From Defluviimonas aquaemixtae (GTDB lineage: Bacteria; Pseudomonadota; Alphaproteobacteria; Rhodobacterales; Rhodobacteraceae), in the NCBI RefSeq assembly GCF_900302475.1, contig NZ_OMOQ01000002.1, forward strand, positions 434,001 to 498,000: a stretch of 64,000 bases of DNA, in the 5' to 3' direction. Under the pieces are notes generated by a model, which was not told the origin of the DNA, searched no databases, and saw only the letters and a list, made by a program, of their open reading frames with translations. Every line of letters starts with the position of its first letter. Position 1 is the first letter of the stretch. The position numbers and the translations under genes are program-made. Below, piece by piece: positions 1 to 64,000 of the stretch.

Positions 1-562
1 AATGCAGGGCGGCACGGCGGCCACGCAGGAGGTGTTCATCGAGCATGTCGGCATCCCGACGCTCGCGTGCATCTACCCGGCGGTCAAGGCGCTTCAAGAT
101 CTCGGCGTGCATCGGCAGGTACAGCTGATCGTTTCGGGCGGCATCCGCACCGGCGCGGACGTCGCCAAGGCGATGGCGCTCGGTGCCGACGCGGTGGCGA
201 TCGGCACGGCCGCGCTCGTCGCGCTCGGCGACAACGACCCTCACTGGGAGGAGGAGTACCGCAAGCTTGGCACCACGACCGGCGCCTATGACGACTGGCA
301 CGAGGGGCGCGACCCGGCGGGCATCACGACGCAGGACCCCGAGTTGGAGGCCCGGTTCGACCCGGTAGAGGGCGGGCGGCGGCTCAGGAACTATCTCAAG
401 GTCCTGACGCTCGAGGCGCAGACCATCGCGCGCGCCTGTGGCAAAACCCACCTGCACAACCTGGAGCCCGAGGATCTTTGCGCGCTGACCATCGAGGCCG
501 CCGCGATGGCGCGGGTGCCTCTGGCGGGCACCGACTGGATTCCAGGCAAGGGAGGGTTCTGA
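1..562 (+). CDS. mgsC: FMN-binding glutamate synthase domain protein (MgsC/GlxD type), C-terminal part
   Basis: The reading frame is open at the left edge, so only the last ~186 residues are seen. They carry the FMN/phosphate-binding end of the glutamate synthase TIM barrel: SGGIRTGADVAKA followed by ALGADAVAIGTAAL. The C-terminal tail ends VPLAGTDWIPGKGGF, as in stand-alone GltB-domain-2 proteins. The family is annotated either as GlxD or as the catalytic subunit of N-methylglutamate synthase (MgsC), which makes N-methylglutamate from methylamine and glutamate. The next gene, 70 bp downstream on the same strand, is a type III glutamine synthetase/GmaS, the usual partner in mgsABC-gmaS operons. 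The choice of MgsC over a generic glutamate synthase rests on that neighbour and is inference, since the upstream subunits lie outside the window. Confidence 0.75.
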   Translation, partial: MQGGTAATQEVFIEHVGIPTLACIYPAVKALQDLGVHRQVQLIVSGGIRTGADVAKAMALGADAVAIGTAALVALGDNDPHWEEEYRKLGTTTGAYDDWHEGRDPAGITTQDPELEARFDPVEGGRRLRNYLKVLTLEAQTIARACGKTHLHNLEPEDLCALTIEAAAMARVPLAGTDWIPGKGGF

Positions 563-632
563 GAAGCCGCGCGCCGGCCAAGGGACAGACGGCGCGACAC
601 AAATTCACCAACAGGGAAAGGAAAGGCGGACC

Positions 633-1964
633 ATGACGAAAGATCTGGCAGCTTTCGCGAAGAAGAACGGCGTCAAGTACTTCATGATCTCGTTCACCGA
701 TCTCTTCGGCGGGCAGCGGGCCAAGCTCGTCCCTGCCGAGGCCATCGCCGACATGCAGGCCGACGGTGCGGGCTTCGCTGGATTTGCGACCTGGCTCGAC
801 ATGACGCCTGCCCATCCCGACATGCTGGCTGTTCCCGACCCAGACGCGGTGATCCAGCTTCCGTGGAAGCCCGAGGTCGCCTGGGTCGCTGCGAATTGCA
901 TGATGGAAGGAGGGGAGGTCGCTCAGGCACCGCGTAATGTGCTCCGCCGCCTGATTGTGGAGGCGGCCGGAGAGGGCCTGTATGTAAAGACCGGCGTCGA
1001 GGCCGAGTTCTTCCTGCTGACCGCGGATGGAAGCCAGATTTCCGACCCCTACGACACCGCCGAGAAACCATGCTACGACCAGCAGGCCGTTATGCGGCGC
1101 TATGACGTGATCCGCGAGATCTGCGACTACATGCTCGCGCTTGGTTGGGCGCCCTACCAGACCGACCACGAAGACGCGAACGGCCAGTTCGAGATGAATT
1201 TCGGCTTCGCCGACGCGCTCGTGATGGCCGACAAGCACTCCTTCTTCAAGTTCATGGTAAAATCCGTGGCCGAAAAGCATGGGCTCAGGGCAACTTTCAT
1301 GCCGAAGCCGATCGAGGGGCTAACGGGCAACGGCTGCCATGCCCACGTCTCGGTCTGGGATGCACCCGGCGACAAGGCACGAAAGAACATGTTCGCCACG
1401 AGTTCCGGAAAGGGCCCGGCAGGAGAGCTCGGGCTTTCCGAGACGGGTGCGCAGTTCTTGGGCGGCATCATGAAGCATGCGACTGCGATGGCCGCGATCA
1501 CCAATCCGACCGTGAATAGCTATAAGCGGATCAACGCGCCGAGGACGATGTCGGGCGCCACATGGGCGCCGAACACCGTGACGTGGACGGGCAACAACCG
1601 AACCCACATGGTTCGCGTACCGGGTCCCGGCCGGTTCGAGCTGCGCTTGGCGGACGGCGCGGCGAATCCCTATCTGTTGCAGGCCGTCATCATCGCGGCC
1701 GGACTCGACGGCATCCGCAGCAAGGCGGATCCAGGACGACGCTACGACATCGATATGTATGCCGACGGCCACAAGGTGAAGGGCGCTCCGAAGCTTCCCT
1801 TGAACCTTCTCGACGCGCTTCGTGAATTCGATCGAAGCAAGGCGCTGAAATCCGCCATCGGCGATGAGTTTTCGGCGGCATTTCTCAAGTTGAAGCGCCG
1901 TGAGTGGGACTCCTTCGTATCTCACTTCTCCAACTGGGAGCGCGAGCACACGCTAGACATCTGA
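633..1964 (+). CDS. gmaS: Gamma-glutamylmethylamide synthetase / type III glutamine synthetase
   Basis: A 443-residue glutamine-synthetase-fold enzyme, the usual length for the GlnT/GmaS branch. GS landmarks are visible: glutamate/metal-binding VEAEFFLL (~125-132), NGQFEMNF (~183), NGCHAHVSVW (~238), and a C-terminal block from NAPRTMSGATWAPN through RFELRLADGAANPYL. GmaS ligates methylamine to glutamate with ATP, the first step of the N-methylglutamate pathway; GlnT uses ammonia. Sequence alone does not separate the two, but the MgsC-like gene upstream and the serine-cycle genes at 48-58 kb favour GmaS. The start has a purine-rich AGGAAAGGCGGACC leader. The stop codon lies inside a hairpin shared with the converging frcK. 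Confidence 0.72.
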   Translation: MTKDLAAFAKKNGVKYFMISFTDLFGGQRAKLVPAEAIADMQADGAGFAGFATWLDMTPAHPDMLAVPDPDAVIQLPWKPEVAWVAANCMMEGGEVAQAPRNVLRRLIVEAAGEGLYVKTGVEAEFFLLTADGSQISDPYDTAEKPCYDQQAVMRRYDVIREICDYMLALGWAPYQTDHEDANGQFEMNFGFADALVMADKHSFFKFMVKSVAEKHGLRATFMPKPIEGLTGNGCHAHVSVWDAPGDKARKNMFATSSGKGPAGELGLSETGAQFLGGIMKHATAMAAITNPTVNSYKRINAPRTMSGATWAPNTVTWTGNNRTHMVRVPGPGRFELRLADGAANPYLLQAVIIAAGLDGIRSKADPGRRYDIDMYADGHKVKGAPKLPLNLLDALREFDRSKALKSAIGDEFSAAFLKLKRREWDSFVSHFSNWEREHTLDI

Positions 1965-1985
1965 ACGCCGCCGGAGGGCGTTCAG
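1961..1985. terminator. Bidirectional hairpin between gmaS and frcK
   Basis: Perfect 9-bp inverted repeat CTGAACGCC (1961-1969) / GGCGTTCAG (1977-1985) with a 7-nt loop. It sits exactly between two converging genes, and both TGA stop codons are inside the stem arms. There is no clear T-run on either side, so it may act as a rho-assisted terminator or 3'-end stabiliser. Confidence 0.55.
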
Positions 1986-2941
1986 GTCGCCGCTCCTGCC
2001 TCCGCGAGCAGCGCGCCAATCTCGGCCGTAGTTGGTGGGTTCGCGCCGATCCGCGATACAGTTATGGCGGCGGCGGCGTTTGCAAAGGTCATCACCTCTT
2101 CAAGTTCGCTCGTGGAGACATCGGCAAGTGCAGTGTGCGACAGCCGGCCCGAGGCGGACAGAGCGGCAAGAACTCCAGCATTGAAGGTGTCGCCCGCGCC
2201 GACTGTGTCGGCGACTTCAACGCGCCGGGAAGGCGCATTCGCCGTCGCTCCATTCGCGGCAAAGGCCGTCGCCCCTGCGTCGCCTGCCGTGACGAAGACG
2301 AGCTTTGGGCCGGCACTGATTATCGTGCGCACCTTAGCTTCATGCGCGTCGTCGCCGGGCACGATCCAGTCGAGATCTTCGTCCGAGACCTTCACGATGT
2401 CCGCCGCTCCGATCATCTCTCGCAACCGTTTGCGATAACCAGTCTCATTAGTGATGAAGCTGCGCCGGATGTTGGGGTCGAGCATGACTATCTTCCGGCC
2501 GCTCTGCGAGCGTGCCAACGCCTCGTAGGACGTGCCGCAGGGATCGGATATCAGACTGATCCCGCCGAAAAACAGCGCATTGACGCCGTCGGGCACGTCC
2601 GGCATGTCGTCCGGCGACAGCATCCGCCCGGCGGTATTCTCATCGTAGAACGTATAGCGAGCTTGACCGCGGCTCAGAGTGACGAACGCGAGAGTCGTGG
2701 GAAGGTCGCGCGTGACCGCGAGCCGGTGATCGACGCCGCTCTCGTCGAGCGATGCCCGAAGCTGGTCGCCGAACAGATCGGAAGACAGGCCCGAAAAGAA
2801 GCCGACCGGGCAGCCCAATCGCCCGAGTGCGATGGCGGTGTTGAACACGGCCCCGCCCGAAACGGGCCGGAAAGAAGGCTGCCCCGCCCCAGTCGTGGTC
2901 GGAATCATATCGATGAGCGCCTCGCCGCAACACAGGATCAT
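1982..2941 (-). CDS. frcK: PfkB-family fructokinase
   Basis: A 319-residue ribokinase/PfkB-family sugar kinase. It shows the N-terminal GEALIDMIP, the glycine-rich SGGAVFNTAIALGRLG sugar-binding region (~30-45), and the C-terminal PfkB signature DTVGAGDTFNAGV with the catalytic Asp in GAGD. Expected reaction: ATP-dependent phosphorylation of fructose after uptake. The start at MILCCGEALID follows GGGAGAAGGTGAAC; a longer upstream extension has no family match and would run into frcR. It lies 25 bp downstream of the ROK regulator on the same strand and is divergent from the frcBCA importer, matching the FrcBCAK/FrcR system described in Sinorhizobium. Confidence 0.85.
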   Translation of the reverse strand: MILCCGEALIDMIPTTTGAGQPSFRPVSGGAVFNTAIALGRLGCPVGFFSGLSSDLFGDQLRASLDESGVDHRLAVTRDLPTTLAFVTLSRGQARYTFYDENTAGRMLSPDDMPDVPDGVNALFFGGISLISDPCGTSYEALARSQSGRKIVMLDPNIRRSFITNETGYRKRLREMIGAADIVKVSDEDLDWIVPGDDAHEAKVRTIISAGPKLVFVTAGDAGATAFAANGATANAPSRRVEVADTVGAGDTFNAGVLAALSASGRLSHTALADVSTSELEEVMTFANAAAAITVSRIGANPPTTAEIGALLAEAGAAT

Positions 2942-2966
2942 GTTCACCTTCTCCCCCGACCGACCG

Positions 2967-4181
2967 TCAGGCCGACTGAAATGCATTCCGGTCCATGAGG
3001 AACCGTTCCGACAGCGGAAGGCTTGCCGCCCCCAGCGCACGCGCGTCTGGCCCGATCGTGCCTTCCCTGATCTCGGGAGGCGTTATTCCCGCCAGGTTCA
3101 CCTTATACAAGACCGCGCGCGTGCGTTCCACCAGCCGCGCGCGCAGATCTTCCGGAATCCAGCCGTCGATCATCACCGCCTCGAAGTCGAGAACGGAACT
3201 CGCCGCCGAGATCGCATGGGCCAGCCCGGGCGCAGCGCCGTTAATCCATTGGTCGAGGAGATCCGCGTCGATGGACCAAGACGCCGGCGTTTCCCAAAGC
3301 GTCTGAGGGTCCTTTCCCCCCTCCTCCAATAGCCGCTCGATCACCGATAGCGATGCGACGTCGATGAGCTGTCCGCCACCATCGCCAGGCGCCGGCACCG
3401 GCATGGAGCCGAGCGCGCCGGCATTGCCGGACAGGCCAGTATAGAGGCTTCCGTTCAACACCACGCCGCCGCCGATGAAGTAGCCGATGTAGAAATAGAG
3501 GAAGTTTCGCGGCACTTCCGCGTCGCCGAACACGAGTTCGGCCCCGCAGGCGCAGGAGGCGTCGTTTTGCAGATATACGGGAAAGTCGAACTTGGCGGCG
3601 ATCTCGGCCCGGATATCCCGATCGCGCCAGATCTCCATGGCTTCGCCGTGCACGCCCAATGCACGCGCCCAGTCCCAGATCTGAAACGGCATGGCGATAC
3701 CCAGACCCGCGATCCGGGCACGCTCGCCGGAAGTCAACTGGCCCGAAAGTTGCGCAACTGCATCGAGGGCGAACTTCACCGTGGCATCGGGCTCCGGGTG
3801 TCGATAGGTCAGATGAACGCGCGAGATCACCTTGCCGAGAAAGTTCGTTAGGACGAGATCGGCACTTCGCCGACCGATCTTCAGGCCCAAGAAATAGGCT
3901 CCGCCTGGCGCCAGCCCCATCGGAATCGAGGGCTGCCCGACCTTCCCGCGCAGCGGCTCGCCTCTGACCAGAAGCCCGTCGGCCTCTAGCGCGCGCATGA
4001 TGACGGACACGGTCTGGGCGGACAGGCCGCTCAGGCGCGCGATTTCGGCCTTCGCAAGTGCCCCGTGGCGGCGAATCATGGACAACACGACCCGTTCGTT
4101 GTGGGCGCGCATGCCACTCTGGTTAGATCCGCGCTCGAAGGCGACAGCGGCAGGCTGGGTCTTGTCCGTCATCCCGGTCAT
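2967..4181 (-). CDS. frcR: ROK-family transcriptional regulator (FrcR-like)
   Basis: A 404-residue ROK repressor. The N-terminal winged helix-turn-helix spans ~28-75 (NERVVLSMIRRHG, KAEIARLSGLSAQTVSVIMRALEADG) and the C-terminal ROK sugar-kinase-like fold follows. The kinase phosphate loop is degenerate (LGLKIGRRSADL in place of a DxGGT motif). The cysteine-rich zinc motif of Mlc/NagC-type ROK proteins is missing: GNAGALGSMPVPAPGDGG occupies that region. So it is probably a sensor, not an enzyme. It is the first gene of a minus-strand operon with frcK and divergent from frcB, across a 206-bp gap holding an AT-rich palindrome that resembles ROK operators. ATG 4181 is followed by an in-frame ATG at 4172; neither has a strong ribosome site. 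Confidence 0.85.
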   Translation of the reverse strand: MTGMTDKTQPAAVAFERGSNQSGMRAHNERVVLSMIRRHGALAKAEIARLSGLSAQTVSVIMRALEADGLLVRGEPLRGKVGQPSIPMGLAPGGAYFLGLKIGRRSADLVLTNFLGKVISRVHLTYRHPEPDATVKFALDAVAQLSGQLTSGERARIAGLGIAMPFQIWDWARALGVHGEAMEIWRDRDIRAEIAAKFDFPVYLQNDASCACGAELVFGDAEVPRNFLYFYIGYFIGGGVVLNGSLYTGLSGNAGALGSMPVPAPGDGGGQLIDVASLSVIERLLEEGGKDPQTLWETPASWSIDADLLDQWINGAAPGLAHAISAASSVLDFEAVMIDGWIPEDLRARLVERTRAVLYKVNLAGITPPEIREGTIGPDARALGAASLPLSERFLMDRNAFQSA

Positions 4182-4247
4182 CCGTTCCGCGTATCAAACA
4201 CCTGTTGAGCGCCTATAAGATTGAGGGTAGGTTCGCCGCGTGTCAAT

Positions 4248-4272
4248 AATAAATAAGAGTGATTTATTTATT
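4248..4272. promoter_or_regulatory. Candidate FrcR operator between divergent promoters
   Basis: Perfect 9-7-9 palindrome: AATAAATAA (4248-4256), spacer GAGTGAT, TTATTTATT (4264-4272). It is a striking AT island in GC-rich DNA. It is flanked outward by TTGACA on the minus strand (4246-4241) and TTGACT on the plus strand (4271-4276), which look like back-to-back -35 elements for frcR and frcB. No good -10 matches were found. ROK repressors such as Mlc/NagC bind AT-rich dyads of similar size, so assignment to FrcR is inference from position and composition. Confidence 0.6.
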
Positions 4273-4387
4273 GACTTTCGCCTCGAATCTCTGTTTTCTG
4301 GATAGGAGGGATGCCGGGCAGTCCGCGCGGCACCTGTTCCGCAAGACCGGTGCAATCCGGTCCGATCATGTAAATGGGAGGATCTCG

Positions 4388-5419
4388 ATGACACGTTTCT
4401 CTATCACGAAGACGGCGCTGCTCGGAGCCGCTGCATTTGTTGGGCTGGGCGCAAGCGCCGTTTCGGCGCAGGACGCCGGAGCCTGCCTCATCACCAAGAC
4501 TGACACTAACCCCTTCTTCGTGAAGATGAAGGAAGGCGCGCAATCCGGGGCCGAGGCCAATGGCATTTCCCTTCAAACCTTCGCAGGCAAGCTCGACGGT
4601 GACGTCGAAACTCAGGTCGCGGCGGTCGAGACGTGCATCGCGAGCGGCGTGAAGGGCATCCTGATCACCCCGTCCGACAGCCGCGCGCTGGCGCCGGTCG
4701 TGACCCAGGCGCGTGACGCTGGCATCCTGGTAATTGCGCTCGACACCCCGTTCGAGCCGGCCGACACCGCCGACGCGACTTTCGCGACCGACAACTTCAA
4801 GGCCGGCGAACTGATCGGACAATGGGCTGCCGCCAAGCTCGGCGATGAAGCAGCGAACGCCAAGATCGCGCTTCTCGACCTCAACGCGTCCGAAGTTTCG
4901 GTCGATTACCTCCGGGATGGCGGATTCCTTCAGGGATTTGGCATCGACATCAAGGATCCAACCGATATCGGGGATGAGGACGACCCGCGCATCGTCGGCC
5001 ACGACGTGACCGACGGCAACGAGGAAGGCGGTCGCACCGCGATGGAGAATCTTCTCCAGAAGGACCCCGAAATCAACGTCGTCTACACGATCAACGAACC
5101 CGCCGCTGCTGGTGCCTATGAGGCGTTGAAGGCTACGGGTCGCGAGAGCGATGTCCTTATCGTCTCTGTCGACGGCGGCTGCCCGGGCGTTCAGAACGTC
5201 GCTGAGGGCGTCATCGGTGCGACCTCGATGCAGTTTCCGCTTCTGATGGCGTCGAAGGGAATCGAGGCGATCAAGCAGTTCGCCGATACCGGCGAAAAGC
5301 CGCAGAACACCGAAGGGCTCGACTTCTTCAACACGGGTGTCGAGCTCATCACCGACGAACCGGTCGACGGCATCCCGTCGATCAGTTCGGCTGAGGGGCT
5401 CGAGAAGTGTTGGGGATGA
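4388..5419 (+). CDS. frcB: Fructose ABC transporter substrate-binding protein
   Basis: A 343-residue periplasmic binding protein of the RbsB/type I sugar-binding family. A Sec signal peptide covers ~1-27 (basic MTRFSITK, hydrophobic core, cleavage after SAVSA). The mature part has the family features [40 protein letters not shown] and [16 protein letters not shown]. The sequence and the frcB-frcC-frcA order point to the fructose/mannose/ribose importer first described in Sinorhizobium. The start at 4388 has GGGAGGATCTCG before it; a longer in-frame extension to 4259 would run into the operator and is rejected. A strong hairpin follows the stop codon. Confidence 0.88.
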
Positions 5420-5441
5420 CCTTCTCGCTCTGACGCCTAAG

Positions 5442-5470
5442 GGAAGGGGGCGGACCGCCCGCCCCCTTCC
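5442..5470 (+). terminator. Intercistronic hairpin frcB-frcC
   Basis: Perfect 12-bp GC-rich stem: GGAAGGGGGCGG (5442-5453), 5-nt loop ACCGC, CCGCCCCCTTCC (5459-5470). No T-run follows, and the next gene of the operon starts 75 bp later. Such hairpins after binding-protein genes usually protect the upstream mRNA, giving more binding protein than permease. Confidence 0.7.
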
Positions 5471-5545
5471 GCAGAACTGCCCACGCAACTGAGACTTTGA
5501 CCAAAGAGCCTGCGGCGCGCACACTCGCCGCAAGAGGAGACGCTC

Positions 5546-6634
5546 ATGGCAGACGAAACTGGTACCCGCCGCGAAGGCCAGGACTTCGAATCCACGCTTG
5601 ATCAAAGCGAAACCACCGTCGCGAGCTTCGAGCGACATGACCGCACGCTTCTTGGCAACATCCAGCACGTGCTTCACGGCAACCCGACGCTGGTCCCGGT
5701 CATGGTCCTCGTGGTCAGCATTCTTGTCTTTAGCCTGCCGATGGTGACGGAAGGCAAATTCCTCACCGCGTTCAATCTGTCGCTGGTCATGCAGCAGGTC
5801 TCCATCATCGGGATTCTCGCGGCCGCGCAGACACTGGTAATCCTTACCGCCGGAATCGACCTGTCCGTTGGTGCGCTCATGGTGTTCGCCGCTGTCGTGA
5901 TGGGTATGACAGGCGTCAATGCCGGGCTGCCGGGGCCGATTGCGGTCCTGCTCGGTCTTGTGCTTGCCGTCGGTTGCGGCGCGCTGAACGGTCTGCTCGT
6001 GACCCGGCTGAAATTGCCACCCTTCATCGTCACGCTTGGCACATGGAGCGTCTATCTTTCGATCCTGCGCCTGATGACCGGATCGCAGTCGCTCCGGTCG
6101 CAGGATATCGATGCGGAAGCGCCGCTTCTCAAGGTATTCGGCCAATTCATCAATGTCGGCGGCGCGCGCATCACGTGGGGCGTTATCCTGATGATCCTCG
6201 TCTTCGCCGTACTCTGGTACGTGCTCAACAAGACCGCCTGGGGCCGCCACGTCTATGCGGTCGGGGATGACAAGGAAGCCGCCGAACTGGCGGGCATCCG
6301 CACCGACCGCACGCTTCTGGCCGTCTACATGCTCGCCGGTCTCGTCTGCGGGATCGCCGCTTGGGCATCGATCGGTCGCGTCGGCTCAATCTCCCCGAAC
6401 GCCTTCGCCGAGGCCAACCTACAATCCATCACTGCCGTTGTGATCGGGGGCATATCGCTTTTCGGCGGCAGGGGGTCGATCCTCGGCCCCCTCTTCGGCG
6501 CGCTCATCGTCGGCGTCTTCGAAAGCGGACTTCGGCTCGCAGGGCTCGACGTGCAGTGGCAGGTCTTCGCCATCGGCTGGCTCATCATTCTCGCGGTCGC
6601 CATCGACCAATGGATCAGAAAGGTCTCGGCATGA
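5546..6634 (+). CDS. frcC: Fructose ABC transporter permease
   Basis: A 362-residue inner-membrane permease of the RbsC/BPD_transp_2 family. A ~45-residue cytoplasmic N-terminus is followed by about eight to ten hydrophobic segments. Family motifs: LTAGIDLSVGALM (~106-118), PPFIVTLGT, NKTAWGRHVYAVGDDKEAAELAGI (the coupling region facing the ATPase) and IGGISLFGGRGSILG. It forms the membrane pore with FrcA on the cytoplasmic side and FrcB delivering sugar. The start is preceded by AAGAGGAGACGCTC. Its TGA stop overlaps the ATG of frcA (ATGA). Confidence 0.88.
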   Translation: MADETGTRREGQDFESTLDQSETTVASFERHDRTLLGNIQHVLHGNPTLVPVMVLVVSILVFSLPMVTEGKFLTAFNLSLVMQQVSIIGILAAAQTLVILTAGIDLSVGALMVFAAVVMGMTGVNAGLPGPIAVLLGLVLAVGCGALNGLLVTRLKLPPFIVTLGTWSVYLSILRLMTGSQSLRSQDIDAEAPLLKVFGQFINVGGARITWGVILMILVFAVLWYVLNKTAWGRHVYAVGDDKEAAELAGIRTDRTLLAVYMLAGLVCGIAAWASIGRVGSISPNAFAEANLQSITAVVIGGISLFGGRGSILGPLFGALIVGVFESGLRLAGLDVQWQVFAIGWLIILAVAIDQWIRKVSA

Positions 6635-7419
6635 CGCAAGTGCAAGAACCCATCCTGAAGGCCCGCGGCATCGTCAAGCGTTACGGTCGGGTGACCGCCC
6701 TCGACAACGCCGACTTCGACCTCTACCCGGGCGAGATACTCGCGGTGATCGGCGACAACGGTGCGGGAAAATCCTCGCTTATCAAGGCGATTTCGGGCGC
6801 GATCACGATCGACGAGGGCGAGATGTCGCTGGAGGGCAAGCCGATCCGCTTCACCTCGCCCCTGGAGGCGCGCGACGCCGGGATCGAATGTGTCTATCAG
6901 ACCTTGGCGCTCTCGCCCGCGCTGTCGATCACCGACAACATGTTCGTCGGCCGCGAGATCCGCAAGAAGGGCTTCATGGGCGACTACCTGAAGATGCTCG
7001 ACCGCAAGGCGATGGAGGACTTTGCCCGCGCGAAGCTCACCGAACTCGGCCTGATGACGATCCAGAACATCAATCAGGCGGTCGAAACGCTGTCGGGTGG
7101 CCAGCGGCAGGGCGTCGCCGTCGCCCGGGCGGCTGCATTCGGATCGAAGGTCATCATCCTCGATGAGCCGACCGCCGCGCTTGGCGTGAAGGAATCGCGC
7201 AAGGTGCTGGAGCTGATCCTCGACGTGAGATCGAGGGGTATTCCGATCGTGCTGATCAGCCACAACATGCCGCACGTGTTCGAGGTGGCCGACCGCATCC
7301 ATGTGCACCGTCTGGGCCGCAGGCTCTGCGTGATCGATCCCAAGGAAAACTCGATGTCGGATGCGGTGGCCTACATGACAGGGGCGAAGAAGCCGCCGCA
7401 GGAGGCCGAGGCGGCCTGA
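6631..7419 (+). CDS. frcA: Fructose ABC transporter ATP-binding protein
   Basis: A 262-residue single-domain ATPase. Walker A is GDNGAGKSS (~42-50), the Q-loop region reads VYQTLAL, the signature is LSGGQRQG, Walker B is VIILDEPTAALG, and the H-loop is ISHNM. Unlike RbsA or XylG it has one ATPase cassette, as in FrcA, so it should work as a homodimer. The start overlaps the frcC stop (ATGA). The C-terminus ends in a Glu/Ala-rich tail. It is the last gene of frcBCA and converges on the S15 hydrolase gene. Confidence 0.88.
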   Translation: MTQVQEPILKARGIVKRYGRVTALDNADFDLYPGEILAVIGDNGAGKSSLIKAISGAITIDEGEMSLEGKPIRFTSPLEARDAGIECVYQTLALSPALSITDNMFVGREIRKKGFMGDYLKMLDRKAMEDFARAKLTELGLMTIQNINQAVETLSGGQRQGVAVARAAAFGSKVIILDEPTAALGVKESRKVLELILDVRSRGIPIVLISHNMPHVFEVADRIHVHRLGRRLCVIDPKENSMSDAVAYMTGAKKPPQEAEAA

Positions 7420-7422
7420 CTG

Positions 7423-7449
7423 GTCGCGGCGTCAGAGCGGCGCCGCGAC
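7423..7449. terminator. Hairpin between converging frcA and hydrolase gene
   Basis: Perfect 9-bp stem GTCGCGGCG (7423-7431) / CGCCGCGAC (7441-7449) with a 9-nt loop, in the 39-bp gap between two converging genes. No strong T-run. A two-way terminator is the natural reading. Confidence 0.5.
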
Positions 7450-7458
7450 GGCCCTCTC

Positions 7459-9483
7459 TCAGACGAGATCGCGCGGCACGTCCTCGTGCCATTCCCGTTC
7501 GGCGACAACGTCGTCCCCATCGAGCGCCCTGAGCGTCGCGTCGATGCGCCAGACGTCGCGCAGCGCCCGCACGGTCACCTCCGCGTCGACCGTCGCCTGC
7601 CAGTCATCGCGGCGATAGGTCTTGTGCCAGCGACACGTGCCCGTCGCGCTGTTGGGGTCGTCGGGATGGATGGTGAAGACATCCTCGCTCCGGGAGCCGA
7701 ATTCGATGCCGGTGTGCAGATGGGTGACAGGCTCGGATGCGTCGTTCCGGCGGTAGGTCGAGATGCCGCTCACGAGGTCGATCGTCTCGGTCCGGCTGAA
7801 CTCATGCCGGCCGGGCTTGTCCGTCCTGAGCGGCGCGGCGCCCTCGGGCGCTCCGAACGGGGTGAGCGCGGAATCCGACCCTTTTGGCTTGCGTACCGGA
7901 AGCAGCAGCCGGCTCTTGCCCGTGGACAGCGTCAGCTGCAAGGTTTCCGGCGCGGGCCAGATCACCGGCCAGTAGGAGGTCGATAGCGCAAGCCGTAGGC
8001 GCTGGCCCTTCGCGAAGCGCTGGCCACAGACGTTGAGCTGCAATCGAACGCGTTCGGCCTTGCCCGGCGTCATGGGCGCGGGATCGGCATGGCTGTTCCG
8101 GTGTGTGAGGTTCAGGACGCCATAGGTCACGAGCGTCGCCGCGCCGTCGGGTGCCACCGCCGACAGCACCGCCGCGAGATTGGCGACTGGGCGGTCGGAG
8201 GCGACCTCGGCATCGAGGATGGGGAAGCCGAGAAGCTCCAGATCGTCCTCCAGCGGCCCGGTCTCGAGCACGACCGAGCCCCCCGCCTCGACGCGCTGAT
8301 CGGTCGCGAGGTCGGCGACGAGACCATAGGAACACCAGTTCTGCGCCCCGCGGCCCACGGTCTGCGGGGAGGCGATCACTATTGAGCCATCCCTGGCCGT
8401 CTCGCGCGTGAGCCCGCCGGGAACCAATGTCAGCGCAAGCTCATCGGTTCTCGTGCCCGACCACGACGGCTCCGCCACCCATTTGCCCGGCCGCTCGGCA
8501 TAGTGCGTCGCGGGCGGCGCCGGGTCCTGCACCCAGGCACGCAGTATCGGCTCGTTCATGATGCCGGTGTCGATGCCTTTCAGGTGCTGGTCCCACCAGC
8601 GCAGGCACTCCTGCAGGAAGCCGATGCGCGGCCCCGGCTCGGCGAAATGCGGGTACTTGTGCGCCCACGGGCCGACCAGGCCTTTCTTGGGCCCCGGCAG
8701 GTGCTCGAGCAGCCGGAAGATCGCGTTGGTGTAGCCGTCGGCCCATCCGCCCACGGCGTAGACCGCGGCCTCGATCGCCGAGAAGTCCTCGCAGACCGAG
8801 CCGTGCCGGTAGAAGGCGTCGCGGCGCTGGTGACGGAACCAGTCGAGCATCCAGAGCCCGTTGTTCTCCAGCCGCTCCTTCCACATCTCGCGCCAGCGGT
8901 CGCCGACGATGGCCGGGTCGGGCGGCGTGTTGGCGATGGCGAAGGCGGTCGCGCCCCAGGCGAGCTTGTCGGTGAGCATCGCGCCGCCCATGAAATGGAT
9001 GTCGTCGGAATAGCGGTCATCGGTCGAACAGAGCGTGATGACCGCCTTCAGCGCCGGCGGCCGGCGGGCCGCGACCTGAAGTCCATTGAAGCCGCCCCAG
9101 CTGATGCCGATCATGCCGACCGCGCCCGAACACCACGGCTGCGCCGCGAGCCAGGCGATCACGTCGAGCGCGTCGTCCTGTTCCTGCGTGAGGTACTCGC
9201 CGAGGCAGATGCCCTCGCTGTCGCCCGTCCCGCGCATGTCAACCCGGACGCCGGCATAGCCGAAGCCGGCGAAGTAGGGATGCGTCAGGTGGTCCCGTTC
9301 CACCGTCCCGTCGCGCTTGCGGTAGGGGAGATACTCGAGGATCGCGGGCACCGGATCGGCCTCGGCGTCCTCGGGCAGCCAGATCCGCGCGGCGAGCTTC
9401 GTGCCGTCGGACATCGGGATCCAGGTGTTATCGATCTCGCGGACCTTCCGGGGGAAGTCGGTGCGGACGGGGATGTCGGGCAT
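7459..9483 (-). CDS. CocE/NonD family (S15) hydrolase, copy 2
   Basis: A 674-residue alpha/beta hydrolase of the X-Pro dipeptidyl-peptidase S15/cocaine-esterase family. N-terminal catalytic domain: WIPMSDGTKLAARIWLP (~21-37), VDMRGTGDSEG oxyanion region (~81-91), nucleophile elbow GISWGG with Ser128, and GPWAHKYPH supplying the likely catalytic His. A C-terminal jelly-roll domain follows. There is no signal peptide, so it should be cytoplasmic. These enzymes cut peptide, amide or ester bonds of small molecules. It is the last gene of the minus-strand peptide-transport cassette, 15 bp after its paralogue, so imported peptides or N-acyl compounds are the likely substrates (inference). GAGGAG lies ~10 nt before the ATG. 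Confidence 0.8.
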   Translation of the reverse strand: MPDIPVRTDFPRKVREIDNTWIPMSDGTKLAARIWLPEDAEADPVPAILEYLPYRKRDGTVERDHLTHPYFAGFGYAGVRVDMRGTGDSEGICLGEYLTQEQDDALDVIAWLAAQPWCSGAVGMIGISWGGFNGLQVAARRPPALKAVITLCSTDDRYSDDIHFMGGAMLTDKLAWGATAFAIANTPPDPAIVGDRWREMWKERLENNGLWMLDWFRHQRRDAFYRHGSVCEDFSAIEAAVYAVGGWADGYTNAIFRLLEHLPGPKKGLVGPWAHKYPHFAEPGPRIGFLQECLRWWDQHLKGIDTGIMNEPILRAWVQDPAPPATHYAERPGKWVAEPSWSGTRTDELALTLVPGGLTRETARDGSIVIASPQTVGRGAQNWCSYGLVADLATDQRVEAGGSVVLETGPLEDDLELLGFPILDAEVASDRPVANLAAVLSAVAPDGAATLVTYGVLNLTHRNSHADPAPMTPGKAERVRLQLNVCGQRFAKGQRLRLALSTSYWPVIWPAPETLQLTLSTGKSRLLLPVRKPKGSDSALTPFGAPEGAAPLRTDKPGRHEFSRTETIDLVSGISTYRRNDASEPVTHLHTGIEFGSRSEDVFTIHPDDPNSATGTCRWHKTYRRDDWQATVDAEVTVRALRDVWRIDATLRALDGDDVVAEREWHEDVPRDLV

Positions 9484-9498
9484 GGGCTGTGGGCTCCT

Positions 9499-11514
9499 CT
9501 ACATGCCGTTGCGCGGGATCTCGTGATGCCAGTCGACGTGGTGGAACTCCTCCTCGCCGTCGCGGCAGGTCACACTGGCCTTCAGGACGAAATGCGTCTT
9601 CGTCGCGGTCATTTCGGACCAGGTCTCGAACCGGGGATTCCAATCGTCGCGCCGGAAGAAGCCCGACTGCTTCATGATCGCCCGCGCGCTGAGCGGGTCC
9701 GGCCCGATCTCGTAGATCCGTTCCGACACATCGCCGATCACAGTTCCGGTCTCGTCGAGCCGCACATCGCCCACCGGCCCGAACACGCCGCCGTCGATGA
9801 AGACGCGATGGACGAGCGTGCCGGTCTTGAGATCCATCCGCCAGTCGCGTTCGAGCTTGCCCTCGCGCAGCTGCGTGGCCTTGCGCTTCGCTCTGGGCGC
9901 GGGTTCGGGCAGCGCGCGGGGATCGGGGGCGTCGGGTGTTGCGTGCCGGACGGGAAGGTTCAGCCGCGAATGACCGGGCTTCAGCGTCAGGGTGACGATC
10001 TCCGGCGACGGCCAGAGGATCGGCCAGTAGGTCGAGGCGACATGCAGGACCAGGCGATGCCCGGCCGCGACCCGCTGCGCGATCCCGTGCAGTGGCACGC
10101 TGATGCGCATCTCTTCGCCGGGGATGACGGGCGACGGTCGTTCGTCGCCATTGCGGTGCGCGAAATTCGCAAAGCCCCGCGTGATCAGCGTCTGCGCGCC
10201 GTCGGGCGCCTCGTCTGCCAGCGTGACCGCGACGAAACCCTGCGGACGGTCGGCGCTGACGACGAGATCGACGGAGGGCTGGCCGAGGATGTCGGTCGCC
10301 TCGTCTAGCGGTGGGCTGCGGAACAGAAGCGCCCCGCCCGCGTCGTGCCGCAGGTCCACCGGCATGTCGCCCGGGATGGCGAACGAGCACATGTCGCCCC
10401 CCGCCTTGCCGTAGTCCGTGGAGGACGCGATCCGCATCGGTTCGCCGTTGGTGTCGGCCTCATCTCCCAGTCCGGCCGCGTTCAGCCAGAGGCCGCGCTC
10501 AGACACGTTCGGAGACGGCCATGCCGCTTCCTCCACCCACCGGCCCGGCCGCTCGCTGTGGTAGCCGGCGGGCGCGACGCCCTCCTGCATCCAGAAGCGC
10601 AGGAGCGGCTCGTCCACAAGCCCGGTGTCCTCGCCCTTCAGCCAGAGGTTCCACCAGCGGATCATCTCGTCGAGGAAATCGGCCTTGGGACCCGGGATGC
10701 CCTCATGAGGATAAAGATGGGCCCAGGGACCCATCAACACCTTCACCGGGCCCTTCAGATGCTCGGCTATCCGGAACGGCGTGTCGCGGAAGAGATCGGC
10801 CCAACCGCCGAAGAAATAGACCGGGATCGCGACGTCGTCGTAGTTCTCCGAGATCGAGCCGCGCCGCCACATATGGTCATGCGTCTGATGTTGCAGCCAC
10901 AGGGCCGGCCAGAACGTCATCGCGTCGAGTCGTTCCTTCCACTTCTCGCGCCACTTGTCCGCCCCCACGATCTGGGGATCTGGAGGCAGGGCGTTCAGGA
11001 GCTGCATGATCGAGCCCCACCAGAAGTTGTCGTTGGCGAGGACCCCGCCGTAGAAATGGATGTCCTCGAGCCAGCGGTCGTCGGTCCCCATCACCGGCGC
11101 GATGGCCTTGAGCGCGGGCGGGCGCTTCGCCGCGACCTGAAACGACGTGTAGGCGCCCCAGGACTTGCCGAACATGCCGACTTTGCCGTCGCACCACTCC
11201 TGCGCGGCGATCCAGGCGATGACGTCGGCGCCGTCCTGAATCTCCTGCTCGGAATACTCGTCCGCCATCAGCCCGTCGCTGTCGCCCGCCCCCCGCATGT
11301 CGACGCGGATCGAGACATAGCCCGCCTCGGCGAGGCGTGGATGCATGCTTTCGTCCCGCATCCGCGTCCGGTCGCGGCGGCGGTAGGGTATGTATTCCAG
11401 GATCGCGGGGAGCGGCGTGCGTGCAGCCTCTTCCGGCATCCACATCCGGGCGGCGAGCCTCGCGCCGTCGGGCATCGGGATCCAGGCGGTTTCGATCGAG
11501 CGGATCTCAGGCAT
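9499..11514 (-). CDS. CocE/NonD family (S15) hydrolase, copy 1
   Basis: A 671-residue paralogue of the next gene, same two-domain layout: WIPMPDGARLAARMWMP (~11-27), VDMRGAGDSDG (~71-81), nucleophile elbow GKSWGA with Ser118, GPWAHLYPH catalytic His region, C-terminal jelly roll. The elbow differs from copy 2 (Lys for Ile, Ala for Gly), which suggests different substrate scope. ATG 11514 has GAGGAG 9-14 nt upstream; an in-frame GTG at 11529 would place the start inside that ribosome site. The start overlaps the end of the upstream ATPase gene by 8 bp, so it is translationally linked to the transporter. No export signal is seen. Confidence 0.8.
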   Translation of the reverse strand: MPEIRSIETAWIPMPDGARLAARMWMPEEAARTPLPAILEYIPYRRRDRTRMRDESMHPRLAEAGYVSIRVDMRGAGDSDGLMADEYSEQEIQDGADVIAWIAAQEWCDGKVGMFGKSWGAYTSFQVAAKRPPALKAIAPVMGTDDRWLEDIHFYGGVLANDNFWWGSIMQLLNALPPDPQIVGADKWREKWKERLDAMTFWPALWLQHQTHDHMWRRGSISENYDDVAIPVYFFGGWADLFRDTPFRIAEHLKGPVKVLMGPWAHLYPHEGIPGPKADFLDEMIRWWNLWLKGEDTGLVDEPLLRFWMQEGVAPAGYHSERPGRWVEEAAWPSPNVSERGLWLNAAGLGDEADTNGEPMRIASSTDYGKAGGDMCSFAIPGDMPVDLRHDAGGALLFRSPPLDEATDILGQPSVDLVVSADRPQGFVAVTLADEAPDGAQTLITRGFANFAHRNGDERPSPVIPGEEMRISVPLHGIAQRVAAGHRLVLHVASTYWPILWPSPEIVTLTLKPGHSRLNLPVRHATPDAPDPRALPEPAPRAKRKATQLREGKLERDWRMDLKTGTLVHRVFIDGGVFGPVGDVRLDETGTVIGDVSERIYEIGPDPLSARAIMKQSGFFRRDDWNPRFETWSEMTATKTHFVLKASVTCRDGEEEFHHVDWHHEIPRNGM

Positions 11515-12520
11515 CGGTCGTCTCCTCACGGCGGGGCGGGCGGGCGCCGGGCGACAGGGGGAAGTGACAGGCGGTGCGGTGCGGGTCGTCTGGCGCAGGC
11601 AGTGGCACTTCCGTTCGGCAGCGCGCCTCGGCCCAGGGGCAGCGCGTGTGGAACTCGCAGCCCGGGGGGCGCGCGAGAAGCGAGGGCACCTCGGCCGGCA
11701 GCGCGATGCGGTCGATGATCCGGTCGGGATCGGGCTCGGGGTTCGCCGACAGAAGCGCCTTCGTGTAGGGGTGGCGCGGGGCGGTGAAGATCGCCTCGGA
11801 CCCGCCCAGTTCCACGAAGCGGCCGAGATACATCACCGCCATGCGGTCGGCGACCTGGCGCACGACATGCAGGTTGTGCGTGATGATCAGGAGCGACAGA
11901 CCCAGCCGGTCACGCAGGTCGTTCAGCAGGTTCAGGATCTCGCCCTGCACGGAGACGTCGAGTCCTGCCGTGGGCTCGTCCGCCACGATCAGAGCCGGGT
12001 CGAGCGCGATGGCGCGCGCCACGCCGACGCGCCGCGCCTGGCCGCCCGACAGCTGGTGCGGATAGCGGTCCGCGAAGTCGGCAGACAGGCCGACGAGCGC
12101 GAGAAGCCGTTTCGTCTCGGCACCGAGGTCGCGGTCGGTCATCTCGTGGATGCGGAACGGCTCTGCGATCAGCTGCCCGACCGTCAGCCGCGGCGAGAGC
12201 GATCCGACAGGGTCCTGGAACATCATAGCCATTTGGCGGCGGACAGGCTTCATGGCGCGCGTGCTCAGACCGTTGAGCTTCTTCCCGTCGAAGATGATCT
12301 CTCCCTCGGCACACCGCAGCAGCCCGTTGATCGCTCGCGCCAGCGTCGTCTTGCCCGAGCCGGATTCGCCGACAAGCGCGAAGGTCTCGCCCTTGGCGAT
12401 GTCGAAGCTCACCCCGGCGACGCCGTCAATTTCGGTCGGTCGCCCGAGCGCTTGGGAGAGCAGGCCACCGATCTCGAAACTGACGCGCACGTCGCGGACG
12501 GAGAGCAGCGAGTCGCTCAT
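11507..12520 (-). CDS. Oligopeptide/dipeptide ABC transporter ATPase (OppF/DppF type)
   Basis: A 337-residue ATPase with Walker A GESGSGKTT, Q-loop MMFQDPVGSLSPR, signature LSGGQARR, Walker B LIVADEPTAGLD, and the C-terminal oligopeptide/dipeptide extension (HPYTKALL; CEFHTRCPWAEARC with clustered cysteines). It pairs with the upstream OppD-type ATPase to power the two permeases. Its ATG overlaps the upstream stop (ATGA). The signature has Ala-Arg-Arg in place of the commoner QRQR. Confidence 0.88.
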   Translation of the reverse strand: MSDSLLSVRDVRVSFEIGGLLSQALGRPTEIDGVAGVSFDIAKGETFALVGESGSGKTTLARAINGLLRCAEGEIIFDGKKLNGLSTRAMKPVRRQMAMMFQDPVGSLSPRLTVGQLIAEPFRIHEMTDRDLGAETKRLLALVGLSADFADRYPHQLSGGQARRVGVARAIALDPALIVADEPTAGLDVSVQGEILNLLNDLRDRLGLSLLIITHNLHVVRQVADRMAVMYLGRFVELGGSEAIFTAPRHPYTKALLSANPEPDPDRIIDRIALPAEVPSLLARPPGCEFHTRCPWAEARCRTEVPLPAPDDPHRTACHFPLSPGARPPRREETTDA

Positions 12521-13479
12521 GGCGCGGCTTCCCAGCACAGAGCCTGGTGGCCGGGGGCGATGTCCCGCACCGGCGGCCTTTCAGCGCATCGGGGTTGGGC
12601 GATGGGGCAGCGTGGCGCGAAGATACATCCTTGGGGCCGCGCGCGCAGGTCGGGGATTTCGCCCTGAATAGTGGGCAGTTGGCGCACCCGTTCGTGCAAC
12701 CGCGCCGGATCGCATTCGAAAAGCTTCGCGGTGTAGGGATGGCGCGGACCGTGGAAAACATGGCGGATGTCACCGCGTTCGACCACTTCGCCCGCATACA
12801 TGACGATGACGTGGTCGCAAAGCTCGGCGATCACGCCGAGATGGTGCGAGATGAACAGGACCGAGCAGCCAATATCGCGTTGCAGGTCCTTCAGAAGTTC
12901 GATGGTCGCGACTTCGAGCGTGGCGTCGAGCGCCGTCGTGGGTTCGTCGGCGATCAGGAGCGCAGGCTCCATCATCAGCGCCATCGCGATGGCGATCCGC
13001 TGTTTCATCCCGCCCGAGAATTCGTGAGCGTACTGGACCAGACGGCTCTCCGCATCCGGGATGCGGACCTTGCGCAGCATCTCAACGGCGCGGGCTTTCT
13101 TCTCTGCGGGGCTCAATCCCGAGCGGTACTGGATGTTCACCATCTGCCTGCCGATCGACAGGACCGGGTTGAGCGCGCCCATCGGGTCCTGGAACACCGT
13201 CGCGATCCGCTGGCCCCTCAGCGCCCGGTACTCGTCGGGGTCAAGCTTCGTCAGGTTCCGGCCATCGGCGAAGATCAATTCGCCCGACGTGATGTCCCCA
13301 TTGTCGGCCAGAAGACCAAGGATCGCGTTAATCAGGGTCGACTTGCCGCAGCCGGATTCGCCGACGACGCCGACGATGCTGTTTTCCGGCACGTCGAAGG
13401 ATACGCCGCGCAAGGCCGACACGGTCCCGCCTTCGGTATGGAAATCGACCGACAGGTCGCGGATGGATAGAACCGTCAT
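12517..13479 (-). CDS. Oligopeptide/dipeptide ABC transporter ATPase (OppD/DppD type)
   Basis: A 320-residue ATPase: Walker A GESGCGKST (~38-46), Q-loop VFQDPMGALNP, signature FSGGMKQR, Walker B LLIADEPTTALD, and the Opp/Dpp C-terminal extension with HPYTAKLF and a Cys cluster (CIFAPRCPIAQPRC) that in relatives can bind a 4Fe-4S cluster. Its ATG shares one base with the stop of the upstream permease (TGATG). It forms a heterodimer with the next gene product. Confidence 0.88.
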   Translation of the reverse strand: MTVLSIRDLSVDFHTEGGTVSALRGVSFDVPENSIVGVVGESGCGKSTLINAILGLLADNGDITSGELIFADGRNLTKLDPDEYRALRGQRIATVFQDPMGALNPVLSIGRQMVNIQYRSGLSPAEKKARAVEMLRKVRIPDAESRLVQYAHEFSGGMKQRIAIAMALMMEPALLIADEPTTALDATLEVATIELLKDLQRDIGCSVLFISHHLGVIAELCDHVIVMYAGEVVERGDIRHVFHGPRHPYTAKLFECDPARLHERVRQLPTIQGEIPDLRARPQGCIFAPRCPIAQPRCAERPPVRDIAPGHQALCWEAAP

Positions 13480-14363
13480 CAGCGCGCCCTTAGCCTTGGG
13501 TCGAAAAGATCGCGCAAGGTCTCGCCGAGGAAAGTGAAGCCGAGCGTCGTTAGGATGATCGGCAAGCCGCCCGCGATCACGATCCAGGCGCTTTCGCGGA
13601 TGTTAGCGAAGCCGTCGTTCAGGATCGCCCCCCAGGATGGCGTGGGCGGCCGGACGCCGAGGCCGAGAAAGCTCATGCCCGCCTCGATGGCGATTACGAC
13701 GGGAATGTCCATCGAGGCGAGGATCAGAACAGGGCCGATGATGTTCGGCAGGATATGGACGCGCAGGATGCGGGCCATGCCCGCGCCCATCGACTGCGCG
13801 GCGGTGACGAATTCGGACGACTTGAGCGCTATGGTCTGGGTCCTGATGATGCGCGCATAACTCGGCACGTTGACCAGGACCACAACGATCACGACGGCGG
13901 AGAGCGACGGCCCGAAGAGCGTGACGAGAGTCAGGGCAAGCATCACCGTCGGGAAGCTTTTGACCGCGTCGAAGATGAGGATCAGGAGGTTGTCGAGCCA
14001 GCGCGGCCCATAGCCCGCGATGAGCCCCAGAACCGCGCCGATGGCAAGCGAAAGCGCCGTCGCACCAATCGCAACGCTGAGCGCAATGCGGCCGCCATGC
14101 AGGACGCGCGAAAAGAGATCACGGCCAAGCTGATCGGTTCCGAAAAGATGCGTAGCGCTCGGCCCCTGAAAGCGGTCGCGCGGGTTTAGCCGCGTCGGGT
14201 CCCAAGAGGCCAGAAGATCGGCGAAGACCGCGCCGACCACGACGATGATCACCAGCGATAGCCCGAACGCGCCCAAGGGCTCGCGCAGGATCTTCCTGAG
14301 CGTTGAGGCCAGTCCTCCAATCCGTCCGCGCGGGGCGGCGATATCAGAAACCGCTTCGGACAC
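13479..14363 (-). CDS. Dipeptide-type ABC transporter permease (DppC-like)
   Basis: A 294-residue inner-membrane permease of the BPD_transp_1 family. An N-terminal cytoplasmic stretch is followed by one TM helix, a periplasmic loop with the DppC-type motif DPTRLNPRDRFQGPSATHLFGTD shortened here, and five further TM helices. The EAA loop reads FVTAAQSMGAGMARILRVHILPN, and it ends GETLRDLFDPRLRAR. It overlaps the preceding DppB-like gene by 20 bp, which indicates coupled translation. Its partner is that gene product. Confidence 0.87.
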   Translation of the reverse strand: MSEAVSDIAAPRGRIGGLASTLRKILREPLGAFGLSLVIIVVVGAVFADLLASWDPTRLNPRDRFQGPSATHLFGTDQLGRDLFSRVLHGGRIALSVAIGATALSLAIGAVLGLIAGYGPRWLDNLLILIFDAVKSFPTVMLALTLVTLFGPSLSAVVIVVVLVNVPSYARIIRTQTIALKSSEFVTAAQSMGAGMARILRVHILPNIIGPVLILASMDIPVVIAIEAGMSFLGLGVRPPTPSWGAILNDGFANIRESAWIVIAGGLPIILTTLGFTFLGETLRDLFDPRLRAR

Positions 14364-15288
14364 GGGGATCGAGTGCTCCGATGAGAAGGTCAGCCAACAT
14401 GTTAACCAAGACGAAGAAAACAGTCGTCACCAGCACCGCGCCGGTCACGATGGGATAGTTCCTGACGAGGATCGCATCGTAGACCAGCTTTCCGATCCCC
14501 GGCCGGGCGAAGACGATCTCGGCGAAGACCGCCGACGACAGCATCTGGCCGACGCCGATGCCGAGGATCGTCACCGTGGGCAGGATCGCGATTGCGAGCG
14601 CGTAGCCGTAGACAATCTGATTTTCCGGCAGACCGAAGGCGCGGGCGGTGCGGATATGGCTCGCCTCAAGTACTTCCAGCATCGAGGCGCGGACCATCCG
14701 GGCGATGTAGCCGACCCAGCCGAGCCCGACCGCGAGCGATGGCAGAAGAAGATGTACGAGTTGGTCGCCGAGTTCGCCAGGCTGACCAGCGCCGATGGCG
14801 GGCAGCCATCTGAGCGCGACCGCGAAGATCAGAAGCGCGTAGATCGCCACGACGAAGGAGGGAACCGCGATGACTGCGACCGAGGCGACGCCGACCACCC
14901 GGTCGGCCCAACCGCCCCGGCGCACCGCCGCGAGACAGCCGAGCGGGATGCCGAGCGCCACGGACCAAGTGATCCCGCCGCCGATGAGCGCGAGCGTATA
15001 GGGCAGTTGCTCCAGAATGATCGTCATGACCGGCCGTCCCGACAGGACCTCGGTGCCAAGGTCGCCGCGCCAGGCGGAGCTGTAGAAGTTCCAGAACTGA
15101 ACATAGACCGGCCGGTCGAGACCCATGCGCTCGCGCAGCGCCTGCACCATCTCCTCGGTCGCCCGGGGCCCGAGCGCGACCGAGGCGGGGTCACCCGGCA
15201 GGAGGTAGATCATGGCGAACAGAAAGGCCATGGCTACCGACACGATGACCGCGGACAGGCCGAGCCGTTTCAGGGCGTAAATGAACAT
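14344..15288 (-). CDS. Dipeptide-type ABC transporter permease (DppB-like)
   Basis: A 314-residue permease: TM1 near residues 8-30 ending in MIYLLPGDPA (a DppB/OppB hallmark), a long periplasmic loop, then five TM segments. The EAA loop is SHIRTARAFGLPENQIVYGYAL. It ends GALDPRVRSGF as in the family. It forms a heterodimer with the DppC-like permease encoded 20 bp into its own 3' end. It lies 52 bp after the binding-protein gene, across an intercistronic hairpin. Confidence 0.87.
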   Translation of the reverse strand: MFIYALKRLGLSAVIVSVAMAFLFAMIYLLPGDPASVALGPRATEEMVQALRERMGLDRPVYVQFWNFYSSAWRGDLGTEVLSGRPVMTIILEQLPYTLALIGGGITWSVALGIPLGCLAAVRRGGWADRVVGVASVAVIAVPSFVVAIYALLIFAVALRWLPAIGAGQPGELGDQLVHLLLPSLAVGLGWVGYIARMVRASMLEVLEASHIRTARAFGLPENQIVYGYALAIAILPTVTILGIGVGQMLSSAVFAEIVFARPGIGKLVYDAILVRNYPIVTGAVLVTTVFFVLVNMLADLLIGALDPRVRSGF

Positions 15289-15301
15289 TCAGATCGGGTG
15301 C

Positions 15302-15335
15302 TGCAGCCCGGGCGACATCTGCCGTCCGGGCTGCA
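15302..15335 (-). terminator. Intercistronic hairpin after the binding-protein gene
   Basis: Perfect 10-bp inverted repeat TGCAGCCCGG (15302-15311) / CCGGGCTGCA (15326-15335), 14-nt loop, filling the gap between the binding-protein gene and the first permease. No T-run. Like the frcB hairpin it probably sets the binding protein to permease ratio. Confidence 0.55.
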
Positions 15336-15340
15336 TGATC

Positions 15341-16900
15341 TCAGGCGGGTTTGAAATCGGAGAACAGCGGCTCTCCGTTCGGCTTCAGTCCGGGCGTCAG
15401 ACTGTCGCGGTGCAAGATGCCAGTAACCTCGTGCGTGAGGAACACGTAGTCGCCGCTCTCCTCCATGATGTCCTGCATGCGCTTGTAGATCTCGTCGCGC
15501 TTGGCCGGATCGGTCTCGACGAGGCCCTGGGCGTGCAGATCCTCGAATTCGGGGCTGTTGAATCGTTCCCAGTTCCAGACGCCGATCTGCTCGGGCACGA
15601 ACCATGCCGTTGCCCAGCTCGGATCCGGCTCCATCGAGAAGCGGCCGAGGATGAGCTGCAACTTGTCCCAGTAGTCTCCATCCTTGGAGCCGAGCGTCCA
15701 GAACGTACCAGAGTCGTTCTGCTTGATCTCGCACTGAATGCCGACGTCGGCGAGATTGGCCTGGATCACCTGCGCGGCCGTCAGCCGCTCGGACTGGTTG
15801 AGGATGTCGAGCGTGACCGCCATGCCGGTTGCACCTTCGGCTTCCAGCAGTTCGCGCGCCTTGTCGGGATCGTAGTTGTAGAGATTGGCGTCACGGTGTC
15901 CAGGAAGGCCCGGCGCGATGATGCCGGTCGAGGTGCTAGCGGCGCCGAAATAGGCCGCTTCGACCACCGCCTCGCGATCGACCGCGTATTGCACGGCGCG
16001 GCGAATATTGGGGTTGTCGAACGGTGCGACATCCTGGTTAATGCCCATCCAGACATAGGCGAGCGACGGTTTTTCGACGACAACAGAGCCGGCCGGCGGC
16101 GATTCCTTCAGCCGCGGGATCGAGGCGACGGCGGTCCAGGTATAGTCGAGATCGCCCGCCTCGAAGCCAAGTTCGGCGGTCTTCGGATCCTCGATGGGAA
16201 ATATGTGGATCTCGTCATAGGCGCCCGGTTCGTAGGCCCAGTCGGGGTTGCGGACGAGGACGGTGCGCTGCTTCGGAGTCCATTCCTTGAGGACGTAAGG
16301 CCCCGACTGGCCGACCGGCTCGACGCCGATCTTGCCACCGGCGGCTTCCACGGCGGCCTTCGATAGCACCGCGCAGCTCGTTGTCGGCAGTGTGGAGGTC
16401 CACAAGGGCGCGAACGGCTCATTCAGATGAATGATGCCGGACAGCGTATCCTTGACCTCGACCTCCTTCAGCGCCGCCCAGTCGCCGGCATACGGGCTTT
16501 CGTTCGCGGGGTCGGCGATGCGTTCGTAGGAAAACTTCACGTCCTCGGCGGTCATCTGGCCGAACCCGTCGGTGAAGCCGATCTTATCGCGCAGCTTGAA
16601 GGCGATGGTCGTGGCATCAAGCTGCTCGATAGACTCGGCTGCAAGCAGCTTCCAAGACCATTCATCGCCCGGCGCGTTGACGATTAGGCCGGCATAGATT
16701 TCCCGCATGATGTCGCCTTCGGGCGCCGAAAGCCGGTAGGCCGGGTCCAGTATCTGGATGTCGCTGTAGGAGCGGACCTTCAGCACGCCGCCTTCCTGCG
16801 ACCACGACGTGCGCGGCGCGAGCATCGAGGCGACGCCCGCCCCTGCGGTCGCGGCGAACAGCCCGCGGCGTGTGAGATGATGTGTTTTCGTTGCGGACAT
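15341..16900 (-). CDS. Tat-exported peptide ABC transporter substrate-binding protein
   Basis: A 519-residue family 5 solute-binding protein (SBP_bac_5, the DppA/OppA type). The N-terminus MSATKTHHLTRRGLFAATAG has a twin-arginine motif (TRRGLF) and an Ala/Gly-rich core ending before QEGG, so it looks Tat-exported. The mature part has LDPAYRLSAPEGDIMREIYAGL, the NPNIRRAVQYAVDRE motif and a GTFWTLGSKDGDYWD region near the C-terminus. The ligand cannot be told from sequence: family members bind peptides, opines, nickel or glutathione. The neighbouring pxpBC and S15 hydrolase genes suggest peptides or pyroglutamyl compounds (inference). A 167-bp gap separates it from pxpC and could hold an internal promoter. 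Confidence 0.85.
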   Translation of the reverse strand: MSATKTHHLTRRGLFAATAGAGVASMLAPRTSWSQEGGVLKVRSYSDIQILDPAYRLSAPEGDIMREIYAGLIVNAPGDEWSWKLLAAESIEQLDATTIAFKLRDKIGFTDGFGQMTAEDVKFSYERIADPANESPYAGDWAALKEVEVKDTLSGIIHLNEPFAPLWTSTLPTTSCAVLSKAAVEAAGGKIGVEPVGQSGPYVLKEWTPKQRTVLVRNPDWAYEPGAYDEIHIFPIEDPKTAELGFEAGDLDYTWTAVASIPRLKESPPAGSVVVEKPSLAYVWMGINQDVAPFDNPNIRRAVQYAVDREAVVEAAYFGAASTSTGIIAPGLPGHRDANLYNYDPDKARELLEAEGATGMAVTLDILNQSERLTAAQVIQANLADVGIQCEIKQNDSGTFWTLGSKDGDYWDKLQLILGRFSMEPDPSWATAWFVPEQIGVWNWERFNSPEFEDLHAQGLVETDPAKRDEIYKRMQDIMEESGDYVFLTHEVTGILHRDSLTPGLKPNGEPLFSDFKPA

Positions 16901-17067
16901 CGTTCTTTACCCCCTGTGGCAAGGTGCAAGTCACGACCGCCTGCGAATGTAGGCCTCGCTTCGGGCGGGCGCTGAAAAACAGCTTGGAGGCGGCTGGGCA
17001 GAGTTGTCCAGCGTTTTGTCCCGGCGCGCGCAGATTTACCCGTTGGTGACTGATCACCGCCGACCTG
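16901..17067 (-). other. Gap between pxpC and binding-protein gene
   Basis: 167 bp without a convincing gene. A GGGGGTAAAGAACG stretch lies just before the binding-protein ATG (minus strand) and contains a usable ribosome site. No clear -35/-10 pair or hairpin was found; an internal promoter is possible. Confidence 0.4.
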
Positions 17068-18084
17068 TCATCCGAGATCGTCGCCCGAGGTCGCGCCGCT
17101 GATGAGCTGATACGCCAGAAGATCGGAGATTTCGCGGGGGTCGCGTGTGAGCGGCCGGACCTTGCGACGCAGCTCTGAGAGCGTCGCCGCCTCGCTTCGC
17201 CAGAGCGCGTCCGCCGCTTCAACGGTCAACTCGGTGAAGCGAAGAATTGACCCGGCCGGCGCCTGCGCGACGCGGGGCAGGTCCGCGGCTATGACCGTGG
17301 CTATTCGCGGGTAGCCGCCGGTGGTTTGGGATTCGGAGAGCAGAACGAAGGGCACGCCCTCGCCGGTCATCTGGATGTCCCCTGGTCCGATGAAATCTGA
17401 TGCGATGCCGCCGCTCATCTCCGCCGCCAAGCATGCGCCGTCATGGGACAGGCGGACGCCCTGCCGGTTGGCATCGGTCGCGCGCTGGAAGGCGGTGTCG
17501 AGAAAGCGCCGCCAGACCTCGGGTGTGAACAGCATGGTCTGTGGGCCCGGCATCACGCGGATCTTGCCGCCTGAGAAGCGAAGCTCCGCATCGATGATGC
17601 GGGATCTTCCACCCGGCGCAGGATCAGGGCCGATGGGCAACCGGTCGTCCGTCCGGATCCGCTCGCCGATCCCGGCCGCCAGGTGGGCGGAACGGCTGCC
17701 GAGCCAAGGGTTGGTTGCGATCCCCCCCGCGAACGTCAGGTAGCCATAGGCGCCAGCTTCGGCGCCTCCGATACTCAGACGCTGACTGGGTTCCAGCATG
17801 TGACTTGCATGCCAAGGCAGAGGACGTCCGTCGACTGCGGCGCGCATCGGTGCCCCGGTCAGGGCGATGCGTGTGGGTTCCGTGACAGAGACTTCGCCGC
17901 CCAATCCGGCCATCTCGACGCCGGCCACCGGTTCGGATAGCGCCAGTAGTGCCGCCGCTTCGAACAGCGCCAGCCGGTCTGCCGCTCCACCCTGCGACAA
18001 CCCCCGTGAGATATGACCGGGACGCCCCAAGTCCTGTATGGTCAACCCCGGGCCGGCGCGATGAAAGATCGCCTCAGCTGTCAT
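17068..18084 (-). CDS. pxpC: 5-oxoprolinase subunit C / biotin-dependent carboxyltransferase family protein
   Basis: A 338-residue PxpC (KipA, YbgK) protein: N-terminal HRAGPGLTIQDLGRPGHISRGLS typical of the family shortened here, middle GEAG-like loops, and QTTGGYPRIATVIAADL (~290) near the end. PxpABC hydrolyses 5-oxoproline to glutamate with ATP. The start ATG overlaps the pxpB stop (ATGA). No PxpA (LamB/YcsF) gene is in the cluster, so the partner is encoded elsewhere or the BC pair acts on another substrate. In this setting it may process pyroglutamyl residues released from imported peptides (inference). Confidence 0.85.
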   Translation of the reverse strand: MTAEAIFHRAGPGLTIQDLGRPGHISRGLSQGGAADRLALFEAAALLALSEPVAGVEMAGLGGEVSVTEPTRIALTGAPMRAAVDGRPLPWHASHMLEPSQRLSIGGAEAGAYGYLTFAGGIATNPWLGSRSAHLAAGIGERIRTDDRLPIGPDPAPGGRSRIIDAELRFSGGKIRVMPGPQTMLFTPEVWRRFLDTAFQRATDANRQGVRLSHDGACLAAEMSGGIASDFIGPGDIQMTGEGVPFVLLSESQTTGGYPRIATVIAADLPRVAQAPAGSILRFTELTVEAADALWRSEAATLSELRRKVRPLTRDPREISDLLAYQLISGATSGDDLG

Positions 18085-18833
18085 GAGAGCCCCTCGCGGC
18101 GCGCGCCGCCCATCGGGTCCGCTCCGTCCGCGCGTAGAGATTCGAGCTCCGCCGAGGATATCTGGACGAAGCGCACGGCATCGCCCGGCGCGAGCGGAAA
18201 GGGATCGTCCGATCCGGGCTGGAACGGGCGGAACGCGGACAGACCGACATGGCGCCACCCCGTCGCGTTCTCGGCCGCGAACAGCACGAGCTGGCGCACG
18301 GCCACAACTACCGCACCAATCGGCACGCGCGGAGTGAGCTGCGGCTGGCGCGGTATATTCCAGCGATCGGGCAGCAGCCCGAGATAGGGCTGTCCCGGCG
18401 CAAAGCCGATCGCGAGCACGCGCAGATCGGCGTCGGTGATTTCGGCGACCGCCTGAGATTCGGTCAGTCCTGTAGCATTGGCCGCTTGGACGAGGTCGGG
18501 GCCGCATGCGTCGCCGAACGCCACTGGCACCAGCCAGCGCCGCCGCGGCGCGGGTGGTCTTGCTTTTGACCAATCCTCGGAAGCGAGGAACGGGGCGAGC
18601 CATGCCGCGACCTCGCTCCGCGACAGCTTTGCTGGGTCAAAGCGAACGAGGACCGAGGTGAGCGACGGCGCGATTTCTGAGATTCCGGCCATGGCGGAGC
18701 CCTTGAGCATCTCGCAAAGCTGCTGGACGGCGCCGCTGGCCTGGGGTGCGGGGGTGAGTGAGAACCGGACCAGAACGCCTCTTTGCCCGAGCGGCAGTGC
18801 CTCCGGCTGAATTGAACGGCGGGCATTCTTCAT
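18081..18833 (-). CDS. pxpB: 5-oxoprolinase subunit B (KipI/allophanate hydrolase subunit 1 family)
   Basis: A 250-residue PxpB (KipI, YbgJ) protein. It has the cyclophilin-like fold motif AIGFAPGQPYLGLLP (~140-154) followed by the proline/arginine stretch RQPQLTPRVPIGAV and FAAENATGWRHVG. An N-terminal KipI-type domain covers the first ~85 residues (LGQRGVLVRFS and the ITSVLVRFDP-like segment). It forms a complex with PxpC, with which it overlaps by 4 bp. It is the first gene of the minus-strand cassette. The ribosome site before ATG 18833 is weak. Confidence 0.85.
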   Translation of the reverse strand: MKNARRSIQPEALPLGQRGVLVRFSLTPAPQASGAVQQLCEMLKGSAMAGISEIAPSLTSVLVRFDPAKLSRSEVAAWLAPFLASEDWSKARPPAPRRRWLVPVAFGDACGPDLVQAANATGLTESQAVAEITDADLRVLAIGFAPGQPYLGLLPDRWNIPRQPQLTPRVPIGAVVVAVRQLVLFAAENATGWRHVGLSAFRPFQPGSDDPFPLAPGDAVRFVQISSAELESLRADGADPMGGARREGLS

Positions 18834-19096
18834 GGCGGATCAGTCCGCGACGGTCACGTGACGGCGGCGGCGCGGATCGGGACAGGCAGGTCGCGGACCC
18901 ATGGCTCCCCCAAGGCGACTGGCAGCCATACTGGCGGGAAACGGCCACGCCCTCAACCCCAAGGGGCAGCCGGCGGAAGCCCGGGCCGCCAGGTGGCGGA
19001 GGGCGTCGCCGTTGATGTATGGTGACGGCAGGTCGCGGATGAGATAGCAGCATGTACAGCACCGCCGAATATAGCACGTCGGCGAGAGGAGAGGCC
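18834..19096. promoter_or_regulatory. Divergent intergenic region pxpB / pqiA with 10-bp palindrome
   Basis: 263 bp between divergent operons, so both promoters should lie here. The only distinct element is the perfect palindrome GTCACGTGAC at 18853-18862, 20-30 bp upstream of the pxpB start. No convincing -35/-10 pair was found. A longer in-frame extension of pqiA to ATG 19052 is possible but lacks a ribosome site. Confidence 0.35.
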
Positions 19097-19750
19097 GTGA
19101 CGGACAGCGCGGAAGTTGGAGGAACAGCGAGCCTTGATGGCCGCGGGCTCATCGCCTGCCCGGTCTGCGACGTTTTGCATGACGAGGTGCCTGTTTCCGC
19201 CGGAGCGAAGGCACGGTGCAGCCGCTGCGGAACTGTGCTTTACGCTCCGCGCCGGAGCGCGATGACCCAGATCGTCATGCTCGCGGCGACCGCCGCGATT
19301 CTCATGATTGCGGCGGTTTTCTTCCCGTTCCTCGAACTTGACGCAGGCGGGCTCAACCAGCGAAGCTCTGTGTTCGACGCGGTGATGGCATTTTCGGAAG
19401 GCTGGATGGCGCCTCTGTCGGCGGCGGTTGCCGCGACCGTCGTCCTCTTGCCGTTCGCGCGGCTTTGCGCGATCGCCTACGCGCTCGGTCCGATGGCGAT
19501 CGGCTGGCATCCCGCCCGTTACGCCGAAGCCGCGATGCGCTGGGCAGAGGCCGTGCGTCCCTGGGCAATGGCCGAGATCTTCATCCTCGGGGTCGCGGTC
19601 GCCTTGGTCAAAGTGGCTGGCCTTGCGAAGGTGACCCTCGGTCCTGCCTTCTGGGCCTTCGCTGCACTCGTTCTGGTGACGGTGCTGAAAGACAGTGTGA
19701 TATGCAAGTTGTCGGTATGGAAGACACTGGAAGAACGCAGGAATACCTGA
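19097..19750 (+). CDS. pqiA: Paraquat-inducible protein A, first half
   Basis: A ~217-residue PqiA/LetA-domain inner-membrane protein. N-terminal zinc-ribbon cysteines CPVC (21-24) and CSRC (41-44) precede four hydrophobic segments (first near 56-80). GTG 19097 is chosen because GAGAGGAGAGGCC precedes it; ATG 19052 gives a 15-residue longer form without a ribosome site. Usually PqiA is one protein of two such domains; here the second domain is a separate overlapping gene. PqiA works with the MCE protein PqiB in lipid traffic between membranes. Confidence 0.78.
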   Translation: MTDSAEVGGTASLDGRGLIACPVCDVLHDEVPVSAGAKARCSRCGTVLYAPRRSAMTQIVMLAATAAILMIAAVFFPFLELDAGGLNQRSSVFDAVMAFSEGWMAPLSAAVAATVVLLPFARLCAIAYALGPMAIGWHPARYAEAAMRWAEAVRPWAMAEIFILGVAVALVKVAGLAKVTLGPAFWAFAALVLVTVLKDSVICKLSVWKTLEERRNT

Positions 19751-20352
19751 CCGCCCGACGCGCCGGTCTGGTCGGCTGCACCCAGTGCGGCGCCGTCCAT
19801 CCGTGGGCCGCGCGCGAGTGCCGTCGCTGCGGCGCCGCCCTTGCGAGCCGCGATGAGACCAGCCTTCAGCGTGTCTGGGCCTGGCTGTTCGCGGGCATGA
19901 TTGCTTATATTCCGGCCAATCTCTATCCGATGCTCGTCACCAATCAGTTCGGCAAGCATCATGAAGCCACGATCGTAGGCGGTGTCATCGAACTGGCCGA
20001 GCACGGTTCCTGGGGTGTCGCCATCATCGTCTTCACGGCGAGCGTCCTGATCCCCATCAGCAAGTTCATCGCCATCGGCTACCTCGCGGTTTCGGTCCGA
20101 TCCGCGAGCGCAATGAGCGGTCATGGCCGCCAACTGCTCTACGAGATCGTGGAATTCATCGGGCGCTGGTCTATGATCGACGTCTTCGTTGTCGCGATAC
20201 TTTCGGCACTGGTGCAGCTGAAGTTCGTGGTAACGGTTAATCCGGGTGTTGCCGCCGTCAGCTTTGCGCTTTCTGTTGCATTTACCATGCTCGCAGCGCA
20301 GAACTTCGACCCCAGACTGATCTGGGACGCTTACGAGGCTGACACACATTGA
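19717..20352 (+). CDS. pqiA: Paraquat-inducible protein A, second half
   Basis: A ~211-residue second PqiA domain. Zinc-ribbon cysteines CTQC (21-24) and CRRC (35-38), then the family motif YIPANLYPML at the first TM helix and three further TM helices (SVLIPISKFIAIGYLAVS; SMIDVFVVAILSALVQL). The gene overlaps the first pqiA by 34 bp in another frame. In-frame ATGs at 19702 and 19717 both lie in the overlap; 19717 is a choice, not certain. Its TGA overlaps the TTG start of pqiB. Confidence 0.78.
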   Translation: MEDTGRTQEYLTARRAGLVGCTQCGAVHPWAARECRRCGAALASRDETSLQRVWAWLFAGMIAYIPANLYPMLVTNQFGKHHEATIVGGVIELAEHGSWGVAIIVFTASVLIPISKFIAIGYLAVSVRSASAMSGHGRQLLYEIVEFIGRWSMIDVFVVAILSALVQLKFVVTVNPGVAAVSFALSVAFTMLAAQNFDPRLIWDAYEADTH

Positions 20353-22433
20353 CTGATCCACGCCCATCTCAACTCGATGTCTCCACCGGGAGGCAATCGC
20401 CCTGGCGCAACCTGTCGGTCATCTGGCTCATCCCGGTCCTCGCACTCGCCATCTCGCTCGGGCTTGCCTGGCGGACCTATTCCGACCGGGGGGTGCCGAT
20501 AGAAATCACATTTCAGAACGCGTCTGGCGTGGCGCCGGGCGAGACGACGCTGCGTTACCGGGACGTCGTGATCGGCACCGTCGAACAGGTCAGCTTCACC
20601 GAAGATCTTGCTCAGGTTGTCGTCCGTGCGCGTGTCGAAAAGGAGTTCGCCCCCTATCTCGATGAGGATGCGGAGTTCTGGGTCGTACGGCCTCAGGTTA
20701 GCGCGCGCGGGATTTCGGGCCTCTCCACGGTGCTGTCTGGCGTCTATATCGAAGGCGCGTGGAACCAGGAGAAGGGCATCGCGCGACAGGTTTTCGCTGG
20801 CGCGGACGGCCCGCCTCTCGCGCAGCCCGGACGCGCGGGCAAGCGTATCACGCTTGTCGCCGAAGACGGGCGGCTGATCTCCGAAGGTGCGCCGATCTAT
20901 TTCCGGGGCATCGAAGTCGGGCGGCTTGAACGGCCGCGCCTCACGGTGTCGAGCGATTCCATCGTGGTGGATGCCTTCATCGAGTCGCCGCATGACCGCC
21001 GGCTGAATACCGCGACGCGGTTCTGGGACACATCGGGTTTCTCGGTCTCGCTCGGTGCACAGGGCCTGTCGCTCGATTTCGAAAGCATCGCTTCGGTCGT
21101 CGCCGGGGGGATCACGTTCGATTCGGTCTACGAGGGTGGAACGCCGGTAAATGCCGGACACGTCTTTACCATCTATTCCGGGGAAGCCGAGGCGCGGAAG
21201 AGCCTGCATACGCGCGGTTCGGAGTCGGCTGTGCTGGTCGCGGCCGAATTCGGAGATTCGGTCGGTGGGCTCGAACCCGGCGCCGAAGTCGTTTTCGGCG
21301 GGCTCGCCGTGGGCGAGGTGACGGCACTTTCTTCTCAGATCGTGGATACTGAGGAGGGACCTGAACTCCATCTCATGGCCAATCTCGCGATAGATCCGGC
21401 GCGGCTGGGACTTGGACGCGAAGCAGGGCTGGAAGAGATGCTGGATTTCTTCGAAGGCGCCACCGAGAAGGGTCTGCGGGCGCGGCTTGCCACGGCGAAC
21501 CTCTTCAGTTCCGCACTCGTAGTGGAACTTGTGGAGTTGCCCGATGCTGAGCCAGCGAGCCTCGACCGGAATGCAACGCCGCTTCCGATCCTCCCGTCCG
21601 TCCCCTCTGAACTGCCCGATTTCACCGCTACCGCGGAGGGCCTGCTGGAACGGGTCAACTCGCTGCCGATCGAAGAACTGATCGACCAGGCGATCCGTCT
21701 CATGGCGAGCGTCGAAGCGCTGGCGTCATCCGAAAGCACCCGGGCCGCACCCGATGCTGCGGTAGCCCTTCTGGAAGACACCCGCGCGCTCGTGAACGAC
21801 GAGGCGATGCGCGCGCTGCCGGGCGAACTGCGCGACGTTGTCGCCGAACTGCGGTCGGTGGTCAGTGAGTTGAATTCGCGCGGCACGGTCACGAACGTTG
21901 CCGAGGCCGTTGAAAAAGCCAACGCCGCGATCGCCAATCTCGCCACCGCGTCGGAAGACTTTCCGGAGCTTGTCGAGGATCTGCGCCAACTGGCGGCGAA
22001 GGCGAACTCGCTCGAAGCCGAAGAGCTCTTGGCCGCAGCGACCCGCGTGTTGGACAGCGCGGATCAGGTGATCAGCAGCGATGCAGCGCGCGACCTGCCG
22101 CCAGCCCTGAATGCGGCGCTTGGCGAGGTGCGTGCGACTCTGAGCGAGCTGCGCGAAGGCGGTGCAGTTGAGAATGCGAATGCCGCGATGACCTCGGCCC
22201 GCAACGCCGCCGACGCCGTAGCCGATGCGGCCGAAGGGCTGCCGGACCTGAGCGCGCGGCTTGAGCGGCTGGTTTCGCAATCCGAGGCGCTGATCGGTGC
22301 TTACGGTGCGCGGTCGACTTTCAACGAAGAGTCCATGGCGGCATTACGCGAAATGCGCGGTGCGGCGCGTGCGGTCGCCCAACTTGCCCGTGCGCTTGAG
22401 CGTAATCCGAGTTCACTACTGACGGGGCGATAA
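20349..22433 (+). CDS. pqiB: PqiB-type MCE (MlaD) lipid transport protein
   Basis: A 694-residue protein with one N-terminal TM anchor (WLIPVLALAISLGLAW, ~26-42). Three MCE/MlaD repeats follow, recognisable by FQNASGVAPGETTLRYRDVVIGTVEQV (first; shortened here), APIYFRGIEVGRLE (second) and EPGAEVVFGGLAVGEVTAL (third). From ~420 to the end is a long Ala/Glu/Leu-rich helical region, as in PqiB where helices form a tube across the periplasm. The start is TTG, overlapping the previous stop (TTGA). It is expected to be a hexameric periplasm-spanning lipid conduit with PqiA at the inner membrane and PqiC at the outer membrane. Confidence 0.85.
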   Translation: MTDPRPSQLDVSTGRQSPWRNLSVIWLIPVLALAISLGLAWRTYSDRGVPIEITFQNASGVAPGETTLRYRDVVIGTVEQVSFTEDLAQVVVRARVEKEFAPYLDEDAEFWVVRPQVSARGISGLSTVLSGVYIEGAWNQEKGIARQVFAGADGPPLAQPGRAGKRITLVAEDGRLISEGAPIYFRGIEVGRLERPRLTVSSDSIVVDAFIESPHDRRLNTATRFWDTSGFSVSLGAQGLSLDFESIASVVAGGITFDSVYEGGTPVNAGHVFTIYSGEAEARKSLHTRGSESAVLVAAEFGDSVGGLEPGAEVVFGGLAVGEVTALSSQIVDTEEGPELHLMANLAIDPARLGLGREAGLEEMLDFFEGATEKGLRARLATANLFSSALVVELVELPDAEPASLDRNATPLPILPSVPSELPDFTATAEGLLERVNSLPIEELIDQAIRLMASVEALASSESTRAAPDAAVALLEDTRALVNDEAMRALPGELRDVVAELRSVVSELNSRGTVTNVAEAVEKANAAIANLATASEDFPELVEDLRQLAAKANSLEAEELLAAATRVLDSADQVISSDAARDLPPALNAALGEVRATLSELREGGAVENANAAMTSARNAADAVADAAEGLPDLSARLERLVSQSEALIGAYGARSTFNEESMAALREMRGAARAVAQLARALERNPSSLLTGR

Positions 22434-22434
22434 T

Positions 22435-23001
22435 ATGGTGCGGTTGTCTGCAAAAACCTTTCTTGTCACGTTGCTCGTGGTGCTCGCCGGTTGCGGCTCA
22501 GGCAACGCGCCGCGTTTCCTGCTCAACCCGCCCGAGCCGGAGCAACGCTTCGACGTTCGCTACAGCCGTATCGAGCTCAGGGAGGTCTCGCTTCCCGCCT
22601 ATGCGGCCGCACCGGACATCGCAGTGCAGGGCGAAGGCGGGGATCTCAGGAATCTGCCCGACGCGCTCTGGGCGGACGATCCGGTGCGCGGCGTGACGAT
22701 GGCTTTGGCCAGGAGTCTTGACGAAGCGTCAGACGCCGTCGTCGCAGCTGAGCCGTGGCCGCTCGATGCGCCCGCCGATCTTAGGGTCGAGGTCCGGGTG
22801 GAACAGATGCTGGCCCGCGCCGATGGCCGGTACGAGATCTCCGGACATTACGCCTACTACGCGCCCGAGGGTTCCGGCCGCGGTAGCCTTCGCCGATTCT
22901 CCGTCGCCGCGCCGATCTCGGGTGAGGGCGCACGGGGTGTCGCAGACGCGGCCGGGGCTGCGTTGGCGCTTCTGGCCAGAGAGATTTTGTCGCGTCTATA
23001 A
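22435..23001 (+). CDS. pqiC: PqiC/YmbA-type lipoprotein (ABC-type transport auxiliary family)
   Basis: A 188-residue lipoprotein. The signal peptide ends in lipobox LAGC with Cys20 as lipidation site, followed by Gly-Ser, which predicts outer-membrane sorting. The rest has the PqiC/DUF330-like pattern: FLLNPPE, the SRIELREVSLPAYAAAPDIAV strand pair shortened here, and WADDPVRGVTMALARSL. It would cap the PqiB tube at the outer membrane. It starts one base after the pqiB stop and ends the operon, converging on cobS. Confidence 0.8.
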   Translation: MVRLSAKTFLVTLLVVLAGCGSGNAPRFLLNPPEPEQRFDVRYSRIELREVSLPAYAAAPDIAVQGEGGDLRNLPDALWADDPVRGVTMALARSLDEASDAVVAAEPWPLDAPADLRVEVRVEQMLARADGRYEISGHYAYYAPEGSGRGSLRRFSVAAPISGEGARGVADAAGAALALLAREILSRL

Positions 23002-23016
23002 CGCAGCTCGAAACGG

Positions 23017-23766
23017 TCAGAGAGCCGACGCGAGGATCACCCAACCGGCGCATTCCGCGACCTGCTGCATTGCGCCCATCACGTCACCCGTCTGCCCCCC
23101 GATCTGACGCAGCGCCAGGACAGCGACGGCCAACGAGGCGATCGCCACGACGATCGCCACCGTCAGGGCCGTTCCGAGACCAAGCGGCATGAGGCAGAAA
23201 AATCCGAGCCCCGCTGCGGCCAAAGCCGGCCGCATGTCATCGCCGCGCGCGGCATAGCCCAAGCCATCGCTCCGCGCCGCGGGCATCAGGACGAGGGCCG
23301 CCGGCAGGACCGCCCGCGATGCGGCGGCCAGCCCGATGAGCGCTAAGGTGGCCCCGCCCGTCCCGGCGGCCACGGAAAGACCGACCCAACGAAGCCCGAA
23401 CGCAAGCAGCAGCGCGATCACTCCGTAGCTGCCGATGCGGCTGTCACGCATGATCTCGAGTTTCCTTTCGCGGTCACGCCCGCCGCCGAACCCGTCCGCG
23501 AGATCGGCCAGCCCGTCCTCGTGCATCGCGCCTGTCGCAAGCACACCCGCCGTCACTGCGAGGAGCGCTGCTATTGTCGGCGGCGCGCCGATCCCGAGGG
23601 CGAGCCAGCAGACCACCGACCCGAGCGCGCCGACGGCGATGCCGACGAGCGGCCAGGCCCAGAAGGAAGCGGCCATCGCAGGGGGTTCGCCCCTGATCTG
23701 GCCCGCAGGCAGACGGCTCAGCAGCATGACGGCCAGCCGCACTTCGTCTGACCGCGACGGGGTCAT
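23017..23766 (-). CDS. cobS: Adenosylcobinamide-GDP ribazoletransferase (cobalamin synthase)
   Basis: A 249-residue integral membrane protein (CobS, also called CobV). The family signature MHEDGLADLADGFGGG (~85-100) followed by KLEIMRDSRIGSYGV is present, with about six TM helices after it. It joins adenosylcobinamide-GDP to alpha-ribazole(-phosphate), the last assembly step of cobalamin. It is the third gene of cobU-cobT-cobS; the ATG overlaps the cobT stop (ATGA). An apparent upstream extension of the frame runs inside cobT and is rejected. Confidence 0.9.
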   Translation of the reverse strand: MTPSRSDEVRLAVMLLSRLPAGQIRGEPPAMAASFWAWPLVGIAVGALGSVVCWLALGIGAPPTIAALLAVTAGVLATGAMHEDGLADLADGFGGGRDRERKLEIMRDSRIGSYGVIALLLAFGLRWVGLSVAAGTGGATLALIGLAAASRAVLPAALVLMPAARSDGLGYAARGDDMRPALAAAGLGFFCLMPLGLGTALTVAIVVAIASLAVAVLALRQIGGQTGDVMGAMQQVAECAGWVILASAL

Positions 23767-24782
23767 GCCTCCGACACCCCGGCCTCGGCAAACGTCGCCA
23801 TGCCATTGTGGCAGGCTAGCGCTGCGCGCAGGATGCCAAGCGCCAGCGCCGCGCCGGACCCCTCGCCGAGCCGCATGTCGAATTCGAGGACGGGGCGTTT
23901 GTCGATCGCCGCCAGAAGATTGCGGTGTCCCGGTTCTGCCGAGGCATGTCCGACGAGGCAATGGTCCAGCAGCCGCTTGTCGGCGGCATGAAGCACTGCC
24001 GCGGCCGCCGTGCAGATGAAACCGTCGAGGACGACCGGAATGCGCGCCGACCGTGCCGCCAGCACCGCGCCGCAGATCGCCGCCTGCTCGCGCCCGCCGA
24101 GGGCCGCGAGGATCGCGGGCGGATCGCCCAGGATCGCCTCATGCCGCTTCAGACCGCGCTCGATTGCATCGACTTTCCGGGCGATTCCAGCCTTGTCAGA
24201 GCCGGTTCCGGGCCCTACCCACTCGGCCACCCGACCGCCGAAACAGGCAGCAGCCAATGCAGCTGCCACGGTCGAGTTGCCGATCCCCATTTCGCCGAGG
24301 ATGAGGACGTCGGCGCCCTCGTCCACCGCAGATGCCCCCTGCCAGAGGGCGTCGAGGCAGTCGGTCTCGCTCATCGCCGGGCCTTCGGTGAAGTCCGCCG
24401 TGGGCCGGTCGAGCTCAAGCGCGATGACTGACAGATCGGCGCCGTTCACCGCACAGAGCTGGTTGATCGCGGCCCCGCCCGCGCGGAAATTCGCGACCAT
24501 CTGCGCCGTCACTTCCTGCGGATAGGGGTTCACGCCCTGCGCGCAGACCCCGTGGTTGCCCGCGAAGACGAGCGCCTGAGCGCGCCAGATTTCAGGCCTC
24601 GCGGTGCCGCGCCATGTGGCGATGAACTCGGCAAGCTCCTCAAGCCGGCCGAGCGATCCGGGTGGCTTCGTCAACGAATTCTGGCGCGCCCGTGCCGCTT
24701 CGGCCGCCTTGGTGTCCGCAGCCGGAAGCTTGTCGGCGAGTCGGGTGATCTGCGAGAGCGAGGAAAGGGGCGGAAGACTCAT
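23763..24782 (-). CDS. cobT: Nicotinate-nucleotide-dimethylbenzimidazole phosphoribosyltransferase
   Basis: A 339-residue CobT-family enzyme. Landmarks: NSLTKPPGSLGRLEELA (~35-51), FAGNHGVCAQGVNPYPQ, GEMGIGNSTVAAAL, and RLGEGSGAALALGI near the C-terminus with the catalytic Glu. It activates dimethylbenzimidazole to alpha-ribazole phosphate for lower-ligand attachment. Cytoplasmic. It starts one base after the cobU stop and overlaps cobS by 4 bp. Should not be confused with the chelatase subunit also named CobT, which is absent from the window. Confidence 0.92.
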   Translation of the reverse strand: MSLPPLSSLSQITRLADKLPAADTKAAEAARARQNSLTKPPGSLGRLEELAEFIATWRGTARPEIWRAQALVFAGNHGVCAQGVNPYPQEVTAQMVANFRAGGAAINQLCAVNGADLSVIALELDRPTADFTEGPAMSETDCLDALWQGASAVDEGADVLILGEMGIGNSTVAAALAAACFGGRVAEWVGPGTGSDKAGIARKVDAIERGLKRHEAILGDPPAILAALGGREQAAICGAVLAARSARIPVVLDGFICTAAAAVLHAADKRLLDHCLVGHASAEPGHRNLLAAIDKRPVLEFDMRLGEGSGAALALGILRAALACHNGMATFAEAGVSEA

Positions 24783-24783
24783 G

Positions 24784-25290
24784 TCATTTTACTTTCAGTG
24801 GAAGGCCGGACACGACGAGGTGGACTTCATCCGACACCGCCGCGATCTTTTGATTGAGAAGCCCGGCCGCATCGCGGAATTCCCGGGCAAGGGCGTTGTC
24901 CGGCACGATTCCGCAGCCCACTTCGTTGGTGACAATCACGACCGGGTCGCGTTGCGCGGCGAGCGCCGTCACAAATTCCGCGCCCGCCGCCTGCCAGTTT
25001 CGTCGGGCGTGCAAGAGATTCGAAAGCCACAGTGTCAGGCAATCAATCAACCGGGGGCCGCGCCCATCGGTCGCGGCCAATGCACCCGTTAGGTCCAGCG
25101 GCTCCGCGTGGGTATCCCATTCTGCGCCGCGCCGCGCCTGATGGGCCGCGATCCGCGCCTCCATCTCGGCATCATGCGCCTCAGCCGTGGCGATGTAGAC
25201 CGCGCGCGGGGCCAGGGACAGCGCCATCGTCTCGGCGATGCCGCTTTTGCCCGATCGGGCGCCCCCTGTGATCAGTATCGTCTTGCTCAT
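24784..25290 (-). CDS. cobU: Bifunctional adenosylcobinamide kinase/guanylyltransferase
   Basis: A 168-residue CobU/CobP protein: P-loop GGARSGKS (~8-15), IATAEAHDAEMEARIAAH with the guanylylated His region, LIDCLTLWLSNLL (~80) and VIVTNEVGCGIVP. It phosphorylates adenosylcobinamide and transfers GMP to give AdoCbi-GDP for CobS. It is the first gene of the minus-strand cobU-cobT-cobS operon, divergent from the phosphatase gene across ~50 bp, so the promoters must be very close. Confidence 0.92.
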   Translation of the reverse strand: MSKTILITGGARSGKSGIAETMALSLAPRAVYIATAEAHDAEMEARIAAHQARRGAEWDTHAEPLDLTGALAATDGRGPRLIDCLTLWLSNLLHARRNWQAAGAEFVTALAAQRDPVVIVTNEVGCGIVPDNALAREFRDAAGLLNQKIAAVSDEVHLVVSGLPLKVK

Positions 25291-25341
25291 CCTGCGTCCT
25301 CAAAGCAGAAACAGGCGATGCGGGAAAGGGAGAATGCGACC

Positions 25342-25923
25342 GTGAGCGGCGGGAGCGCGACAGAGCTGATGTTGATCCGGCATGCGCCCGCCTTGCACGG
25401 CGGGCGCCTTTGCGGACGCACCGACGTCGCGGCCGATTGCAGCGACATGGCGGCCATAGCCGCGCTTCGGGCGCGGCTTGGCGAACCTGCCCGGATCGTC
25501 GTGAGCCCCGCGCGGCGCTGCCGGGAAACGGCGGCCGCGCTCTGGCCTGACGTGCAGGCGGTCGCAGAGGAGCCCGACCTCTGGGAGCAGGATTTCGGGG
25601 CGTGGGAGGGGCGGCCCTTCGCCGGCCTGCCCGATCTCGGCCTGCTTTCGTCGGAAGATCTCGCGCAGCACCGACCACCCGAAGGAGAAAGCTTCGCGGA
25701 TCTCTGCGCGCGCGCGATGCCTGTGCTAACGCGGCTCGCCGAATCGAACGGGCCGGCCGCTGTCGTGGTGCATGGCGGAACGGTGCGCGCCGGGCTTGCG
25801 ATCGCGCTCGGAGCCGTCGCGCCCGCCCTGGCGTTTGACGTCGCGCCCTTGTCGGTCACGCGCATACTCGCGTTGCCAAGCGGCGCCTGGTCGATCGCGT
25901 CGGTCAACGAGGTCGCGGCATGA
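25342..25923 (+). CDS. Histidine phosphatase family protein, probable alpha-ribazole phosphatase
   Basis: A ~193-residue phosphoglycerate-mutase-like phosphatase. It has the phospho-His motif LIRHAPA, SPARRCRETAAAL, an EQDFGAWEGR acidic motif and the second catalytic His in VVHGGTVRAGL. In a cobalamin operon this family removes the 5'-phosphate from alpha-ribazole phosphate or cobalamin phosphate (the enteric CobC role, not to be confused with the decarboxylase cobC downstream). GTG 25342 follows AAAGGGAG with good spacing; ATG 25318 gives an eight-residue longer form. The stop overlaps the start of bluE (ATGA). Confidence 0.78.
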   Translation: MSGGSATELMLIRHAPALHGGRLCGRTDVAADCSDMAAIAALRARLGEPARIVVSPARRCRETAAALWPDVQAVAEEPDLWEQDFGAWEGRPFAGLPDLGLLSSEDLAQHRPPEGESFADLCARAMPVLTRLAESNGPAAVVVHGGTVRAGLAIALGAVAPALAFDVAPLSVTRILALPSGAWSIASVNEVAA

Positions 25924-26744
25924 CGGCTGCCGCCATCCGCGTCGCGGGCCATTTCGGAGAATTGCTGCAGGGCCGAATCGGACGGGATGGTCCCGTGGCC
26001 TTGGTCACGCTGCCCTGTCCGGCGCTCTCGCTTGGCGGGTGGCACCTGCCCGGTCCGGGCCTGGCTGTTCACGGCGGCGGGCAGCGCCTCATCACCCCAG
26101 AACGCGCGCGTCGTTTTCTTGGCTCGCTTGGTCTGACCTTGGGCGGCCGCGTTGTCTTGCGCGCGTGCATGCCGGCGGGCGGGGGGGGCGGAGCTTCGAC
26201 AGCGGCACTTCTCGCGCTGGCGGGTCTCGCCGGCTATCGTGGTGCGCCAGAAGATCTCGCGCACGCGTGCATCGAAGCTGAGGGCGCCAGCGACCCCTTG
26301 ATGTTCGACCGGCCCGAGAGACTTCTCTGGGCGTCGCGTCGGGGGCGGGTTCTTGAGGCGCTGCCGCCCGTTCCCCGGTTTGATGTGATCGGCGGCTTCT
26401 ACGGACCAGACCGGCGGACCGAGGCGGGGGATGCATCCTTTCCCGACATCTCGGATCTTCTCGCCGATTGGCGGGGTGCCACTCGCGCCGGTGATGCGAC
26501 CGCCGCGGCGGCGGTCGCCTCCGTCTCTGCGCGGCGCACACTTGCGATGCGCGGTCCAAGTGACGATCCGACAGAGCGATTGGCCGGCGATCTCGGCGCG
26601 TTGGGCTTCGCAATTGCCCATACCGGCTCGGCCCGCGCTCTGCTGTTCGCGCCCGGCCGTATCGCGCCCGATGCGCCGGCCGCGCTCCGTCGGGCGGGAA
26701 TCCGAGCTGTTCTGAGGTTTTCGGTCGGCAAGGAAAGGCCTTGA
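25920..26744 (+). CDS. bluE: L-threonine kinase (BluE/PduX-like GHMP kinase)
   Basis: A 274-residue GHMP-type kinase. The N-terminus has AGHFGELLQGRIG, typical of PduX/BluE, and the glycine-rich ATP loop is unusually Gly-rich: CMPAGGGGGASTAALLAL (~82-99). It makes L-threonine O-3-phosphate, the substrate of the CobC-type decarboxylase, for the aminopropanol linker. Position between the phosphatase and cbiB-cobC supports this. Its homologue in Rhodobacter capsulatus is BluE. It is linked by 4-bp overlap upstream and by a one-base TGATG overlap downstream. Confidence 0.82.
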   Translation: MTAAAIRVAGHFGELLQGRIGRDGPVALVTLPCPALSLGGWHLPGPGLAVHGGGQRLITPERARRFLGSLGLTLGGRVVLRACMPAGGGGGASTAALLALAGLAGYRGAPEDLAHACIEAEGASDPLMFDRPERLLWASRRGRVLEALPPVPRFDVIGGFYGPDRRTEAGDASFPDISDLLADWRGATRAGDATAAAAVASVSARRTLAMRGPSDDPTERLAGDLGALGFAIAHTGSARALLFAPGRIAPDAPAALRRAGIRAVLRFSVGKERP

Positions 26745-27685
26745 TGAGCGGTGCGGCGATCATGCTCGTAGCGATGGCCATCGATACGGCGATCGGCTGG
26801 CCCGCACGGCTTTACGCTGTCATCGGGCATCCGGTCACCTGGATCGGCGCGCTGATCTCGCGGCTGGAATCCTGGCTGAACCTTGAAGACGCGGATCCTC
26901 CCCAGCGTCGCCTGGCCGGTCTCGCAGCCACGGTCATCGTGGTTGCGATTGCGGCTGACCTGGCCTGGATGGCCACCTGGTTTCTGCCCGAGGGGTGGTT
27001 GGGCATCCTGCTGGGCGGTGTCATCGCTTGGCCATTCATCGCGATCCGGTCGATGCAAAGCCATATCCGGGCCGTCACCGCGCCGCTTTCTGACGGCGAT
27101 CTGGACGGCGCGCGGAGCGCCGTGGCGATGATCGTCGGGCGCGACCCTGCGCAACTCGACGAGGCCGGCGTCGCGCGAGCGGCGCTCGAAAGTCTGGCAG
27201 AGAACACGTCGGATGGTATAGTGGCGCCCGTCTTCTGGGGGACGCTTTTCGGCCTGCCGGGGATCGCCGCCTACAAGGCCATCAACACGCTCGACTCGAT
27301 GATCGGGCATCGCAATTCTCGCTACGAGGCCTTCGGCTGGGCTGCGGCCCGTATCGATGACGTCGCCAACCTGGTTCCCGCGCGGCTAACGGGAGTGCTG
27401 TTCGCAGTCGTCTCGCACGCTCGCGGCGCCGCGTTTCGGGCAATGGTGCGCGACGCTCGCCACCACCGCTCCCCCAATGCAGGCTGGCCAGAGGCGGCGA
27501 TGGCCGGCGCGCTCGGGGTCCGCCTGTCGGGGCCGCGCGTCTACGCGGACCGGGTGGCGGAGGAGCCTTGGGTCAACGGCGGTGCGCCCGATCCGGAACC
27601 GCGCGATATCTGCCGGGCCCTTTCCCTGTTCCGCGCGGCGCTCTTCGCGCTTGCAGCCCTTGTCTTTTTCGCGGCATGGGTCTGA
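26744..27685 (+). CDS. cbiB: Adenosylcobinamide-phosphate synthase (CbiB/CobD)
   Basis: A ~313-residue membrane protein. Family motifs: GHPVTWIGALISRLE (~27-41), ENTSDGIVAPVFWGTLFGLPG (~150-170), KAINTLDSMIGHRNSRYEAFGWA and AGWPEAAMAGALGVRLSGP, with several TM helices. It attaches aminopropanol phosphate to adenosylcobyric acid. ATG 26744 sits in TGATG with the bluE stop and has AAGGAAAGG before it; a TTG three bases earlier is the only alternative. Known as CobD in aerobic organisms and CbiB in enterics. Confidence 0.92.
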   Translation: MSGAAIMLVAMAIDTAIGWPARLYAVIGHPVTWIGALISRLESWLNLEDADPPQRRLAGLAATVIVVAIAADLAWMATWFLPEGWLGILLGGVIAWPFIAIRSMQSHIRAVTAPLSDGDLDGARSAVAMIVGRDPAQLDEAGVARAALESLAENTSDGIVAPVFWGTLFGLPGIAAYKAINTLDSMIGHRNSRYEAFGWAAARIDDVANLVPARLTGVLFAVVSHARGAAFRAMVRDARHHRSPNAGWPEAAMAGALGVRLSGPRVYADRVAEEPWVNGGAPDPEPRDICRALSLFRAALFALAALVFFAAWV

Positions 27686-27689
27686 GGCG

Positions 27690-28673
27690 ATGCAGGATCA
27701 CGGCGGTGACATAGACAGGGCGATGGCCCGCTACGGCGGAGAGGCATCGGACTGGATTGACCTTTCGACCGGTATCAACCGCACACCCTACCCCATCCCT
27801 GATCTGCCCTTGAGTGCCTGGACAGCGTTGCCCACCGGGGCGGAACTGGCGGCACTGACCACGTCGGCCGCGTCCGCCTTTGGCACCGGCGCGCCAATCC
27901 TCGCCATGGCGGGCGCCCAGGCCGCCATTCAGGCCATCCCGCGCCTTGGAACGCCCGGCCGCGCCCGCGTGCTCTCGCCCACTTATAACGAGCACGCCGC
28001 CTCGCTTCGTGCGGCCGGCTGGACAGTGGAGGAGGTCGGCGACCTCGCCGCGCTGTGCGGCGCCGACCTGACCGTGGTCGTGAACCCGAACAATCCCGAC
28101 GGGCGGTGCCAGAATCCCGAGATGCTGCTCGAGTTGTCCGAACGGGTCGGCCGACTCGTCGTCGACGAAAGTTTCGCCGATCCCGTGCCCGAACTTTCGA
28201 TTGCCGCGCAGGCCGGGCGGCCGGGCCTCTTCGTCCTGCGGTCCTTCGGCAAGTTCTACGGGCTCGCCGGGCTGCGTCTCGGATTCGTCATCGGCCATGA
28301 GCTGGACATCGCCGAGCTCGCACGCATGGCCGGTCCCTGGCCTGTATCAGGCGCGGCGGTCGCCATCGGCTCGACAGCGCTGTCCGACCGCGCCTGGGCT
28401 GAAGAGACGACGGCCCGGCTCCTGTCCGAAGCCGGGAGGCTCGACGCGATGGCGCGCGCGGCGGGCTGGTCCCTTGTCGGCGGGACACCTCTCTTCCGCC
28501 TCTATGAGACGGGCGACGCGATCGCCGCGCGCGACCGCCTGGCCAACGCCCGCATATGGTCACGGGCCTTTCCGTGGTCGGAGGGCTGGTTGCGGCTCGG
28601 CTTGCCGGGGCAGGAGGCAGAATGGGAGCGTTTGGCGGAGGCTTTGGCGCCGCCCTGCGCTGCAACAGTCTAG
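27690..28673 (+). CDS. cobC: L-threonine-O-3-phosphate decarboxylase
   Basis: A 327-residue fold-type I PLP enzyme of the class I/II aminotransferase family. It has [13 protein letters not shown] at the start (~24-36), [21 protein letters not shown], and the PLP-lysine segment [18 protein letters not shown] with Lys in SFGK. It produces (R)-1-amino-2-propanol phosphate for CbiB. It is the last gene of phosphatase-bluE-cbiB-cobC, so three successive enzymes of the linker branch are co-encoded. It ends in a 4-bp convergent overlap with cobQ. Confidence 0.9.
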
Positions 28674-30124
28674 CGGGCCAGCGCGAGAAGCCCGTCCACG
28701 TCCAGATGCGCTTCCATGTGATCGGCCAGCGCGTCAAGCGCCGCCTCGACACTCGCTCCGTAAAGGGCAGTGGAGGACACTTCGAGGCGGGACAGGAACG
28801 CCGCGCGGAACGCATCGCCCGCAAACATGCCGTGCAGGTAGCTGCCGATGATCCGGCCGTCGGACGAGGTGGCGCCTTCGGGCTCTCCGTCCACATAGGC
28901 GAAGGGCAGGGCGCGGGCCGGGCCTTCCGTTTGGCCGATATGGATTTCGTAGCCCTCCATTGGCGCCCCGGTCGCGGCATGAACTGCGGCGGTGCGGGTC
29001 AGTCGCTTGTCGGGCGTCATCGTCGTGGTGACATCGAGTAGCCCGAGCGCCTCGGCCTCGCCGGGTTTGCCTTCGATGCCCTCGGGGTCGGCGATCGACC
29101 TGCCGAGCATCTGGTAACCGCCGCAAATGCCGAGCACATGGCCGCCGCGCCGGACATGGGCGGCGAGATCGATGTCCCAGCCCTGATCGCGAAGATAGGC
29201 TAGGTCGCCGCGTGTCGATTTTGAGCCGGGCAGGATGACCAGACGGACATCGCCCGGGATCGGCTCGGCCTCGCGGACCATCGTGAGGCTCACCGAAGGC
29301 TCGAGCTTCAGCGGGTCGAGATCGTCGAAATTCGCAATCCGGCTGAACGCGAGGCAAGCGATCTTGAGCGGCCCGCCCCCGGTGGCACCGCCGAGATCGA
29401 GCGCGTCCTCGGCGGGAAGTTTCGCCGCGTCGCGGAAATAGGGTAGCACACCGAAGCCGCGCCAACCGGTTCGCGCCTCGATCAGCCGATAGCCGTCGTC
29501 GAACAGCGATGGGTCGCCGCGGAACTTGTTGATGAGGAAGCCGCCAACCATGGTAGCGTCGTCGGGATCGAGCACCGCCTGCGTCCCGACGATCTGCGCG
29601 ATGACCCCGCCCCGGTCGATGTCTCCGGCAAGGATCACCGGCACCCTGGCGGCGCGGGCGAAGCCCATATTGGCAATGTCGCCCGCCCGAAGATTGACCT
29701 CCGCCGGGCTCCCGGCGCCCTCGACGATGACCAGGTCGTAGGTGGCCTTGAGTCGCTCGAAGCTCTCCAGCACAAATGGCAGAAGTTGCGGCTTCAGGGC
29801 GGAATAGTCTCTTGCCCGAACCGTCGTCAGTCGCTTGCCCTGCACTATGACCTGCGCGCCGGTATCGGTCTCGGGCTTAAGCAGAACGGGGTTCATGTCT
29901 GTATGGGCCCCCACCCCGCAGGCCAGCGCCTGCAGGGCCTGCGCCCGCCCGATCTCGCCGCCGTCTGTCGTCACCGCGGCGTTGTTCGACATGTTTTGCG
30001 GCTTGAATGGCGCGACCGATAGCCCCCTTCGCCGCGCGACCCGGCAGAGACCGGCGACGAGAAGCGACTTGCCGACATTCGAGCCAGCCCCTTGGATCAT
30101 CAGCGCCCGCACGACACCCTGCAC
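28670..30124 (-). CDS. cobQ: Cobyric acid synthase
   Basis: A 484-residue two-domain amidotransferase. The N-terminal ATPase domain has [18 protein letters not shown] (~9-26) and [11 protein letters not shown]. The C-terminal class I glutaminase-like domain has [10 protein letters not shown] with the catalytic Cys and SYLHGMF with the His. It amidates side chains b, d, e and g of adenosylcobyrinic a,c-diamide. GTG 30124 is the annotated start, with the ATG of MIQGAG eight codons later as an alternative. It is downstream of cobO across a GC-rich hairpin and converges on cobC. Confidence 0.92.
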
Positions 30125-30140
30125 ACTTTCTGTCCGAAAA

Positions 30141-30172
30141 TACTCCGGGGGCCCGGGGGCAGAGCCCCCGGC
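30141..30172 (-). terminator. GC-rich hairpin between cobO and cobQ, resembling a recurrent Rhodobacterales intergenic element
   Basis: On the minus strand: stem CCGGGGGC (30171-30164), loop TCT, GCCCCCGG (30160-30153), a second CCCCCGG copy, then AGTATTTTCGG. The element lies 55 bp wide between cobO and cobQ. From memory, similar CCGGGGGC-TCT-GCCCCCGG sequences ending in GAGTATTTT recur in Rhodobacterales intergenic regions; that statement is recollection, not shown here. It may partly terminate cobO transcripts. Confidence 0.55.
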
Positions 30173-30179
30173 TCCGTCC

Positions 30180-30812
30180 TCAGAACTCCACGCCCTTCTG
30201 GCCCTTGATCCCCGATCGGAACGGATGCTTCACGAGCGTCATCTCCGTGACGAGATCCGCGATCTCGATCAATTCTTCCTTCGCGTTCCGCCCGGTCAGC
30301 ACCACATGCGTCATTGCAGGCTTTTCGGACTTGAGAAACTCTACGACCTCTTCGATCGGCAGATAGTCGTAGCGCAGCGCGATGTTGATCTCGTCGAGCA
30401 GTACCATCCTGTTCTTCTCATCGCGAATGAGTTCCTTGGCCTTCTCCCATCCGGCCCGCGCCGCGGCGATGTCGCGCTCCTTGTCTTGGGTTTCCCATGT
30501 GAAGCCCTCGCCCATCGCGTAGAACTGGCAGAGATCGCCGAAATGCTCCTCGATCAGTGTGCGCTCGCCCGTCGACCAGGCACCCTTGATGAATTGCACG
30601 ACAGCCGAGGGCATTCCATGCGCGATGCAGCGCAGGATCATGCCGAATGCCGACGAACTCTTGCCCTTCCCGGCACCCGTATGGACGACGATCAGCCCTT
30701 TCTCACCCTCCTTCGTTGCCATGATCTTGTCACGCGCGGCCTTCTTCTTGGCCATCTTTTGTGCATGGCGGGCGGCATCTGCTGCCGGATCGGTCGGTTT
30801 CGGTGCGGCCAT
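30180..30812 (-). CDS. cobO: Corrinoid adenosyltransferase (cob(I)alamin/cob(I)yrinate)
   Basis: A 210-residue CobA/CobO-type enzyme: P-loop [14 protein letters not shown] (~44-57), [34 protein letters not shown], and the C-terminal [16 protein letters not shown]. It transfers the adenosyl group of ATP to cob(I)alt corrinoids. An Ala/Lys-rich N-terminal stretch precedes the fold. GGAAGGGACC lies before the ATG. It is divergent from the cobW-cobN operon; only ~50 bp separate its start from the 5' end of the plus-strand riboswitch. Confidence 0.93.
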
Positions 30813-30827
30813 GGTCCCTTCCGTTGC

Positions 30828-30856
30828 TTGACAAGGGGGCGCCTCATGCCTCAGGT
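30828..30856 (+). promoter_or_regulatory. Possible promoter upstream of cobalamin riboswitch 1
   Basis: A consensus -35 hexamer TTGACA at 30828-30833 lies 30 bp before the riboswitch. A 17-bp spacer puts the -10 at TCAGGT (30851-30856), a poor match. The position fits a start point at the head of the riboswitch. Evidence is the -35 alone. Confidence 0.35.
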
Positions 30857-30862
30857 GAGGCG

Positions 30863-31060
30863 GCGCTGGTTCCTGTCATATGGCAGGCGAAGAGGGAATG
30901 CGACAGGCTTTGCGACCGATCGCGGTTCGGGGCCGAAGCGCAGCCGCCCCCGCGACCGTGACCGGAGAGGTCCCCCGTGTCCCACTGGCAGAGGCCGGGA
31001 AGGGGGTGGGGCCGGCGGAGCGAAGCTCCGACATCCGCAAGCCGGGAGACCTGCCAGCGC
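30863..31060 (+). promoter_or_regulatory. Cobalamin (B12) riboswitch 1
   Basis: 198-nt leader ahead of the DUF1636-cobW-cobN operon. Closing stem P1 is GCGCTGG (30863-30869) with CCAGCGC (31054-31060). Conserved core elements in order: GGTTCCTGTC, AGAGGGAATGCG, CAGCCGCCCCCGCGACCGTGA, CCCACTGGCAGAGG, CCGGGAAGGGGG, and the B12 box GCAAGCCGGGAGACCTGCC just before the P1 3' strand. Binding of adenosylcobalamin should lower expression of the cobalt chelation and corrin-ring genes downstream. Confidence 0.92.
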
Positions 31061-31162
31061 TGGATGTGTGACGGCGGACGGGGGGTTCCGCGGCCGGCCC
31101 GGAGTGCGATACCGCTCCAAGCAGGCACGCCCCTTTCCGTGCGAAGGAAAGGACCGGCCCGA

Positions 31163-31522
31163 GTGACCGTAACGCTCCATGTCTGCACGACCTGTCGGAT
31201 GGGTGAGCCCGTTCCGGACGACGCCGCGCGCCCCGGCGCGCGGCTGCTGCAGGCGTTGGAAGAGGCGGGCGCGCCCGCAGGCGTCCGAATTGTGCCAGTC
31301 GAATGCCTCTCGGCCTGCGATCACGGCTGCAACATCGCTTTGTCCGCGCCCGGCCGCTGGTCTTACGTCTACGGCCACCTGGACCCGGATTCGCATGTCG
31401 AGGACATCCTTGCCGGCGCTGCCGCCTACGCAAAGGCGCCTGACGGGCTCGTCCCCTGGCGCGAACGCCCCGTCATATTCCGCAAGCAGTCGCTTGCCCG
31501 CATACCCCCGATGGAGAACTGA
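31163..31522 (+). CDS. DUF1636-like small cysteine protein, copy 1
   Basis: A 119-residue protein beginning TVTLHVCTTCR. Cysteines: CxxC at 8/11 and C-x3-C-x3-C at 48/52/56 (ECLSACDHGC), a spacing like thioredoxin-like ferredoxins or metal-binding proteins. The C-terminal tail is RPVIFRKQSLARIP. GTG 31163 is chosen because AAGGA precedes it and the family begins there; the longer open frame to 30977 runs through the riboswitch. It is the first gene under riboswitch 1 and directly precedes cobW. Function unknown; a cobalt-handling or redox role is suggested only by context and cysteines. Confidence 0.75.
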   Translation: MTVTLHVCTTCRMGEPVPDDAARPGARLLQALEEAGAPAGVRIVPVECLSACDHGCNIALSAPGRWSYVYGHLDPDSHVEDILAGAAAYAKAPDGLVPWRERPVIFRKQSLARIPPMEN

Positions 31523-32572
31523 ATGACCGAACTTTCGAAGATTCCCGTCACCGTGATCACCGGGTTTCTGGGCAGCGGCAAGACGACGCTGATCCGGCAC
31601 CTGATGCAGAACCCGCAAGGCAAGCGGCTGGCGGTTCTCGTGAACGAATTCGGCCCGGTCGGTGTCGATGGCGATATCCTGAAGTCCTGCGCGGATGAGA
31701 ACTGCCCGGCGGAAAATATCGTCGAACTGGCGAATGGCTGCATCTGCTGCACTGTCGCGGACGATTTCATCCCGACGATCGAGGCATTGATGGCATTGCC
31801 GCAGAAGCCCGATCACATCCTGATCGAGACCTCGGGCCTCGCCTTGCCGAAACCGCTTCTAAAGGCCTTCGACTGGCCTGCGATCCGCTCGCGCATCACT
31901 GTCGACGGCGTCATCGCATTGGCCGACGCCGAGGCAGTCGCGGCAGGCCGCTTCGCGCCTGACGTGGCCGCGGTGGAGGCGCAGCGGGCTGCGGACGACT
32001 CGCTGGATCACGAGACGCCGCTTTCAGAGGTCTTCGAGGATCAGATTTCCTGCGCAGATATTGTGCTTCTGTCGAAGGCGGACCTTGCGGGCGAGGCCGG
32101 GCTTGCCGCCGCGAGGGCCGTGGTCGAGGCCGAAGCGCCGCGTCCGTTGCCGATTCTTCCGATGGAAGAGGGTCGGATCGATCCCCAGGTGATTCTCGGC
32201 CTGAACGCTGCGGCCGAGGACGATCTCGAAACGCGGCCCTCGCATCACGACGGGACGGATGATCATGAACACGACGACTTTGACACGGTGGTGATCGACC
32301 TGCCCGAAATCGTCGATCCGGACGCGCTGAAGGAGGCGATCACGCGCCTCGCGCGGGAGCAGAACATCCTGCGCGTGAAGGGCTATGTCGCGGTAAGCGG
32401 CAAGCCGATGCGGATGCTCGTCCAGGCCGTGGGCGAGCGGGTCCGGTCCCAGTACGACCAGCCCTGGGGAGACGCGGCGCGGGTCTCGCGGCTTGTCGTG
32501 ATCGGTGAGCATGACGATGTCGATCCGGCAGCGATCCGCGCGGTGCTGTTGCCGGAAACCGTGGGGGCCTGA
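31523..32572 (+). CDS. cobW: CobW GTPase, metallochaperone for cobalt
   Basis: A 349-residue COG0523 G3E GTPase: P-loop GFLGSGKT (14-21), metal-binding NGCICC (C73, C75, C76), guanine motif LLSKADL, and a C-terminal CobW_C domain (~255-345). A short His/Asp-rich loop HHDGTDDHEHDDFD links the domains. It is expected to deliver Co(II) to the CobN chelatase. It starts directly after the DUF1636-like stop, with cobN 8 bp after its own stop. Confidence 0.92.
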   Translation: MTELSKIPVTVITGFLGSGKTTLIRHLMQNPQGKRLAVLVNEFGPVGVDGDILKSCADENCPAENIVELANGCICCTVADDFIPTIEALMALPQKPDHILIETSGLALPKPLLKAFDWPAIRSRITVDGVIALADAEAVAAGRFAPDVAAVEAQRAADDSLDHETPLSEVFEDQISCADIVLLSKADLAGEAGLAAARAVVEAEAPRPLPILPMEEGRIDPQVILGLNAAAEDDLETRPSHHDGTDDHEHDDFDTVVIDLPEIVDPDALKEAITRLAREQNILRVKGYVAVSGKPMRMLVQAVGERVRSQYDQPWGDAARVSRLVVIGEHDDVDPAAIRAVLLPETVGA

Positions 32573-32579
32573 CGCCACG

Positions 32580-35500
32580 ATGCATGTCATCTTCCGCGAA
32601 AGTCACGGGCTCGAGGAAACCGACACGCCCAGAGATCTCGGCCAGGACCCGGCCGATCTGGTGGCGCTGTCGTTCTCTGACAGTGATCTCGGTGCTTTCG
32701 CGGCGGGCTGGCATCGCGCCGCCGGCGCGCTGCCCACGCTTCGGCTGGCCAATCTAGTGGCCCTGCGGCACCCGTTGTCGGTCGACACCTATGTTGAACA
32801 GACGCTGGCGGGTGCCAAGGGCATCCTGATCCGCCTGATCGGCGGGGAAAGCTACTGGCCCTATGGGCTCGCGCAGGTGCAGGACCTTGCCCGGCGGCGG
32901 GGAATCGCGCTGGCGGTACTGCCCGCCGACGGGCGCGACGATGCGCGGCTCGACGAATTGTCGACATTGCCGAAATCGACCCTGCGCCGGCTGCAATCGC
33001 TCTGCGACGCCGGCGGCACGGTTGCCGCACAGGCGGCGCTGCAGCAGATGGCGCTGGCGGTGGGGCTTTACGCCGGACCGGTGGCGGGCGACAAGACCGT
33101 GCCTCCCTTCGGGTGGTATCTGCCGGGTAAGGGTGTTGCGCCCGTGCCGGAGGTTGGGCAACGCCCCCTGGCGGTCGTCACCTTCTACAGATCGTACTTG
33201 ACCTCGGCGGACACCGACCCGGTGGACGCATTGATCACAGCGTTGGAAAAGCGCGGCTTTGCCGCCGTCGGCGCCTATGCCGCATCGCTGAAGGACCCGG
33301 CGGCCGCGACCTGGCTGCGAGCGGAGCTCGCGCGATTGAAGCCTGCCGCCATCGTTAATGCGACGGCGTTTTCGGCCAAGGGCGCGGACGGCGGCGCCTC
33401 GCCCCTTGACGCACCCGGTTGCCCGGTCTTCCAGGTGGCGCTCTCGACCGCGCGGAAAAAGGACTGGACCGAGGCGGAGCGCGGCCTGTCGCCCGCCGAT
33501 CTGGCAATGCATGTCGTGCTGCCCGAAGTCGACGGTCGCATCTTCGCCGGTGTCGCGAGCTTCAAGCAGCCGTCGAAGATGGACGCTGACCTTCAGTATT
33601 CCCGTTTCGTGCACCGCGCCGATCCCGATCGGACCGCTGCCGTGGCGGACCGCGTCGCGGGCTGGCATCGCCTTTCAACCACGCCCGCTGGCGGGCGCAA
33701 TTTGGCGCTCGTGTTGTCCACCTATCCTGGCAAGGCGCACCAGCTTGCCCATGCCGTCGGTCTCGATGCACTCGATTCCGCTGAGGCCATCCTGGGTGCT
33801 ATGGCGGGGAACGGCCATGCCGTCATGGCCGGTGACGATCTCGGCGCCGCGCTGTCGACCGAGACCCTCGAATGGCCGGTTTCGGCCTACTTGGACACTA
33901 TCTTCTTGATATCTGGACCACTGCGTGAGGCGCTCTTCGCGGCTTGGGGCGAACCAGACACCGACCCCGCGGTTGTGGACGGGCACTTCCGATTCCAAGC
34001 GATCCGGCGCGGTCAGGCCATCGTCGCCCTTCAGCCGGAACGTGGGGACGTCAAAACGCGCGGCGATGACTACCACGACCTGAGCCGCACGCCGCGCCAC
34101 GCCTATGTGGCCTTCTATCTCTGGCTCCGGTCGCAACGTATTCACGCACTGATCCATATCGGGGCGCACGGCACGCTCGAGTGGATGCCAGGCAAGTCGG
34201 TCGCTCTGTCCAAGGATTGCTGGCCGGAGGCGCTGACTGGCGATCTGCCAGTCATCTACCCTTTCATCGTGAATGATCCAGGTGAGGCTGCGCAGGCCAA
34301 AAGGCGGATCGGGGCGGTGACGATCGGCCACCTGCCGCCGCCACTCGCCGAAAGCGCGGTGCCGGAGGATCTGAACCGGCTGGAACGTCTGCTTGACGAA
34401 TACTCCACCGCCGATGGGCTCGACCCCGCCCGCCGCGACCGGCTGATAGCCGCAATCCGGGAGGAGGCCAGAGGGCGCGGGGTGGAAGACGATCTTGGCG
34501 TCCCCGAGGACGCTTCGCCGGCCGAAGCAATCACCCGGATCGACCGCTTCGTCTGCGACATCAAGGAAAGCCAGTATGGCGAAGGGTTGCATGTCTTCGG
34601 CAACGGCCGATGCGGGGCGGAAGAGCGCGCGGGCCTTCTCGCCGCTCTGAACGGGCGCCGCGTCGATCCTGGTCCGTCAGGCTCGCCCTTCCGGGGGAGG
34701 TCGGACGTGCTGCCGACAGGGCGGAATCTGTACACTACCGATCCGCGTGCCGTGCCCTCGCGTGCCGCCCATGCGCAGGGCGTGAAGCTCGCCGAGGAGC
34801 TGTTGCGCCGGCATCTTCAGGACAAAGGCGATTGGCCGAAATCTCTGGTGGTGGACCTTTGGGGTTCGGCCACGATGCGCACGGCGGGCGAGGAGTTCGC
34901 GATGGCCTTGCACCTCGCAGGCCTCAGCCCGAAATGGGATGAGGGGTCGGAGCGTGTTTCGGGCTTCGAGGTCATCCCGCTAGCGCTGCTCCGTCGCCCC
35001 CGCATTGATGTCACTTTGCGCGTATCCGGCCTGTTCAGAGACGTTTTCCCGGGCCTCGCCCAACTTTTCGAGGCTGCTGCCGCCGCGCTTTCCGAACGTG
35101 AAGAGGCACCAGGGGACAACCCCTACCTGCACGCAACGCCCCGTGTGTTCGGGCCGAAACCGGGGCTCTACGGGCTCGCCATGGGCGAGCCGATCGAGGA
35201 TTACGGGCCGGACGGTCGCCTGGCGGCCGGCGAAGCCTGGCTTTCGGGTTCGGAATGGGCGATCGACGCGAGCGGCGACGCTCACCCGGCCCGCGCGGCC
35301 CTGGAGGCACAGGTCAAGGGCGCGGACGGCTTTGTCCATGTCCAGGATTTGCTCGAAACCGACCTGCTTCTGGCCTCGGACTACGCCGCGCATGAGGGCG
35401 GTTTCGCCGCTGCCGTAGCCCGGCTCGGCGGTCACGCGCCGGCGCTCTATCACGTCGATGCCACTCGGCCCAACGCGCCCCGCGCCCGTACCCTGACCGA

Positions 35501-35822
35501 AGAGATCGGTCGCGTCGTCCGCGCCCGCGCCGCCAATCCACGCTGGGCGGACGGGATGATGAATCACGGTTTTCGGGGGGCGGCAGAGATCGCCGCCACG
35601 CTCGACCACATGGCGGCCTTCGCGCATCTGGCGCGTGCCGTGCCCGCGCATCTGTTCGACCTCTACCACGAGGCGACGCTTGGCCGCGACGACATCGTCG
35701 CCTTCATGGAACGGGAGAACCCCGGTGCGCTGTCCGCGATGCGCGACAGGTTCTCGTCGCTGGCGGAGGCAGGGCTTTGGGTCACGCGCCGCAACTCCAT
35801 CGCGATGGAGGCGGAAGGATGA
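32580..35822 (+). CDS. cobN: Cobaltochelatase subunit CobN
   Basis: A 1080-residue CobN/magnesium-chelatase-H family protein, at the short end of the family. Landmarks: AGAKGILIRLIGGESYWPYG (~75), IHIGAHGTLEWMPGKSVALS (~520-540), and the CobN C-terminal NHGFRGAAEIAATLDHM. With CobS and CobT it inserts Co(II) into hydrogenobyrinic acid a,c-diamide using ATP. No cobS/cobT chelatase genes are in the window, so those subunits must be encoded elsewhere. ATG 32580 is the family start; an earlier in-frame ATG lies inside cobW. Overlaps cobG by 4 bp. Confidence 0.93.
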   Translation: MHVIFRESHGLEETDTPRDLGQDPADLVALSFSDSDLGAFAAGWHRAAGALPTLRLANLVALRHPLSVDTYVEQTLAGAKGILIRLIGGESYWPYGLAQVQDLARRRGIALAVLPADGRDDARLDELSTLPKSTLRRLQSLCDAGGTVAAQAALQQMALAVGLYAGPVAGDKTVPPFGWYLPGKGVAPVPEVGQRPLAVVTFYRSYLTSADTDPVDALITALEKRGFAAVGAYAASLKDPAAATWLRAELARLKPAAIVNATAFSAKGADGGASPLDAPGCPVFQVALSTARKKDWTEAERGLSPADLAMHVVLPEVDGRIFAGVASFKQPSKMDADLQYSRFVHRADPDRTAAVADRVAGWHRLSTTPAGGRNLALVLSTYPGKAHQLAHAVGLDALDSAEAILGAMAGNGHAVMAGDDLGAALSTETLEWPVSAYLDTIFLISGPLREALFAAWGEPDTDPAVVDGHFRFQAIRRGQAIVALQPERGDVKTRGDDYHDLSRTPRHAYVAFYLWLRSQRIHALIHIGAHGTLEWMPGKSVALSKDCWPEALTGDLPVIYPFIVNDPGEAAQAKRRIGAVTIGHLPPPLAESAVPEDLNRLERLLDEYSTADGLDPARRDRLIAAIREEARGRGVEDDLGVPEDASPAEAITRIDRFVCDIKESQYGEGLHVFGNGRCGAEERAGLLAALNGRRVDPGPSGSPFRGRSDVLPTGRNLYTTDPRAVPSRAAHAQGVKLAEELLRRHLQDKGDWPKSLVVDLWGSATMRTAGEEFAMALHLAGLSPKWDEGSERVSGFEVIPLALLRRPRIDVTLRVSGLFRDVFPGLAQLFEAAAAALSEREEAPGDNPYLHATPRVFGPKPGLYGLAMGEPIEDYGPDGRLAAGEAWLSGSEWAIDASGDAHPARAALEAQVKGADGFVHVQDLLETDLLLASDYAAHEGGFAAAVARLGGHAPALYHVDATRPNAPRARTLTEEIGRVVRARAANPRWADGMMNHGFRGAAEIAATLDHMAAFAHLARAVPAHLFDLYHEATLGRDDIVAFMERENPGALSAMRDRFSSLAEAGLWVTRRNSIAMEAEG

Positions 35823-36991
35823 GCGCGCCTGTCGTCAAAGGCTGGTGCCCTGGCGCGCTCCGCCCCATGATGTCGGGGGACGGGCTTGTCGTCCGCGTGC
35901 GGCCGCGCGGCGGGCGGCTATTGCCCGAACAGGCGGCGGGCTTGGCCGCTCTCGCCAGGCGCTATGGGAACGGGCTGATCGATTTGTCGGCTCGCGCGAA
36001 TGTTCAACTCCGCGGTGTGAGCGCACTCGGGCACCGCCCGCTGATCGAAGGGCTCGCCGCGCTGGGCCTGATCGACGAGACGACTGAAGCGGAAAGCCGC
36101 CGCAACATCGTCGCGACTCCGTTCTGGAGCGAGGGCGATCGGGTGCAAGAGATCGCCGCGTCTCTCGCCGCAGCGCTGGGGGCGGAAGGAGCGCCAGACA
36201 CGCCCGGAAAGTTCGGCTACGCCGTCGATTGCGCCGGCGAGCCGGTTCTGACTGCCGTTTCAGCCGATATCCGCGTGGAAAGTGGACCCGGCGATAGCCT
36301 TCTCGTGCGCCCGGACGGCGCGGCGACAGGGGCGATGGTCTCAGCGGATCAGGTCGCCGAAATCGCGCTGGAGCTTGCGCGCTGGTTCCTGAGCACCGGT
36401 GGAGCCCCGCAGGGCCGGGGCCGCATGGCCCCGCATATTGCGCGTGGCGCCATTTTGCCGGAAGCATTCACTGAGGTGCCCGGGGTTCCGCGTGCGGCAA
36501 AGCCTTCCCCTGCACCGGGACGCGTGGCTCAGGGGTGGATGGTTGCGTTGGAGTTCGGCCAGATGACGGCCGAAACCCTGTCCTATCTGGCCGAAATCGG
36601 GCCGTTGCGCACCACGCCTTGGCGTATGCTGCTGATCGAAGGCGCGCTCGAGGCTCCGGGATGCGCGGGCGTGATTACCGATCCCTGGCACCCGCTTCTT
36701 AACGTCACCGCCTGCACCGGTGCGCCCGCCTGTCCGCAAGGGCAGATCGCTACGCGAACCTTGGCGCAGAGGCTGAGCGTCGCGCTCCCGCCCGGCCTCG
36801 GTCTCCACGTGTCGGGCTGTTCCAAGGGATGCGCTCACCCGGCACCCGCGCCGCTGACGCTCGTCGGTCGGCCGGGCGGCACGGTCGACCTGATCCGCGA
36901 CGGCTCGTCCTCCGATGAACCCGCCTTGACCGGGCTCCACCCCGAGACGCTGACCGCCGAACTCCTTTCCGAGGCCGAAGATGCCCCATAG
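35819..36991 (+). CDS. cobG: Precorrin-3B synthase
   Basis: A 390-residue member of the nitrite/sulfite reductase fold. Ferredoxin-like half: GWCPGALRPM, DLSARANVQLRG. The Fe4S4 cysteines are in ACTGAPACPQG (C299, C305) and GCSKGCAHP (C334, C338). CobG uses O2 to make precorrin-3B, so its presence marks the oxygen-dependent pathway. Linked by ATGA to cobN; overlaps cobH by 11 bp. Confidence 0.92.
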   Translation: MSAPVVKGWCPGALRPMMSGDGLVVRVRPRGGRLLPEQAAGLAALARRYGNGLIDLSARANVQLRGVSALGHRPLIEGLAALGLIDETTEAESRRNIVATPFWSEGDRVQEIAASLAAALGAEGAPDTPGKFGYAVDCAGEPVLTAVSADIRVESGPGDSLLVRPDGAATGAMVSADQVAEIALELARWFLSTGGAPQGRGRMAPHIARGAILPEAFTEVPGVPRAAKPSPAPGRVAQGWMVALEFGQMTAETLSYLAEIGPLRTTPWRMLLIEGALEAPGCAGVITDPWHPLLNVTACTGAPACPQGQIATRTLAQRLSVALPPGLGLHVSGCSKGCAHPAPAPLTLVGRPGGTVDLIRDGSSSDEPALTGLHPETLTAELLSEAEDAP

Positions 36992-37610
36992 CTATCAGAC
37001 CGACGGCGCCGCGATCTACCTCGAGAGCTTTGCGACGATCCGCGCCGAGGCGGATCTGAGCCGTTTTGTGCCCGAGGAAGAGGTCGTCGTGGTCCGAATG
37101 ATCCATGCGGCAGGGATGGTCGGGCTTGAGAAACATGTCCGCTTCACCCCCGGCATGGCCACCGCCGCCCGCGCGGCGCTGGAGGCGGGCGCGCCGATCC
37201 TGTGCGATGCGCGGATGGTGAGCGAAGGCATCACTCGCCCGCGCCTTCCTGCGAGGAACGATGTGATCTGCACCCTCAACGATCCGCGCGTGCCTGACAT
37301 GGCGAAGGAGTTGCGAAACACCCGCTCGGCTGCCGCGTTGGAGCTGTGGCGGCCGCATCTCGAAGGCGCCGTGGTGGCCATCGGAAACGCTCCGACCGCG
37401 CTCTTCCATCTGCTCAACATGCTCGAAGACCCCGCCTGTCCGCGCCCGGCGGCGATCATCGGTTGCCCGGTGGGCTTTGTCGGCGCTGCGGAATCCAAGG
37501 ACGCGCTGATGCAGGATCTTCCCGCGCCGTCGCTGATAGTGAAAGGGCGACTCGGTGGATCGGCGATAACCGTGGCCGCCGTCAATGCGCTTGCGAGCCG
37601 GAAGGAATGA
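36981..37610 (+). CDS. cobH: Precorrin-8X methylmutase
   Basis: A 209-residue CobH/CbiC protein: VRMIHAAGMVGLEKHVRF (catalytic His in RMIHAAG), LCDARMVSEGI, LNDPRVPDMA, IGNAPTALFHLL, and VGFVGAAESKDAL. It moves the C11 methyl to C12, giving hydrogenobyrinic acid. The gene overlaps cobG upstream by 11 bp and cobI downstream by 4 bp (ATGA). Confidence 0.94.
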   Translation: MPHSYQTDGAAIYLESFATIRAEADLSRFVPEEEVVVVRMIHAAGMVGLEKHVRFTPGMATAARAALEAGAPILCDARMVSEGITRPRLPARNDVICTLNDPRVPDMAKELRNTRSAAALELWRPHLEGAVVAIGNAPTALFHLLNMLEDPACPRPAAIIGCPVGFVGAAESKDALMQDLPAPSLIVKGRLGGSAITVAAVNALASRKE

Positions 37611-38341
37611 CGATGGGCTCCCACACCGGAAAGGTGATCTGCGTGGGCCTCGGACCCGGAGATCCCGAACTGATGAGCGTGAGGGCTGATCGCGTCATCC
37701 GCGGATCGAAGCACGTCGCATATTTCCGCAAGGCGGGGCGTGCCGGTCAGGCTCGGCAGATCGTCAACGGAATGATCGGACCGGACGTGGCCGAGTATCC
37801 GATGGAGTATCCGGTTACCACCGAGATCCACTTCTCCGACCCCGAATACAATCGGCAGCTCGCTGAATTCTACGAGAACTGGGCGAAGAAGATCGCAGTA
37901 TTGGCCGAAACAGAGACTGTTGTTGTCCTTTGCGAAGGCGATCCGTTCTTCTACGGCTCGTTCATGCACCTCCATTCGCGACTCCAGGGCCGCGCCGACG
38001 TGGAGGTGGTCCCGGGCATCACCGGCATGTCTGGTTGCTGGACCGCGACCGGCATCCCGATCACCTGGGGCGACGACGTGTTGACCGTGCTGATGGCGAC
38101 GCTGCCGGAAGAGGTGCTGGCCGAGCGCGCGCGCGACGCAGACGCGCTCGTCGTCATGAAGATCGGCCGCAATCTGCCGAAACTGCGCCGCGCGCTCGCA
38201 ACCGCTGGGCGGCTCGGGGCGGCCTGGATCGTAGAGCGCGGGACGATGGAGGGGCAGCGCGTGCAGCGGCTGTCCGAGGCCGAAGCGGTGGTCCCCTACT
38301 TCTCCATCGTCCTCGTACATGGACAGGGGCGCAGGCCATGA
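37607..38341 (+). CDS. cobI: Precorrin-2 C20-methyltransferase
   Basis: A 244-residue class III SAM methyltransferase of the tetrapyrrole methylase fold: VICVGLGPGDPELMSVRADRVI at the N-terminus shortened here (SAM loop GLGPGDPE), VLCEGDPFFYGSFMHL, and VVPGITGMSGCWTATG. It converts precorrin-2 to precorrin-3A. ATG 37607 overlaps the cobH stop; ATG 37613 two codons later is equally possible. The stop overlaps the start of cobJ (ATGA). Confidence 0.93.
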   Translation: MTMGSHTGKVICVGLGPGDPELMSVRADRVIRGSKHVAYFRKAGRAGQARQIVNGMIGPDVAEYPMEYPVTTEIHFSDPEYNRQLAEFYENWAKKIAVLAETETVVVLCEGDPFFYGSFMHLHSRLQGRADVEVVPGITGMSGCWTATGIPITWGDDVLTVLMATLPEEVLAERARDADALVVMKIGRNLPKLRRALATAGRLGAAWIVERGTMEGQRVQRLSEAEAVVPYFSIVLVHGQGRRP

Positions 38342-39072
38342 GCGGATGCGTCGCGGTCGCCGGTCTTGGGCCGGGCGATGACCGGCTTGTCACGGACGAG
38401 GTCCGGGCGGCCCTCGCCGATGCGACCGACGTGGTCGGCTACCTACCCTACGTCGCCCGCGTCGCGCCGCGCGAGGGGCTGATTCTGCATCCTTCGGACA
38501 ACCGCGTGGAGTTGGACCGCGCCAATCTCGCGCTCGACATTGCGGCGGAGGGCGGGCGGGTCGTCATCGTCTCTTCCGGTGACCCCGGCGTCTTCGCGAT
38601 GGCCTCGGCTCTTTTCGAAGCGCTCGAACGAAGGTCGGACCCCGACGCCTTCGAAATCCGCGTCCTGCCCGGCATCACCGCGATGCTCGCCGCCGCCGCC
38701 CGGCTCGGCGCTCCGCTGGGTCACGACTTCTGCGCGATCAACCTGTCGGACAACCTCAAGCCCTGGGACCTTGTCGAACACCGCCTGAAGCTCGCCGCAC
38801 AGGCAGGATTCGCGATGGCCTTCTACAATCCGCGCTCGAAGAGCCGGCCGCATCAGTTCGCCCGCGCACTCGACATCCTGCGCCAGGAGTGCGGGCCCGA
38901 CCGGCTGATCTCCTTCGCGCGTGCCGTCACCACGCCGGAAGAGAGGCTGGAGACCATGACGCTCGCCGAGGCGATGCCCGAAATGGCGGATATGAGGACT
39001 ATGGTGCTTGTCGGCAACGCTGACACGCGGCGCGTGGGCCAGTTCGTCTACACGCCGAGGTCGGCGCGATGA
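38338..39072 (+). CDS. cobJ: Precorrin-3B C17-methyltransferase
   Basis: A 244-residue tetrapyrrole methylase: VAGLGPGDDRLVTDEV, VVGYLPYVARV, VSSGDPGVFAMASALFEA, LPGITAMLAAAARLGAPLGHDF and AFYNPRSKSRPHQ are CobJ/CbiH hallmarks. It does C17 methylation and ring contraction. Last gene of this plus-strand block; its final 25 bp overlap the 3' end of cobK on the other strand. Confidence 0.94.
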   Translation: MSGCVAVAGLGPGDDRLVTDEVRAALADATDVVGYLPYVARVAPREGLILHPSDNRVELDRANLALDIAAEGGRVVIVSSGDPGVFAMASALFEALERRSDPDAFEIRVLPGITAMLAAAARLGAPLGHDFCAINLSDNLKPWDLVEHRLKLAAQAGFAMAFYNPRSKSRPHQFARALDILRQECGPDRLISFARAVTTPEERLETMTLAEAMPEMADMRTMVLVGNADTRRVGQFVYTPRSAR

Positions 39073-39797
39073 GCGAGAAACGCCATAACCCCGTCAACAT
39101 CGCGTGCGACGCGTCGGGGCGGCATGGCCGGCCGGTCGATCAGGACGACTGGAACCTGGTGAAGCCGCGCCGCATCGAGTTTGGCCCGGGCGCCCGCGCC
39201 GCCGGAGTTTTTCGCGACGATCAGGTCAATCCGATGGTTGATCAGAAGCCGCAGATCCTCTGCCTCGGTAAAAGGGCCACGCGCGATGAGGGCGTCCGCA
39301 TCGGGCAAGGGCAGCGGTCCTTCAGGCGGATCGACAAGCCTCAAAAGATAATGGTGCTGGGGCTTCGCACCAAAGGCCGCGAGGTTCTGCTTGCCGATGG
39401 CGAGGAAGATGCGAGCTGGCGTATCGGGAAGTGCGTCGACAGCCGCGCCAACATCCGCGACGTGACGCCATTCATCGCCAGGCCCCGCCGTCCACGGTTC
39501 GCGTTCAAAGGCGCAAAGCGGCGTGCCGGTTTCAGCGCAGGCGGCAGCCGCGTTGCGGCTCATCTGGACGGCGAATGGGTGCGTCGCGTCTATGACATGC
39601 GTGAATCCTGCGGACCGGATGTATTCAGCCAACCCTCCGGCTCCGCCAAAGCCACCAATCCGCGTCGGCAAGGGTTGTGTCCCGGGCGATTCGGTGCGTC
39701 CGGCATAGGAAAAGACAGCCTCCACTCGCGCATCTGCCAAACGCCTTGCAAGAGCGCTCGCTTCGGTCGTGCCGCCGAGGAGAAGGACGCGGGTCAT
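39048..39797 (-). CDS. cobK: Precorrin-6A reductase
   Basis: A 249-residue CobK/CbiJ reductase: N-terminal NADPH loop VLLLGGTTEASALARRL, HVIDATHPFAVQMSRNA (~83-99), ARIFLAIGKQNLAAF, and the C-terminal AKNSGGAGARAKLDAARLHQVPVVLIDRP typical of the family shortened here. It reduces precorrin-6A to 6B with NADPH. It is the only minus-strand gene between cobW and cobF. Its ATG (39797-39795) overlaps the cobL ATG (39796-39798) in the palindrome CATG, and its 3' end overlaps cobJ by 25 bp. Its promoter must lie inside cobL. Confidence 0.92.
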   Translation of the reverse strand: MTRVLLLGGTTEASALARRLADARVEAVFSYAGRTESPGTQPLPTRIGGFGGAGGLAEYIRSAGFTHVIDATHPFAVQMSRNAAAACAETGTPLCAFEREPWTAGPGDEWRHVADVGAAVDALPDTPARIFLAIGKQNLAAFGAKPQHHYLLRLVDPPEGPLPLPDADALIARGPFTEAEDLRLLINHRIDLIVAKNSGGAGARAKLDAARLHQVPVVLIDRPAMPPRRVARDVDGVMAFLAHRADLGV

Positions 39798-40983
39798 GTC
39801 TGATCCCTGGCTGGTGATCGTCGGACTGGGCGAGGATGGCGTGAGCGGCCTGTCCGAGGCAAGTCGCGCAGCCATCCGCGCGGCGGATATCATTTTCGGC
39901 GGTCCGCGTCACCTTGAACTGGTCGGGGCTGGCGATCGCGGCCGCGAATGGCCAGTTCCGTTCAAAATCGACCCGGTTCTGGCTGAAAAGGGCCGAAATG
40001 TCGTAGTGTTGGCTTCCGGCGACCCGTTCTGGCTCGGCGCGGGCGGTAGCCTCTCGGCGCATCTCGAACCGGGCGAATGGACCGCGCATCCTGCCCCCTC
40101 GACCTTCTCGCTCGCCGCCTCTCGCTTGGGTTGGCGGCTGGAAGACACGATCTGCCTCGGCCTCCATGCCGCGCCGTTCGAGCGCCTCGTGCCCGTGCTT
40201 GGCCGCGGTGTGCGCGCGGTCTGCCTCGTTCGGGACGGAGCCGCTGTCGGTGCCTTGTCGAAATGGCTGTCGGATCGCGGGTTCGGACCGTCGCGGCTGG
40301 TCGCTATGGAGGCGCTTGGGGGGCCGCGAGAGCGTGTGAGGGAGACGGTCGCGCACGATTACGCTCTCTCCGATGTCGCGCATCCAGTGGCGGTCGCGAT
40401 CGACACGGACGGTGCGGTGGGACTGCCGCGCGCCTCGGGCCTTCCCGATGACTGTTTCACGCATGACGGCCAGATCACCAAGCGGCCGATCCGGGCCTTG
40501 ACTCTGTCCGCCCTGGCGCCGCGTCCGGGGGAGGTTCTTTGGGACTTGGGCGCGGGCTCTGGCTCGATCTCGGTCGAGTGGTGCCTGTCAGCGCCCGGAA
40601 CCACCGCCCAGGCGGTTGAAGCCCGGGCGGACCGGTCTGCGAACATCCGCACCAACGCGGCGGCGTTCGGGCTCTCGCATCGGCTCGAAGTTCATGAGTC
40701 CGCTTGGCCCGAGGGACTGAAGGCGCTGCCCGAGCCGGATGCGGTATTTGTCGGCGGAGGCATGCATTTCGCTGGAATAGAGAGTGTATGGAAGCGCCTT
40801 CGGGACGGCGGACGGCTGGTCGTGAACGCCGTCACACTCGAATCCGAGGCGCTGCTGGCCCAGTTGCAAGTCGACAGGGGCGGCTCGCTGTTGCGCTATG
40901 AAGTGGCGATCTCTGCGCCGCTCGGGCGGATGCGCGGCTGGGAACCGTTGCGGCCGGTGGTGCAATGGAGCGTGGTAAAGTGA
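39796..40983 (+). CDS. cobL: Precorrin-6Y C5,15-methyltransferase (decarboxylating)
   Basis: A 395-residue two-domain fusion. The N-terminal CobL/CbiE tetrapyrrole methylase has [29 protein letters not shown] and [13 protein letters not shown]. The C-terminal CbiT domain has [20 protein letters not shown] (SAM loop, ~245; shortened from the full stretch) and DAVFVGGGM. It methylates C5 and C15 and removes the C12 acetate carboxyl. The start shares two bases with the cobK start on the other strand. Its ribosome site and any promoter lie inside cobK. Overlaps cobE by 19 bp. Confidence 0.93.
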
Positions 40984-41342
40984 GGGTCGCTGGGCTCGGC
41001 TTCCGGTCAGCCGCGACCGTCGCATCCTTGCGCGATGCCTTCGACCGGGCGGGCGGACGGGCCGACCTGCTTGCGACCGTTGCGGGCAAGGCCGAAGCGC
41101 CCGCGATCGGCAAACTGGCGGCGGAACTCGGTCTCCTGGTTCGCGCAGTTGGCCGAGAGGAGCTTGCGCAAGAAGTGACGCTGAGCCATTCGGCGCGGGT
41201 TGCCGAACGATTCGGCACGGGATCGCTGGCCGAGGCGGCGGCGTTGGCCGCGGCGGGGCCGGGCGCGCGGCTTCTTGGCCCGCGCGTGGTATCGGGCGAT
41301 GGATTGGCGACGGCCGTCATCGCGGAAAGGACGGACGAATGA
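40965..41342 (+). CDS. cobE: CobE / CbiG C-terminal-domain protein
   Basis: A 125-residue protein equal to the C-terminal domain of Cbi[56 protein letters not shown], and [14 protein letters not shown]. In Pseudomonas and Rhodobacterales it is a free-standing protein whose precise role in the aerobic pathway is unsettled. It overlaps cobL by 19 bp; GTG 40980 in GTGA overlap with the cobL stop is an alternative start. The stop overlaps the cobM start (ATGA). Confidence 0.85.
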
Positions 41343-42121
41343 CGGTGCACTTCATCGGCGCGGGACCGGGTGCCGCGGATCTTCTGACGCTGAGAGGGCG
41401 CGACCTGATCGCAGCCTGCCCAGTCTGCCTCTATGCCGGTTCTCTGGTGCCGGAGGCAGTGCTGTCGCACTGCCCCAATGGCTCGAAAATCATCAACACT
41501 GCTCCGATGTCGCTCGACGAGATCATCGCTGAGATCAAGGCCGCGCATGACGCGGGCCACGACGTCGCGCGGCTCCATTCCGGCGACCTGTCGGTTTGGT
41601 CGGCGATGGGGGAACAGCTTCGCCGACTGCGGGGACTCGGCATTCCTTACGACGTGACCCCAGGTGTACCGTCCTTCGCCGCCGGGGCGGCAGCGCTCGG
41701 AGCGGAGCTGACGCTACCGGGCGTGGTGCAATCGGTCGTGCTGACCCGCACCTCGGGCCGCGCGACTTCGATGCCGCCGGGCGAGACCTTGGAGAATTTC
41801 GCAATGACCGGAGCGGTGCTGGCGATCCATCTCTCCGTTCACATGCTCGATAGGGTGGTCGCCGAACTGACCCCGCATTACGGGCCCGATTGTCCGGTCG
41901 CTGTGATTTGGCGGGCGTCTTGGCCCGACCAACGCATAGTTCGGGCGACGCTGGAGACCCTCGAAACTGCGGTCGGGGCCGAAATGGAACGCACGGCGCT
42001 GATCTTCGTCGGACGTTCCCTCGGGGCGGAGGACTTCGACGAAAGCAGGCTCTATGCGGGCGACTACGACCGCCGGTACCGGCCGGTCGGCACCGATCCG
42101 AGGTTCCCGGAGACGTCATGA
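41339..42121 (+). CDS. cobM: Precorrin-4 C11-methyltransferase
   Basis: A 260-residue tetrapyrrole methylase: [18 protein letters not shown] (SAM loop), [48 protein letters not shown] and [14 protein letters not shown] are CobM/CbiF signatures. It methylates C11 of precorrin-4 to give precorrin-5. Four-base overlaps join it to cobE upstream and cobB downstream. Confidence 0.94.
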
Positions 42122-43428
42122 TTCCGCCCGGCCTTATCATCTCTGCCCCCGCCTCCGGTACCGGCAAGACGACGCTGATGCTGGGCCTGCTGGGTGCGTT
42201 CCGAGCGCAGGGTCTCGAGGTGCAACCTTTCAAGAGCGGACCGGACTACATCGACCCTGCCTTCCATCGTGCGGCGTCTGGGCGATTTTCCGTCAATCTC
42301 GACAGCTGGGCGATGGGGCAGGATCGCATTTCCGGGCTGATCGGGGCGGCCGTCGGAGCGGATCTGGTGCTGGCCGAGGGGTCGATGGGGCTTTTCGACG
42401 GAGTGGCGTTGCCCGGGGAAACGGGGACGGGCGCGTCCGCGGACCTTTCGGCGCTGACCGGCTGGCCGGTCGTGCTGGTGCTGGACGTGTCAGGGCAGGC
42501 ACAGTCGGCCGCCGCGGTTGCGAAGGGTTTCGCGACAATGCGGCCGGGTGTGACGGTCGCAGGAGTTGTCCTGAACCGCGTTGCGAGTCCCCGGCACGAA
42601 GCCTTGGTGCGCGCCGGCATGGAGGTCGCCGGTATCCGCGTCTTTGGCGTGCTGCCGCGAAAGGCGACAATCGAGGTGCCGGAGCGCCATCTCGGCCTCG
42701 TTCAGGCCGAGGAGACGCCGGAGCTCGACCGGATCGTTGCCGAAGCCGCGACGTTCGTCGCGGAGCATCTCGACCTGAGGGCATTGCGAGCAGCGGCGGG
42801 AACGACGCGGATCGCGGCCGGAAAGGCAATATCGGTCACCCCGCCCGGCCAGCGCATCGCGCTCGCGCGCGACGAGGCGTTCTCCTTCGTCTATCCACAT
42901 CTGCTGGACGGCTGGCGCGCGGCGGGAGCAGAAATCCTGCCTTTCTCGCCCCTCGCCGACGAAGCCCCGGACGAGAGCGCCGATTGCTGCTGGCTGCCTG
43001 GCGGATACCCCGAGTTGCACGGCGGCAAACTCGCCCAAGCCAGCCGTTTCCGGCGTGGCTTGAGACTGTTCTCCGAAACCCGCACCGTCCATGGCGAGTG
43101 TGGGGGCTACATGACGATGGGCGCGGCCATCGTCGACCGGGAGGGCCGGCGGCACGAAATGGCGGAGCTTCTTGGCCTCGTGACGTCGTTCGAGAAGCGG
43201 AAGATGCATCTCGGCTACCGGTTGGCCGAGCTCGCCGCGCCGATTCCCGGTGAACCGGCGGGCGCGCGGTTGAGGGGCCACGAATTCCACTACTCGACGA
43301 TCCTCGAGCAACCCGATACGGCCCTGGCGCGGGTCGTAGACGCGAACGGCGACGCGGTGCCCGAGACCGGTTCGCGCCGGGGCAACGCCACGGGCACATT
43401 CTTTCATCTGATCGCGGAGGCGACATGA
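42118..43428 (+). CDS. cobB: Hydrogenobyrinic acid a,c-diamide synthase
   Basis: A 436-residue amidotransferase paralogous to CobQ. N-terminal ATPase: [21 protein letters not shown] shortened here, with P-loop SGTGKTT; then [12 protein letters not shown] and [10 protein letters not shown]-terminal glutaminase domain: [10 protein letters not shown] and [11 protein letters not shown] with the catalytic Cys. It amidates the a and c acetates before cobalt insertion by CobN-S-T. Overlaps cobM and cobA by 4 bp each. Confidence 0.93.
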
Positions 43429-44147
43429 GCGGGTTCGTCAGTTTTGTCTCGTCCGGTCCCGGCGATCCGGAGCTTCTGACGGTGAAGGCGATGGACCGGT
43501 TGCAAAATGCCGACGCCGTTTTGTTCGACGATCTCTCGTCAGGTCCGATCCTCGCGAAGGCGCGGGAGGGCGCGGACATGGTCGGCGTCGGCAAGCGCGC
43601 CGGGCGCACTTCGCCGAAACAGGATCATGTGAGCCGGCTGCTCGTCGACTATGCCCGATCCGGCGCCAGGGTCGTGCGGCTCAAATCCGGCGATTGCGGA
43701 CTGTTCGGGCGGCTTGAGGAGGAGATCGTCGCATGCCGCGAGGCCGGAATCGACTACGAAATCATCCCTGGCGTGACCTCTGCCATGGCCGCCGCCGCAG
43801 CGGCGGGCATTCCGCTGACCCGCAGACTGACCGCGCGCCGCGTACAGTTCGTCACCGGCCACGATGTGACCGGCGCACTGCCCGAAGATCTCAATATGGC
43901 CGCGCTTGCCGATCCGACCGCGACGACAGTCGTTTTCATGGGTAAGCGCACCTTTGCTGAGCTTGCGCGTCGGCTTCAGGGCGCCGGGTTGGCTGCCGAT
44001 ACGCCCGCGCTTCTCGCCGAAAGTGTCTCTACACCGGCAGAAAAGCTCGTTCGCGGGACGCTTGCGACGATGGAGGCCCTGATCGCGTCAGAGGCCGCAG
44101 ACGGCCCCGCGCTGATCCTGCTGGGACCGCTCGCGGAGGGCAAATGA
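43425..44147 (+). CDS. cobA: Uroporphyrinogen-III C-methyltransferase
   Basis: A 240-residue SUMT: FVSSGPGDPELLTVKAMD (SAM loop), VLFDDLSSGPIL, VGKRAGRTSPKQD, VVRLKSGDCGLFGRLEEE, IIPGVTSAMAAAAAAGIPLTRR shortened here, and TVVFMGKRTF. It makes precorrin-2 from uroporphyrinogen III, the entry to both siroheme and cobalamin. No CysG oxidase/chelatase domain is fused. It overlaps cobB and the following DUF1636-like gene by 4 bp each. Confidence 0.93.
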   Translation: MSGFVSFVSSGPGDPELLTVKAMDRLQNADAVLFDDLSSGPILAKAREGADMVGVGKRAGRTSPKQDHVSRLLVDYARSGARVVRLKSGDCGLFGRLEEEIVACREAGIDYEIIPGVTSAMAAAAAAGIPLTRRLTARRVQFVTGHDVTGALPEDLNMAALADPTATTVVFMGKRTFAELARRLQGAGLAADTPALLAESVSTPAEKLVRGTLATMEALIASEAADGPALILLGPLAEGK

Positions 44148-44470
44148 GCGGCGTCACCGCGACCGTCTGCCGGTCTTGTCCGGCGGGCCAGGCAGGACTC
44201 GCATGCGACCTGCGGATTGCCGTCGCAGAGGCGGGACTTGCCTGTGTGGTGCGTGAAACGGACTGCATGTCAGGCTGCACCCACCCCTCTACGGTTGCGT
44301 TTCGTGCGACCGGCAAGACGACGTATCTTTTCGGCGAACTAACGGTCGAGGATATTCCGGAACTTGTAGCCTTTCTCGAACTGTACACCGAGGCGCCCGA
44401 CGGAAACTTTGCGGACGCCCGTCCTCTCGGCAGTCTGCGCGAAAAGGCGATCGCCCGGATTCCGGGATAG
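44144..44470 (+). CDS. DUF1636-like small cysteine protein, copy 2
   Basis: A 108-residue protein with CxxC at 9/12 (CRSC), further Cys at 21 and 34, and C-x3-C at 41/45 (DCMSGCTHPS). The pattern, the GC-after-Cys motif and the tail REKAIARIPG match the copy at 31163, so the two are paralogues. It closes the cobL-E-M-B-A operon (ATGA overlap with cobA) and ends ~70 bp before the second riboswitch. Function unknown; a [2Fe-2S] or metal-binding role is an inference from the cysteines. Confidence 0.7.
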   Translation: MSGVTATVCRSCPAGQAGLACDLRIAVAEAGLACVVRETDCMSGCTHPSTVAFRATGKTTYLFGELTVEDIPELVAFLELYTEAPDGNFADARPLGSLREKAIARIPG

Positions 44471-44539
44471 CATGATGGTCGCAATCCGACCGTGGCGTGG
44501 CGCGAATCCGCCTTGACCGATCGGCCCGCATGCTGGCAG

Positions 44540-44737
44540 ATGGTTCCGTATGGTGTCCAATCGACGCGAAGCGTCTGGACTGAAATGGGAATGGGGTAGG
44601 GTGGACCAAAGGCGGCACCCGAAGCCCCAACCGCCCCCGCGACTGTAAGCGGCGAGCGGCTTTCCAATGGCCACTGGGGCTCAAGCCCCGGGAAGGCGGA
44701 AGGCACGCAGCGACCCGCAAGTCAGGAGACCGGCCAT
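44540..44737 (+). promoter_or_regulatory. Cobalamin (B12) riboswitch 2
   Basis: ~198-nt leader ahead of cbtB-cbtA. Core elements in order: ATGGTTCCGTATGG, AAATGGGAATGGGG, CCAACCGCCCCCGCGACTGTAAG, GGCCACTGGGGC, CCGGGAAGGCGG, and the B12 box CGACCCGCAAGTCAGGAGACC. A short P1 is ATGG (44540-44543) with CCAT (44734-44737), so the exact ends are less certain than in riboswitch 1. It should shut down cobalt import when B12 is plentiful. Confidence 0.9.
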
Positions 44738-44756
44738 GCGGAATGAAACGACAGAC

Positions 44757-44780
44757 GCCGTCGGGTGGACGGCAAGGAGA
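44757..44780 (+). promoter_or_regulatory. Hairpin next to the cbtB ribosome-binding site
   Basis: GCCGTC (44757-44762), loop GGGTG, GACGGC (44768-44773), directly followed by the ribosome site AAGGAGA (44774-44780) and ATG 44786. It lies between the riboswitch and cbtB with no T-run, so it is a candidate translational expression platform. Confidence 0.45.
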
Positions 44781-44785
44781 GACAG

Positions 44786-44956
44786 ATGAACGCAATGACC
44801 CAATCCGCCGCCAAGACGTCCACCGGGCTTCTGTCGGTGATCTTCGTTGCCCTCGTGGGTGCGACGCTTCTCTTCGTCGCGGGCCACGCCCAGTCGGCGG
44901 CGCTGCACGACGCCGCGCACGATATGCGCCACGCGACCGGTTTCCCCTGCCACTGA
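44786..44956 (+). CDS. cbtB: Cobalt transporter subunit CbtB
   Basis: A 56-residue protein: one TM helix (~14-33) then the CbtB signature HDAAHDMRHATGFPCH, rich in His with one Cys, presumably a metal ligand site. The start has an ideal AAGGAGAGACAG. CbtAB proteins are predicted B12-regulated cobalt transporters. It lies 49 bp after riboswitch 2 and 23 bp before cbtA. Confidence 0.9.
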   Translation: MNAMTQSAAKTSTGLLSVIFVALVGATLLFVAGHAQSAALHDAAHDMRHATGFPCH

Positions 44957-44979
44957 GCAGGCGCTGACGGTCTGAACCA

Positions 44980-45699
44980 ATGATCCAGCGCATGCTGGCC
45001 GGCGGGCTTGTCGCCGGCTTTGCGGCAGGCTTGTTCGCAGCCCTGCTGCATTTCGCGTTCATCCAGGAACTTATCCTTGTGGGTGAGCAGTACGAAACCG
45101 GCGCCATCATCCATTTCGCCGAAACCGGCGACAGCACAGCGTCGCACGACCACGCGCCTGGTGAGGACGACGAACATGCGCATGGCGACAGCGGCGCCGA
45201 AGGCTCCGCGTTCGCGCGCAACGCTTTGACGGTGCTGTTCACCGGGCTCATCTATGCGGCCTACGGCCTGATCCTCGTTGCCGGCTTCGCGTTGGCGGAG
45301 CATTTCGGCCGCCGGGTCGAAGCGAGCCACGGCGTGCTCTGGGGTATCGCGGGGTTCGCCTCACTGCAGCTTGCCCCCGCGATGGGACTTCCGCCCGAAC
45401 TGCCCGGTACGATTGCGGCCGAACTCATTCAGCGCCAAGTCTGGTGGCTCGGGACCATTCTGGCGACCGGCGCCGGTCTCGCCTTGCTGGCGTTCGGACG
45501 TGGTCTGCTGCCGGCAGTCATCGCGGGAGCGCTTCTGGCCGCGCCGCACGTGATCGGCGCGCCGCACCCCGATCAGTACTGGGGTGTCGCCCCGCCCGAA
45601 GTGGGAGCAGAGTTCGCGGCGCGTGTCCTGGGTGTCGGTCTTGCCGCTTGGGCCGCGCTCGGCTGGCTCGCGGCAAGACTCTGGTCGGCACAGAGTTAA
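44980..45699 (+). CDS. cbtA: Cobalt transporter subunit CbtA
   Basis: A 239-residue membrane protein with about five TM helices. N-terminal RMLAGGLVAGFAAGLFAALLHFAFIQ is the CbtA start (shown shortened: GLVAGFAAGLFAALLHFAF). A His/Asp-rich loop SHDHAPGEDDEHAHGD (~55-70) is a likely cobalt site. Later motifs: GFASLQLAPAMGLPPELPG and APHVIGAPHPDQYWGVAP. Expected to import Co(II) with CbtB. The ribosome site is weak, so it may be translationally coupled to cbtB. Confidence 0.9.
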   Translation: MIQRMLAGGLVAGFAAGLFAALLHFAFIQELILVGEQYETGAIIHFAETGDSTASHDHAPGEDDEHAHGDSGAEGSAFARNALTVLFTGLIYAAYGLILVAGFALAEHFGRRVEASHGVLWGIAGFASLQLAPAMGLPPELPGTIAAELIQRQVWWLGTILATGAGLALLAFGRGLLPAVIAGALLAAPHVIGAPHPDQYWGVAPPEVGAEFAARVLGVGLAAWAALGWLAARLWSAQS

Positions 45700-45732
45700 G
45701 CGTAAACCTTGACTCCGGCCGCGATGGCCGCG

Positions 45733-45766
45733 AACACGGCCCGGCCAGCGGGCCGCGTTTCATTTC
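45733..45766 (+). terminator. Hairpin between cbtA and cobF
   Basis: AACACGGCCCG (45733-45743), loop GCCAG, CGGGCCGCGTT (45749-45759): 11-bp stem with one mismatch, followed by TCATTTC. It ends only ~10 bp before the cobF start, so it is either a partial terminator after cbtA or a structured leader of cobF. Confidence 0.5.
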
Positions 45767-45776
45767 AGGGTAGCAC

Positions 45777-46529
45777 ATGATCGAACTCGTTCTCGTCGGC
45801 ATCGGAACCGGCAATCCCGACCACCTGACGCGCCAGGCAATCAAAGCGCTGAACGCGGCCGATCTGGTGATGATCCCGCGAAAGGGCCAAAACAAAGCCG
45901 ATCTGGCGGAGCTGCGGCGCGCGATCTGCGCCGAGGTCATAACCAATCCGGCGACACGCCTCGTGGAATTCGACCTGCCCGTGCGTGATCTCGCAACGCC
46001 AGACTACCGGGCGCGCGTGGATGACTGGCACGATGCCATCGCGGCGGTCTGGAAAGAGACTATTCTGGCGGAATTGGGCTCTAAGGGCAGTGCGGCACTT
46101 CTGGTCTGGGGTGATGCGTCGCTCTATGACAGCACGCTCAGGATCGCGGACCGGGTCGCGCGCGTCCTACCGCTGACCGTGCGGGTCATTCCCGGCATCA
46201 CCTCGCTTCAGGCGCTGACGGCGGCACACGCGATGCCGCTGAACGAAATCGGTGCGCCATTCATCGTGACGACCGGCCGGCGATTGCGCGAGGAAGGCTG
46301 GCCGAAGGGCGTGGACACCCTTGCCGTCATGCTCGACGGGGAGTGTTCATTCCAGTCGATCGCGACGGAAGGCGTGACAATCTGGTGGGGCGCCTATGTC
46401 GGGATGGCCGAGGAAATCACGCTGTCCGGGCCTCTCGATAAGACGTCGCAAAGGATCATCGAGACACGAGCCGAGGCGCGCGACCGGCACGGCTGGATCA
46501 TGGACATCTACATTCTGCGCAGGGCCTGA
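45777..46529 (+). CDS. cobF: Precorrin-6A synthase (deacetylating)
   Basis: A 250-residue tetrapyrrole methylase of the CobF branch: LVLVGIGTGNPDHLTRQAIKAL shortened here (loop GIGTGNPDH), VMIPRKGQNKADLAELR, LLVWGDASLYDSTLR, RVIPGITSLQALTAAH, and DGECSFQS near the end. It methylates C1 and removes the acetyl group during ring contraction in the aerobic pathway; CobF has no counterpart in the anaerobic route. It is set apart from the other corrin-ring genes, behind cbtBA and a hairpin. Confidence 0.92.
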   Translation: MIELVLVGIGTGNPDHLTRQAIKALNAADLVMIPRKGQNKADLAELRRAICAEVITNPATRLVEFDLPVRDLATPDYRARVDDWHDAIAAVWKETILAELGSKGSAALLVWGDASLYDSTLRIADRVARVLPLTVRVIPGITSLQALTAAHAMPLNEIGAPFIVTTGRRLREEGWPKGVDTLAVMLDGECSFQSIATEGVTIWWGAYVGMAEEITLSGPLDKTSQRIIETRAEARDRHGWIMDIYILRRA

Positions 46530-46533
46530 GCCG

Positions 46534-47568
46534 TCAAGCGTTGCGGATCGTGTCGCCGAGTTGCAGGACCGGTGTCAGTTCCACGATTTCGCCGCCGATC
46601 AATCCCGATCCCGAGCGCCCGGCGACGATCTGCGCCGCGCGGCGGCCGATCTCGTGACGGCAGGCGTCCATGGTCGCCAGCTTGCGCGGAAGCCCGTCCA
46701 ATAGGTCGACGCCGTTGAACCCCGCAAGCCCAAGCTTGCCGGGCACGTCGATCCCTTTTTCCAGACAGTAGAGCAGCCCGCCTGCCCCGATCATGTCGTT
46801 GGAATAATAAAGGAAATCGAGGTCGGGCGTGCGTGACAGGATTGCCTCCGTCATCTCCCGCCCCTTCAAGAGCGCCGAACCGCCCGAGTAAAACTCCTTG
46901 TCCGCAAGCTCGACGCCGGTTTCGGCGAGCCCCGCCTCGAAACCCTCAAGCCGCTTCCGCGCCCGGTAGTCATGCGGCATCTTCGTGCCGAGAAACCCGA
47001 TCCGGAGATATCCGGCCCGCACGATCGCGCGCGCCATCTCGAGCCCCGCGCGCCTGTGCGAGATGCCGACCACGCTGTCGATCGGCTCACCGTCCACATC
47101 CATGATCTCGACGATCGGGATGCCTGCGTTGCGGAGCATGGCGCTGGCCGCCTCGGTATGCTCCAACCCGGCAACGATAACGCCCGACGGCCGCCATGAC
47201 AGCATCTGGTACAGCACTGCCTCTTCGCGATCGGCCAAGTAGTTTGTGACGCCGAAGACCGGCTGCAGGCCACTGTCCTCGAGTTCTTCCGAGATACCTC
47301 CCAGCACGTCAGGGAAGACGAGGTTCGACAGGGAGGGCACGATCACAGCGACGAGGTTAACGCGCTGCGACGCGAGCGCACCGGCGATCTTGTTGGGCAC
47401 GTAGCCAAGCCGCTTGGCGGCCTCAAGCACGCGCTCGCGCGTCGAATCCGAGACGTCGCCCCGGTTTCGAAGCACGCGGCTGACAGTCATTTCCGATACG
47501 CCGGAGGCTTCGGAGACATCGCGAAGCGTCAATGCGCGGCGGGATTCGGGCTGTCCGCTACGGCTCAC
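46534..47568 (-). CDS. LacI-family transcriptional regulator (GntR-repressor subgroup)
   Basis: A ~344-residue LacI protein. HTH at ~14-35 (TLRDVSEASGVSEMTVSRVL), hinge ending NKIAGALASQR, then a periplasmic-binding-protein-like sensor with VIVPSLSNLVFPDVLGGI shortened here and DMIGAGGLLYCLEKGIDVPGKL. It resembles gluconate-type repressors (GntR of E. coli), but no sugar-acid genes are adjacent, so the regulon is unknown. GTG 47568 is preferred: GGGGAAGACCAA precedes it, and a TTGGAC/16/GCTAAT promoter-like pair overlaps the alternative ATG 47613. Converges on cobF with a 4-bp gap. Confidence 0.82.
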   Translation of the reverse strand: MSRSGQPESRRALTLRDVSEASGVSEMTVSRVLRNRGDVSDSTRERVLEAAKRLGYVPNKIAGALASQRVNLVAVIVPSLSNLVFPDVLGGISEELEDSGLQPVFGVTNYLADREEAVLYQMLSWRPSGVIVAGLEHTEAASAMLRNAGIPIVEIMDVDGEPIDSVVGISHRRAGLEMARAIVRAGYLRIGFLGTKMPHDYRARKRLEGFEAGLAETGVELADKEFYSGGSALLKGREMTEAILSRTPDLDFLYYSNDMIGAGGLLYCLEKGIDVPGKLGLAGFNGVDLLDGLPRKLATMDACRHEIGRRAAQIVAGRSGSGLIGGEIVELTPVLQLGDTIRNA

Positions 47569-47735
47569 TTGGTCTTCCCCGGGGCTGTGGTCTTTCGCCC
47601 TGATTAGCGCCATTGGTCGGGCTTGTCCAAGCAAAGACGCCGGGGTGATTGCGCTGCGGATTGGCGACCGGTAAATCCAATGCGGCGCCCGCGAGGCTTG
47701 CAACCGTAACCGTTTGACGCGAGAACGTCGGCAGC

Positions 47736-47811
47736 GGCCCCGTAGCTCAGGGGATAGAGCAACCGCCTCCTAAGCGGTAGGTCATAGGTTCGAATCCTAT
47801 CGGGGCCGCCA
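47736..47811 (+). tRNA. tRNA-Arg (anticodon CCT)
   Basis: 76 nt including encoded CCA. Acceptor stem GGCCCCG (47736-47742) pairs with CGGGGCC (47801-47807), discriminator G, CCA. D-arm GCTC-AGGGGATA-GAGC, anticodon arm ACCGC-CTCCTAA-GCGGT with anticodon CCT at 47769-47771, T-arm ATAGG-TTCGAAT-CCTAT. Reads the rare codon AGG. No terminator hairpin follows, and a VOC gene starts 57 bp downstream. Confidence 0.97.
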
Positions 47812-47868
47812 GCCGTCCTTTTGTACGCCGCCGGAAAGCTGTTACTCTCGGCCCAAGCGGAGGTGGCC

Positions 47869-48459
47869 ATGCGGAAAATCCAGGCTCAGGGCGTCCATCA
47901 CATCACGCTCGTCGGGGCGGACCGTCAGACATCGATTGATTTCTGGGAGGGACTGTTGGGAATGCCCTTCATTTTCGATCAGCCCAATCTCGATAATCCG
48001 GGCGAGGGACATCTTTACTTCGATCCAGGCGACGGGCGCCTTATCACAATTTTCACGAACGAGGATCGTGTTCCGGACCCTGCGCGCAAACACCCCACGC
48101 CGGGGGACGTCCATCACATCGCCTTCGCGGTCTCGCATGCGAGCTTTGCGCAGGTTGCGCAGCGCCTCGACGACCGCGGCATCGCGCATTCCGGCGCGAA
48201 GGACCGAGGCTTTATGGATTCGATCTATTTCCGCGATCCAATGGGCCTTCTCATCGAGCTCGCCAGCTACCGGTTCGAGCCGCCCAGCGGCCATTCCCAT
48301 GCCGAAGTCTTGCACGAGGCGCACCTGATCCGCACCGCGTGTGGCGACGCGAACATCACCGAGTTGCATCTGGCCGATGCGATCGAAGCGCTGGTCGAGC
48401 GCAGCCAGCGCTCGCTGTCGGAGGACCGCAATCCGAAAGATCCCTATTCGCGAGACTGA
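47869..48459 (+). CDS. VOC (glyoxalase/dioxygenase) family protein
   Basis: A 196-residue vicinal-oxygen-chelate protein with two beta-alpha-beta-beta-beta modules: GVHHITLVGADRQTSIDFWE (8-27) and DVHHIAFAVSHASFAQVAQRL. Candidate metal ligands are the His of each HHI motif and Glu in DPMGLLIELASY. Relatives are annotated as ring-cleaving dioxygenases or glyoxalase-like, but substrate is not predictable. GGAGGTGGCC precedes ATG 47869; an in-frame TTG at 47821 is less likely. It may be co-transcribed with the tRNA. Converges on ppc. Confidence 0.75.
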   Translation: MRKIQAQGVHHITLVGADRQTSIDFWEGLLGMPFIFDQPNLDNPGEGHLYFDPGDGRLITIFTNEDRVPDPARKHPTPGDVHHIAFAVSHASFAQVAQRLDDRGIAHSGAKDRGFMDSIYFRDPMGLLIELASYRFEPPSGHSHAEVLHEAHLIRTACGDANITELHLADAIEALVERSQRSLSEDRNPKDPYSRD

Positions 48460-48472
48460 CCTGCGTTCCGCG

Positions 48473-51142
48473 CTAGCCGGTCCAGCCGAGTCCGGCCGCG
48501 ATGCAGTTCATCGACTGCATCAGCGGGACCGAGATCTTGGCGGTCCGGCCCTCGCGCCGGTTGCGCAAGAGTTCGACCTGCAATCGGTTAATCTGGTCGA
48601 GTTGTCCGCGCACCCGCTCGAACCGGGCGCGCATCTTCGGGAACCGTGCGCCGATTTCGGCGCCCCCGTTTAGGAGCCGGACAGCTTCCGCCGAGCGCCG
48701 GAACTCAGTCTCGATCGCGGCGAAGACGCGCTCGCCCGTCTCTGCGTCTTTCACCAGCGACGCGTAACGCCGCGCAATTCCCATGTCCGACTGGAACAGC
48801 CCCTTTTCGACCTCGTCGACGATGAGTCGGAAGAGCCGGTGCTGCGCCACGATCTCTTCCAGAAGCGCATCGCCCCGCGCGCCGCGGAACCGGCGGAACG
48901 ACTCGATTGCCGAGCCGAAACCGTACCAGCCGGTGATAAGATGTCGGTTCTGCGACCACGCGAAGACCCAAGGGATGGCACGCAGATCGGCCAGGCTTTG
49001 GGCCCCAAACCGCCGTGCGGGCCGCGAGCCCATCTTGAGGAGTGCAAGCTCTTCGACCGGGCTGGCCTGCTGGAAGTAGTCGAGAAAGCCCGGCATGCGC
49101 AGAAGGTTGCCATAGCTCGTCTGGGAAATGCCGGACAACGCCTCGAGCGCATTGTCATGCTCCGGGTTGACCACGATCTCGTCGCGATTCAGCGAGTGGT
49201 CGAGCACCGAAGAGGCCAAAAGCTCCAGATGGTTAACCGCCGTTCCCCGGTTGGCGTAGTTCGACGAGACGACTTCGCCCTGCTCGGTCAGCCTCAGCCG
49301 GCCGTCGATGGTTCCCGCCGGCTGCGCCGAGATCGCCCGGCCCGTCGGCGCTCCGCCGCGACTGACCGATCCGCCGCGGCCATGAAAAAAGACCGGGCTC
49401 ATTCCATGACCCGCGATCGCTCGCGCGATCTTCCGCTGGGCCTTGTGAAGCTCCCAGGTCGAGCAGACGAATCCGCCGTCCTTGTTGCTGTCGGAATAGC
49501 CGACCATCACTTCGAGCTGCCCCGCGAGATTGCCCAGGCTGCGCTTGGCGAGCGGAACCGACAGGAGTTCGTCCAGGATCACCGGCGCCGCCTGCAGATC
49601 ACCAATCGTCTCAAAGAGGGGCACGACCCGCAGGTCGAGCTTCTCGGCCCCGAAACCTGCATAACGCGCAAGCAGGAAGACGCCGAGCAGATCGTCGCTC
49701 GATCTGGTCATCGATAGGACGAAGGGGCCGATCGCCTCCGGGTCCGGACCGCTCTGCGCGGTCTTCATCAGGGCCAACAGGGCAAGGATCTCGCACGTCT
49801 GCTCGCTCAGCGTCGAGAGCTCGGGCACGATCAACTCCGCCCACGCCAGTTCTTGCCGGATACGGGCCGACCATTCGGGGGAGCCGTAGGACGGGACGGG
49901 TTCGCCTCTGGCCTTGCTCCAGATCTCGGCGATGGCCGCGGTCGTGACCGTCGAATTCTGGCGCACGTCGAGTGTGACCGTTCGGAAGCCGAAGACCTTG
50001 GCCTGCCAGCGGATCGGCCGCACGAAGCGTTCCGACAGGCGGTCCGCGCCGATTCCGTTTAGCACCTGTTCGACGCGGAGGAGATCGGTCACGAAATCGT
50101 CGACATGCCGGTACCTCCCGCCGCTTTCTTCGGCTGTGGCGGCGATCCGCAGGCTGATCGCCGTGAGGGCCTGGCGGAACCTTTCTCCGGGGTTGCGTCG
50201 CTTGAGATCGTCGGACTCCTTGGCTGACGACACGATCGCGTCAAGCGTGCCGGATTGCTCCGGGCTTAGTTCAGCGATGGAGGAGCTGATGCTGACCCGG
50301 GCGGCGGCCAACGCGAGCGACTCCTGGTAGCAGGCAAGGATCGCACCGCGTGACCGGCAAAGGGCATCCCGTGTCACTTCAACGTTGACGTTCGGGTTTC
50401 CGTCGCGATCCCCGCCGATCCAGGAATGGAACTTGACGCACGGCCGCGCGGACTCGATTGTGCCGAAGCGCGCCGTCACGGCGGCCTCGAACCGCTCGAA
50501 AAGCTGCGGCACTGCGTCATAGATACTGTCGCGGAAAAACTGCAGGCCCCACTCGATCTCCGCCGTAAGGTCGGGGCGCTCCATCCTGAGTTCACCGGTG
50601 AGCCACAGCAGATCGATCTCGCTTTCGATGTCGCGGAGCAGGTTCTCGGCTTCGCGCGGCGTCCAGCGCTGCGTCTCAAGCGCGACGAGCGCGCGATAGA
50701 TGCGGCGGTGGATTTCGAGAACCGTGGTGCGCTTGGCTTCGGTAGGATGCGCGGTAAGCGTCGGCCCCACCGACAGCCTGTCGGCGAACGCCCGGAACCC
50801 GGCCGCGCTCTGGCCGGGCTCCAATCGTGAGAGGACTTGGGCGAAACTTCCCGCCACCGCGTCGGGACCGGCGCTGGTTTCAAGCTGCCGCCGGCCGCGC
50901 ATCGCGGCGTTTTCTTCGATGATCTTCAGAATCTGGAACCAGATGTTGGCAGCCTGAAGATGCGGGATAGCCGCGTCGCCCGTGGGCAGATCAGCTTCTT
51001 TCGCGTCGAGGAACGCCAGAACCTGCGGCGCGCGCCGGCTGATGACGTTGCGCCACAGGCGCATCAGATCGCGGCGCAACTCGTCGGCGTAGGGCGAATC
51101 CGCCGTCTCGGTGCCGTCGAGTGCCTGAACCGCGAGTCCCAT
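48473..51142 (-). CDS. ppc: Phosphoenolpyruvate carboxylase
   Basis: An 889-residue PEPC. Catalytic motifs: TAHPTEAKRTTVLEIHRRIY (~128-147), the arginine-containing WIGGDRDGNPNV, GYSDSNKDGGF (usual GYSDSGKDAG), and FHGRGGSVSRGGAPTGRAI. The C-terminus reads IAAGLGWTG, where most PEPCs end in NTG with Asn two before the end. It fixes bicarbonate on PEP to give oxaloacetate in the serine cycle. Its start is 4 bp after the hprA stop; a longer frame to 51181 overlaps hprA and is rejected. Last gene of sgaA-mtkA-mtkB-hprA-ppc. Confidence 0.92.
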   Translation of the reverse strand: MGLAVQALDGTETADSPYADELRRDLMRLWRNVISRRAPQVLAFLDAKEADLPTGDAAIPHLQAANIWFQILKIIEENAAMRGRRQLETSAGPDAVAGSFAQVLSRLEPGQSAAGFRAFADRLSVGPTLTAHPTEAKRTTVLEIHRRIYRALVALETQRWTPREAENLLRDIESEIDLLWLTGELRMERPDLTAEIEWGLQFFRDSIYDAVPQLFERFEAAVTARFGTIESARPCVKFHSWIGGDRDGNPNVNVEVTRDALCRSRGAILACYQESLALAAARVSISSSIAELSPEQSGTLDAIVSSAKESDDLKRRNPGERFRQALTAISLRIAATAEESGGRYRHVDDFVTDLLRVEQVLNGIGADRLSERFVRPIRWQAKVFGFRTVTLDVRQNSTVTTAAIAEIWSKARGEPVPSYGSPEWSARIRQELAWAELIVPELSTLSEQTCEILALLALMKTAQSGPDPEAIGPFVLSMTRSSDDLLGVFLLARYAGFGAEKLDLRVVPLFETIGDLQAAPVILDELLSVPLAKRSLGNLAGQLEVMVGYSDSNKDGGFVCSTWELHKAQRKIARAIAGHGMSPVFFHGRGGSVSRGGAPTGRAISAQPAGTIDGRLRLTEQGEVVSSNYANRGTAVNHLELLASSVLDHSLNRDEIVVNPEHDNALEALSGISQTSYGNLLRMPGFLDYFQQASPVEELALLKMGSRPARRFGAQSLADLRAIPWVFAWSQNRHLITGWYGFGSAIESFRRFRGARGDALLEEIVAQHRLFRLIVDEVEKGLFQSDMGIARRYASLVKDAETGERVFAAIETEFRRSAEAVRLLNGGAEIGARFPKMRARFERVRGQLDQINRLQVELLRNRREGRTAKISVPLMQSMNCIAAGLGWTG

Positions 51143-51146
51143 GACC

Positions 51147-52118
51147 TCACGCCACCTTGTCGCGCGGATCGCGCCCCGCAAAGAAGTCCTGCAGATTCTC
51201 GAAGACGCGGAAGCCCATTGCCTCGCGGGTTTCGCGCGTGGCCGATCCGAGATGCGGCAGCATCACCAAGTTATCTGCGCCGAGCAGTTCCGGCGGGATC
51301 GCCGGCTCGCGTTCGAACACGTCGAGACCGGCGCCACCAATCGTGCCGAACCACAGCGCCTGCGCCAGCGCGTATTCATCCACTACCTCGCCGCGCGCGG
51401 TGTTGATCAGGAAGGCCGACGGCTTCATCAGGTCGAGCCGGCGCGCATCGATCAGATGCCGATTGGCGGAACCGCCGGGGCAATGGAGCGAGACGAAATC
51501 GCAGCGCGGAAGCAGGTCTTCGACCGTCGGCACCTGCTCCGCGTCGTAGCGGGCGAGAATTTCCGACGCGACGGCAGACCGGTTCTGGACGAGGATCTTC
51601 ATTCCGAACCCGTGATGGGCGCGCTGCGCCATCGCCTGGCCGATCCGTCCGAAGCCGATGATGCCGAGCGTCGCGCCCGACACCTTGCTGCCGATCAGAT
51701 GCGTCGGCCGCCAGCCGGTCCAGCGCCCCTCGCGCAACTCGCGCTCGCCTTCGCCCGCCCGCCGCGCGGCCATCAGCATCAGCGTCATGGCGATGTCGGC
51801 GGTGCATTCAGACAGGACGTCGGGCGTGTTGGTCACCGCGATGCCGCGCGACTTCGCCGCAGCTGTGTCGATATGGGCGAAGCCTACGCCGTAATTCGCG
51901 AGGATCTTCGTCCGCGCCTCCGGCAGGTCGAAGACCTGCGCCGGAAGCTTGTCCGTCACGGTGGGCAGCACCGCGTCGTAGTTCGCCAAGGCCGCGCGCA
52001 GATCGGCCAGACCCAGGGGCCGGTCGTCGCGATTGAGCGTGAGCTCGAACGCCTCCGCCATCTTGGCCTCGACCGCCTTGGGCCAGGCCCGCGTGACAAG
52101 CACCCTGGGTTTCGCCAT
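51147..52118 (-). CDS. hprA: D-glycerate dehydrogenase / hydroxypyruvate reductase
   Basis: A 323-residue D-2-hydroxyacid dehydrogenase. NAD-binding GIIGFGRIGQAMAQRA (~155), catalytic Arg in NTARGEVVDEYAL, Glu in DVFEREP and His in LPHLGSATRETREA. NADH/NADPH-dependent reduction of hydroxypyruvate to glycerate follows SgaA in the serine cycle. The start follows GAGGGAGGCGAGA; a GTG-side extension of five codons is less likely. Operon position between mtkB and ppc supports the serine-cycle role over a generic 2-ketoacid reductase. Confidence 0.88.
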   Translation of the reverse strand: MAKPRVLVTRAWPKAVEAKMAEAFELTLNRDDRPLGLADLRAALANYDAVLPTVTDKLPAQVFDLPEARTKILANYGVGFAHIDTAAAKSRGIAVTNTPDVLSECTADIAMTLMLMAARRAGEGERELREGRWTGWRPTHLIGSKVSGATLGIIGFGRIGQAMAQRAHHGFGMKILVQNRSAVASEILARYDAEQVPTVEDLLPRCDFVSLHCPGGSANRHLIDARRLDLMKPSAFLINTARGEVVDEYALAQALWFGTIGGAGLDVFEREPAIPPELLGADNLVMLPHLGSATRETREAMGFRVFENLQDFFAGRDPRDKVA

Positions 52119-52129
52119 TCTCGCCTCCC

Positions 52130-53020
52130 TCAAGCGGCTTTCTTCATCACCCGCGCGACGGTCTCGCCGATCGCCGAGGGGTGTTCGGCCACGGTGACGC
52201 CTGCCGCCGACAGGATCTCCACCTTCTCGCTCGCGCTTTCGCCGAAGGCCGAGATGATCGCGCCGGCATGGCCCATCGTGCGGCCCTTGGGCGCGGTCAG
52301 ACCCGCGATGTAGGCGATGACGGGCTTCGTCATGTGGTTCTGGATGAATTCGGCCGCCTCGGCTTCCTGCGGGCCGCCGATCTCGCCGATCATGCAGACG
52401 ACATGGGTGTCGGGATCGGATTCGAACCGCTCGAGGATGTCGCGAAACGAGGACCCGTTGATCGGGTCGCCGCCGATCCCGACCGAGGTCGAGACGCCGA
52501 TGCCGCGATCCTTCAGCTGCTGCGCCGCCTCGTAGCCAAGCGTGCCCGACCGGCCGACGATGCCCACGTTGCCCGGCAGGTAGATGTGGCCCGGCATGAT
52601 GCCGAGAAGCGCCTTGCCCGGGCTGATCGTCCCGGCGCAGTTCGGACCCGTGAGCGCCATCCGGCGGTCCTTCGGATAGCGGAACATGTAGCGCTTCACG
52701 CGGATCATGTCCTGCGCCGGGATGCCGTCGGTCACGCAGACGCAGTAGCGGATGCCGCCGTCGGCCGCTTCCATGATCGAATCCGCGGCGAAGGGCGGCG
52801 GCACGATGACGAGCGACGCATCCGCGCCGGTCGCGGCGACGGCTTCCTTCACCGTGTTGAAGACCGGCACGCCGTGGACGCTCTCGCCAGCCTTACCGGG
52901 CACGACGCCGCCGACGACATTGGTGCCGTATTCGATCATTTCCTTGGTGTGGAACTGCGCGATCCGCCCGGTGATGCCCTGGACGATGACGCGGCTGTTT
53001 CGGTCGAGAAGGATGCTCAT
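52130..53020 (-). CDS. mtkB: Malate-CoA ligase subunit alpha (MtkB)
   Basis: A 296-residue SucD-like subunit: N-terminal SILLDRNSRVIVQGITGRIAQFHTKEM shortened in family alignments to QGITGR, then GPNCAGTISPGKALLGIMPG, VGIVGRSGTLGYEA, GIGGDPINGSSFRDIL, and the phosphohistidine site GHAGAIISAFG. Close in context to MtkB of Methylobacterium, it ligates malate and CoA with ATP to malyl-CoA. The succinate enzyme SucD is the alternative; the serine-cycle neighbours decide. ATG 53020 shares a base with the mtkA stop (TGATG). Confidence 0.87.
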   Translation of the reverse strand: MSILLDRNSRVIVQGITGRIAQFHTKEMIEYGTNVVGGVVPGKAGESVHGVPVFNTVKEAVAATGADASLVIVPPPFAADSIMEAADGGIRYCVCVTDGIPAQDMIRVKRYMFRYPKDRRMALTGPNCAGTISPGKALLGIMPGHIYLPGNVGIVGRSGTLGYEAAQQLKDRGIGVSTSVGIGGDPINGSSFRDILERFESDPDTHVVCMIGEIGGPQEAEAAEFIQNHMTKPVIAYIAGLTAPKGRTMGHAGAIISAFGESASEKVEILSAAGVTVAEHPSAIGETVARVMKKAA

Positions 53021-54216
53021 CAGATCGCCCTCAGCTTGGTGTTCTGCGATTGGTCGTTCTTCCAGGCCGTGACCGACCGTTCCGCCGCCTCCATGAGCGA
53101 GGTGGCGCGGATGATCGGCAGGCCCGACTTGGCGAGGATCTTCTGGCCCTCTTCCACGTTCGTGCCGGCGAGGCGCACTATGACCGGCACGTCCACGGGG
53201 TTCTGGGTCAGCGCCTGGACGACACCTTCGGCGACCCAATCGCAGCGGTTGATGCCGGCGAAGATATTGACGAGCACGGCCTGCACATTCTGGTCCGACA
53301 GCACCAGCTTGAAGGCCTTGGCGACCCGCTCCGGCGTTGCCCCGCCGCCGATGTCGAGGAAGTTCGCGGGCTCCCCTCCTGCAAGCTTGATCGTGTCCAT
53401 CGTCGCCATCGCGAGGCCCGCGCCGTTCACGATGCAGCCGATATTGCCGGTCAGCCCGATATAGTTGAGCCCACGATCGGCGGCGCGGCTTTCGCGCGGG
53501 TCTTCCTGGCTCTTGTCGCGCAGTTCAGCCACATGGGGATGGCGGAAAAGCGCGTTGCCGTCGAACGTCATCTTCGCGTCCAGCGCGAGGATGCGCTCGT
53601 CCGAGGTGATGACGAGCGGGTTGATCTCCACCATGGTCGCGTCGAGCTCGGTGAAGGCGCGGTAGCAGCCGAGAAGCGTGCGCACCATCTGCTGCGTCAG
53701 CGCCGTTGGGATGCCGAGCGCGAAGGCGATCTCGCGCGCCTGGAATTCCTGCAGCCCGACCGCCGGCTCCACCGTGGACCGCACGATCGAGTCCGGCCGC
53801 TCGGCCGAGATGTCCTCGATCTCCATGCCGCCCTCGGAGGATGCGACGATCATCACCCGCTGGCTCGAGCGGTCGAGCACGAAGCCGAGGTAGATCTCGC
53901 GCTCAAAGCTCACCGCGGCCTCGACATAGACGCGGTAGATGCCCTTGCCCTCCGGCCCCGTCTGGTGCGTGACCAGCGTCCGACCGAACATGTCGGCGGC
54001 AGCGTCGAGGATCTCGTGCTCCGAGTCGCATAGCTTCACGCCGCCCGCCTTGCCGCGGCCGCCGGCATGGACCTGGGCCTTGACGATCCAGCGGTTGCCG
54101 CCAAGCTCGCGGGCCCGGTAGGCCGCCTGCTCGGGGCTGTAGGCCAGCGCGCCCTGCGGTACGGTCACGCCGAAGCCCGACAGAATCTCCTTGGCCTGGT
54201 ATTCGTGAATGTCCAT
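53020..54216 (-). CDS. mtkA: Malate-CoA ligase subunit beta (MtkA)
   Basis: A 398-residue SucC-like ATP-grasp subunit: [95 protein letters not shown] (parts), and [17 protein letters not shown]. The [23 protein letters not shown] block and the CDWVAEG motif are close to Methylobacterium MtkA from memory. It forms the malyl-CoA ligase with MtkB. The start has GGCAAGGAGGCTCGG. 20 bp after sgaA. Confidence 0.9.
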
Positions 54217-54236
54217 CCGAGCCTCCTTGCCCGCCG

Positions 54237-55475
54237 TTATTCCGCCGCGAGAGCGGTCTGGTAGTGCTGATCCAGCGCCGCCTGGACCTTCGAGATATCG
54301 ACTTCCCCGCCGAGGTATTGCATCGCCGCGGCAAAGCGCATGGCGATGTCGGTGATCGCCGGCACCGAAAGCTGGTTGAGGATGCCGATGCGGACCTGCA
54401 CGGGCTCGGACAGCGTCGGCCAGATGCCGAAGCCCTTGGCGCGGCAGTTCTGCACCAGCTCCTTCTCGCGGCCCGCGAGCGCGTCGGGCAGGTTCAAGAC
54501 GACGAGGCTCGTCATGTTCGACGTGACCTTGCAGCCCATCGCGGTCACGGCGGCGCGCAGCGCGGCCTCGTGCATCGCGTAATCCGCGGCGCGCCGGGCG
54601 CGGCCGTGCTGGAGCGTGATCCGAAGCGCCTCGTGGAAGGCGGCGACAGCATAGCCCGAATGGGTGCGGTGGTAGCTGCCGGCGGCCACGTCCTGGCCAT
54701 CGACGATGCCCCAGTGCCGCGCCTCGAGTATCGGATGATGCACGTAGGAATGGCAGCCATTCGACTTGACCTCGGCGATGTAGCGGTCGGTGAAGCTGAC
54801 CGGCGCGTAGGTGAGCGGCAGGCAGAGCACGCCCTTCTGCGGGCAGGACGCCCATCCCACGACGCCGGGATAGTCGTCGATCGAGAAATCCTCGATCCCG
54901 AGGGACGAGACGGCATCGACAAGGCCCATGATGTCGTGGCGTTCGCAGGCGTCGGAGAAGCCTCTGAGGTCGTTGATCCGGCCCGACCCCGTTTCCCAAT
55001 GTGCCATGAACGCCCATTTCGGCTGTTTCGCAGCGAGTGTCTTTTCGATGATCTCGCCTGTCACCGACTGGCCGTGCGGCACGGTGACGATGGTGACCGA
55101 AGCCGGCTGCGGGTCCATCGGGTTGGCCTTCAGTTCCTCCCGCGTCGCGGCCTTCATGCGGATCGTCAGCCCGTCGAGGCCAGAGAAGGTGCCGTTCACG
55201 AACGCGACCACCGTGTCGCCCGGCAGAAGCGCGCCCAGCATACAGTCGAGCCCGGAAAAGCCCGTGCCGCCGACGCCGTAGGTGTAGGTGTTATTCGTGC
55301 CCCAGACTGTTCGCAGCATCTTCTTGCACTCGATCATGCCCCTCAGCACATCGGCCTGCATGTGGTCGGCAAGACCCGACTGCGCAAAGCGTGCCAGAAC
55401 GCGCGCATCGGTGTTGCCCGGGCCGGGGCCGGCGGCCAACGTCTCTGGGATATTAAGTTGCGGGAAGATCGACAT
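54237..55475 (-). CDS. sgaA: Serine-glyoxylate aminotransferase-like class V aminotransferase
   Basis: A 412-residue fold-type I PLP enzyme of the class V alanine/serine-glyoxylate family. [14 protein letters not shown] (~14-27), [16 protein letters not shown] (~66-81), [12 protein letters not shown]-Asp in VDAVSSLG (D187) and PLP-Lys in [10 protein letters not shown] (K214). It transfers the serine amino group to glyoxylate, giving hydroxypyruvate and glycine. It is more diverged from textbook SgaA than its neighbours are from their partners, so amino-donor choice (Ser, Ala or Asp) is not certain. First gene of the serine-cycle operon; GGAGGAATGAC precedes the ATG. Confidence 0.75.
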
Positions 55476-55705
55476 GTCATTCCTCCGTGAGGCCTCGGCG
55501 GGTTCGGCTCTGGGATGTGCCGGTGGAGTCCGGCGGCTAACAGGGATGTTCATATGTCCTCTTGCCGCTACGTCACAACCTGCGTTACTCCTGCCTTTGG
55601 GTATCCAGATGTATTGGAAAAAACCTACCCAATTAGGTGTGAATGCGATAGTATACCAAAAGAGTGCCCACCCATGCGGGTAGGTTCTTGCAAAAGATTG
55701 AATGA
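55476..55705. promoter_or_regulatory. Divergent serine-cycle control region with CCYACCC half-sites
   Basis: 230 bp, AT-richer than its surroundings from ~55600. It holds three copies of a 7-bp element: CCTACCC (55624-55630), CCCACCC (55667-55673) and, reversed, GGGTAGG (55678-55684). The last two form an inverted pair with a 4-bp spacer. The first is also part of ACCTA-N6-TAGGT (55623-55638). AACCTACCC (55622-55630) and GGGTAGGTT (55678-55686) make a 9-bp long-range inverted repeat. These are candidate binding sites for the regulator encoded just downstream. No clear -35/-10 pair identified. Confidence 0.55.
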
Positions 55706-56359
55706 ATGCAGAAGGTTATCGCCGACACCGCCCCGATCGCCGTTTCACTCGCGGACGCCAATCCGCTTGTCCTCTCGGCCATGTCCGAGATCTTCGACCG
55801 CGATCCCCGATTCTCGCTCGTCGCGACGACAGCGACGGCCGAGGGCTTCCTCGGCGCGGTCATGCGGGTGCCGGTCCAGGTCGGAGTGATCGACTGGAAC
55901 CTTCCGGCGCTCGGCGGCCAGAAGCTAATCGAGGTGCTGCGAGAGCAGGCGAACGCGCCGCGCCTCGTCGTCTACGGGGACGATCCGAAGGGCGATCTTC
56001 CGCGCCTCGCCATGCTCGCCGGCGCCGCCGGCTTCGTGTCGCGCACCACGCCGGTCGAAAAGCTTCTCGACACCTGCCTCGCCGTCGCGGCCGGTCAGAT
56101 GGTCTTCCCCTTCCTCGATGTCCGCGAGCTGCAGGCCGATCCGATCCACAGCCTGACCCGGCGCGAACGGGCGCTTCTCGAGGCGCTGGCGACCGGGCTC
56201 ACCAACAAGGATCTCGCCCGCGAATTCGACATCTCGGCCAACACCGTGAAGTTCCACCTGTCGAACCTGTTCGAGAAACTCGGCGTCAAGAACCGGGCCC
56301 AGGCGATCGCGTTCTTCTACTCCTCCCGGCTTCCGGGAGAGGGGAAGCAAGATCGCTGA
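55706..56359 (+). CDS. NarL/LuxR-type response regulator with degenerate receiver
   Basis: A 217-residue protein. An N-terminal receiver-like domain (~10-125) retains the phosphorylatable Asp (IDWNLPALGG, D63) but has Ala18 in place of one acidic-pocket Asp, Tyr90 at the usual Thr/Ser switch and Arg113 at the conserved Lys. The C-terminal GerE/LuxR HTH (~148-210) is intact: SLTRRERALLEALATGLTNK, FDISANTVKFHLSNLFEKLG. No histidine kinase gene is near. It is divergent from sgaA-ppc and 112 bp upstream of mclA, so it is the natural regulator of the serine-cycle genes (inference). The start overlaps no gene and has a weak ribosome site. Confidence 0.8.
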   Translation: MQKVIADTAPIAVSLADANPLVLSAMSEIFDRDPRFSLVATTATAEGFLGAVMRVPVQVGVIDWNLPALGGQKLIEVLREQANAPRLVVYGDDPKGDLPRLAMLAGAAGFVSRTTPVEKLLDTCLAVAAGQMVFPFLDVRELQADPIHSLTRRERALLEALATGLTNKDLAREFDISANTVKFHLSNLFEKLGVKNRAQAIAFFYSSRLPGEGKQDR

Positions 56360-56471
56360 AGGATGTTTCACAGCGTCATTCTGTCGCGCAACATCGTTGC
56401 TTGACAGCGAAGGAAAATTTCGACCTTGAATCGCGCCCGTCACGCTACGGCAACCTCAAAGGACGCATCCC

Positions 56472-57449
56472 ATGAGCTTCCACGTCATCCAACAAGCACC
56501 GGCCAGGCTTAATCGAAGCGAACTCGCCGTTCCCGGCAGCGCTCCCCAAATGTTTGAAAAAGCGGCGAAATCCGATGCCGATGTAATCTTCCTCGACCTC
56601 GAGGACGCGGTCGCTCCGGACGACAAGGCCGAGGCGCGGAAGAACATCATCAAGGCGCTGAACGAGGTCGACTGGGGTACGAAAACGATGTCCGTGCGAA
56701 TCAACGGGCTCGACACACATTACATGTACCGGGACGTCGTGGACGTCGTCGAACAGGCCGGCGAACGTCTCGACCTGATCATGATCCCGAAGGTCGGCAC
56801 CGCCGCCGACGTCTACGCCGTGGACATGCTCGTGACCCAGATCGAGGACGCGAAGGGCTACAAGAAGCGGATCGGCTTCGAGCATATCATAGAAACCGCG
56901 CTCGGGATGCAGAACGTCTCGGACATCGCCGCCGCCTCGAAGCGGAACGAATCGCTTCACTTCGGCGTCGCCGACTATGCCGCCTCGACCCGCGCACGGA
57001 CCACGATCATCGGCGGTGTGAACCCGGATTACGCGGTCCTGACCGACAAACTCGACGACGGCTCGCGCGATGTGCATTGGGGCGATATGTGGCACTACGC
57101 GCTCGCCCGGATGGTCGTCGCGGCGCGCGCCAACGGCCTGCGTCCGATCGATGGCCCGTTCGGCGATTTCTCAGATCCCGATGGCTACAAGGCGGCAGCG
57201 AAGCGCGCCGCGGTGCTCGGCTGCGAGGGCAAATGGGCGATCCACCCGTCGCAGATCGCGCTCGCCAACGAGGTGATGAGCCCCTCCGAGGCCGAGGTGA
57301 CCAAGGCGCAACGCATTCTGAAAGCGATGGAAGAGGCCGCCGCCGAAGGCAAGGGCGCGGTCTCGCTCGACGGCCGCCTCATCGACTATGCTTCGATCCG
57401 CCAAGCCGAAGTGCTGGTCGAAAAGGCGCGCCAGATCGCGGCCGCGTGA
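56472..57449 (+). CDS. mcl: L-malyl-CoA lyase (serine-cycle type)
   Basis: A 325-residue HpcH/HpaI-CitE family lyase: RLNRSELAVPGSAPQMFEKA, ADVIFLDLEDAVAPDDK (Mg-binding Asp/Glu), SVRINGLDTHYMYRD, MIPKVGTAADVYAVD, GFEHIIETALGMQNV, and RPIDGPFGDFSDPDGY. The FGVADYAASTRARTTIIGG segment follows the Methylobacterium MclA/MtkC form (from memory) more than Rhodobacter Mcl1. It cleaves malyl-CoA to acetyl-CoA and glyoxylate; many also act on methylmalyl-CoA. It is followed by glycerate kinase in GTGA overlap. Confidence 0.9.
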   Translation: MSFHVIQQAPARLNRSELAVPGSAPQMFEKAAKSDADVIFLDLEDAVAPDDKAEARKNIIKALNEVDWGTKTMSVRINGLDTHYMYRDVVDVVEQAGERLDLIMIPKVGTAADVYAVDMLVTQIEDAKGYKKRIGFEHIIETALGMQNVSDIAAASKRNESLHFGVADYAASTRARTTIIGGVNPDYAVLTDKLDDGSRDVHWGDMWHYALARMVVAARANGLRPIDGPFGDFSDPDGYKAAAKRAAVLGCEGKWAIHPSQIALANEVMSPSEAEVTKAQRILKAMEEAAAEGKGAVSLDGRLIDYASIRQAEVLVEKARQIAAA

Positions 57450-58711
57450 CCGTGGTCGAGGCGCTTCGCGAACGGGCGAAGGAACTGTTCTCGGCGGCCT
57501 GCACGGCCGCCGATCCCGCGCATGCGCTAAGGGCGGCGTTGGACACGAACCCGCCGCCCCGCCCGGATCCGGGCGGCAGCTATCTTCTTGTTGCCGTTGG
57601 AAAAGCCGCCCTCCCGATGGCCGAGGCGATGCTCGGCCATCTCGGCCAATCCGCCCGCGAAGCGCTTGTGATCACAAACTACGAGAATGCACGTGACCTG
57701 CCCGGCGCGCGCGTGATCGCGGCGGGTCATCCGGTGCCCGACGAGAACGGTGCGCGCGGTGCCGACGAGGTCGCGGCGCTCCTATCCTCGGCGACAGGCG
57801 AGGATCGCGTCATCGCGCTAATCTCGGGCGGTGGGTCGGCTCTCCTGCCAGCTCCGGCCGAAGGGCTGGGGCTGTCCGACAAGGCCGAGGTGAACCGGTT
57901 GCTCCTCGCCCACGGCTTCGAAATCACCGAGATCAACCTCATCCGCCAGCAGCTTTCGCGGCTGAAGGGCGGCGGCATGCTGCGCATTGCCGCGCCCGCC
58001 CCGGTCACCGCCTACATTCTCTCCGACGTCATTGGCGACGATTTACGGGTCATCGCCTCTGGCCCGACCGTCGCCCCGATCGGGACGCGGGCTGAGGCGC
58101 GCGCGCTGCTCGAAAAGCGGGGCGTCTGGTCCCAACTGCCCGCACCCGTCCGCGCCCATCTCGAACGCGCAAGACCCGACGAGCCGCCGTCGCCGCAGGC
58201 CACGAACATCCTGATCGGCTCCAACCGCAAGAGCCTTGAGGCCGTCGCCGAAGCCGCCGCCGGTCTCGCGCCGCAAATTGTCAGCGACCAGCTGACCGGA
58301 GACGTGGCAGATGCCGCCAAGATCGTCACCGACTCCGTGCGCAGTGTGCCGAAGGGACGCGCCGCCTGCCTGATCTTCGGCGGCGAGACGACCGTGACGC
58401 TCAAGGGCGACGGGCTCGGCGGGCGCAACCAGGAACTGGCGCTGCGCGTCTCGCTCTCCATGCCCGATCTCGGCCGCGACTGGGTGTTCCTGTCCGGCGG
58501 CACCGACGGGCGCGACGGTCCGACCGAGGCGGCGGGCGGCTTCGTCGATGCCGGCACCGCAACCCGCATCCGCGCCGCCGGCAAGGACCCGGATGCGCTG
58601 CTGGCCAACAACGACAGCAACGCCGCGCTCGCTGCCGCCGGAGACCTGCTCGTCACCGGCGGCACCGGGACGAACGTCGCCGACGTCCAGATACTCCTGC
58701 TCGGTCCGTAG
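57446..58711 (+). CDS. gck: Glycerate 2-kinase (MOFRL/TtuD family)
   Basis: A 421-residue type II glycerate kinase. N-terminal DUF4147 domain: VAVGKAALPMAEAML, AGHPVPDENGARGADEV, ALISGGGSALLPAPAEGL; C-terminal MOFRL domain with GLGGRNQELAL and SGGTDGRDGPTEAAGGFVD. It phosphorylates glycerate to 2-phosphoglycerate, linking the serine cycle to PEP for Ppc. The start GTG 57446 overlaps the mcl stop (GTGA). Converges on the dehydrogenase gene with a 3-bp gap. Confidence 0.88.
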   Translation: MTVVEALRERAKELFSAACTAADPAHALRAALDTNPPPRPDPGGSYLLVAVGKAALPMAEAMLGHLGQSAREALVITNYENARDLPGARVIAAGHPVPDENGARGADEVAALLSSATGEDRVIALISGGGSALLPAPAEGLGLSDKAEVNRLLLAHGFEITEINLIRQQLSRLKGGGMLRIAAPAPVTAYILSDVIGDDLRVIASGPTVAPIGTRAEARALLEKRGVWSQLPAPVRAHLERARPDEPPSPQATNILIGSNRKSLEAVAEAAAGLAPQIVSDQLTGDVADAAKIVTDSVRSVPKGRAACLIFGGETTVTLKGDGLGGRNQELALRVSLSMPDLGRDWVFLSGGTDGRDGPTEAAGGFVDAGTATRIRAAGKDPDALLANNDSNAALAAAGDLLVTGGTGTNVADVQILLLGP

Positions 58712-58714
58712 CGC

Positions 58715-59956
58715 CTAGCCGAAATCCACCGCGCGGTCGCCCTTGGCATCCTTCACCCGCGTCGGCAGGCCGATGCGATTGAGGAGGTTGATGAATGGTT
58801 TGGGGTCGAGATCCTCGACATTGGCCATCTTCTTGACGTCCCAGTCGCCCTTCGCGATCAGGATCGCCGCGGCGACAGGCGGAACGCCCGCGGTATAGGA
58901 AATGCCCTGAGAGCCAACTTCCTCATACGCCTCCTTGTGGTCGGCGACGTTGTAGATGAAAACTTCCGTCTCCTTGCCGTCCTTCGTGCCCTTCACCAGA
59001 TCACCGATGCAGGTCTTGCCCGAATAGCCGGGCGCCAGCGAGGCCGGGTCGGGCAGCACGGCCTTGACCACTTTCAAAGGCACGACCTCGAGGCCCTCGG
59101 CGGTCGTCACCGGCTGTTCGGACAGCAGGCCGATCGACTTCAAGACCGTGAAGACGTTGATGTAATGATCGCCGAAGCCCATCCAGAACCGCACATCGGC
59201 GTCCTTGTAGCGGTTGGCCAGCGAATGCACTTCGTCATGCCCGCTCATATAGGCCTTCTGCTTGCCGACGACCGGCAGGTCCCATTCGCGGCCCACCTCG
59301 AACATCCTGTTTTCCTTCCACTTGCCGTTCTGCCAGGAATAGACCGTGCCGGTGAATTCGCGGAAATTGATCTCGGGGTCGAAGTTCGTGGCGAAATACT
59401 TGCCGTGCGAACCGGCATTGATGTCGACGATGTCGATCGAGGTCATCTTGTCGAGATACTGGTCCTCGGCCAGCCGCGCATAGGCATTCACCACGCCCGG
59501 ATCGAAACCCACGCCGAGGATCGCGGTGACGCCCGCCTTCTCGCAGGCCTCGCGCTTCTTCCATTCGTAGTTCGCGTACCAGGGCGGGGTTTCGCAGATC
59601 TTGTCCGGCTCCTCGTGGATCGCGGTGTCCATGTAGGCGGTGCCTGTCTCTATACAGGCGTCGAGGACCGACATGTTGACGTAGGGTGTGCCGACATTGA
59701 TCACGATTTCGGCGCCCGTCTTGCGGATGAGGTCGGCAACGGCCTTCGTGTCCATCGCATCGACCGCGTGGGACTTGAACGTGCCGGGCACCTTCATCGA
59801 CTTCTTTTCGTCGACCGAGGCGATGATGTCGTCGCATTTCGACGCGGTGCGGCTCGCAATGTGCAGGTCGCCCAGAATGTCATTGTTCTGGGCACACTTG
59901 TGCGCCACGACCTGCGCGACACCGCCGGCGCCAATGATCAGCACGTTCTTTTTCAC
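58715..59956 (-). CDS. Carboxynorspermidine/carboxyspermidine dehydrogenase (saccharopine dehydrogenase family)
   Basis: A 413-residue saccharopine-dehydrogenase-family enzyme: N-terminal NADPH loop VLIIGAGGVAQVVAHKCAQN, HIASRTASKCDDI, VINVGTPYVNMSVLDAC, VTAILGVGFDPGVVNAYAR, and SYTAGVPPVAAAILIAKG near the end. It condenses a diamine with aspartate semialdehyde and reduces it, giving carboxyspermidine or carboxynorspermidine for the next enzyme. Start is GTG 59956 with AGGAGACAGCC before it. Same strand and 52 bp after the decarboxylase gene. In alphaproteobacteria this route commonly makes spermidine. Confidence 0.87.
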   Translation of the reverse strand: MKKNVLIIGAGGVAQVVAHKCAQNNDILGDLHIASRTASKCDDIIASVDEKKSMKVPGTFKSHAVDAMDTKAVADLIRKTGAEIVINVGTPYVNMSVLDACIETGTAYMDTAIHEEPDKICETPPWYANYEWKKREACEKAGVTAILGVGFDPGVVNAYARLAEDQYLDKMTSIDIVDINAGSHGKYFATNFDPEINFREFTGTVYSWQNGKWKENRMFEVGREWDLPVVGKQKAYMSGHDEVHSLANRYKDADVRFWMGFGDHYINVFTVLKSIGLLSEQPVTTAEGLEVVPLKVVKAVLPDPASLAPGYSGKTCIGDLVKGTKDGKETEVFIYNVADHKEAYEEVGSQGISYTAGVPPVAAAILIAKGDWDVKKMANVEDLDPKPFINLLNRIGLPTRVKDAKGDRAVDFG

Positions 59957-60008
59957 TTCGGCTGTCTCCTATTTTGAGGGGCCAGTGGAAGGGGCGAGCG
60001 TAACACGC

Positions 60009-61106
60009 TCACGACAGGCTCGAGGCGTAGTCCTCAAAGCCAAACTCGCGGACAAGTCGGATGGACCCGTCGAGTTCCCTTATGGCGATCGACGGCATGT
60101 TTACGCCGTTGAACCAGTTCTTCTTGACCATCGTGTAGCCGGCTGCGTCCTGGACAGAGATCCGGTCGCCGATATTCAGGCGCTCGGGGAACCGGAACTC
60201 GCCGAAGATGTCCCCGGCCAGGCAGGACTTGCCGCAGACCATGTATTCGTGCTCGCCCTCATCCGGCGCGATCTTGGCATTCTCGCGGTAGATCAACAGG
60301 TCAAGCATATGCGCTTCGATGGACGAATCCACGATGGCGAGGTCCTTGCCATTGTTCAGAAGGTCGAGAACCGTGACCTCCAGCGTCGTCGAATTGGTGA
60401 TCGCCGCCTCGCCGGGTTCGAGATAGACCTGTACGCCGAATTTCTCGCCGAAGGCTTTCAACCGCCGGGCCAGCCGGTCGACCGGATACCCCTCGCCCGT
60501 GAAGTGGATACCGCCGCCGAGGCTGACCCATTTCACTTTTTCCAAGAGATCGCCGAACTCGGCCTCGATCCGGCCAAGCTGGTGGTCGAAGAGGTCGAAA
60601 TCTGCGTTCTCGCAATTGTAGTGGATCATGAAGCCCGAAATTCGGTCGATGACTTCGAGGATCTTCACCGCATCCCATTCGCCGAGGCGGCTGAACGGCC
60701 GAGCCGGGTCGGCAAGGTCGAATCCGGAGGTCGAGAAGCGCGGATTCAGGCGCAGCCCGCGTTCGATATGCGCGGCGCGGTTACCGAAACGCTCCAGCTG
60801 GCCGATCGAGTTGAAGATGATCTTGTCGGCGTACCCCACCGCTTCCTCGATCTCGTGATCCGCCCAGGCGACAGAATAGGCGTGGGTCTCCTTGCCGAAC
60901 TTCTCTCGTCCGAGGCGGAGCTCGTAGAGCGACGACGAAGTCGTGCCGTCCATATGCTCGCGCATCAGGTCGAAGGCCGACCAGGTCGCGAAGCACTTGA
61001 GCGCCAGCAGGGCTTTCGCTCCGGAACCGTCGCGCAACCGGTCGATGATCTCCATGTTGCGAAGAAGCTTCGCCTTGTCGATCAGATAGAAGGGTGTCTG
61101 GATCAT
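60009..61106 (-). CDS. nspC: Carboxynorspermidine/carboxyspermidine decarboxylase
   Basis: A 365-residue fold-type III PLP decarboxylase (alanine racemase-like barrel). PLP Lys37 is in LLALKCFATWS; later NPRFSTSGFDLADP, YNCENADFD, VSLGGGIHFTGEGYPVDRL (glycine loop for phosphate), EPGEAAITNSTTLEV and VCGKSCLAGDIFGEF with a catalytic Cys. It decarboxylates carboxy(nor)spermidine to the polyamine. ATG 61106 follows TTGGGGGGCGCG; a 20-residue extension is not family-like. Operon with the dehydrogenase. Confidence 0.9.
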   Translation of the reverse strand: MIQTPFYLIDKAKLLRNMEIIDRLRDGSGAKALLALKCFATWSAFDLMREHMDGTTSSSLYELRLGREKFGKETHAYSVAWADHEIEEAVGYADKIIFNSIGQLERFGNRAAHIERGLRLNPRFSTSGFDLADPARPFSRLGEWDAVKILEVIDRISGFMIHYNCENADFDLFDHQLGRIEAEFGDLLEKVKWVSLGGGIHFTGEGYPVDRLARRLKAFGEKFGVQVYLEPGEAAITNSTTLEVTVLDLLNNGKDLAIVDSSIEAHMLDLLIYRENAKIAPDEGEHEYMVCGKSCLAGDIFGEFRFPERLNIGDRISVQDAAGYTMVKKNWFNGVNMPSIAIRELDGSIRLVREFGFEDYASSLS

Positions 61107-61171
61107 CGCGCCCCCCAACCGGCCAAAGGGAAGGGCCGGTATAAGAGCCGTGGCCCCCCGGCGCAAGCGGT

Positions 61172-61876
61172 TCAGATCATGCGGATCGCGTCCTTGTCGA
61201 CGGCGAGCATATAGCCGCGCCGCGCGATGTTCTTGACGAGAAGCTCGCTCACCATCTGGTTGCCCAGCGCGTCCCTCAGCCGCTTGATCCGCATCGCGCC
61301 GGCGCTCTCGTCGCAGTCGGCGGAACTCTTGCCAGAAATGACGGCCTCGATTTCTGCACCTGACAAGACATCATCGTCCATCCGCGCCTCGGCCAGAACC
61401 GACAGCGTCTCGACCGCCGCCGGTGTCAGCTTGAACTCCATGTTGTTCAGCACGACAGCGTTCTCGGCCCGGCTGATCAAGAGCGACGACACCTGGATAC
61501 CCTGCCGCTCGATCTCGCCCATGCGGCGGTTCAGTGCGACGATCATCAGAAGGAAGACGAGCGCCGCGATCAGAAGGCCCGTCGCGAAGATGAGAAGGAT
61601 GAAGATCACCATCCGGTAGCTCGTCAGCACGGCCGAAAAGGCGGTGCCGGACTGGGCAAGGATCTCAAGAAGCTTGATTTGCTCGCCTGTCGTCAACGCG
61701 TCGTTCTCGACGAAGATGCGCTCCACACGCGCATTGAAGGCATTGGCATCCGGAAGCGAGAGGAACAGCAGCACTGCCGCGAGCGCGAGGATCGCGACAA
61801 TCGCGGCAATGCCCCAGATTACGATCCGGTTGCCCGAGCGCAGCGCGTCCGATGCCGCGAAATTCGTGTCTGCCAA
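61172..61876 (-). CDS. Membrane-anchored winged-helix protein
   Basis: A 234-residue protein of unknown function. TM1 ~18-40, a ~48-residue likely periplasmic loop (ANAFNARVERIFVENDALTT), TM2 ~89-114, then a cytoplasmic part whose last ~90 residues resemble an OmpR/ToxR-type winged helix (NNMEFKLTPAAVETLSVLAEA; MRIKRLRDALGNQMVSELLV; ARRGYMLAVDK). ToxR-type membrane regulators usually place the DNA-binding domain before the TM helix; here it is after the second. Start is TTG 61876 with GGGGGACGGAC before it. 65 bp upstream of nspC on the same strand. Confidence 0.6.
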   Translation of the reverse strand: MADTNFAASDALRSGNRIVIWGIAAIVAILALAAVLLFLSLPDANAFNARVERIFVENDALTTGEQIKLLEILAQSGTAFSAVLTSYRMVIFILLIFATGLLIAALVFLLMIVALNRRMGEIERQGIQVSSLLISRAENAVVLNNMEFKLTPAAVETLSVLAEARMDDDVLSGAEIEAVISGKSSADCDESAGAMRIKRLRDALGNQMVSELLVKNIARRGYMLAVDKDAIRMI

Positions 61877-61896
61877 GTCCGTCCCCCGGCGTCAGA

Positions 61897-62142
61897 TCAT
61901 TTCGACGCAAGGATGGACACAATGGCGAGCAGGGTCCAGCCCTGCTGTGCGAGCTTCGGCGCCAGCGCCGCCGCCGCCGCTTGTTTGGACGCGCAGGCCG
62001 AGTCGGGGAGTGAGGCCACGCCGAAGTCGAGCTTGAGCGGGTTGTCCCGCTTCGCCTTGTACTCGACACGGCACGCCGCCGAAGCAGGTTCTGCGGCCAG
62101 TAGCGCGATCAGCGCGAGAAGGGGAATGGTCTTGCCTGTCAT
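61897..62142 (-). CDS. Small exported protein of unknown function
   Basis: An 81-residue protein with a Sec signal peptide (~1-22, cleavage after ASA). The mature ~59 residues hold two Cys (positions 24 and 50) that could form a disulfide, and end in a hydrophobic stretch GWTLLAIVSILASK. I do not recognise the family. It lies 20 bp upstream of the membrane winged-helix gene on the same strand, so the two may be co-transcribed. Confidence 0.55.
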   Translation of the reverse strand: MTGKTIPLLALIALLAAEPASAACRVEYKAKRDNPLKLDFGVASLPDSACASKQAAAAALAPKLAQQGWTLLAIVSILASK

Positions 62143-62317
62143 GGTGCCGACAACCTGACCCGGCGCGCCCGGCTAATCAATAACAAAGGCGTCGCGGGCC
62201 ACCGTTATCGGATAGCGGGGCGGCGTTATTGCCCTCTTCGGGCGGACGGGCCGAGGCTGGCTCCATCGAACTACGGGGCCCCAGGCGCCCCGCATCATCT
62301 GGGAAAGGAGAGAGACC

Positions 62318-62809
62318 ATGTTCCGCCGACTGATCGTTGCGATCACCGCCGCGGCGCTCGCCCTTGGCCCGATGGCCGCGGCTCCCGCCGCCGCCATGAG
62401 CGACAAGGACCGCAAGGCGCTCGCGCTCCTGCTGGGCGCGGCCACGCTGGGGATCGTGATCCACCACAACAACAAGAAGAGCAAGAAAGAGAAAGCCCAG
62501 GCCGCGTCACGCAACAATTTCAACGTGCACCGGCACGACGACGATGACGACCGCTGGCGCCGCCACGGCAATTACGGTTATCGCGACAAGCGCCGCCACG
62601 CCGTCATTCCCGCACAGTGCGTCTTCCCGATCCGCGGCCAAGGCGGCCGGCGCGATGTCGTGTCCGAGCGCTGCATCATTGAGCTCGGTGCCGCGCATCG
62701 GCTTCCCAACGACTGCGCGTTCCGGATTCGCGATCAATGGGGCAGCCGCACCGTCTACGGCACAAGTTGCCTGCGCGACCGTGGCTGGCAGATCGCCAAC
62801 GTGCGCTGA
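62318..62809 (+). CDS. Exported basic/His-rich protein of unknown function
   Basis: A 163-residue protein with a signal peptide (~1-26, cleavage near APAAA). Then a short hydrophobic segment ALALLLGAATLGIVI, a Lys-rich stretch KKSKKEKAQ, a His/Asp run HRHDDDDDRWRRHG (possible metal binding), and a C-terminal half with four Cys in two CxF/CI-type pairs (AQCVFPI, ERCIIEL, NDCAFRI, TSCLRD) and two GQGGRR/QWGSR-like repeats. The paired Cys suggests a disulfide-stabilised domain of two repeats. Ideal GGAAAGGAGAGAGACC before the ATG; a strong terminator follows. Confidence 0.65.
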   Translation: MFRRLIVAITAAALALGPMAAAPAAAMSDKDRKALALLLGAATLGIVIHHNNKKSKKEKAQAASRNNFNVHRHDDDDDRWRRHGNYGYRDKRRHAVIPAQCVFPIRGQGGRRDVVSERCIIELGAAHRLPNDCAFRIRDQWGSRTVYGTSCLRDRGWQIANVR

Positions 62810-62862
62810 ACGGGATTCTTTCGAGCAGCGGACGCGGGACTCCTTGACCAAGCGTCCGACCT

Positions 62863-62898
62863 GGGGCGGAGCCATCGGCGCCGCCCCCTTTTCTTGTT
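62863..62898 (+). terminator. Rho-independent terminator
   Basis: GGGGCGGAGCC (62863-62873), loop ATC, GGCGCCGCCCC (62877-62887), 11-bp stem with one mismatch, followed by CTTTTCTTGTTTC. It ends the upstream exported-protein gene, 54 bp after its stop codon, and precedes rnhB. Confidence 0.75.
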
Positions 62899-62937
62899 TC
62901 GGCTTGCGGCCGTGTCGGTTTCGCGCGATCACGCGAT

Positions 62938-63571
62938 ATGGCGAACGAACCCGATTTCACGTTCGAGGAGGCCGCCTTCGCGCGCGGAGCGTTCCGCGTC
63001 GCGGGCGTTGACGAGGTGGGCCGGGGTCCGCTCTGCGGTCCTGTCGTCGCGGCTGCAGTACGCCTCGACCCCGCGCGAATTCCCGAGGGGCTGGACGATT
63101 CCAAGAAACTGACGCGGGCGCGCCGCGAGGCCCTGAACGAGGCCCTCGCCCAGACCGCCGACGTGTCGGTCGGTCTCGCGAGCGTCGAGGAGATCGACGC
63201 GCTCAACATCCTTCAGGCGAGCCATAGTGCGATATGCCGCGCGGTTCGAGGGTTGTCGGTAGCGCCCGACCACGTGCTTGTCGACGGGAACCGCGTACCC
63301 GGCGATCTGGCCGGTTCGGCCGAAGCGGTCGTGAAGGGCGATGCGCGGTCCCTGTCCATCGCCGCCGCGTCGATCGTCGCCAAGGTGTGGCGCGATCGCC
63401 TCATGGTGGATTTGGCGCAACAGCATCCGGGCTACGGCTGGGAAAGAAACGCTGGCTACCCGACGAAGGACCACCTCGAGGCGCTCCAAAATCTCGGTGT
63501 GACCCCACATCATAGACGTTCGTTCAAGCCAGTGCACCACATCTTGTATCAAGCCAAATCCATAAGCTCTT

Positions 63572-63573
<2 letters not shown>
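62938..63573 (+). CDS. rnhB: Ribonuclease HII
   Basis: A 211-residue RNase HII: N-terminal [21 protein letters not shown] (catalytic Asp and Glu in DEVGRG), [12 protein letters not shown], the [10 protein letters not shown] acidic motif, [14 protein letters not shown] and [19 protein letters not shown]. It removes ribonucleotides and RNA primers from DNA. Start is ATG 62938. It is upstream of ccrM, and GANTC sites begin at its stop codon. Confidence 0.93.

Positions 63574-64000
<427 letters not shown>

Follow-up and report, generated by a model that had tools for sequence, protein, structure and literature searches.

The window (the entire stretch of 64,000 nucleotides of Defluviimonas aquaemixtae DNA that was analysed) contains a serine-cycle gene cluster in which an sgaA-mtkA-mtkB-hprA-ppc operon is divergent from the gene of a 217-amino-acid regulator, with mcl and gck located 3' of the regulator gene (Table 1). 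This cluster is adjoined by genes for carboxynorspermidine synthase and decarboxylase (window positions 58715-61166; the match to NF043000 is below the cut-off and that to TIGR01047 above it), and, at the other end, a LacI/GntR-type regulator gene and a glyoxalase-superfamily gene lie next to ppc (46534-48459), with the genes for the cobalt transporter CbtA and the precorrin-6A synthase CobF at 44980-46529.

Table 1. Genes, codons and predicted regulatory sites of the serine-cycle locus, in window coordinates
Feature	Position	Strand	Remarks
ppc, PEP carboxylase	48473..51181	-	start not fixed
hprA-type 2-hydroxyacid dehydrogenase	51147..52133	-	
mtkB, malate/succinate--CoA ligase alpha	52130..53020	-	
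mtkA, malate--CoA ligase beta	53020..54216	-	NF010647, 713.8 bits against a cut-off of 604
Class-V aminotransferase, probably serine-glyoxylate aminotransferase (sgaA)	54237..55475	-	product from context; start set by upstream Shine-Dalgarno-like GGAGGAA
Divergent promoter region, sgaA-regulator, 230 bp	55476..55705		
Third TGGGTA half-site, within conserved TTTGGGTATC block	55598..55603	+	
Second, imperfect copy CCTACCCAATTAGG	55624..55637		
Predicted operator CCACCCATGCGGGTAG	55668..55683		sole perfect CYACCCNNNNGGGTRG in host genome
Atypical NarL-type regulator	55706..56359	+	pseudo-receiver ~11-131, linker with FPF motif 134-136, LuxR HTH 148-203
Codons for D17 (DD1 retained) and A18 (DD2 lost)	55754..55759	+	NarL alignment, homologs
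Codons of D63 and W64	55892..55897	+	homolog counts; natural D63G in L121
Codons for Y90 (T-1), G91 (actual position of the switch Ser/Thr) and D92 (T+1)	55973..55981	+	NarL alignment, model
Codon for R113, which replaces the conserved Lys	56042..56044	+	NarL alignment
LuxR-type HTH, residues 148-203	56147..56314	+	Pfam domain match
mcl, malyl-CoA lyase-type CitE/HpcH protein	56472..57449	+	named by context; NCBIfam matches below cut-offs
gck, glycerate 2-kinase type (DUF4147/MOFRL)	57450..58711	+	start approximate

The regulator combines a Response_reg domain (PF00072; E 4.5e-8, 33.7 bits against a cut-off of 30.2) with a GerE/LuxR HTH domain (PF00196; E 7.5e-21, 74 bits against a cut-off of 23.5), and this arrangement, a receiver followed by the LuxR/GerE HTH, which is recovered by the Pfam and the fold matches alike (the VIA fold re-examination spanned mainly residues 9-142), places the protein in the NarL/FixJ family. 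Apart from these two models, its Pfam matches include only weak sigma/HTH models and no LysR model, so the protein is not of the QscR/CbbR type. Of the proteins with solved structures, NarL gives the best sequence match (1a04; E 3.9e-20 in the HMMER search); the structure model of the regulator has a pLDDT of 84.9 and a pTM of 0.60.

When examining the HMMER alignment of the regulator with NarL 1a04, we observed that D17 and A18 occupy the positions of the acidic pair, D63 that of the phospho-acceptor, G91 that of the switch Ser/Thr and R113 that of the conserved Lys, and that NarL possesses the residues that are missing from the regulator at the second acidic (DD2), switch (T) and Lys (K) positions. 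An earlier note on this DNA had held that the phospho-acceptor D63 is kept and that A18 and R113 are changed, which the alignment bears out. It had also held that the switch Thr is changed, and the loss is genuine, but the residue that it named, Y90, lies one position too early: the segment RLVVYG of the regulator is opposite RIVVFS of NarL, so that the Thr column is G91, and G91 is the final residue of strand beta4 (86-91) in the model, which makes Y90 the T-1 residue. In the model, the strands end at residues 16, 63, 91 and 112, which is where the pocket positions would place them.

Across 81 aligned members (80 loci and the window's own), position 18 is S in 44, G in 24 and A in 9, and position 91 is G in 44, A in 32 and S in 5, so that Ser is kept at the switch in 5/81, whereas D63, W64 and Y90 are found in all 81, R113 in 80 and D17 in 75. 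Among the 120 listed of the 3244 homologs found, D17 is present in 117, D63 in 118 (with one E and one N), W64 in 120, Y90 in 119 and R113 in 119, and a natural D63G form occurs outside both of these sets, in the serine-cycle locus L121 of genome G376. The T+1 residue (position 92) is D in 47, E in 23, H in 8, N in 2 and Q in 1 of the 81 aligned members, and never Ala or Gly; the excerpted text of a 2025 review (PMC12632262) describes T+1 as generally small, keeping the phosphorylation site accessible. The regulator thus departs from a canonical phosphorylatable receiver (DD, D, T/S, K), with A18, G91 and R113 at DD2, T and K, respectively. With three of the five residues missing, it is a pseudo-receiver in the sense of the same excerpt, which applies the term to a receiver without any one of the five; it is not an aspartate-less receiver (ALR) as defined in the excerpted PMC4395418, given the presence of D63. 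The review excerpt adds that phosphorylation may partly survive changes of DD, T or K, and it describes ligands bound in the alpha1-beta2-alpha2 and beta3-alpha3 regions of pseudo-receivers.

The possibility that the gene is a decaying pseudogene was ruled out by the mean column identity in the 81 aligned loci, which is 0.78 for the receiver and 0.80 for the HTH, with 0.88 reached in residues 33-57 of the receiver. Such similar conservation of the two domains suggests a receiver function beyond dimerisation.

The HATPase_c model has 28 matches in the genome of the host, which is 99.94% complete at 4.24 Mb; 26 of them are over the cut-off, and none of the 28 lies within 150 kb of the regulator gene, the nearest on the same contig ending 151.6 kb away. 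By this model, the regulator is an orphan, with no adjacent histidine kinase gene, as had been stated earlier.

The locus set comprised the best 80 of 152 relatives, most of them from Rhodobacterales, plus a small number of Rhodospirillales-type and Hyphomicrobiales members. In 77/80 loci, and likewise in the window, mtkA is found in divergent orientation no more than 3 kb from the regulator, which assigns the window's regulator to the serine-cycle clade; in the three remaining loci, the regulator is at most 1.6 kb from the contig start and the locus is cut by the contig end. A divergent sgaA match is located within 500 bp of the regulator in 67/80 loci and mcl is directly 3' of it in 72/80, the eight others being one contig edge and loci in which mcl is elsewhere or unmatched, so the divergent operon is the steady partner and control of mcl is less certain. 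The word CTTGACA precedes mcl in 45/73 loci, and this conservation suggests that mcl has a promoter of its own.

Among 198 genomes of the host family, 20 carry a strong regulator match (E < 1e-100) and one a weaker, D-less match; mtkA accompanies the strong match in all 20 (over the cut-off in 19, with the 20th, L121, at a contig end). As a marker of the system, mtkA alone was rejected, given that 23 of the 42 mtkA-positive genomes of this family have no serine-clade regulator; in six of these 23, no match to the sgaA, hprA or ppc of the window was found near mtkA. Rhodobacteraceae genomes with mtkAB, without the serine-clade regulator and with no hprA or ppc match nearby are exemplified by L117-L120, L123 and L126; by eye, a class-V aminotransferase adjoins the mtkA module in L120, which also has a divergent relative without Trp at position 64. 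An exception to tight linkage is genome G373, with a second sgaA-mtkAB-ppc copy (L125) that has no regulator match in 14 kb. At another serine-cycle cluster (L104, positions 7959-10544, genome G211), a LysR-type gene, recognised by eye, lies upstream of the sgaA-like gene and in the same orientation, and the 16 kb examined showed no member of the regulator's pseudo-receiver family; here the type of regulator may have been swapped at the same pathway.

The divergent promoter region contains a palindrome, CYACCC-N4-GGGTRG, that we predict to be the operator and that lies 22 bp upstream of the regulator start codon. The word CTACCCA/TGGGTAG occurs in 58/68 divergent promoters, and 66 dereplicated promoters (14.7 kb) contain 134 TACCCA/TGGGTA words compared to 11.4 in dinucleotide shuffles; in 60 mcl upstream regions (6.8 kb), there are 5 such words. 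Unsupervised 7-mer counts at 47 loci of a sister clade, described below, ranked CCTACCC/GGGTAGG second (tied) upstream (17) and third downstream (15). In the dereplicated sister loci, the CCTACCC word was detected in 24/45 (shuffle mean 2.5, largest 7); at sister loci its density is 1.97 per kb in the flanks versus 0.06 per kb elsewhere. It was not found in L100, L122 and L113. The palindrome consensus was drawn after viewing both clades; the CCTACCC word alone was defined in one clade and then applied to the other.

A scan for the palindrome covered 171 of 212 loci (2.18 Mb; 25 pattern-fetched host loci and 16 duplicates were dropped) and yielded 32 perfect copies, 31 of them with their centre no more than 100 bp from a family-protein match; the 32nd, in L187, is 1.2 kb from the family match, in front of an FBPase start. 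With at most one mismatch, there are 94 palindromes in the 85 kb near the genes (1-300 bp) versus 10 in the 1.80 Mb elsewhere, and 78 of the 143 family loci have a palindrome at this stringency, compared to 32 with a perfect one. The perfect sites are located 5' of the regulator at serine-cycle loci (24) and 3' of the regulator at sister loci (8), a pattern that common descent of one promoter fails to explain; loci within a clade are related and genomes may repeat, so these site counts are not independent. A one-mismatch palindrome precedes sgaA in L125, the serine-cycle copy without an adjacent regulator. Two two-mismatch palindromes precede ppc in L112 and were not counted as evidence.

Within the host genome, CYACCCNNNNGGGTRG is found at 22 places (one perfect, 21 with one mismatch) versus 53 for the reversed control. 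With the control being the commoner at one mismatch, the weight of the motif comes from its placement rather than its uniqueness, one perfect palindrome per genome might be no more than chance, and we claim no further targets. A genome-wide regulon based on CTACCCANNNNNGGT with one mismatch was rejected, with 67 matches compared to 213 for the reversed-pattern control and with the spacing of CTACCCANNNNNGGT misfitting the second site of the window. A scan of positions 55440-56500 found no sigma-70 promoter, so the sign of control is not readable from promoter geometry.

A scan across the class (289 genomes) recovered the host and seven genomes with 44-50% identical proteins, all seven with G63. 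The D-less sister clade shows 44-54% identity to the regulator, and in the 120 listed of the 1501 relatives found, D63 is absent throughout: G63, K18, W64 and Y90 are each found in 120, T91 in 115 and K113 in 116. The FPF motif is present in this clade as well, and F36, F48, I62, P85, Y90, R100, M132, F134 and D138 are conserved in both the serine and the sister clades and present in no more than 2 of 10 canonical outgroups. The set of sister loci consists of the 7 class-sampled ones, the 30 best of 90 matches and 12 new ones, and G precedes the Trp in 49/49. Six of the seven class-sampled sisters adjoin FBPase II, PRK, transketolase, PPi-PFK, GAPDH, PGK or aldolase genes (GAPDH only in L103), and the seventh adjoins an sgaA-like gene; the genes around these seven were named by sequence reading and tblastn between the loci, not by a family scan. 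At least one Calvin-type gene match lies within ~1.5 kb on either side at 31/49 sister loci; the remaining 18 include early contig ends, and inspection by eye shows an FBPase start in L187 and sgaA-like genes in L144 and L185. In one order, sister-profile matches were found in 89/199 genomes. In many alphaproteobacteria, as in L097 (6116-11680), L098, L099, L101, L102 and L103, an aspartate-less REC-LuxR protein (G63, K18, W64) is thus encoded beside FBPase-PRK-transketolase-type operons.

Judging from this gene context, the sister clade looks like a Calvin-cycle or gluconeogenic regulator that is unnamed in the literature searched; neither this clade nor the regulator itself is named in titles or abstract openings of the open-licence PMC text, a weak negative given that scope. 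The link to the serine cycle, the only one that had been noted from the window, stands, and the family is found at Calvin-cycle-type loci as well.

A further clade, from Hyphomicrobiales (Aminobacter, Mesorhizobium and kin), was sampled as 120 listed of 1132 proteins found plus two plasmid proteins, and lacks Asp63 in 122/122 (G 115, A 4, T 2, S 1), with R18 in 121/122, Q113 in 122/122 and W64 in 122/122. Two of ten plasmid matches were examined, both from Aminobacter plasmids (L112, 9004-9651, and L113, 6959-7597); the clade member adjoins ppc-glyA in one of these loci and formate--THF ligase with folD in the other, and the clade is a candidate C1 regulator. With W64 present in 362/362 listed proteins of the three clades and D63 missing from two of them, it is W64, not D63, that the three have in common.

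Phylogenetic analysis with ten canonical outgroups, from which five trait columns were removed and L122 and L100 were left out as long branches, showed that the serine-cycle sequences comprise a single clade (100/100) nested among the D-less ones; in a first tree, with L122 and L100 included, they again formed one nested clade. Constraining all D-less sequences to form one clade changed the likelihood by -7.98 (p-AU 0.045), with outgroup branches that are long and were flagged by the tool. At this p value, a regain of Asp63 from Gly in the serine-cycle clade is marginally favoured and not firm.

The earlier view of a NarL-type regulator that is tied to the serine cycle, is a kinase orphan and has a non-canonical receiver, unlike the LysR-type QscR (as characterised in the excerpted PMC2680597), agrees with these observations and is strengthened by the two clades without Asp63, the natural D63G form and the predicted operator. 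We propose, with a probability of about 0.7, that the regulator is an atypical pseudo-receiver NarL/FixJ factor that works free of a kinase, binds the palindrome and controls the sgaA-mtkA-mtkB-hprA-ppc operon together with its own gene. A dimer of the regulator, presumably formed without phosphate, would bind CYACCC-N4-GGGTRG in the shared promoter region and control the divergent operon and itself, most likely by activation of the operon along with autoregulation, and, as a guess, a small metabolite or redox input would act on the receiver. Kinase-independent control by this pseudo-receiver family, which is undescribed in the open-licence PMC literature searched, appears to be well supported by the comparison of sequences and loci, and metabolite sensing is plausible. 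The location of the D-less sister clade at Calvin-cycle or gluconeogenic loci makes a C3 or C2 signal common to both pathways the best candidate input; that a carbon signal of this kind, shared by the Calvin and serine cycles, is the actual input is a guess.

The persistence of D63 in 118/120 listed homologs and 81/81 loci implies that this residue matters for something, and it is an argument, along with the retained DD1, the Ser at the switch in 5/81, the 28 HATPase_c matches in the host genome and the reduced phosphorylation that the excerpt of PMC12632262 allows for such proteins, for regarding the regulator as a weak but genuine response regulator whose D63 receives phosphate inefficiently, from a distant kinase or from acetyl phosphate, with activity still under this control. 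We consider this quite improbable in view of the joint loss of DD2, T and K, the D, E, H, N or Q at T+1 in 81/81 members, the natural D63E, N and G forms, the absence of D from all listed proteins of two clades and the lack of a HATPase_c match within 150 kb. A better case, although still an unlikely one, can be made for a ligand-free, constitutive DNA-binding dimer whose output is set by its own amount via autoregulation at 55668-55683, with the carbon signal acting on its synthesis: the predicted operator, 22 bp upstream of the regulator's own start codon, is where such a loop would have it, but the identity in the receiver, 0.78 versus 0.80 in the HTH and 0.88 at residues 33-57, exceeds what is expected of a plain dimerisation module.

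Control might also be exerted by a partner protein, in a heterodimer like that of BldM with WhiI, for which the excerpt of PMC12632262 provides the precedent, or by a redox switch at Cys124. This residue, which is Cys in 74/81 loci and 119/120 listed homologs, lies in alpha5, part of the alpha1-alpha5 interface that the same excerpt gives for NarL/FixJ dimers; it is absent, however, in six basal members outside Rhodobacterales (L075, L078, L082, L083, L085 and L087), and we regard such control as improbable. That the palindrome belongs to another, global regulator, with the pseudo-receiver acting elsewhere, seems very unlikely: 31 of 32 perfect copies are within 100 bp of a family gene even though the neighbours and the side (24 5', 8 3') differ by clade, and there is a single perfect copy in the entire host genome. 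The kinase-free pseudo-receiver factor proposed above is the reading that we prefer.

BldM and WhiI of Streptomyces are, presumably, REC-LuxR proteins. They resemble the regulator in being orphan atypical response regulators, of which BldM is phosphorylation-independent, and differ from it in being developmental regulators, with no link to carbon assimilation reported in the excerpted text (PMC12632262). In JadR1 and RedZ, pseudo-receiver regulators described in the same source, the end product of the controlled pathway inhibits DNA binding; these serve antibiotic pathways, whereas the regulator sits at serine-cycle genes. From the canonical NarL/LiaR/DesR/VraR group, the regulator is set apart by the loss of the DD2, T and K residues that NarL keeps. 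A further comparison is with QscR of Methylobacterium extorquens, which likewise controls serine-cycle genes but is a LysR-type protein rather than a REC-LuxR one, and whose gene is located away from the known serine-cycle genes, whereas the regulator is encoded within the cluster. QscR and CbbR, the regulator of the Calvin cycle, are homologs (PMC2680597, in excerpt), a kinship that is paralleled by that of the regulator to regulators at Calvin-cycle-type loci. Formyl-H4F strengthens the binding of QscR to DNA, and NADP+ and acetyl-CoA are among the compounds that weaken it (PMC3486813, in excerpt).

Tentatively, and with the odds running against it, one might go further and see here a third class of carbon-assimilation regulators, with no relation to the LysR-type CbbR and QscR, in which a phosphorylation pocket rebuilt around the invariant W64 and the aromatic Tyr/Phe90 reads a carbon metabolite directly; such regulators would have served Calvin loci first and then, in a single recruitment, the serine cycle in Rhodobacterales and their kin, where Gly63 would have reverted to Asp in a role unconnected with phosphorylation. 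If this were true, two superfamilies would have converged on the same Calvin-to-serine-cycle pairing.

The excerpted 2009 comparison of methylotroph genomes mentions probable regulators of unknown function near serine-cycle genes and notes that the serine-cycle cluster of Silicibacter pomeroyi suggests an independent lineage (PMC2680597); a Ruegeria pomeroyi strain is one of the 80 loci analysed here (L076). For the S. pomeroyi-type cluster, this provides a candidate regulator, together with a signature of its family and an exactly defined predicted operator. The review excerpt (PMC12632262) speaks of a mystery as to how bacterial pseudo-receivers are activated, and the clades with and without the aspartate, which are found on comparable metabolic operons and share one operator word, make a clean system for this question.
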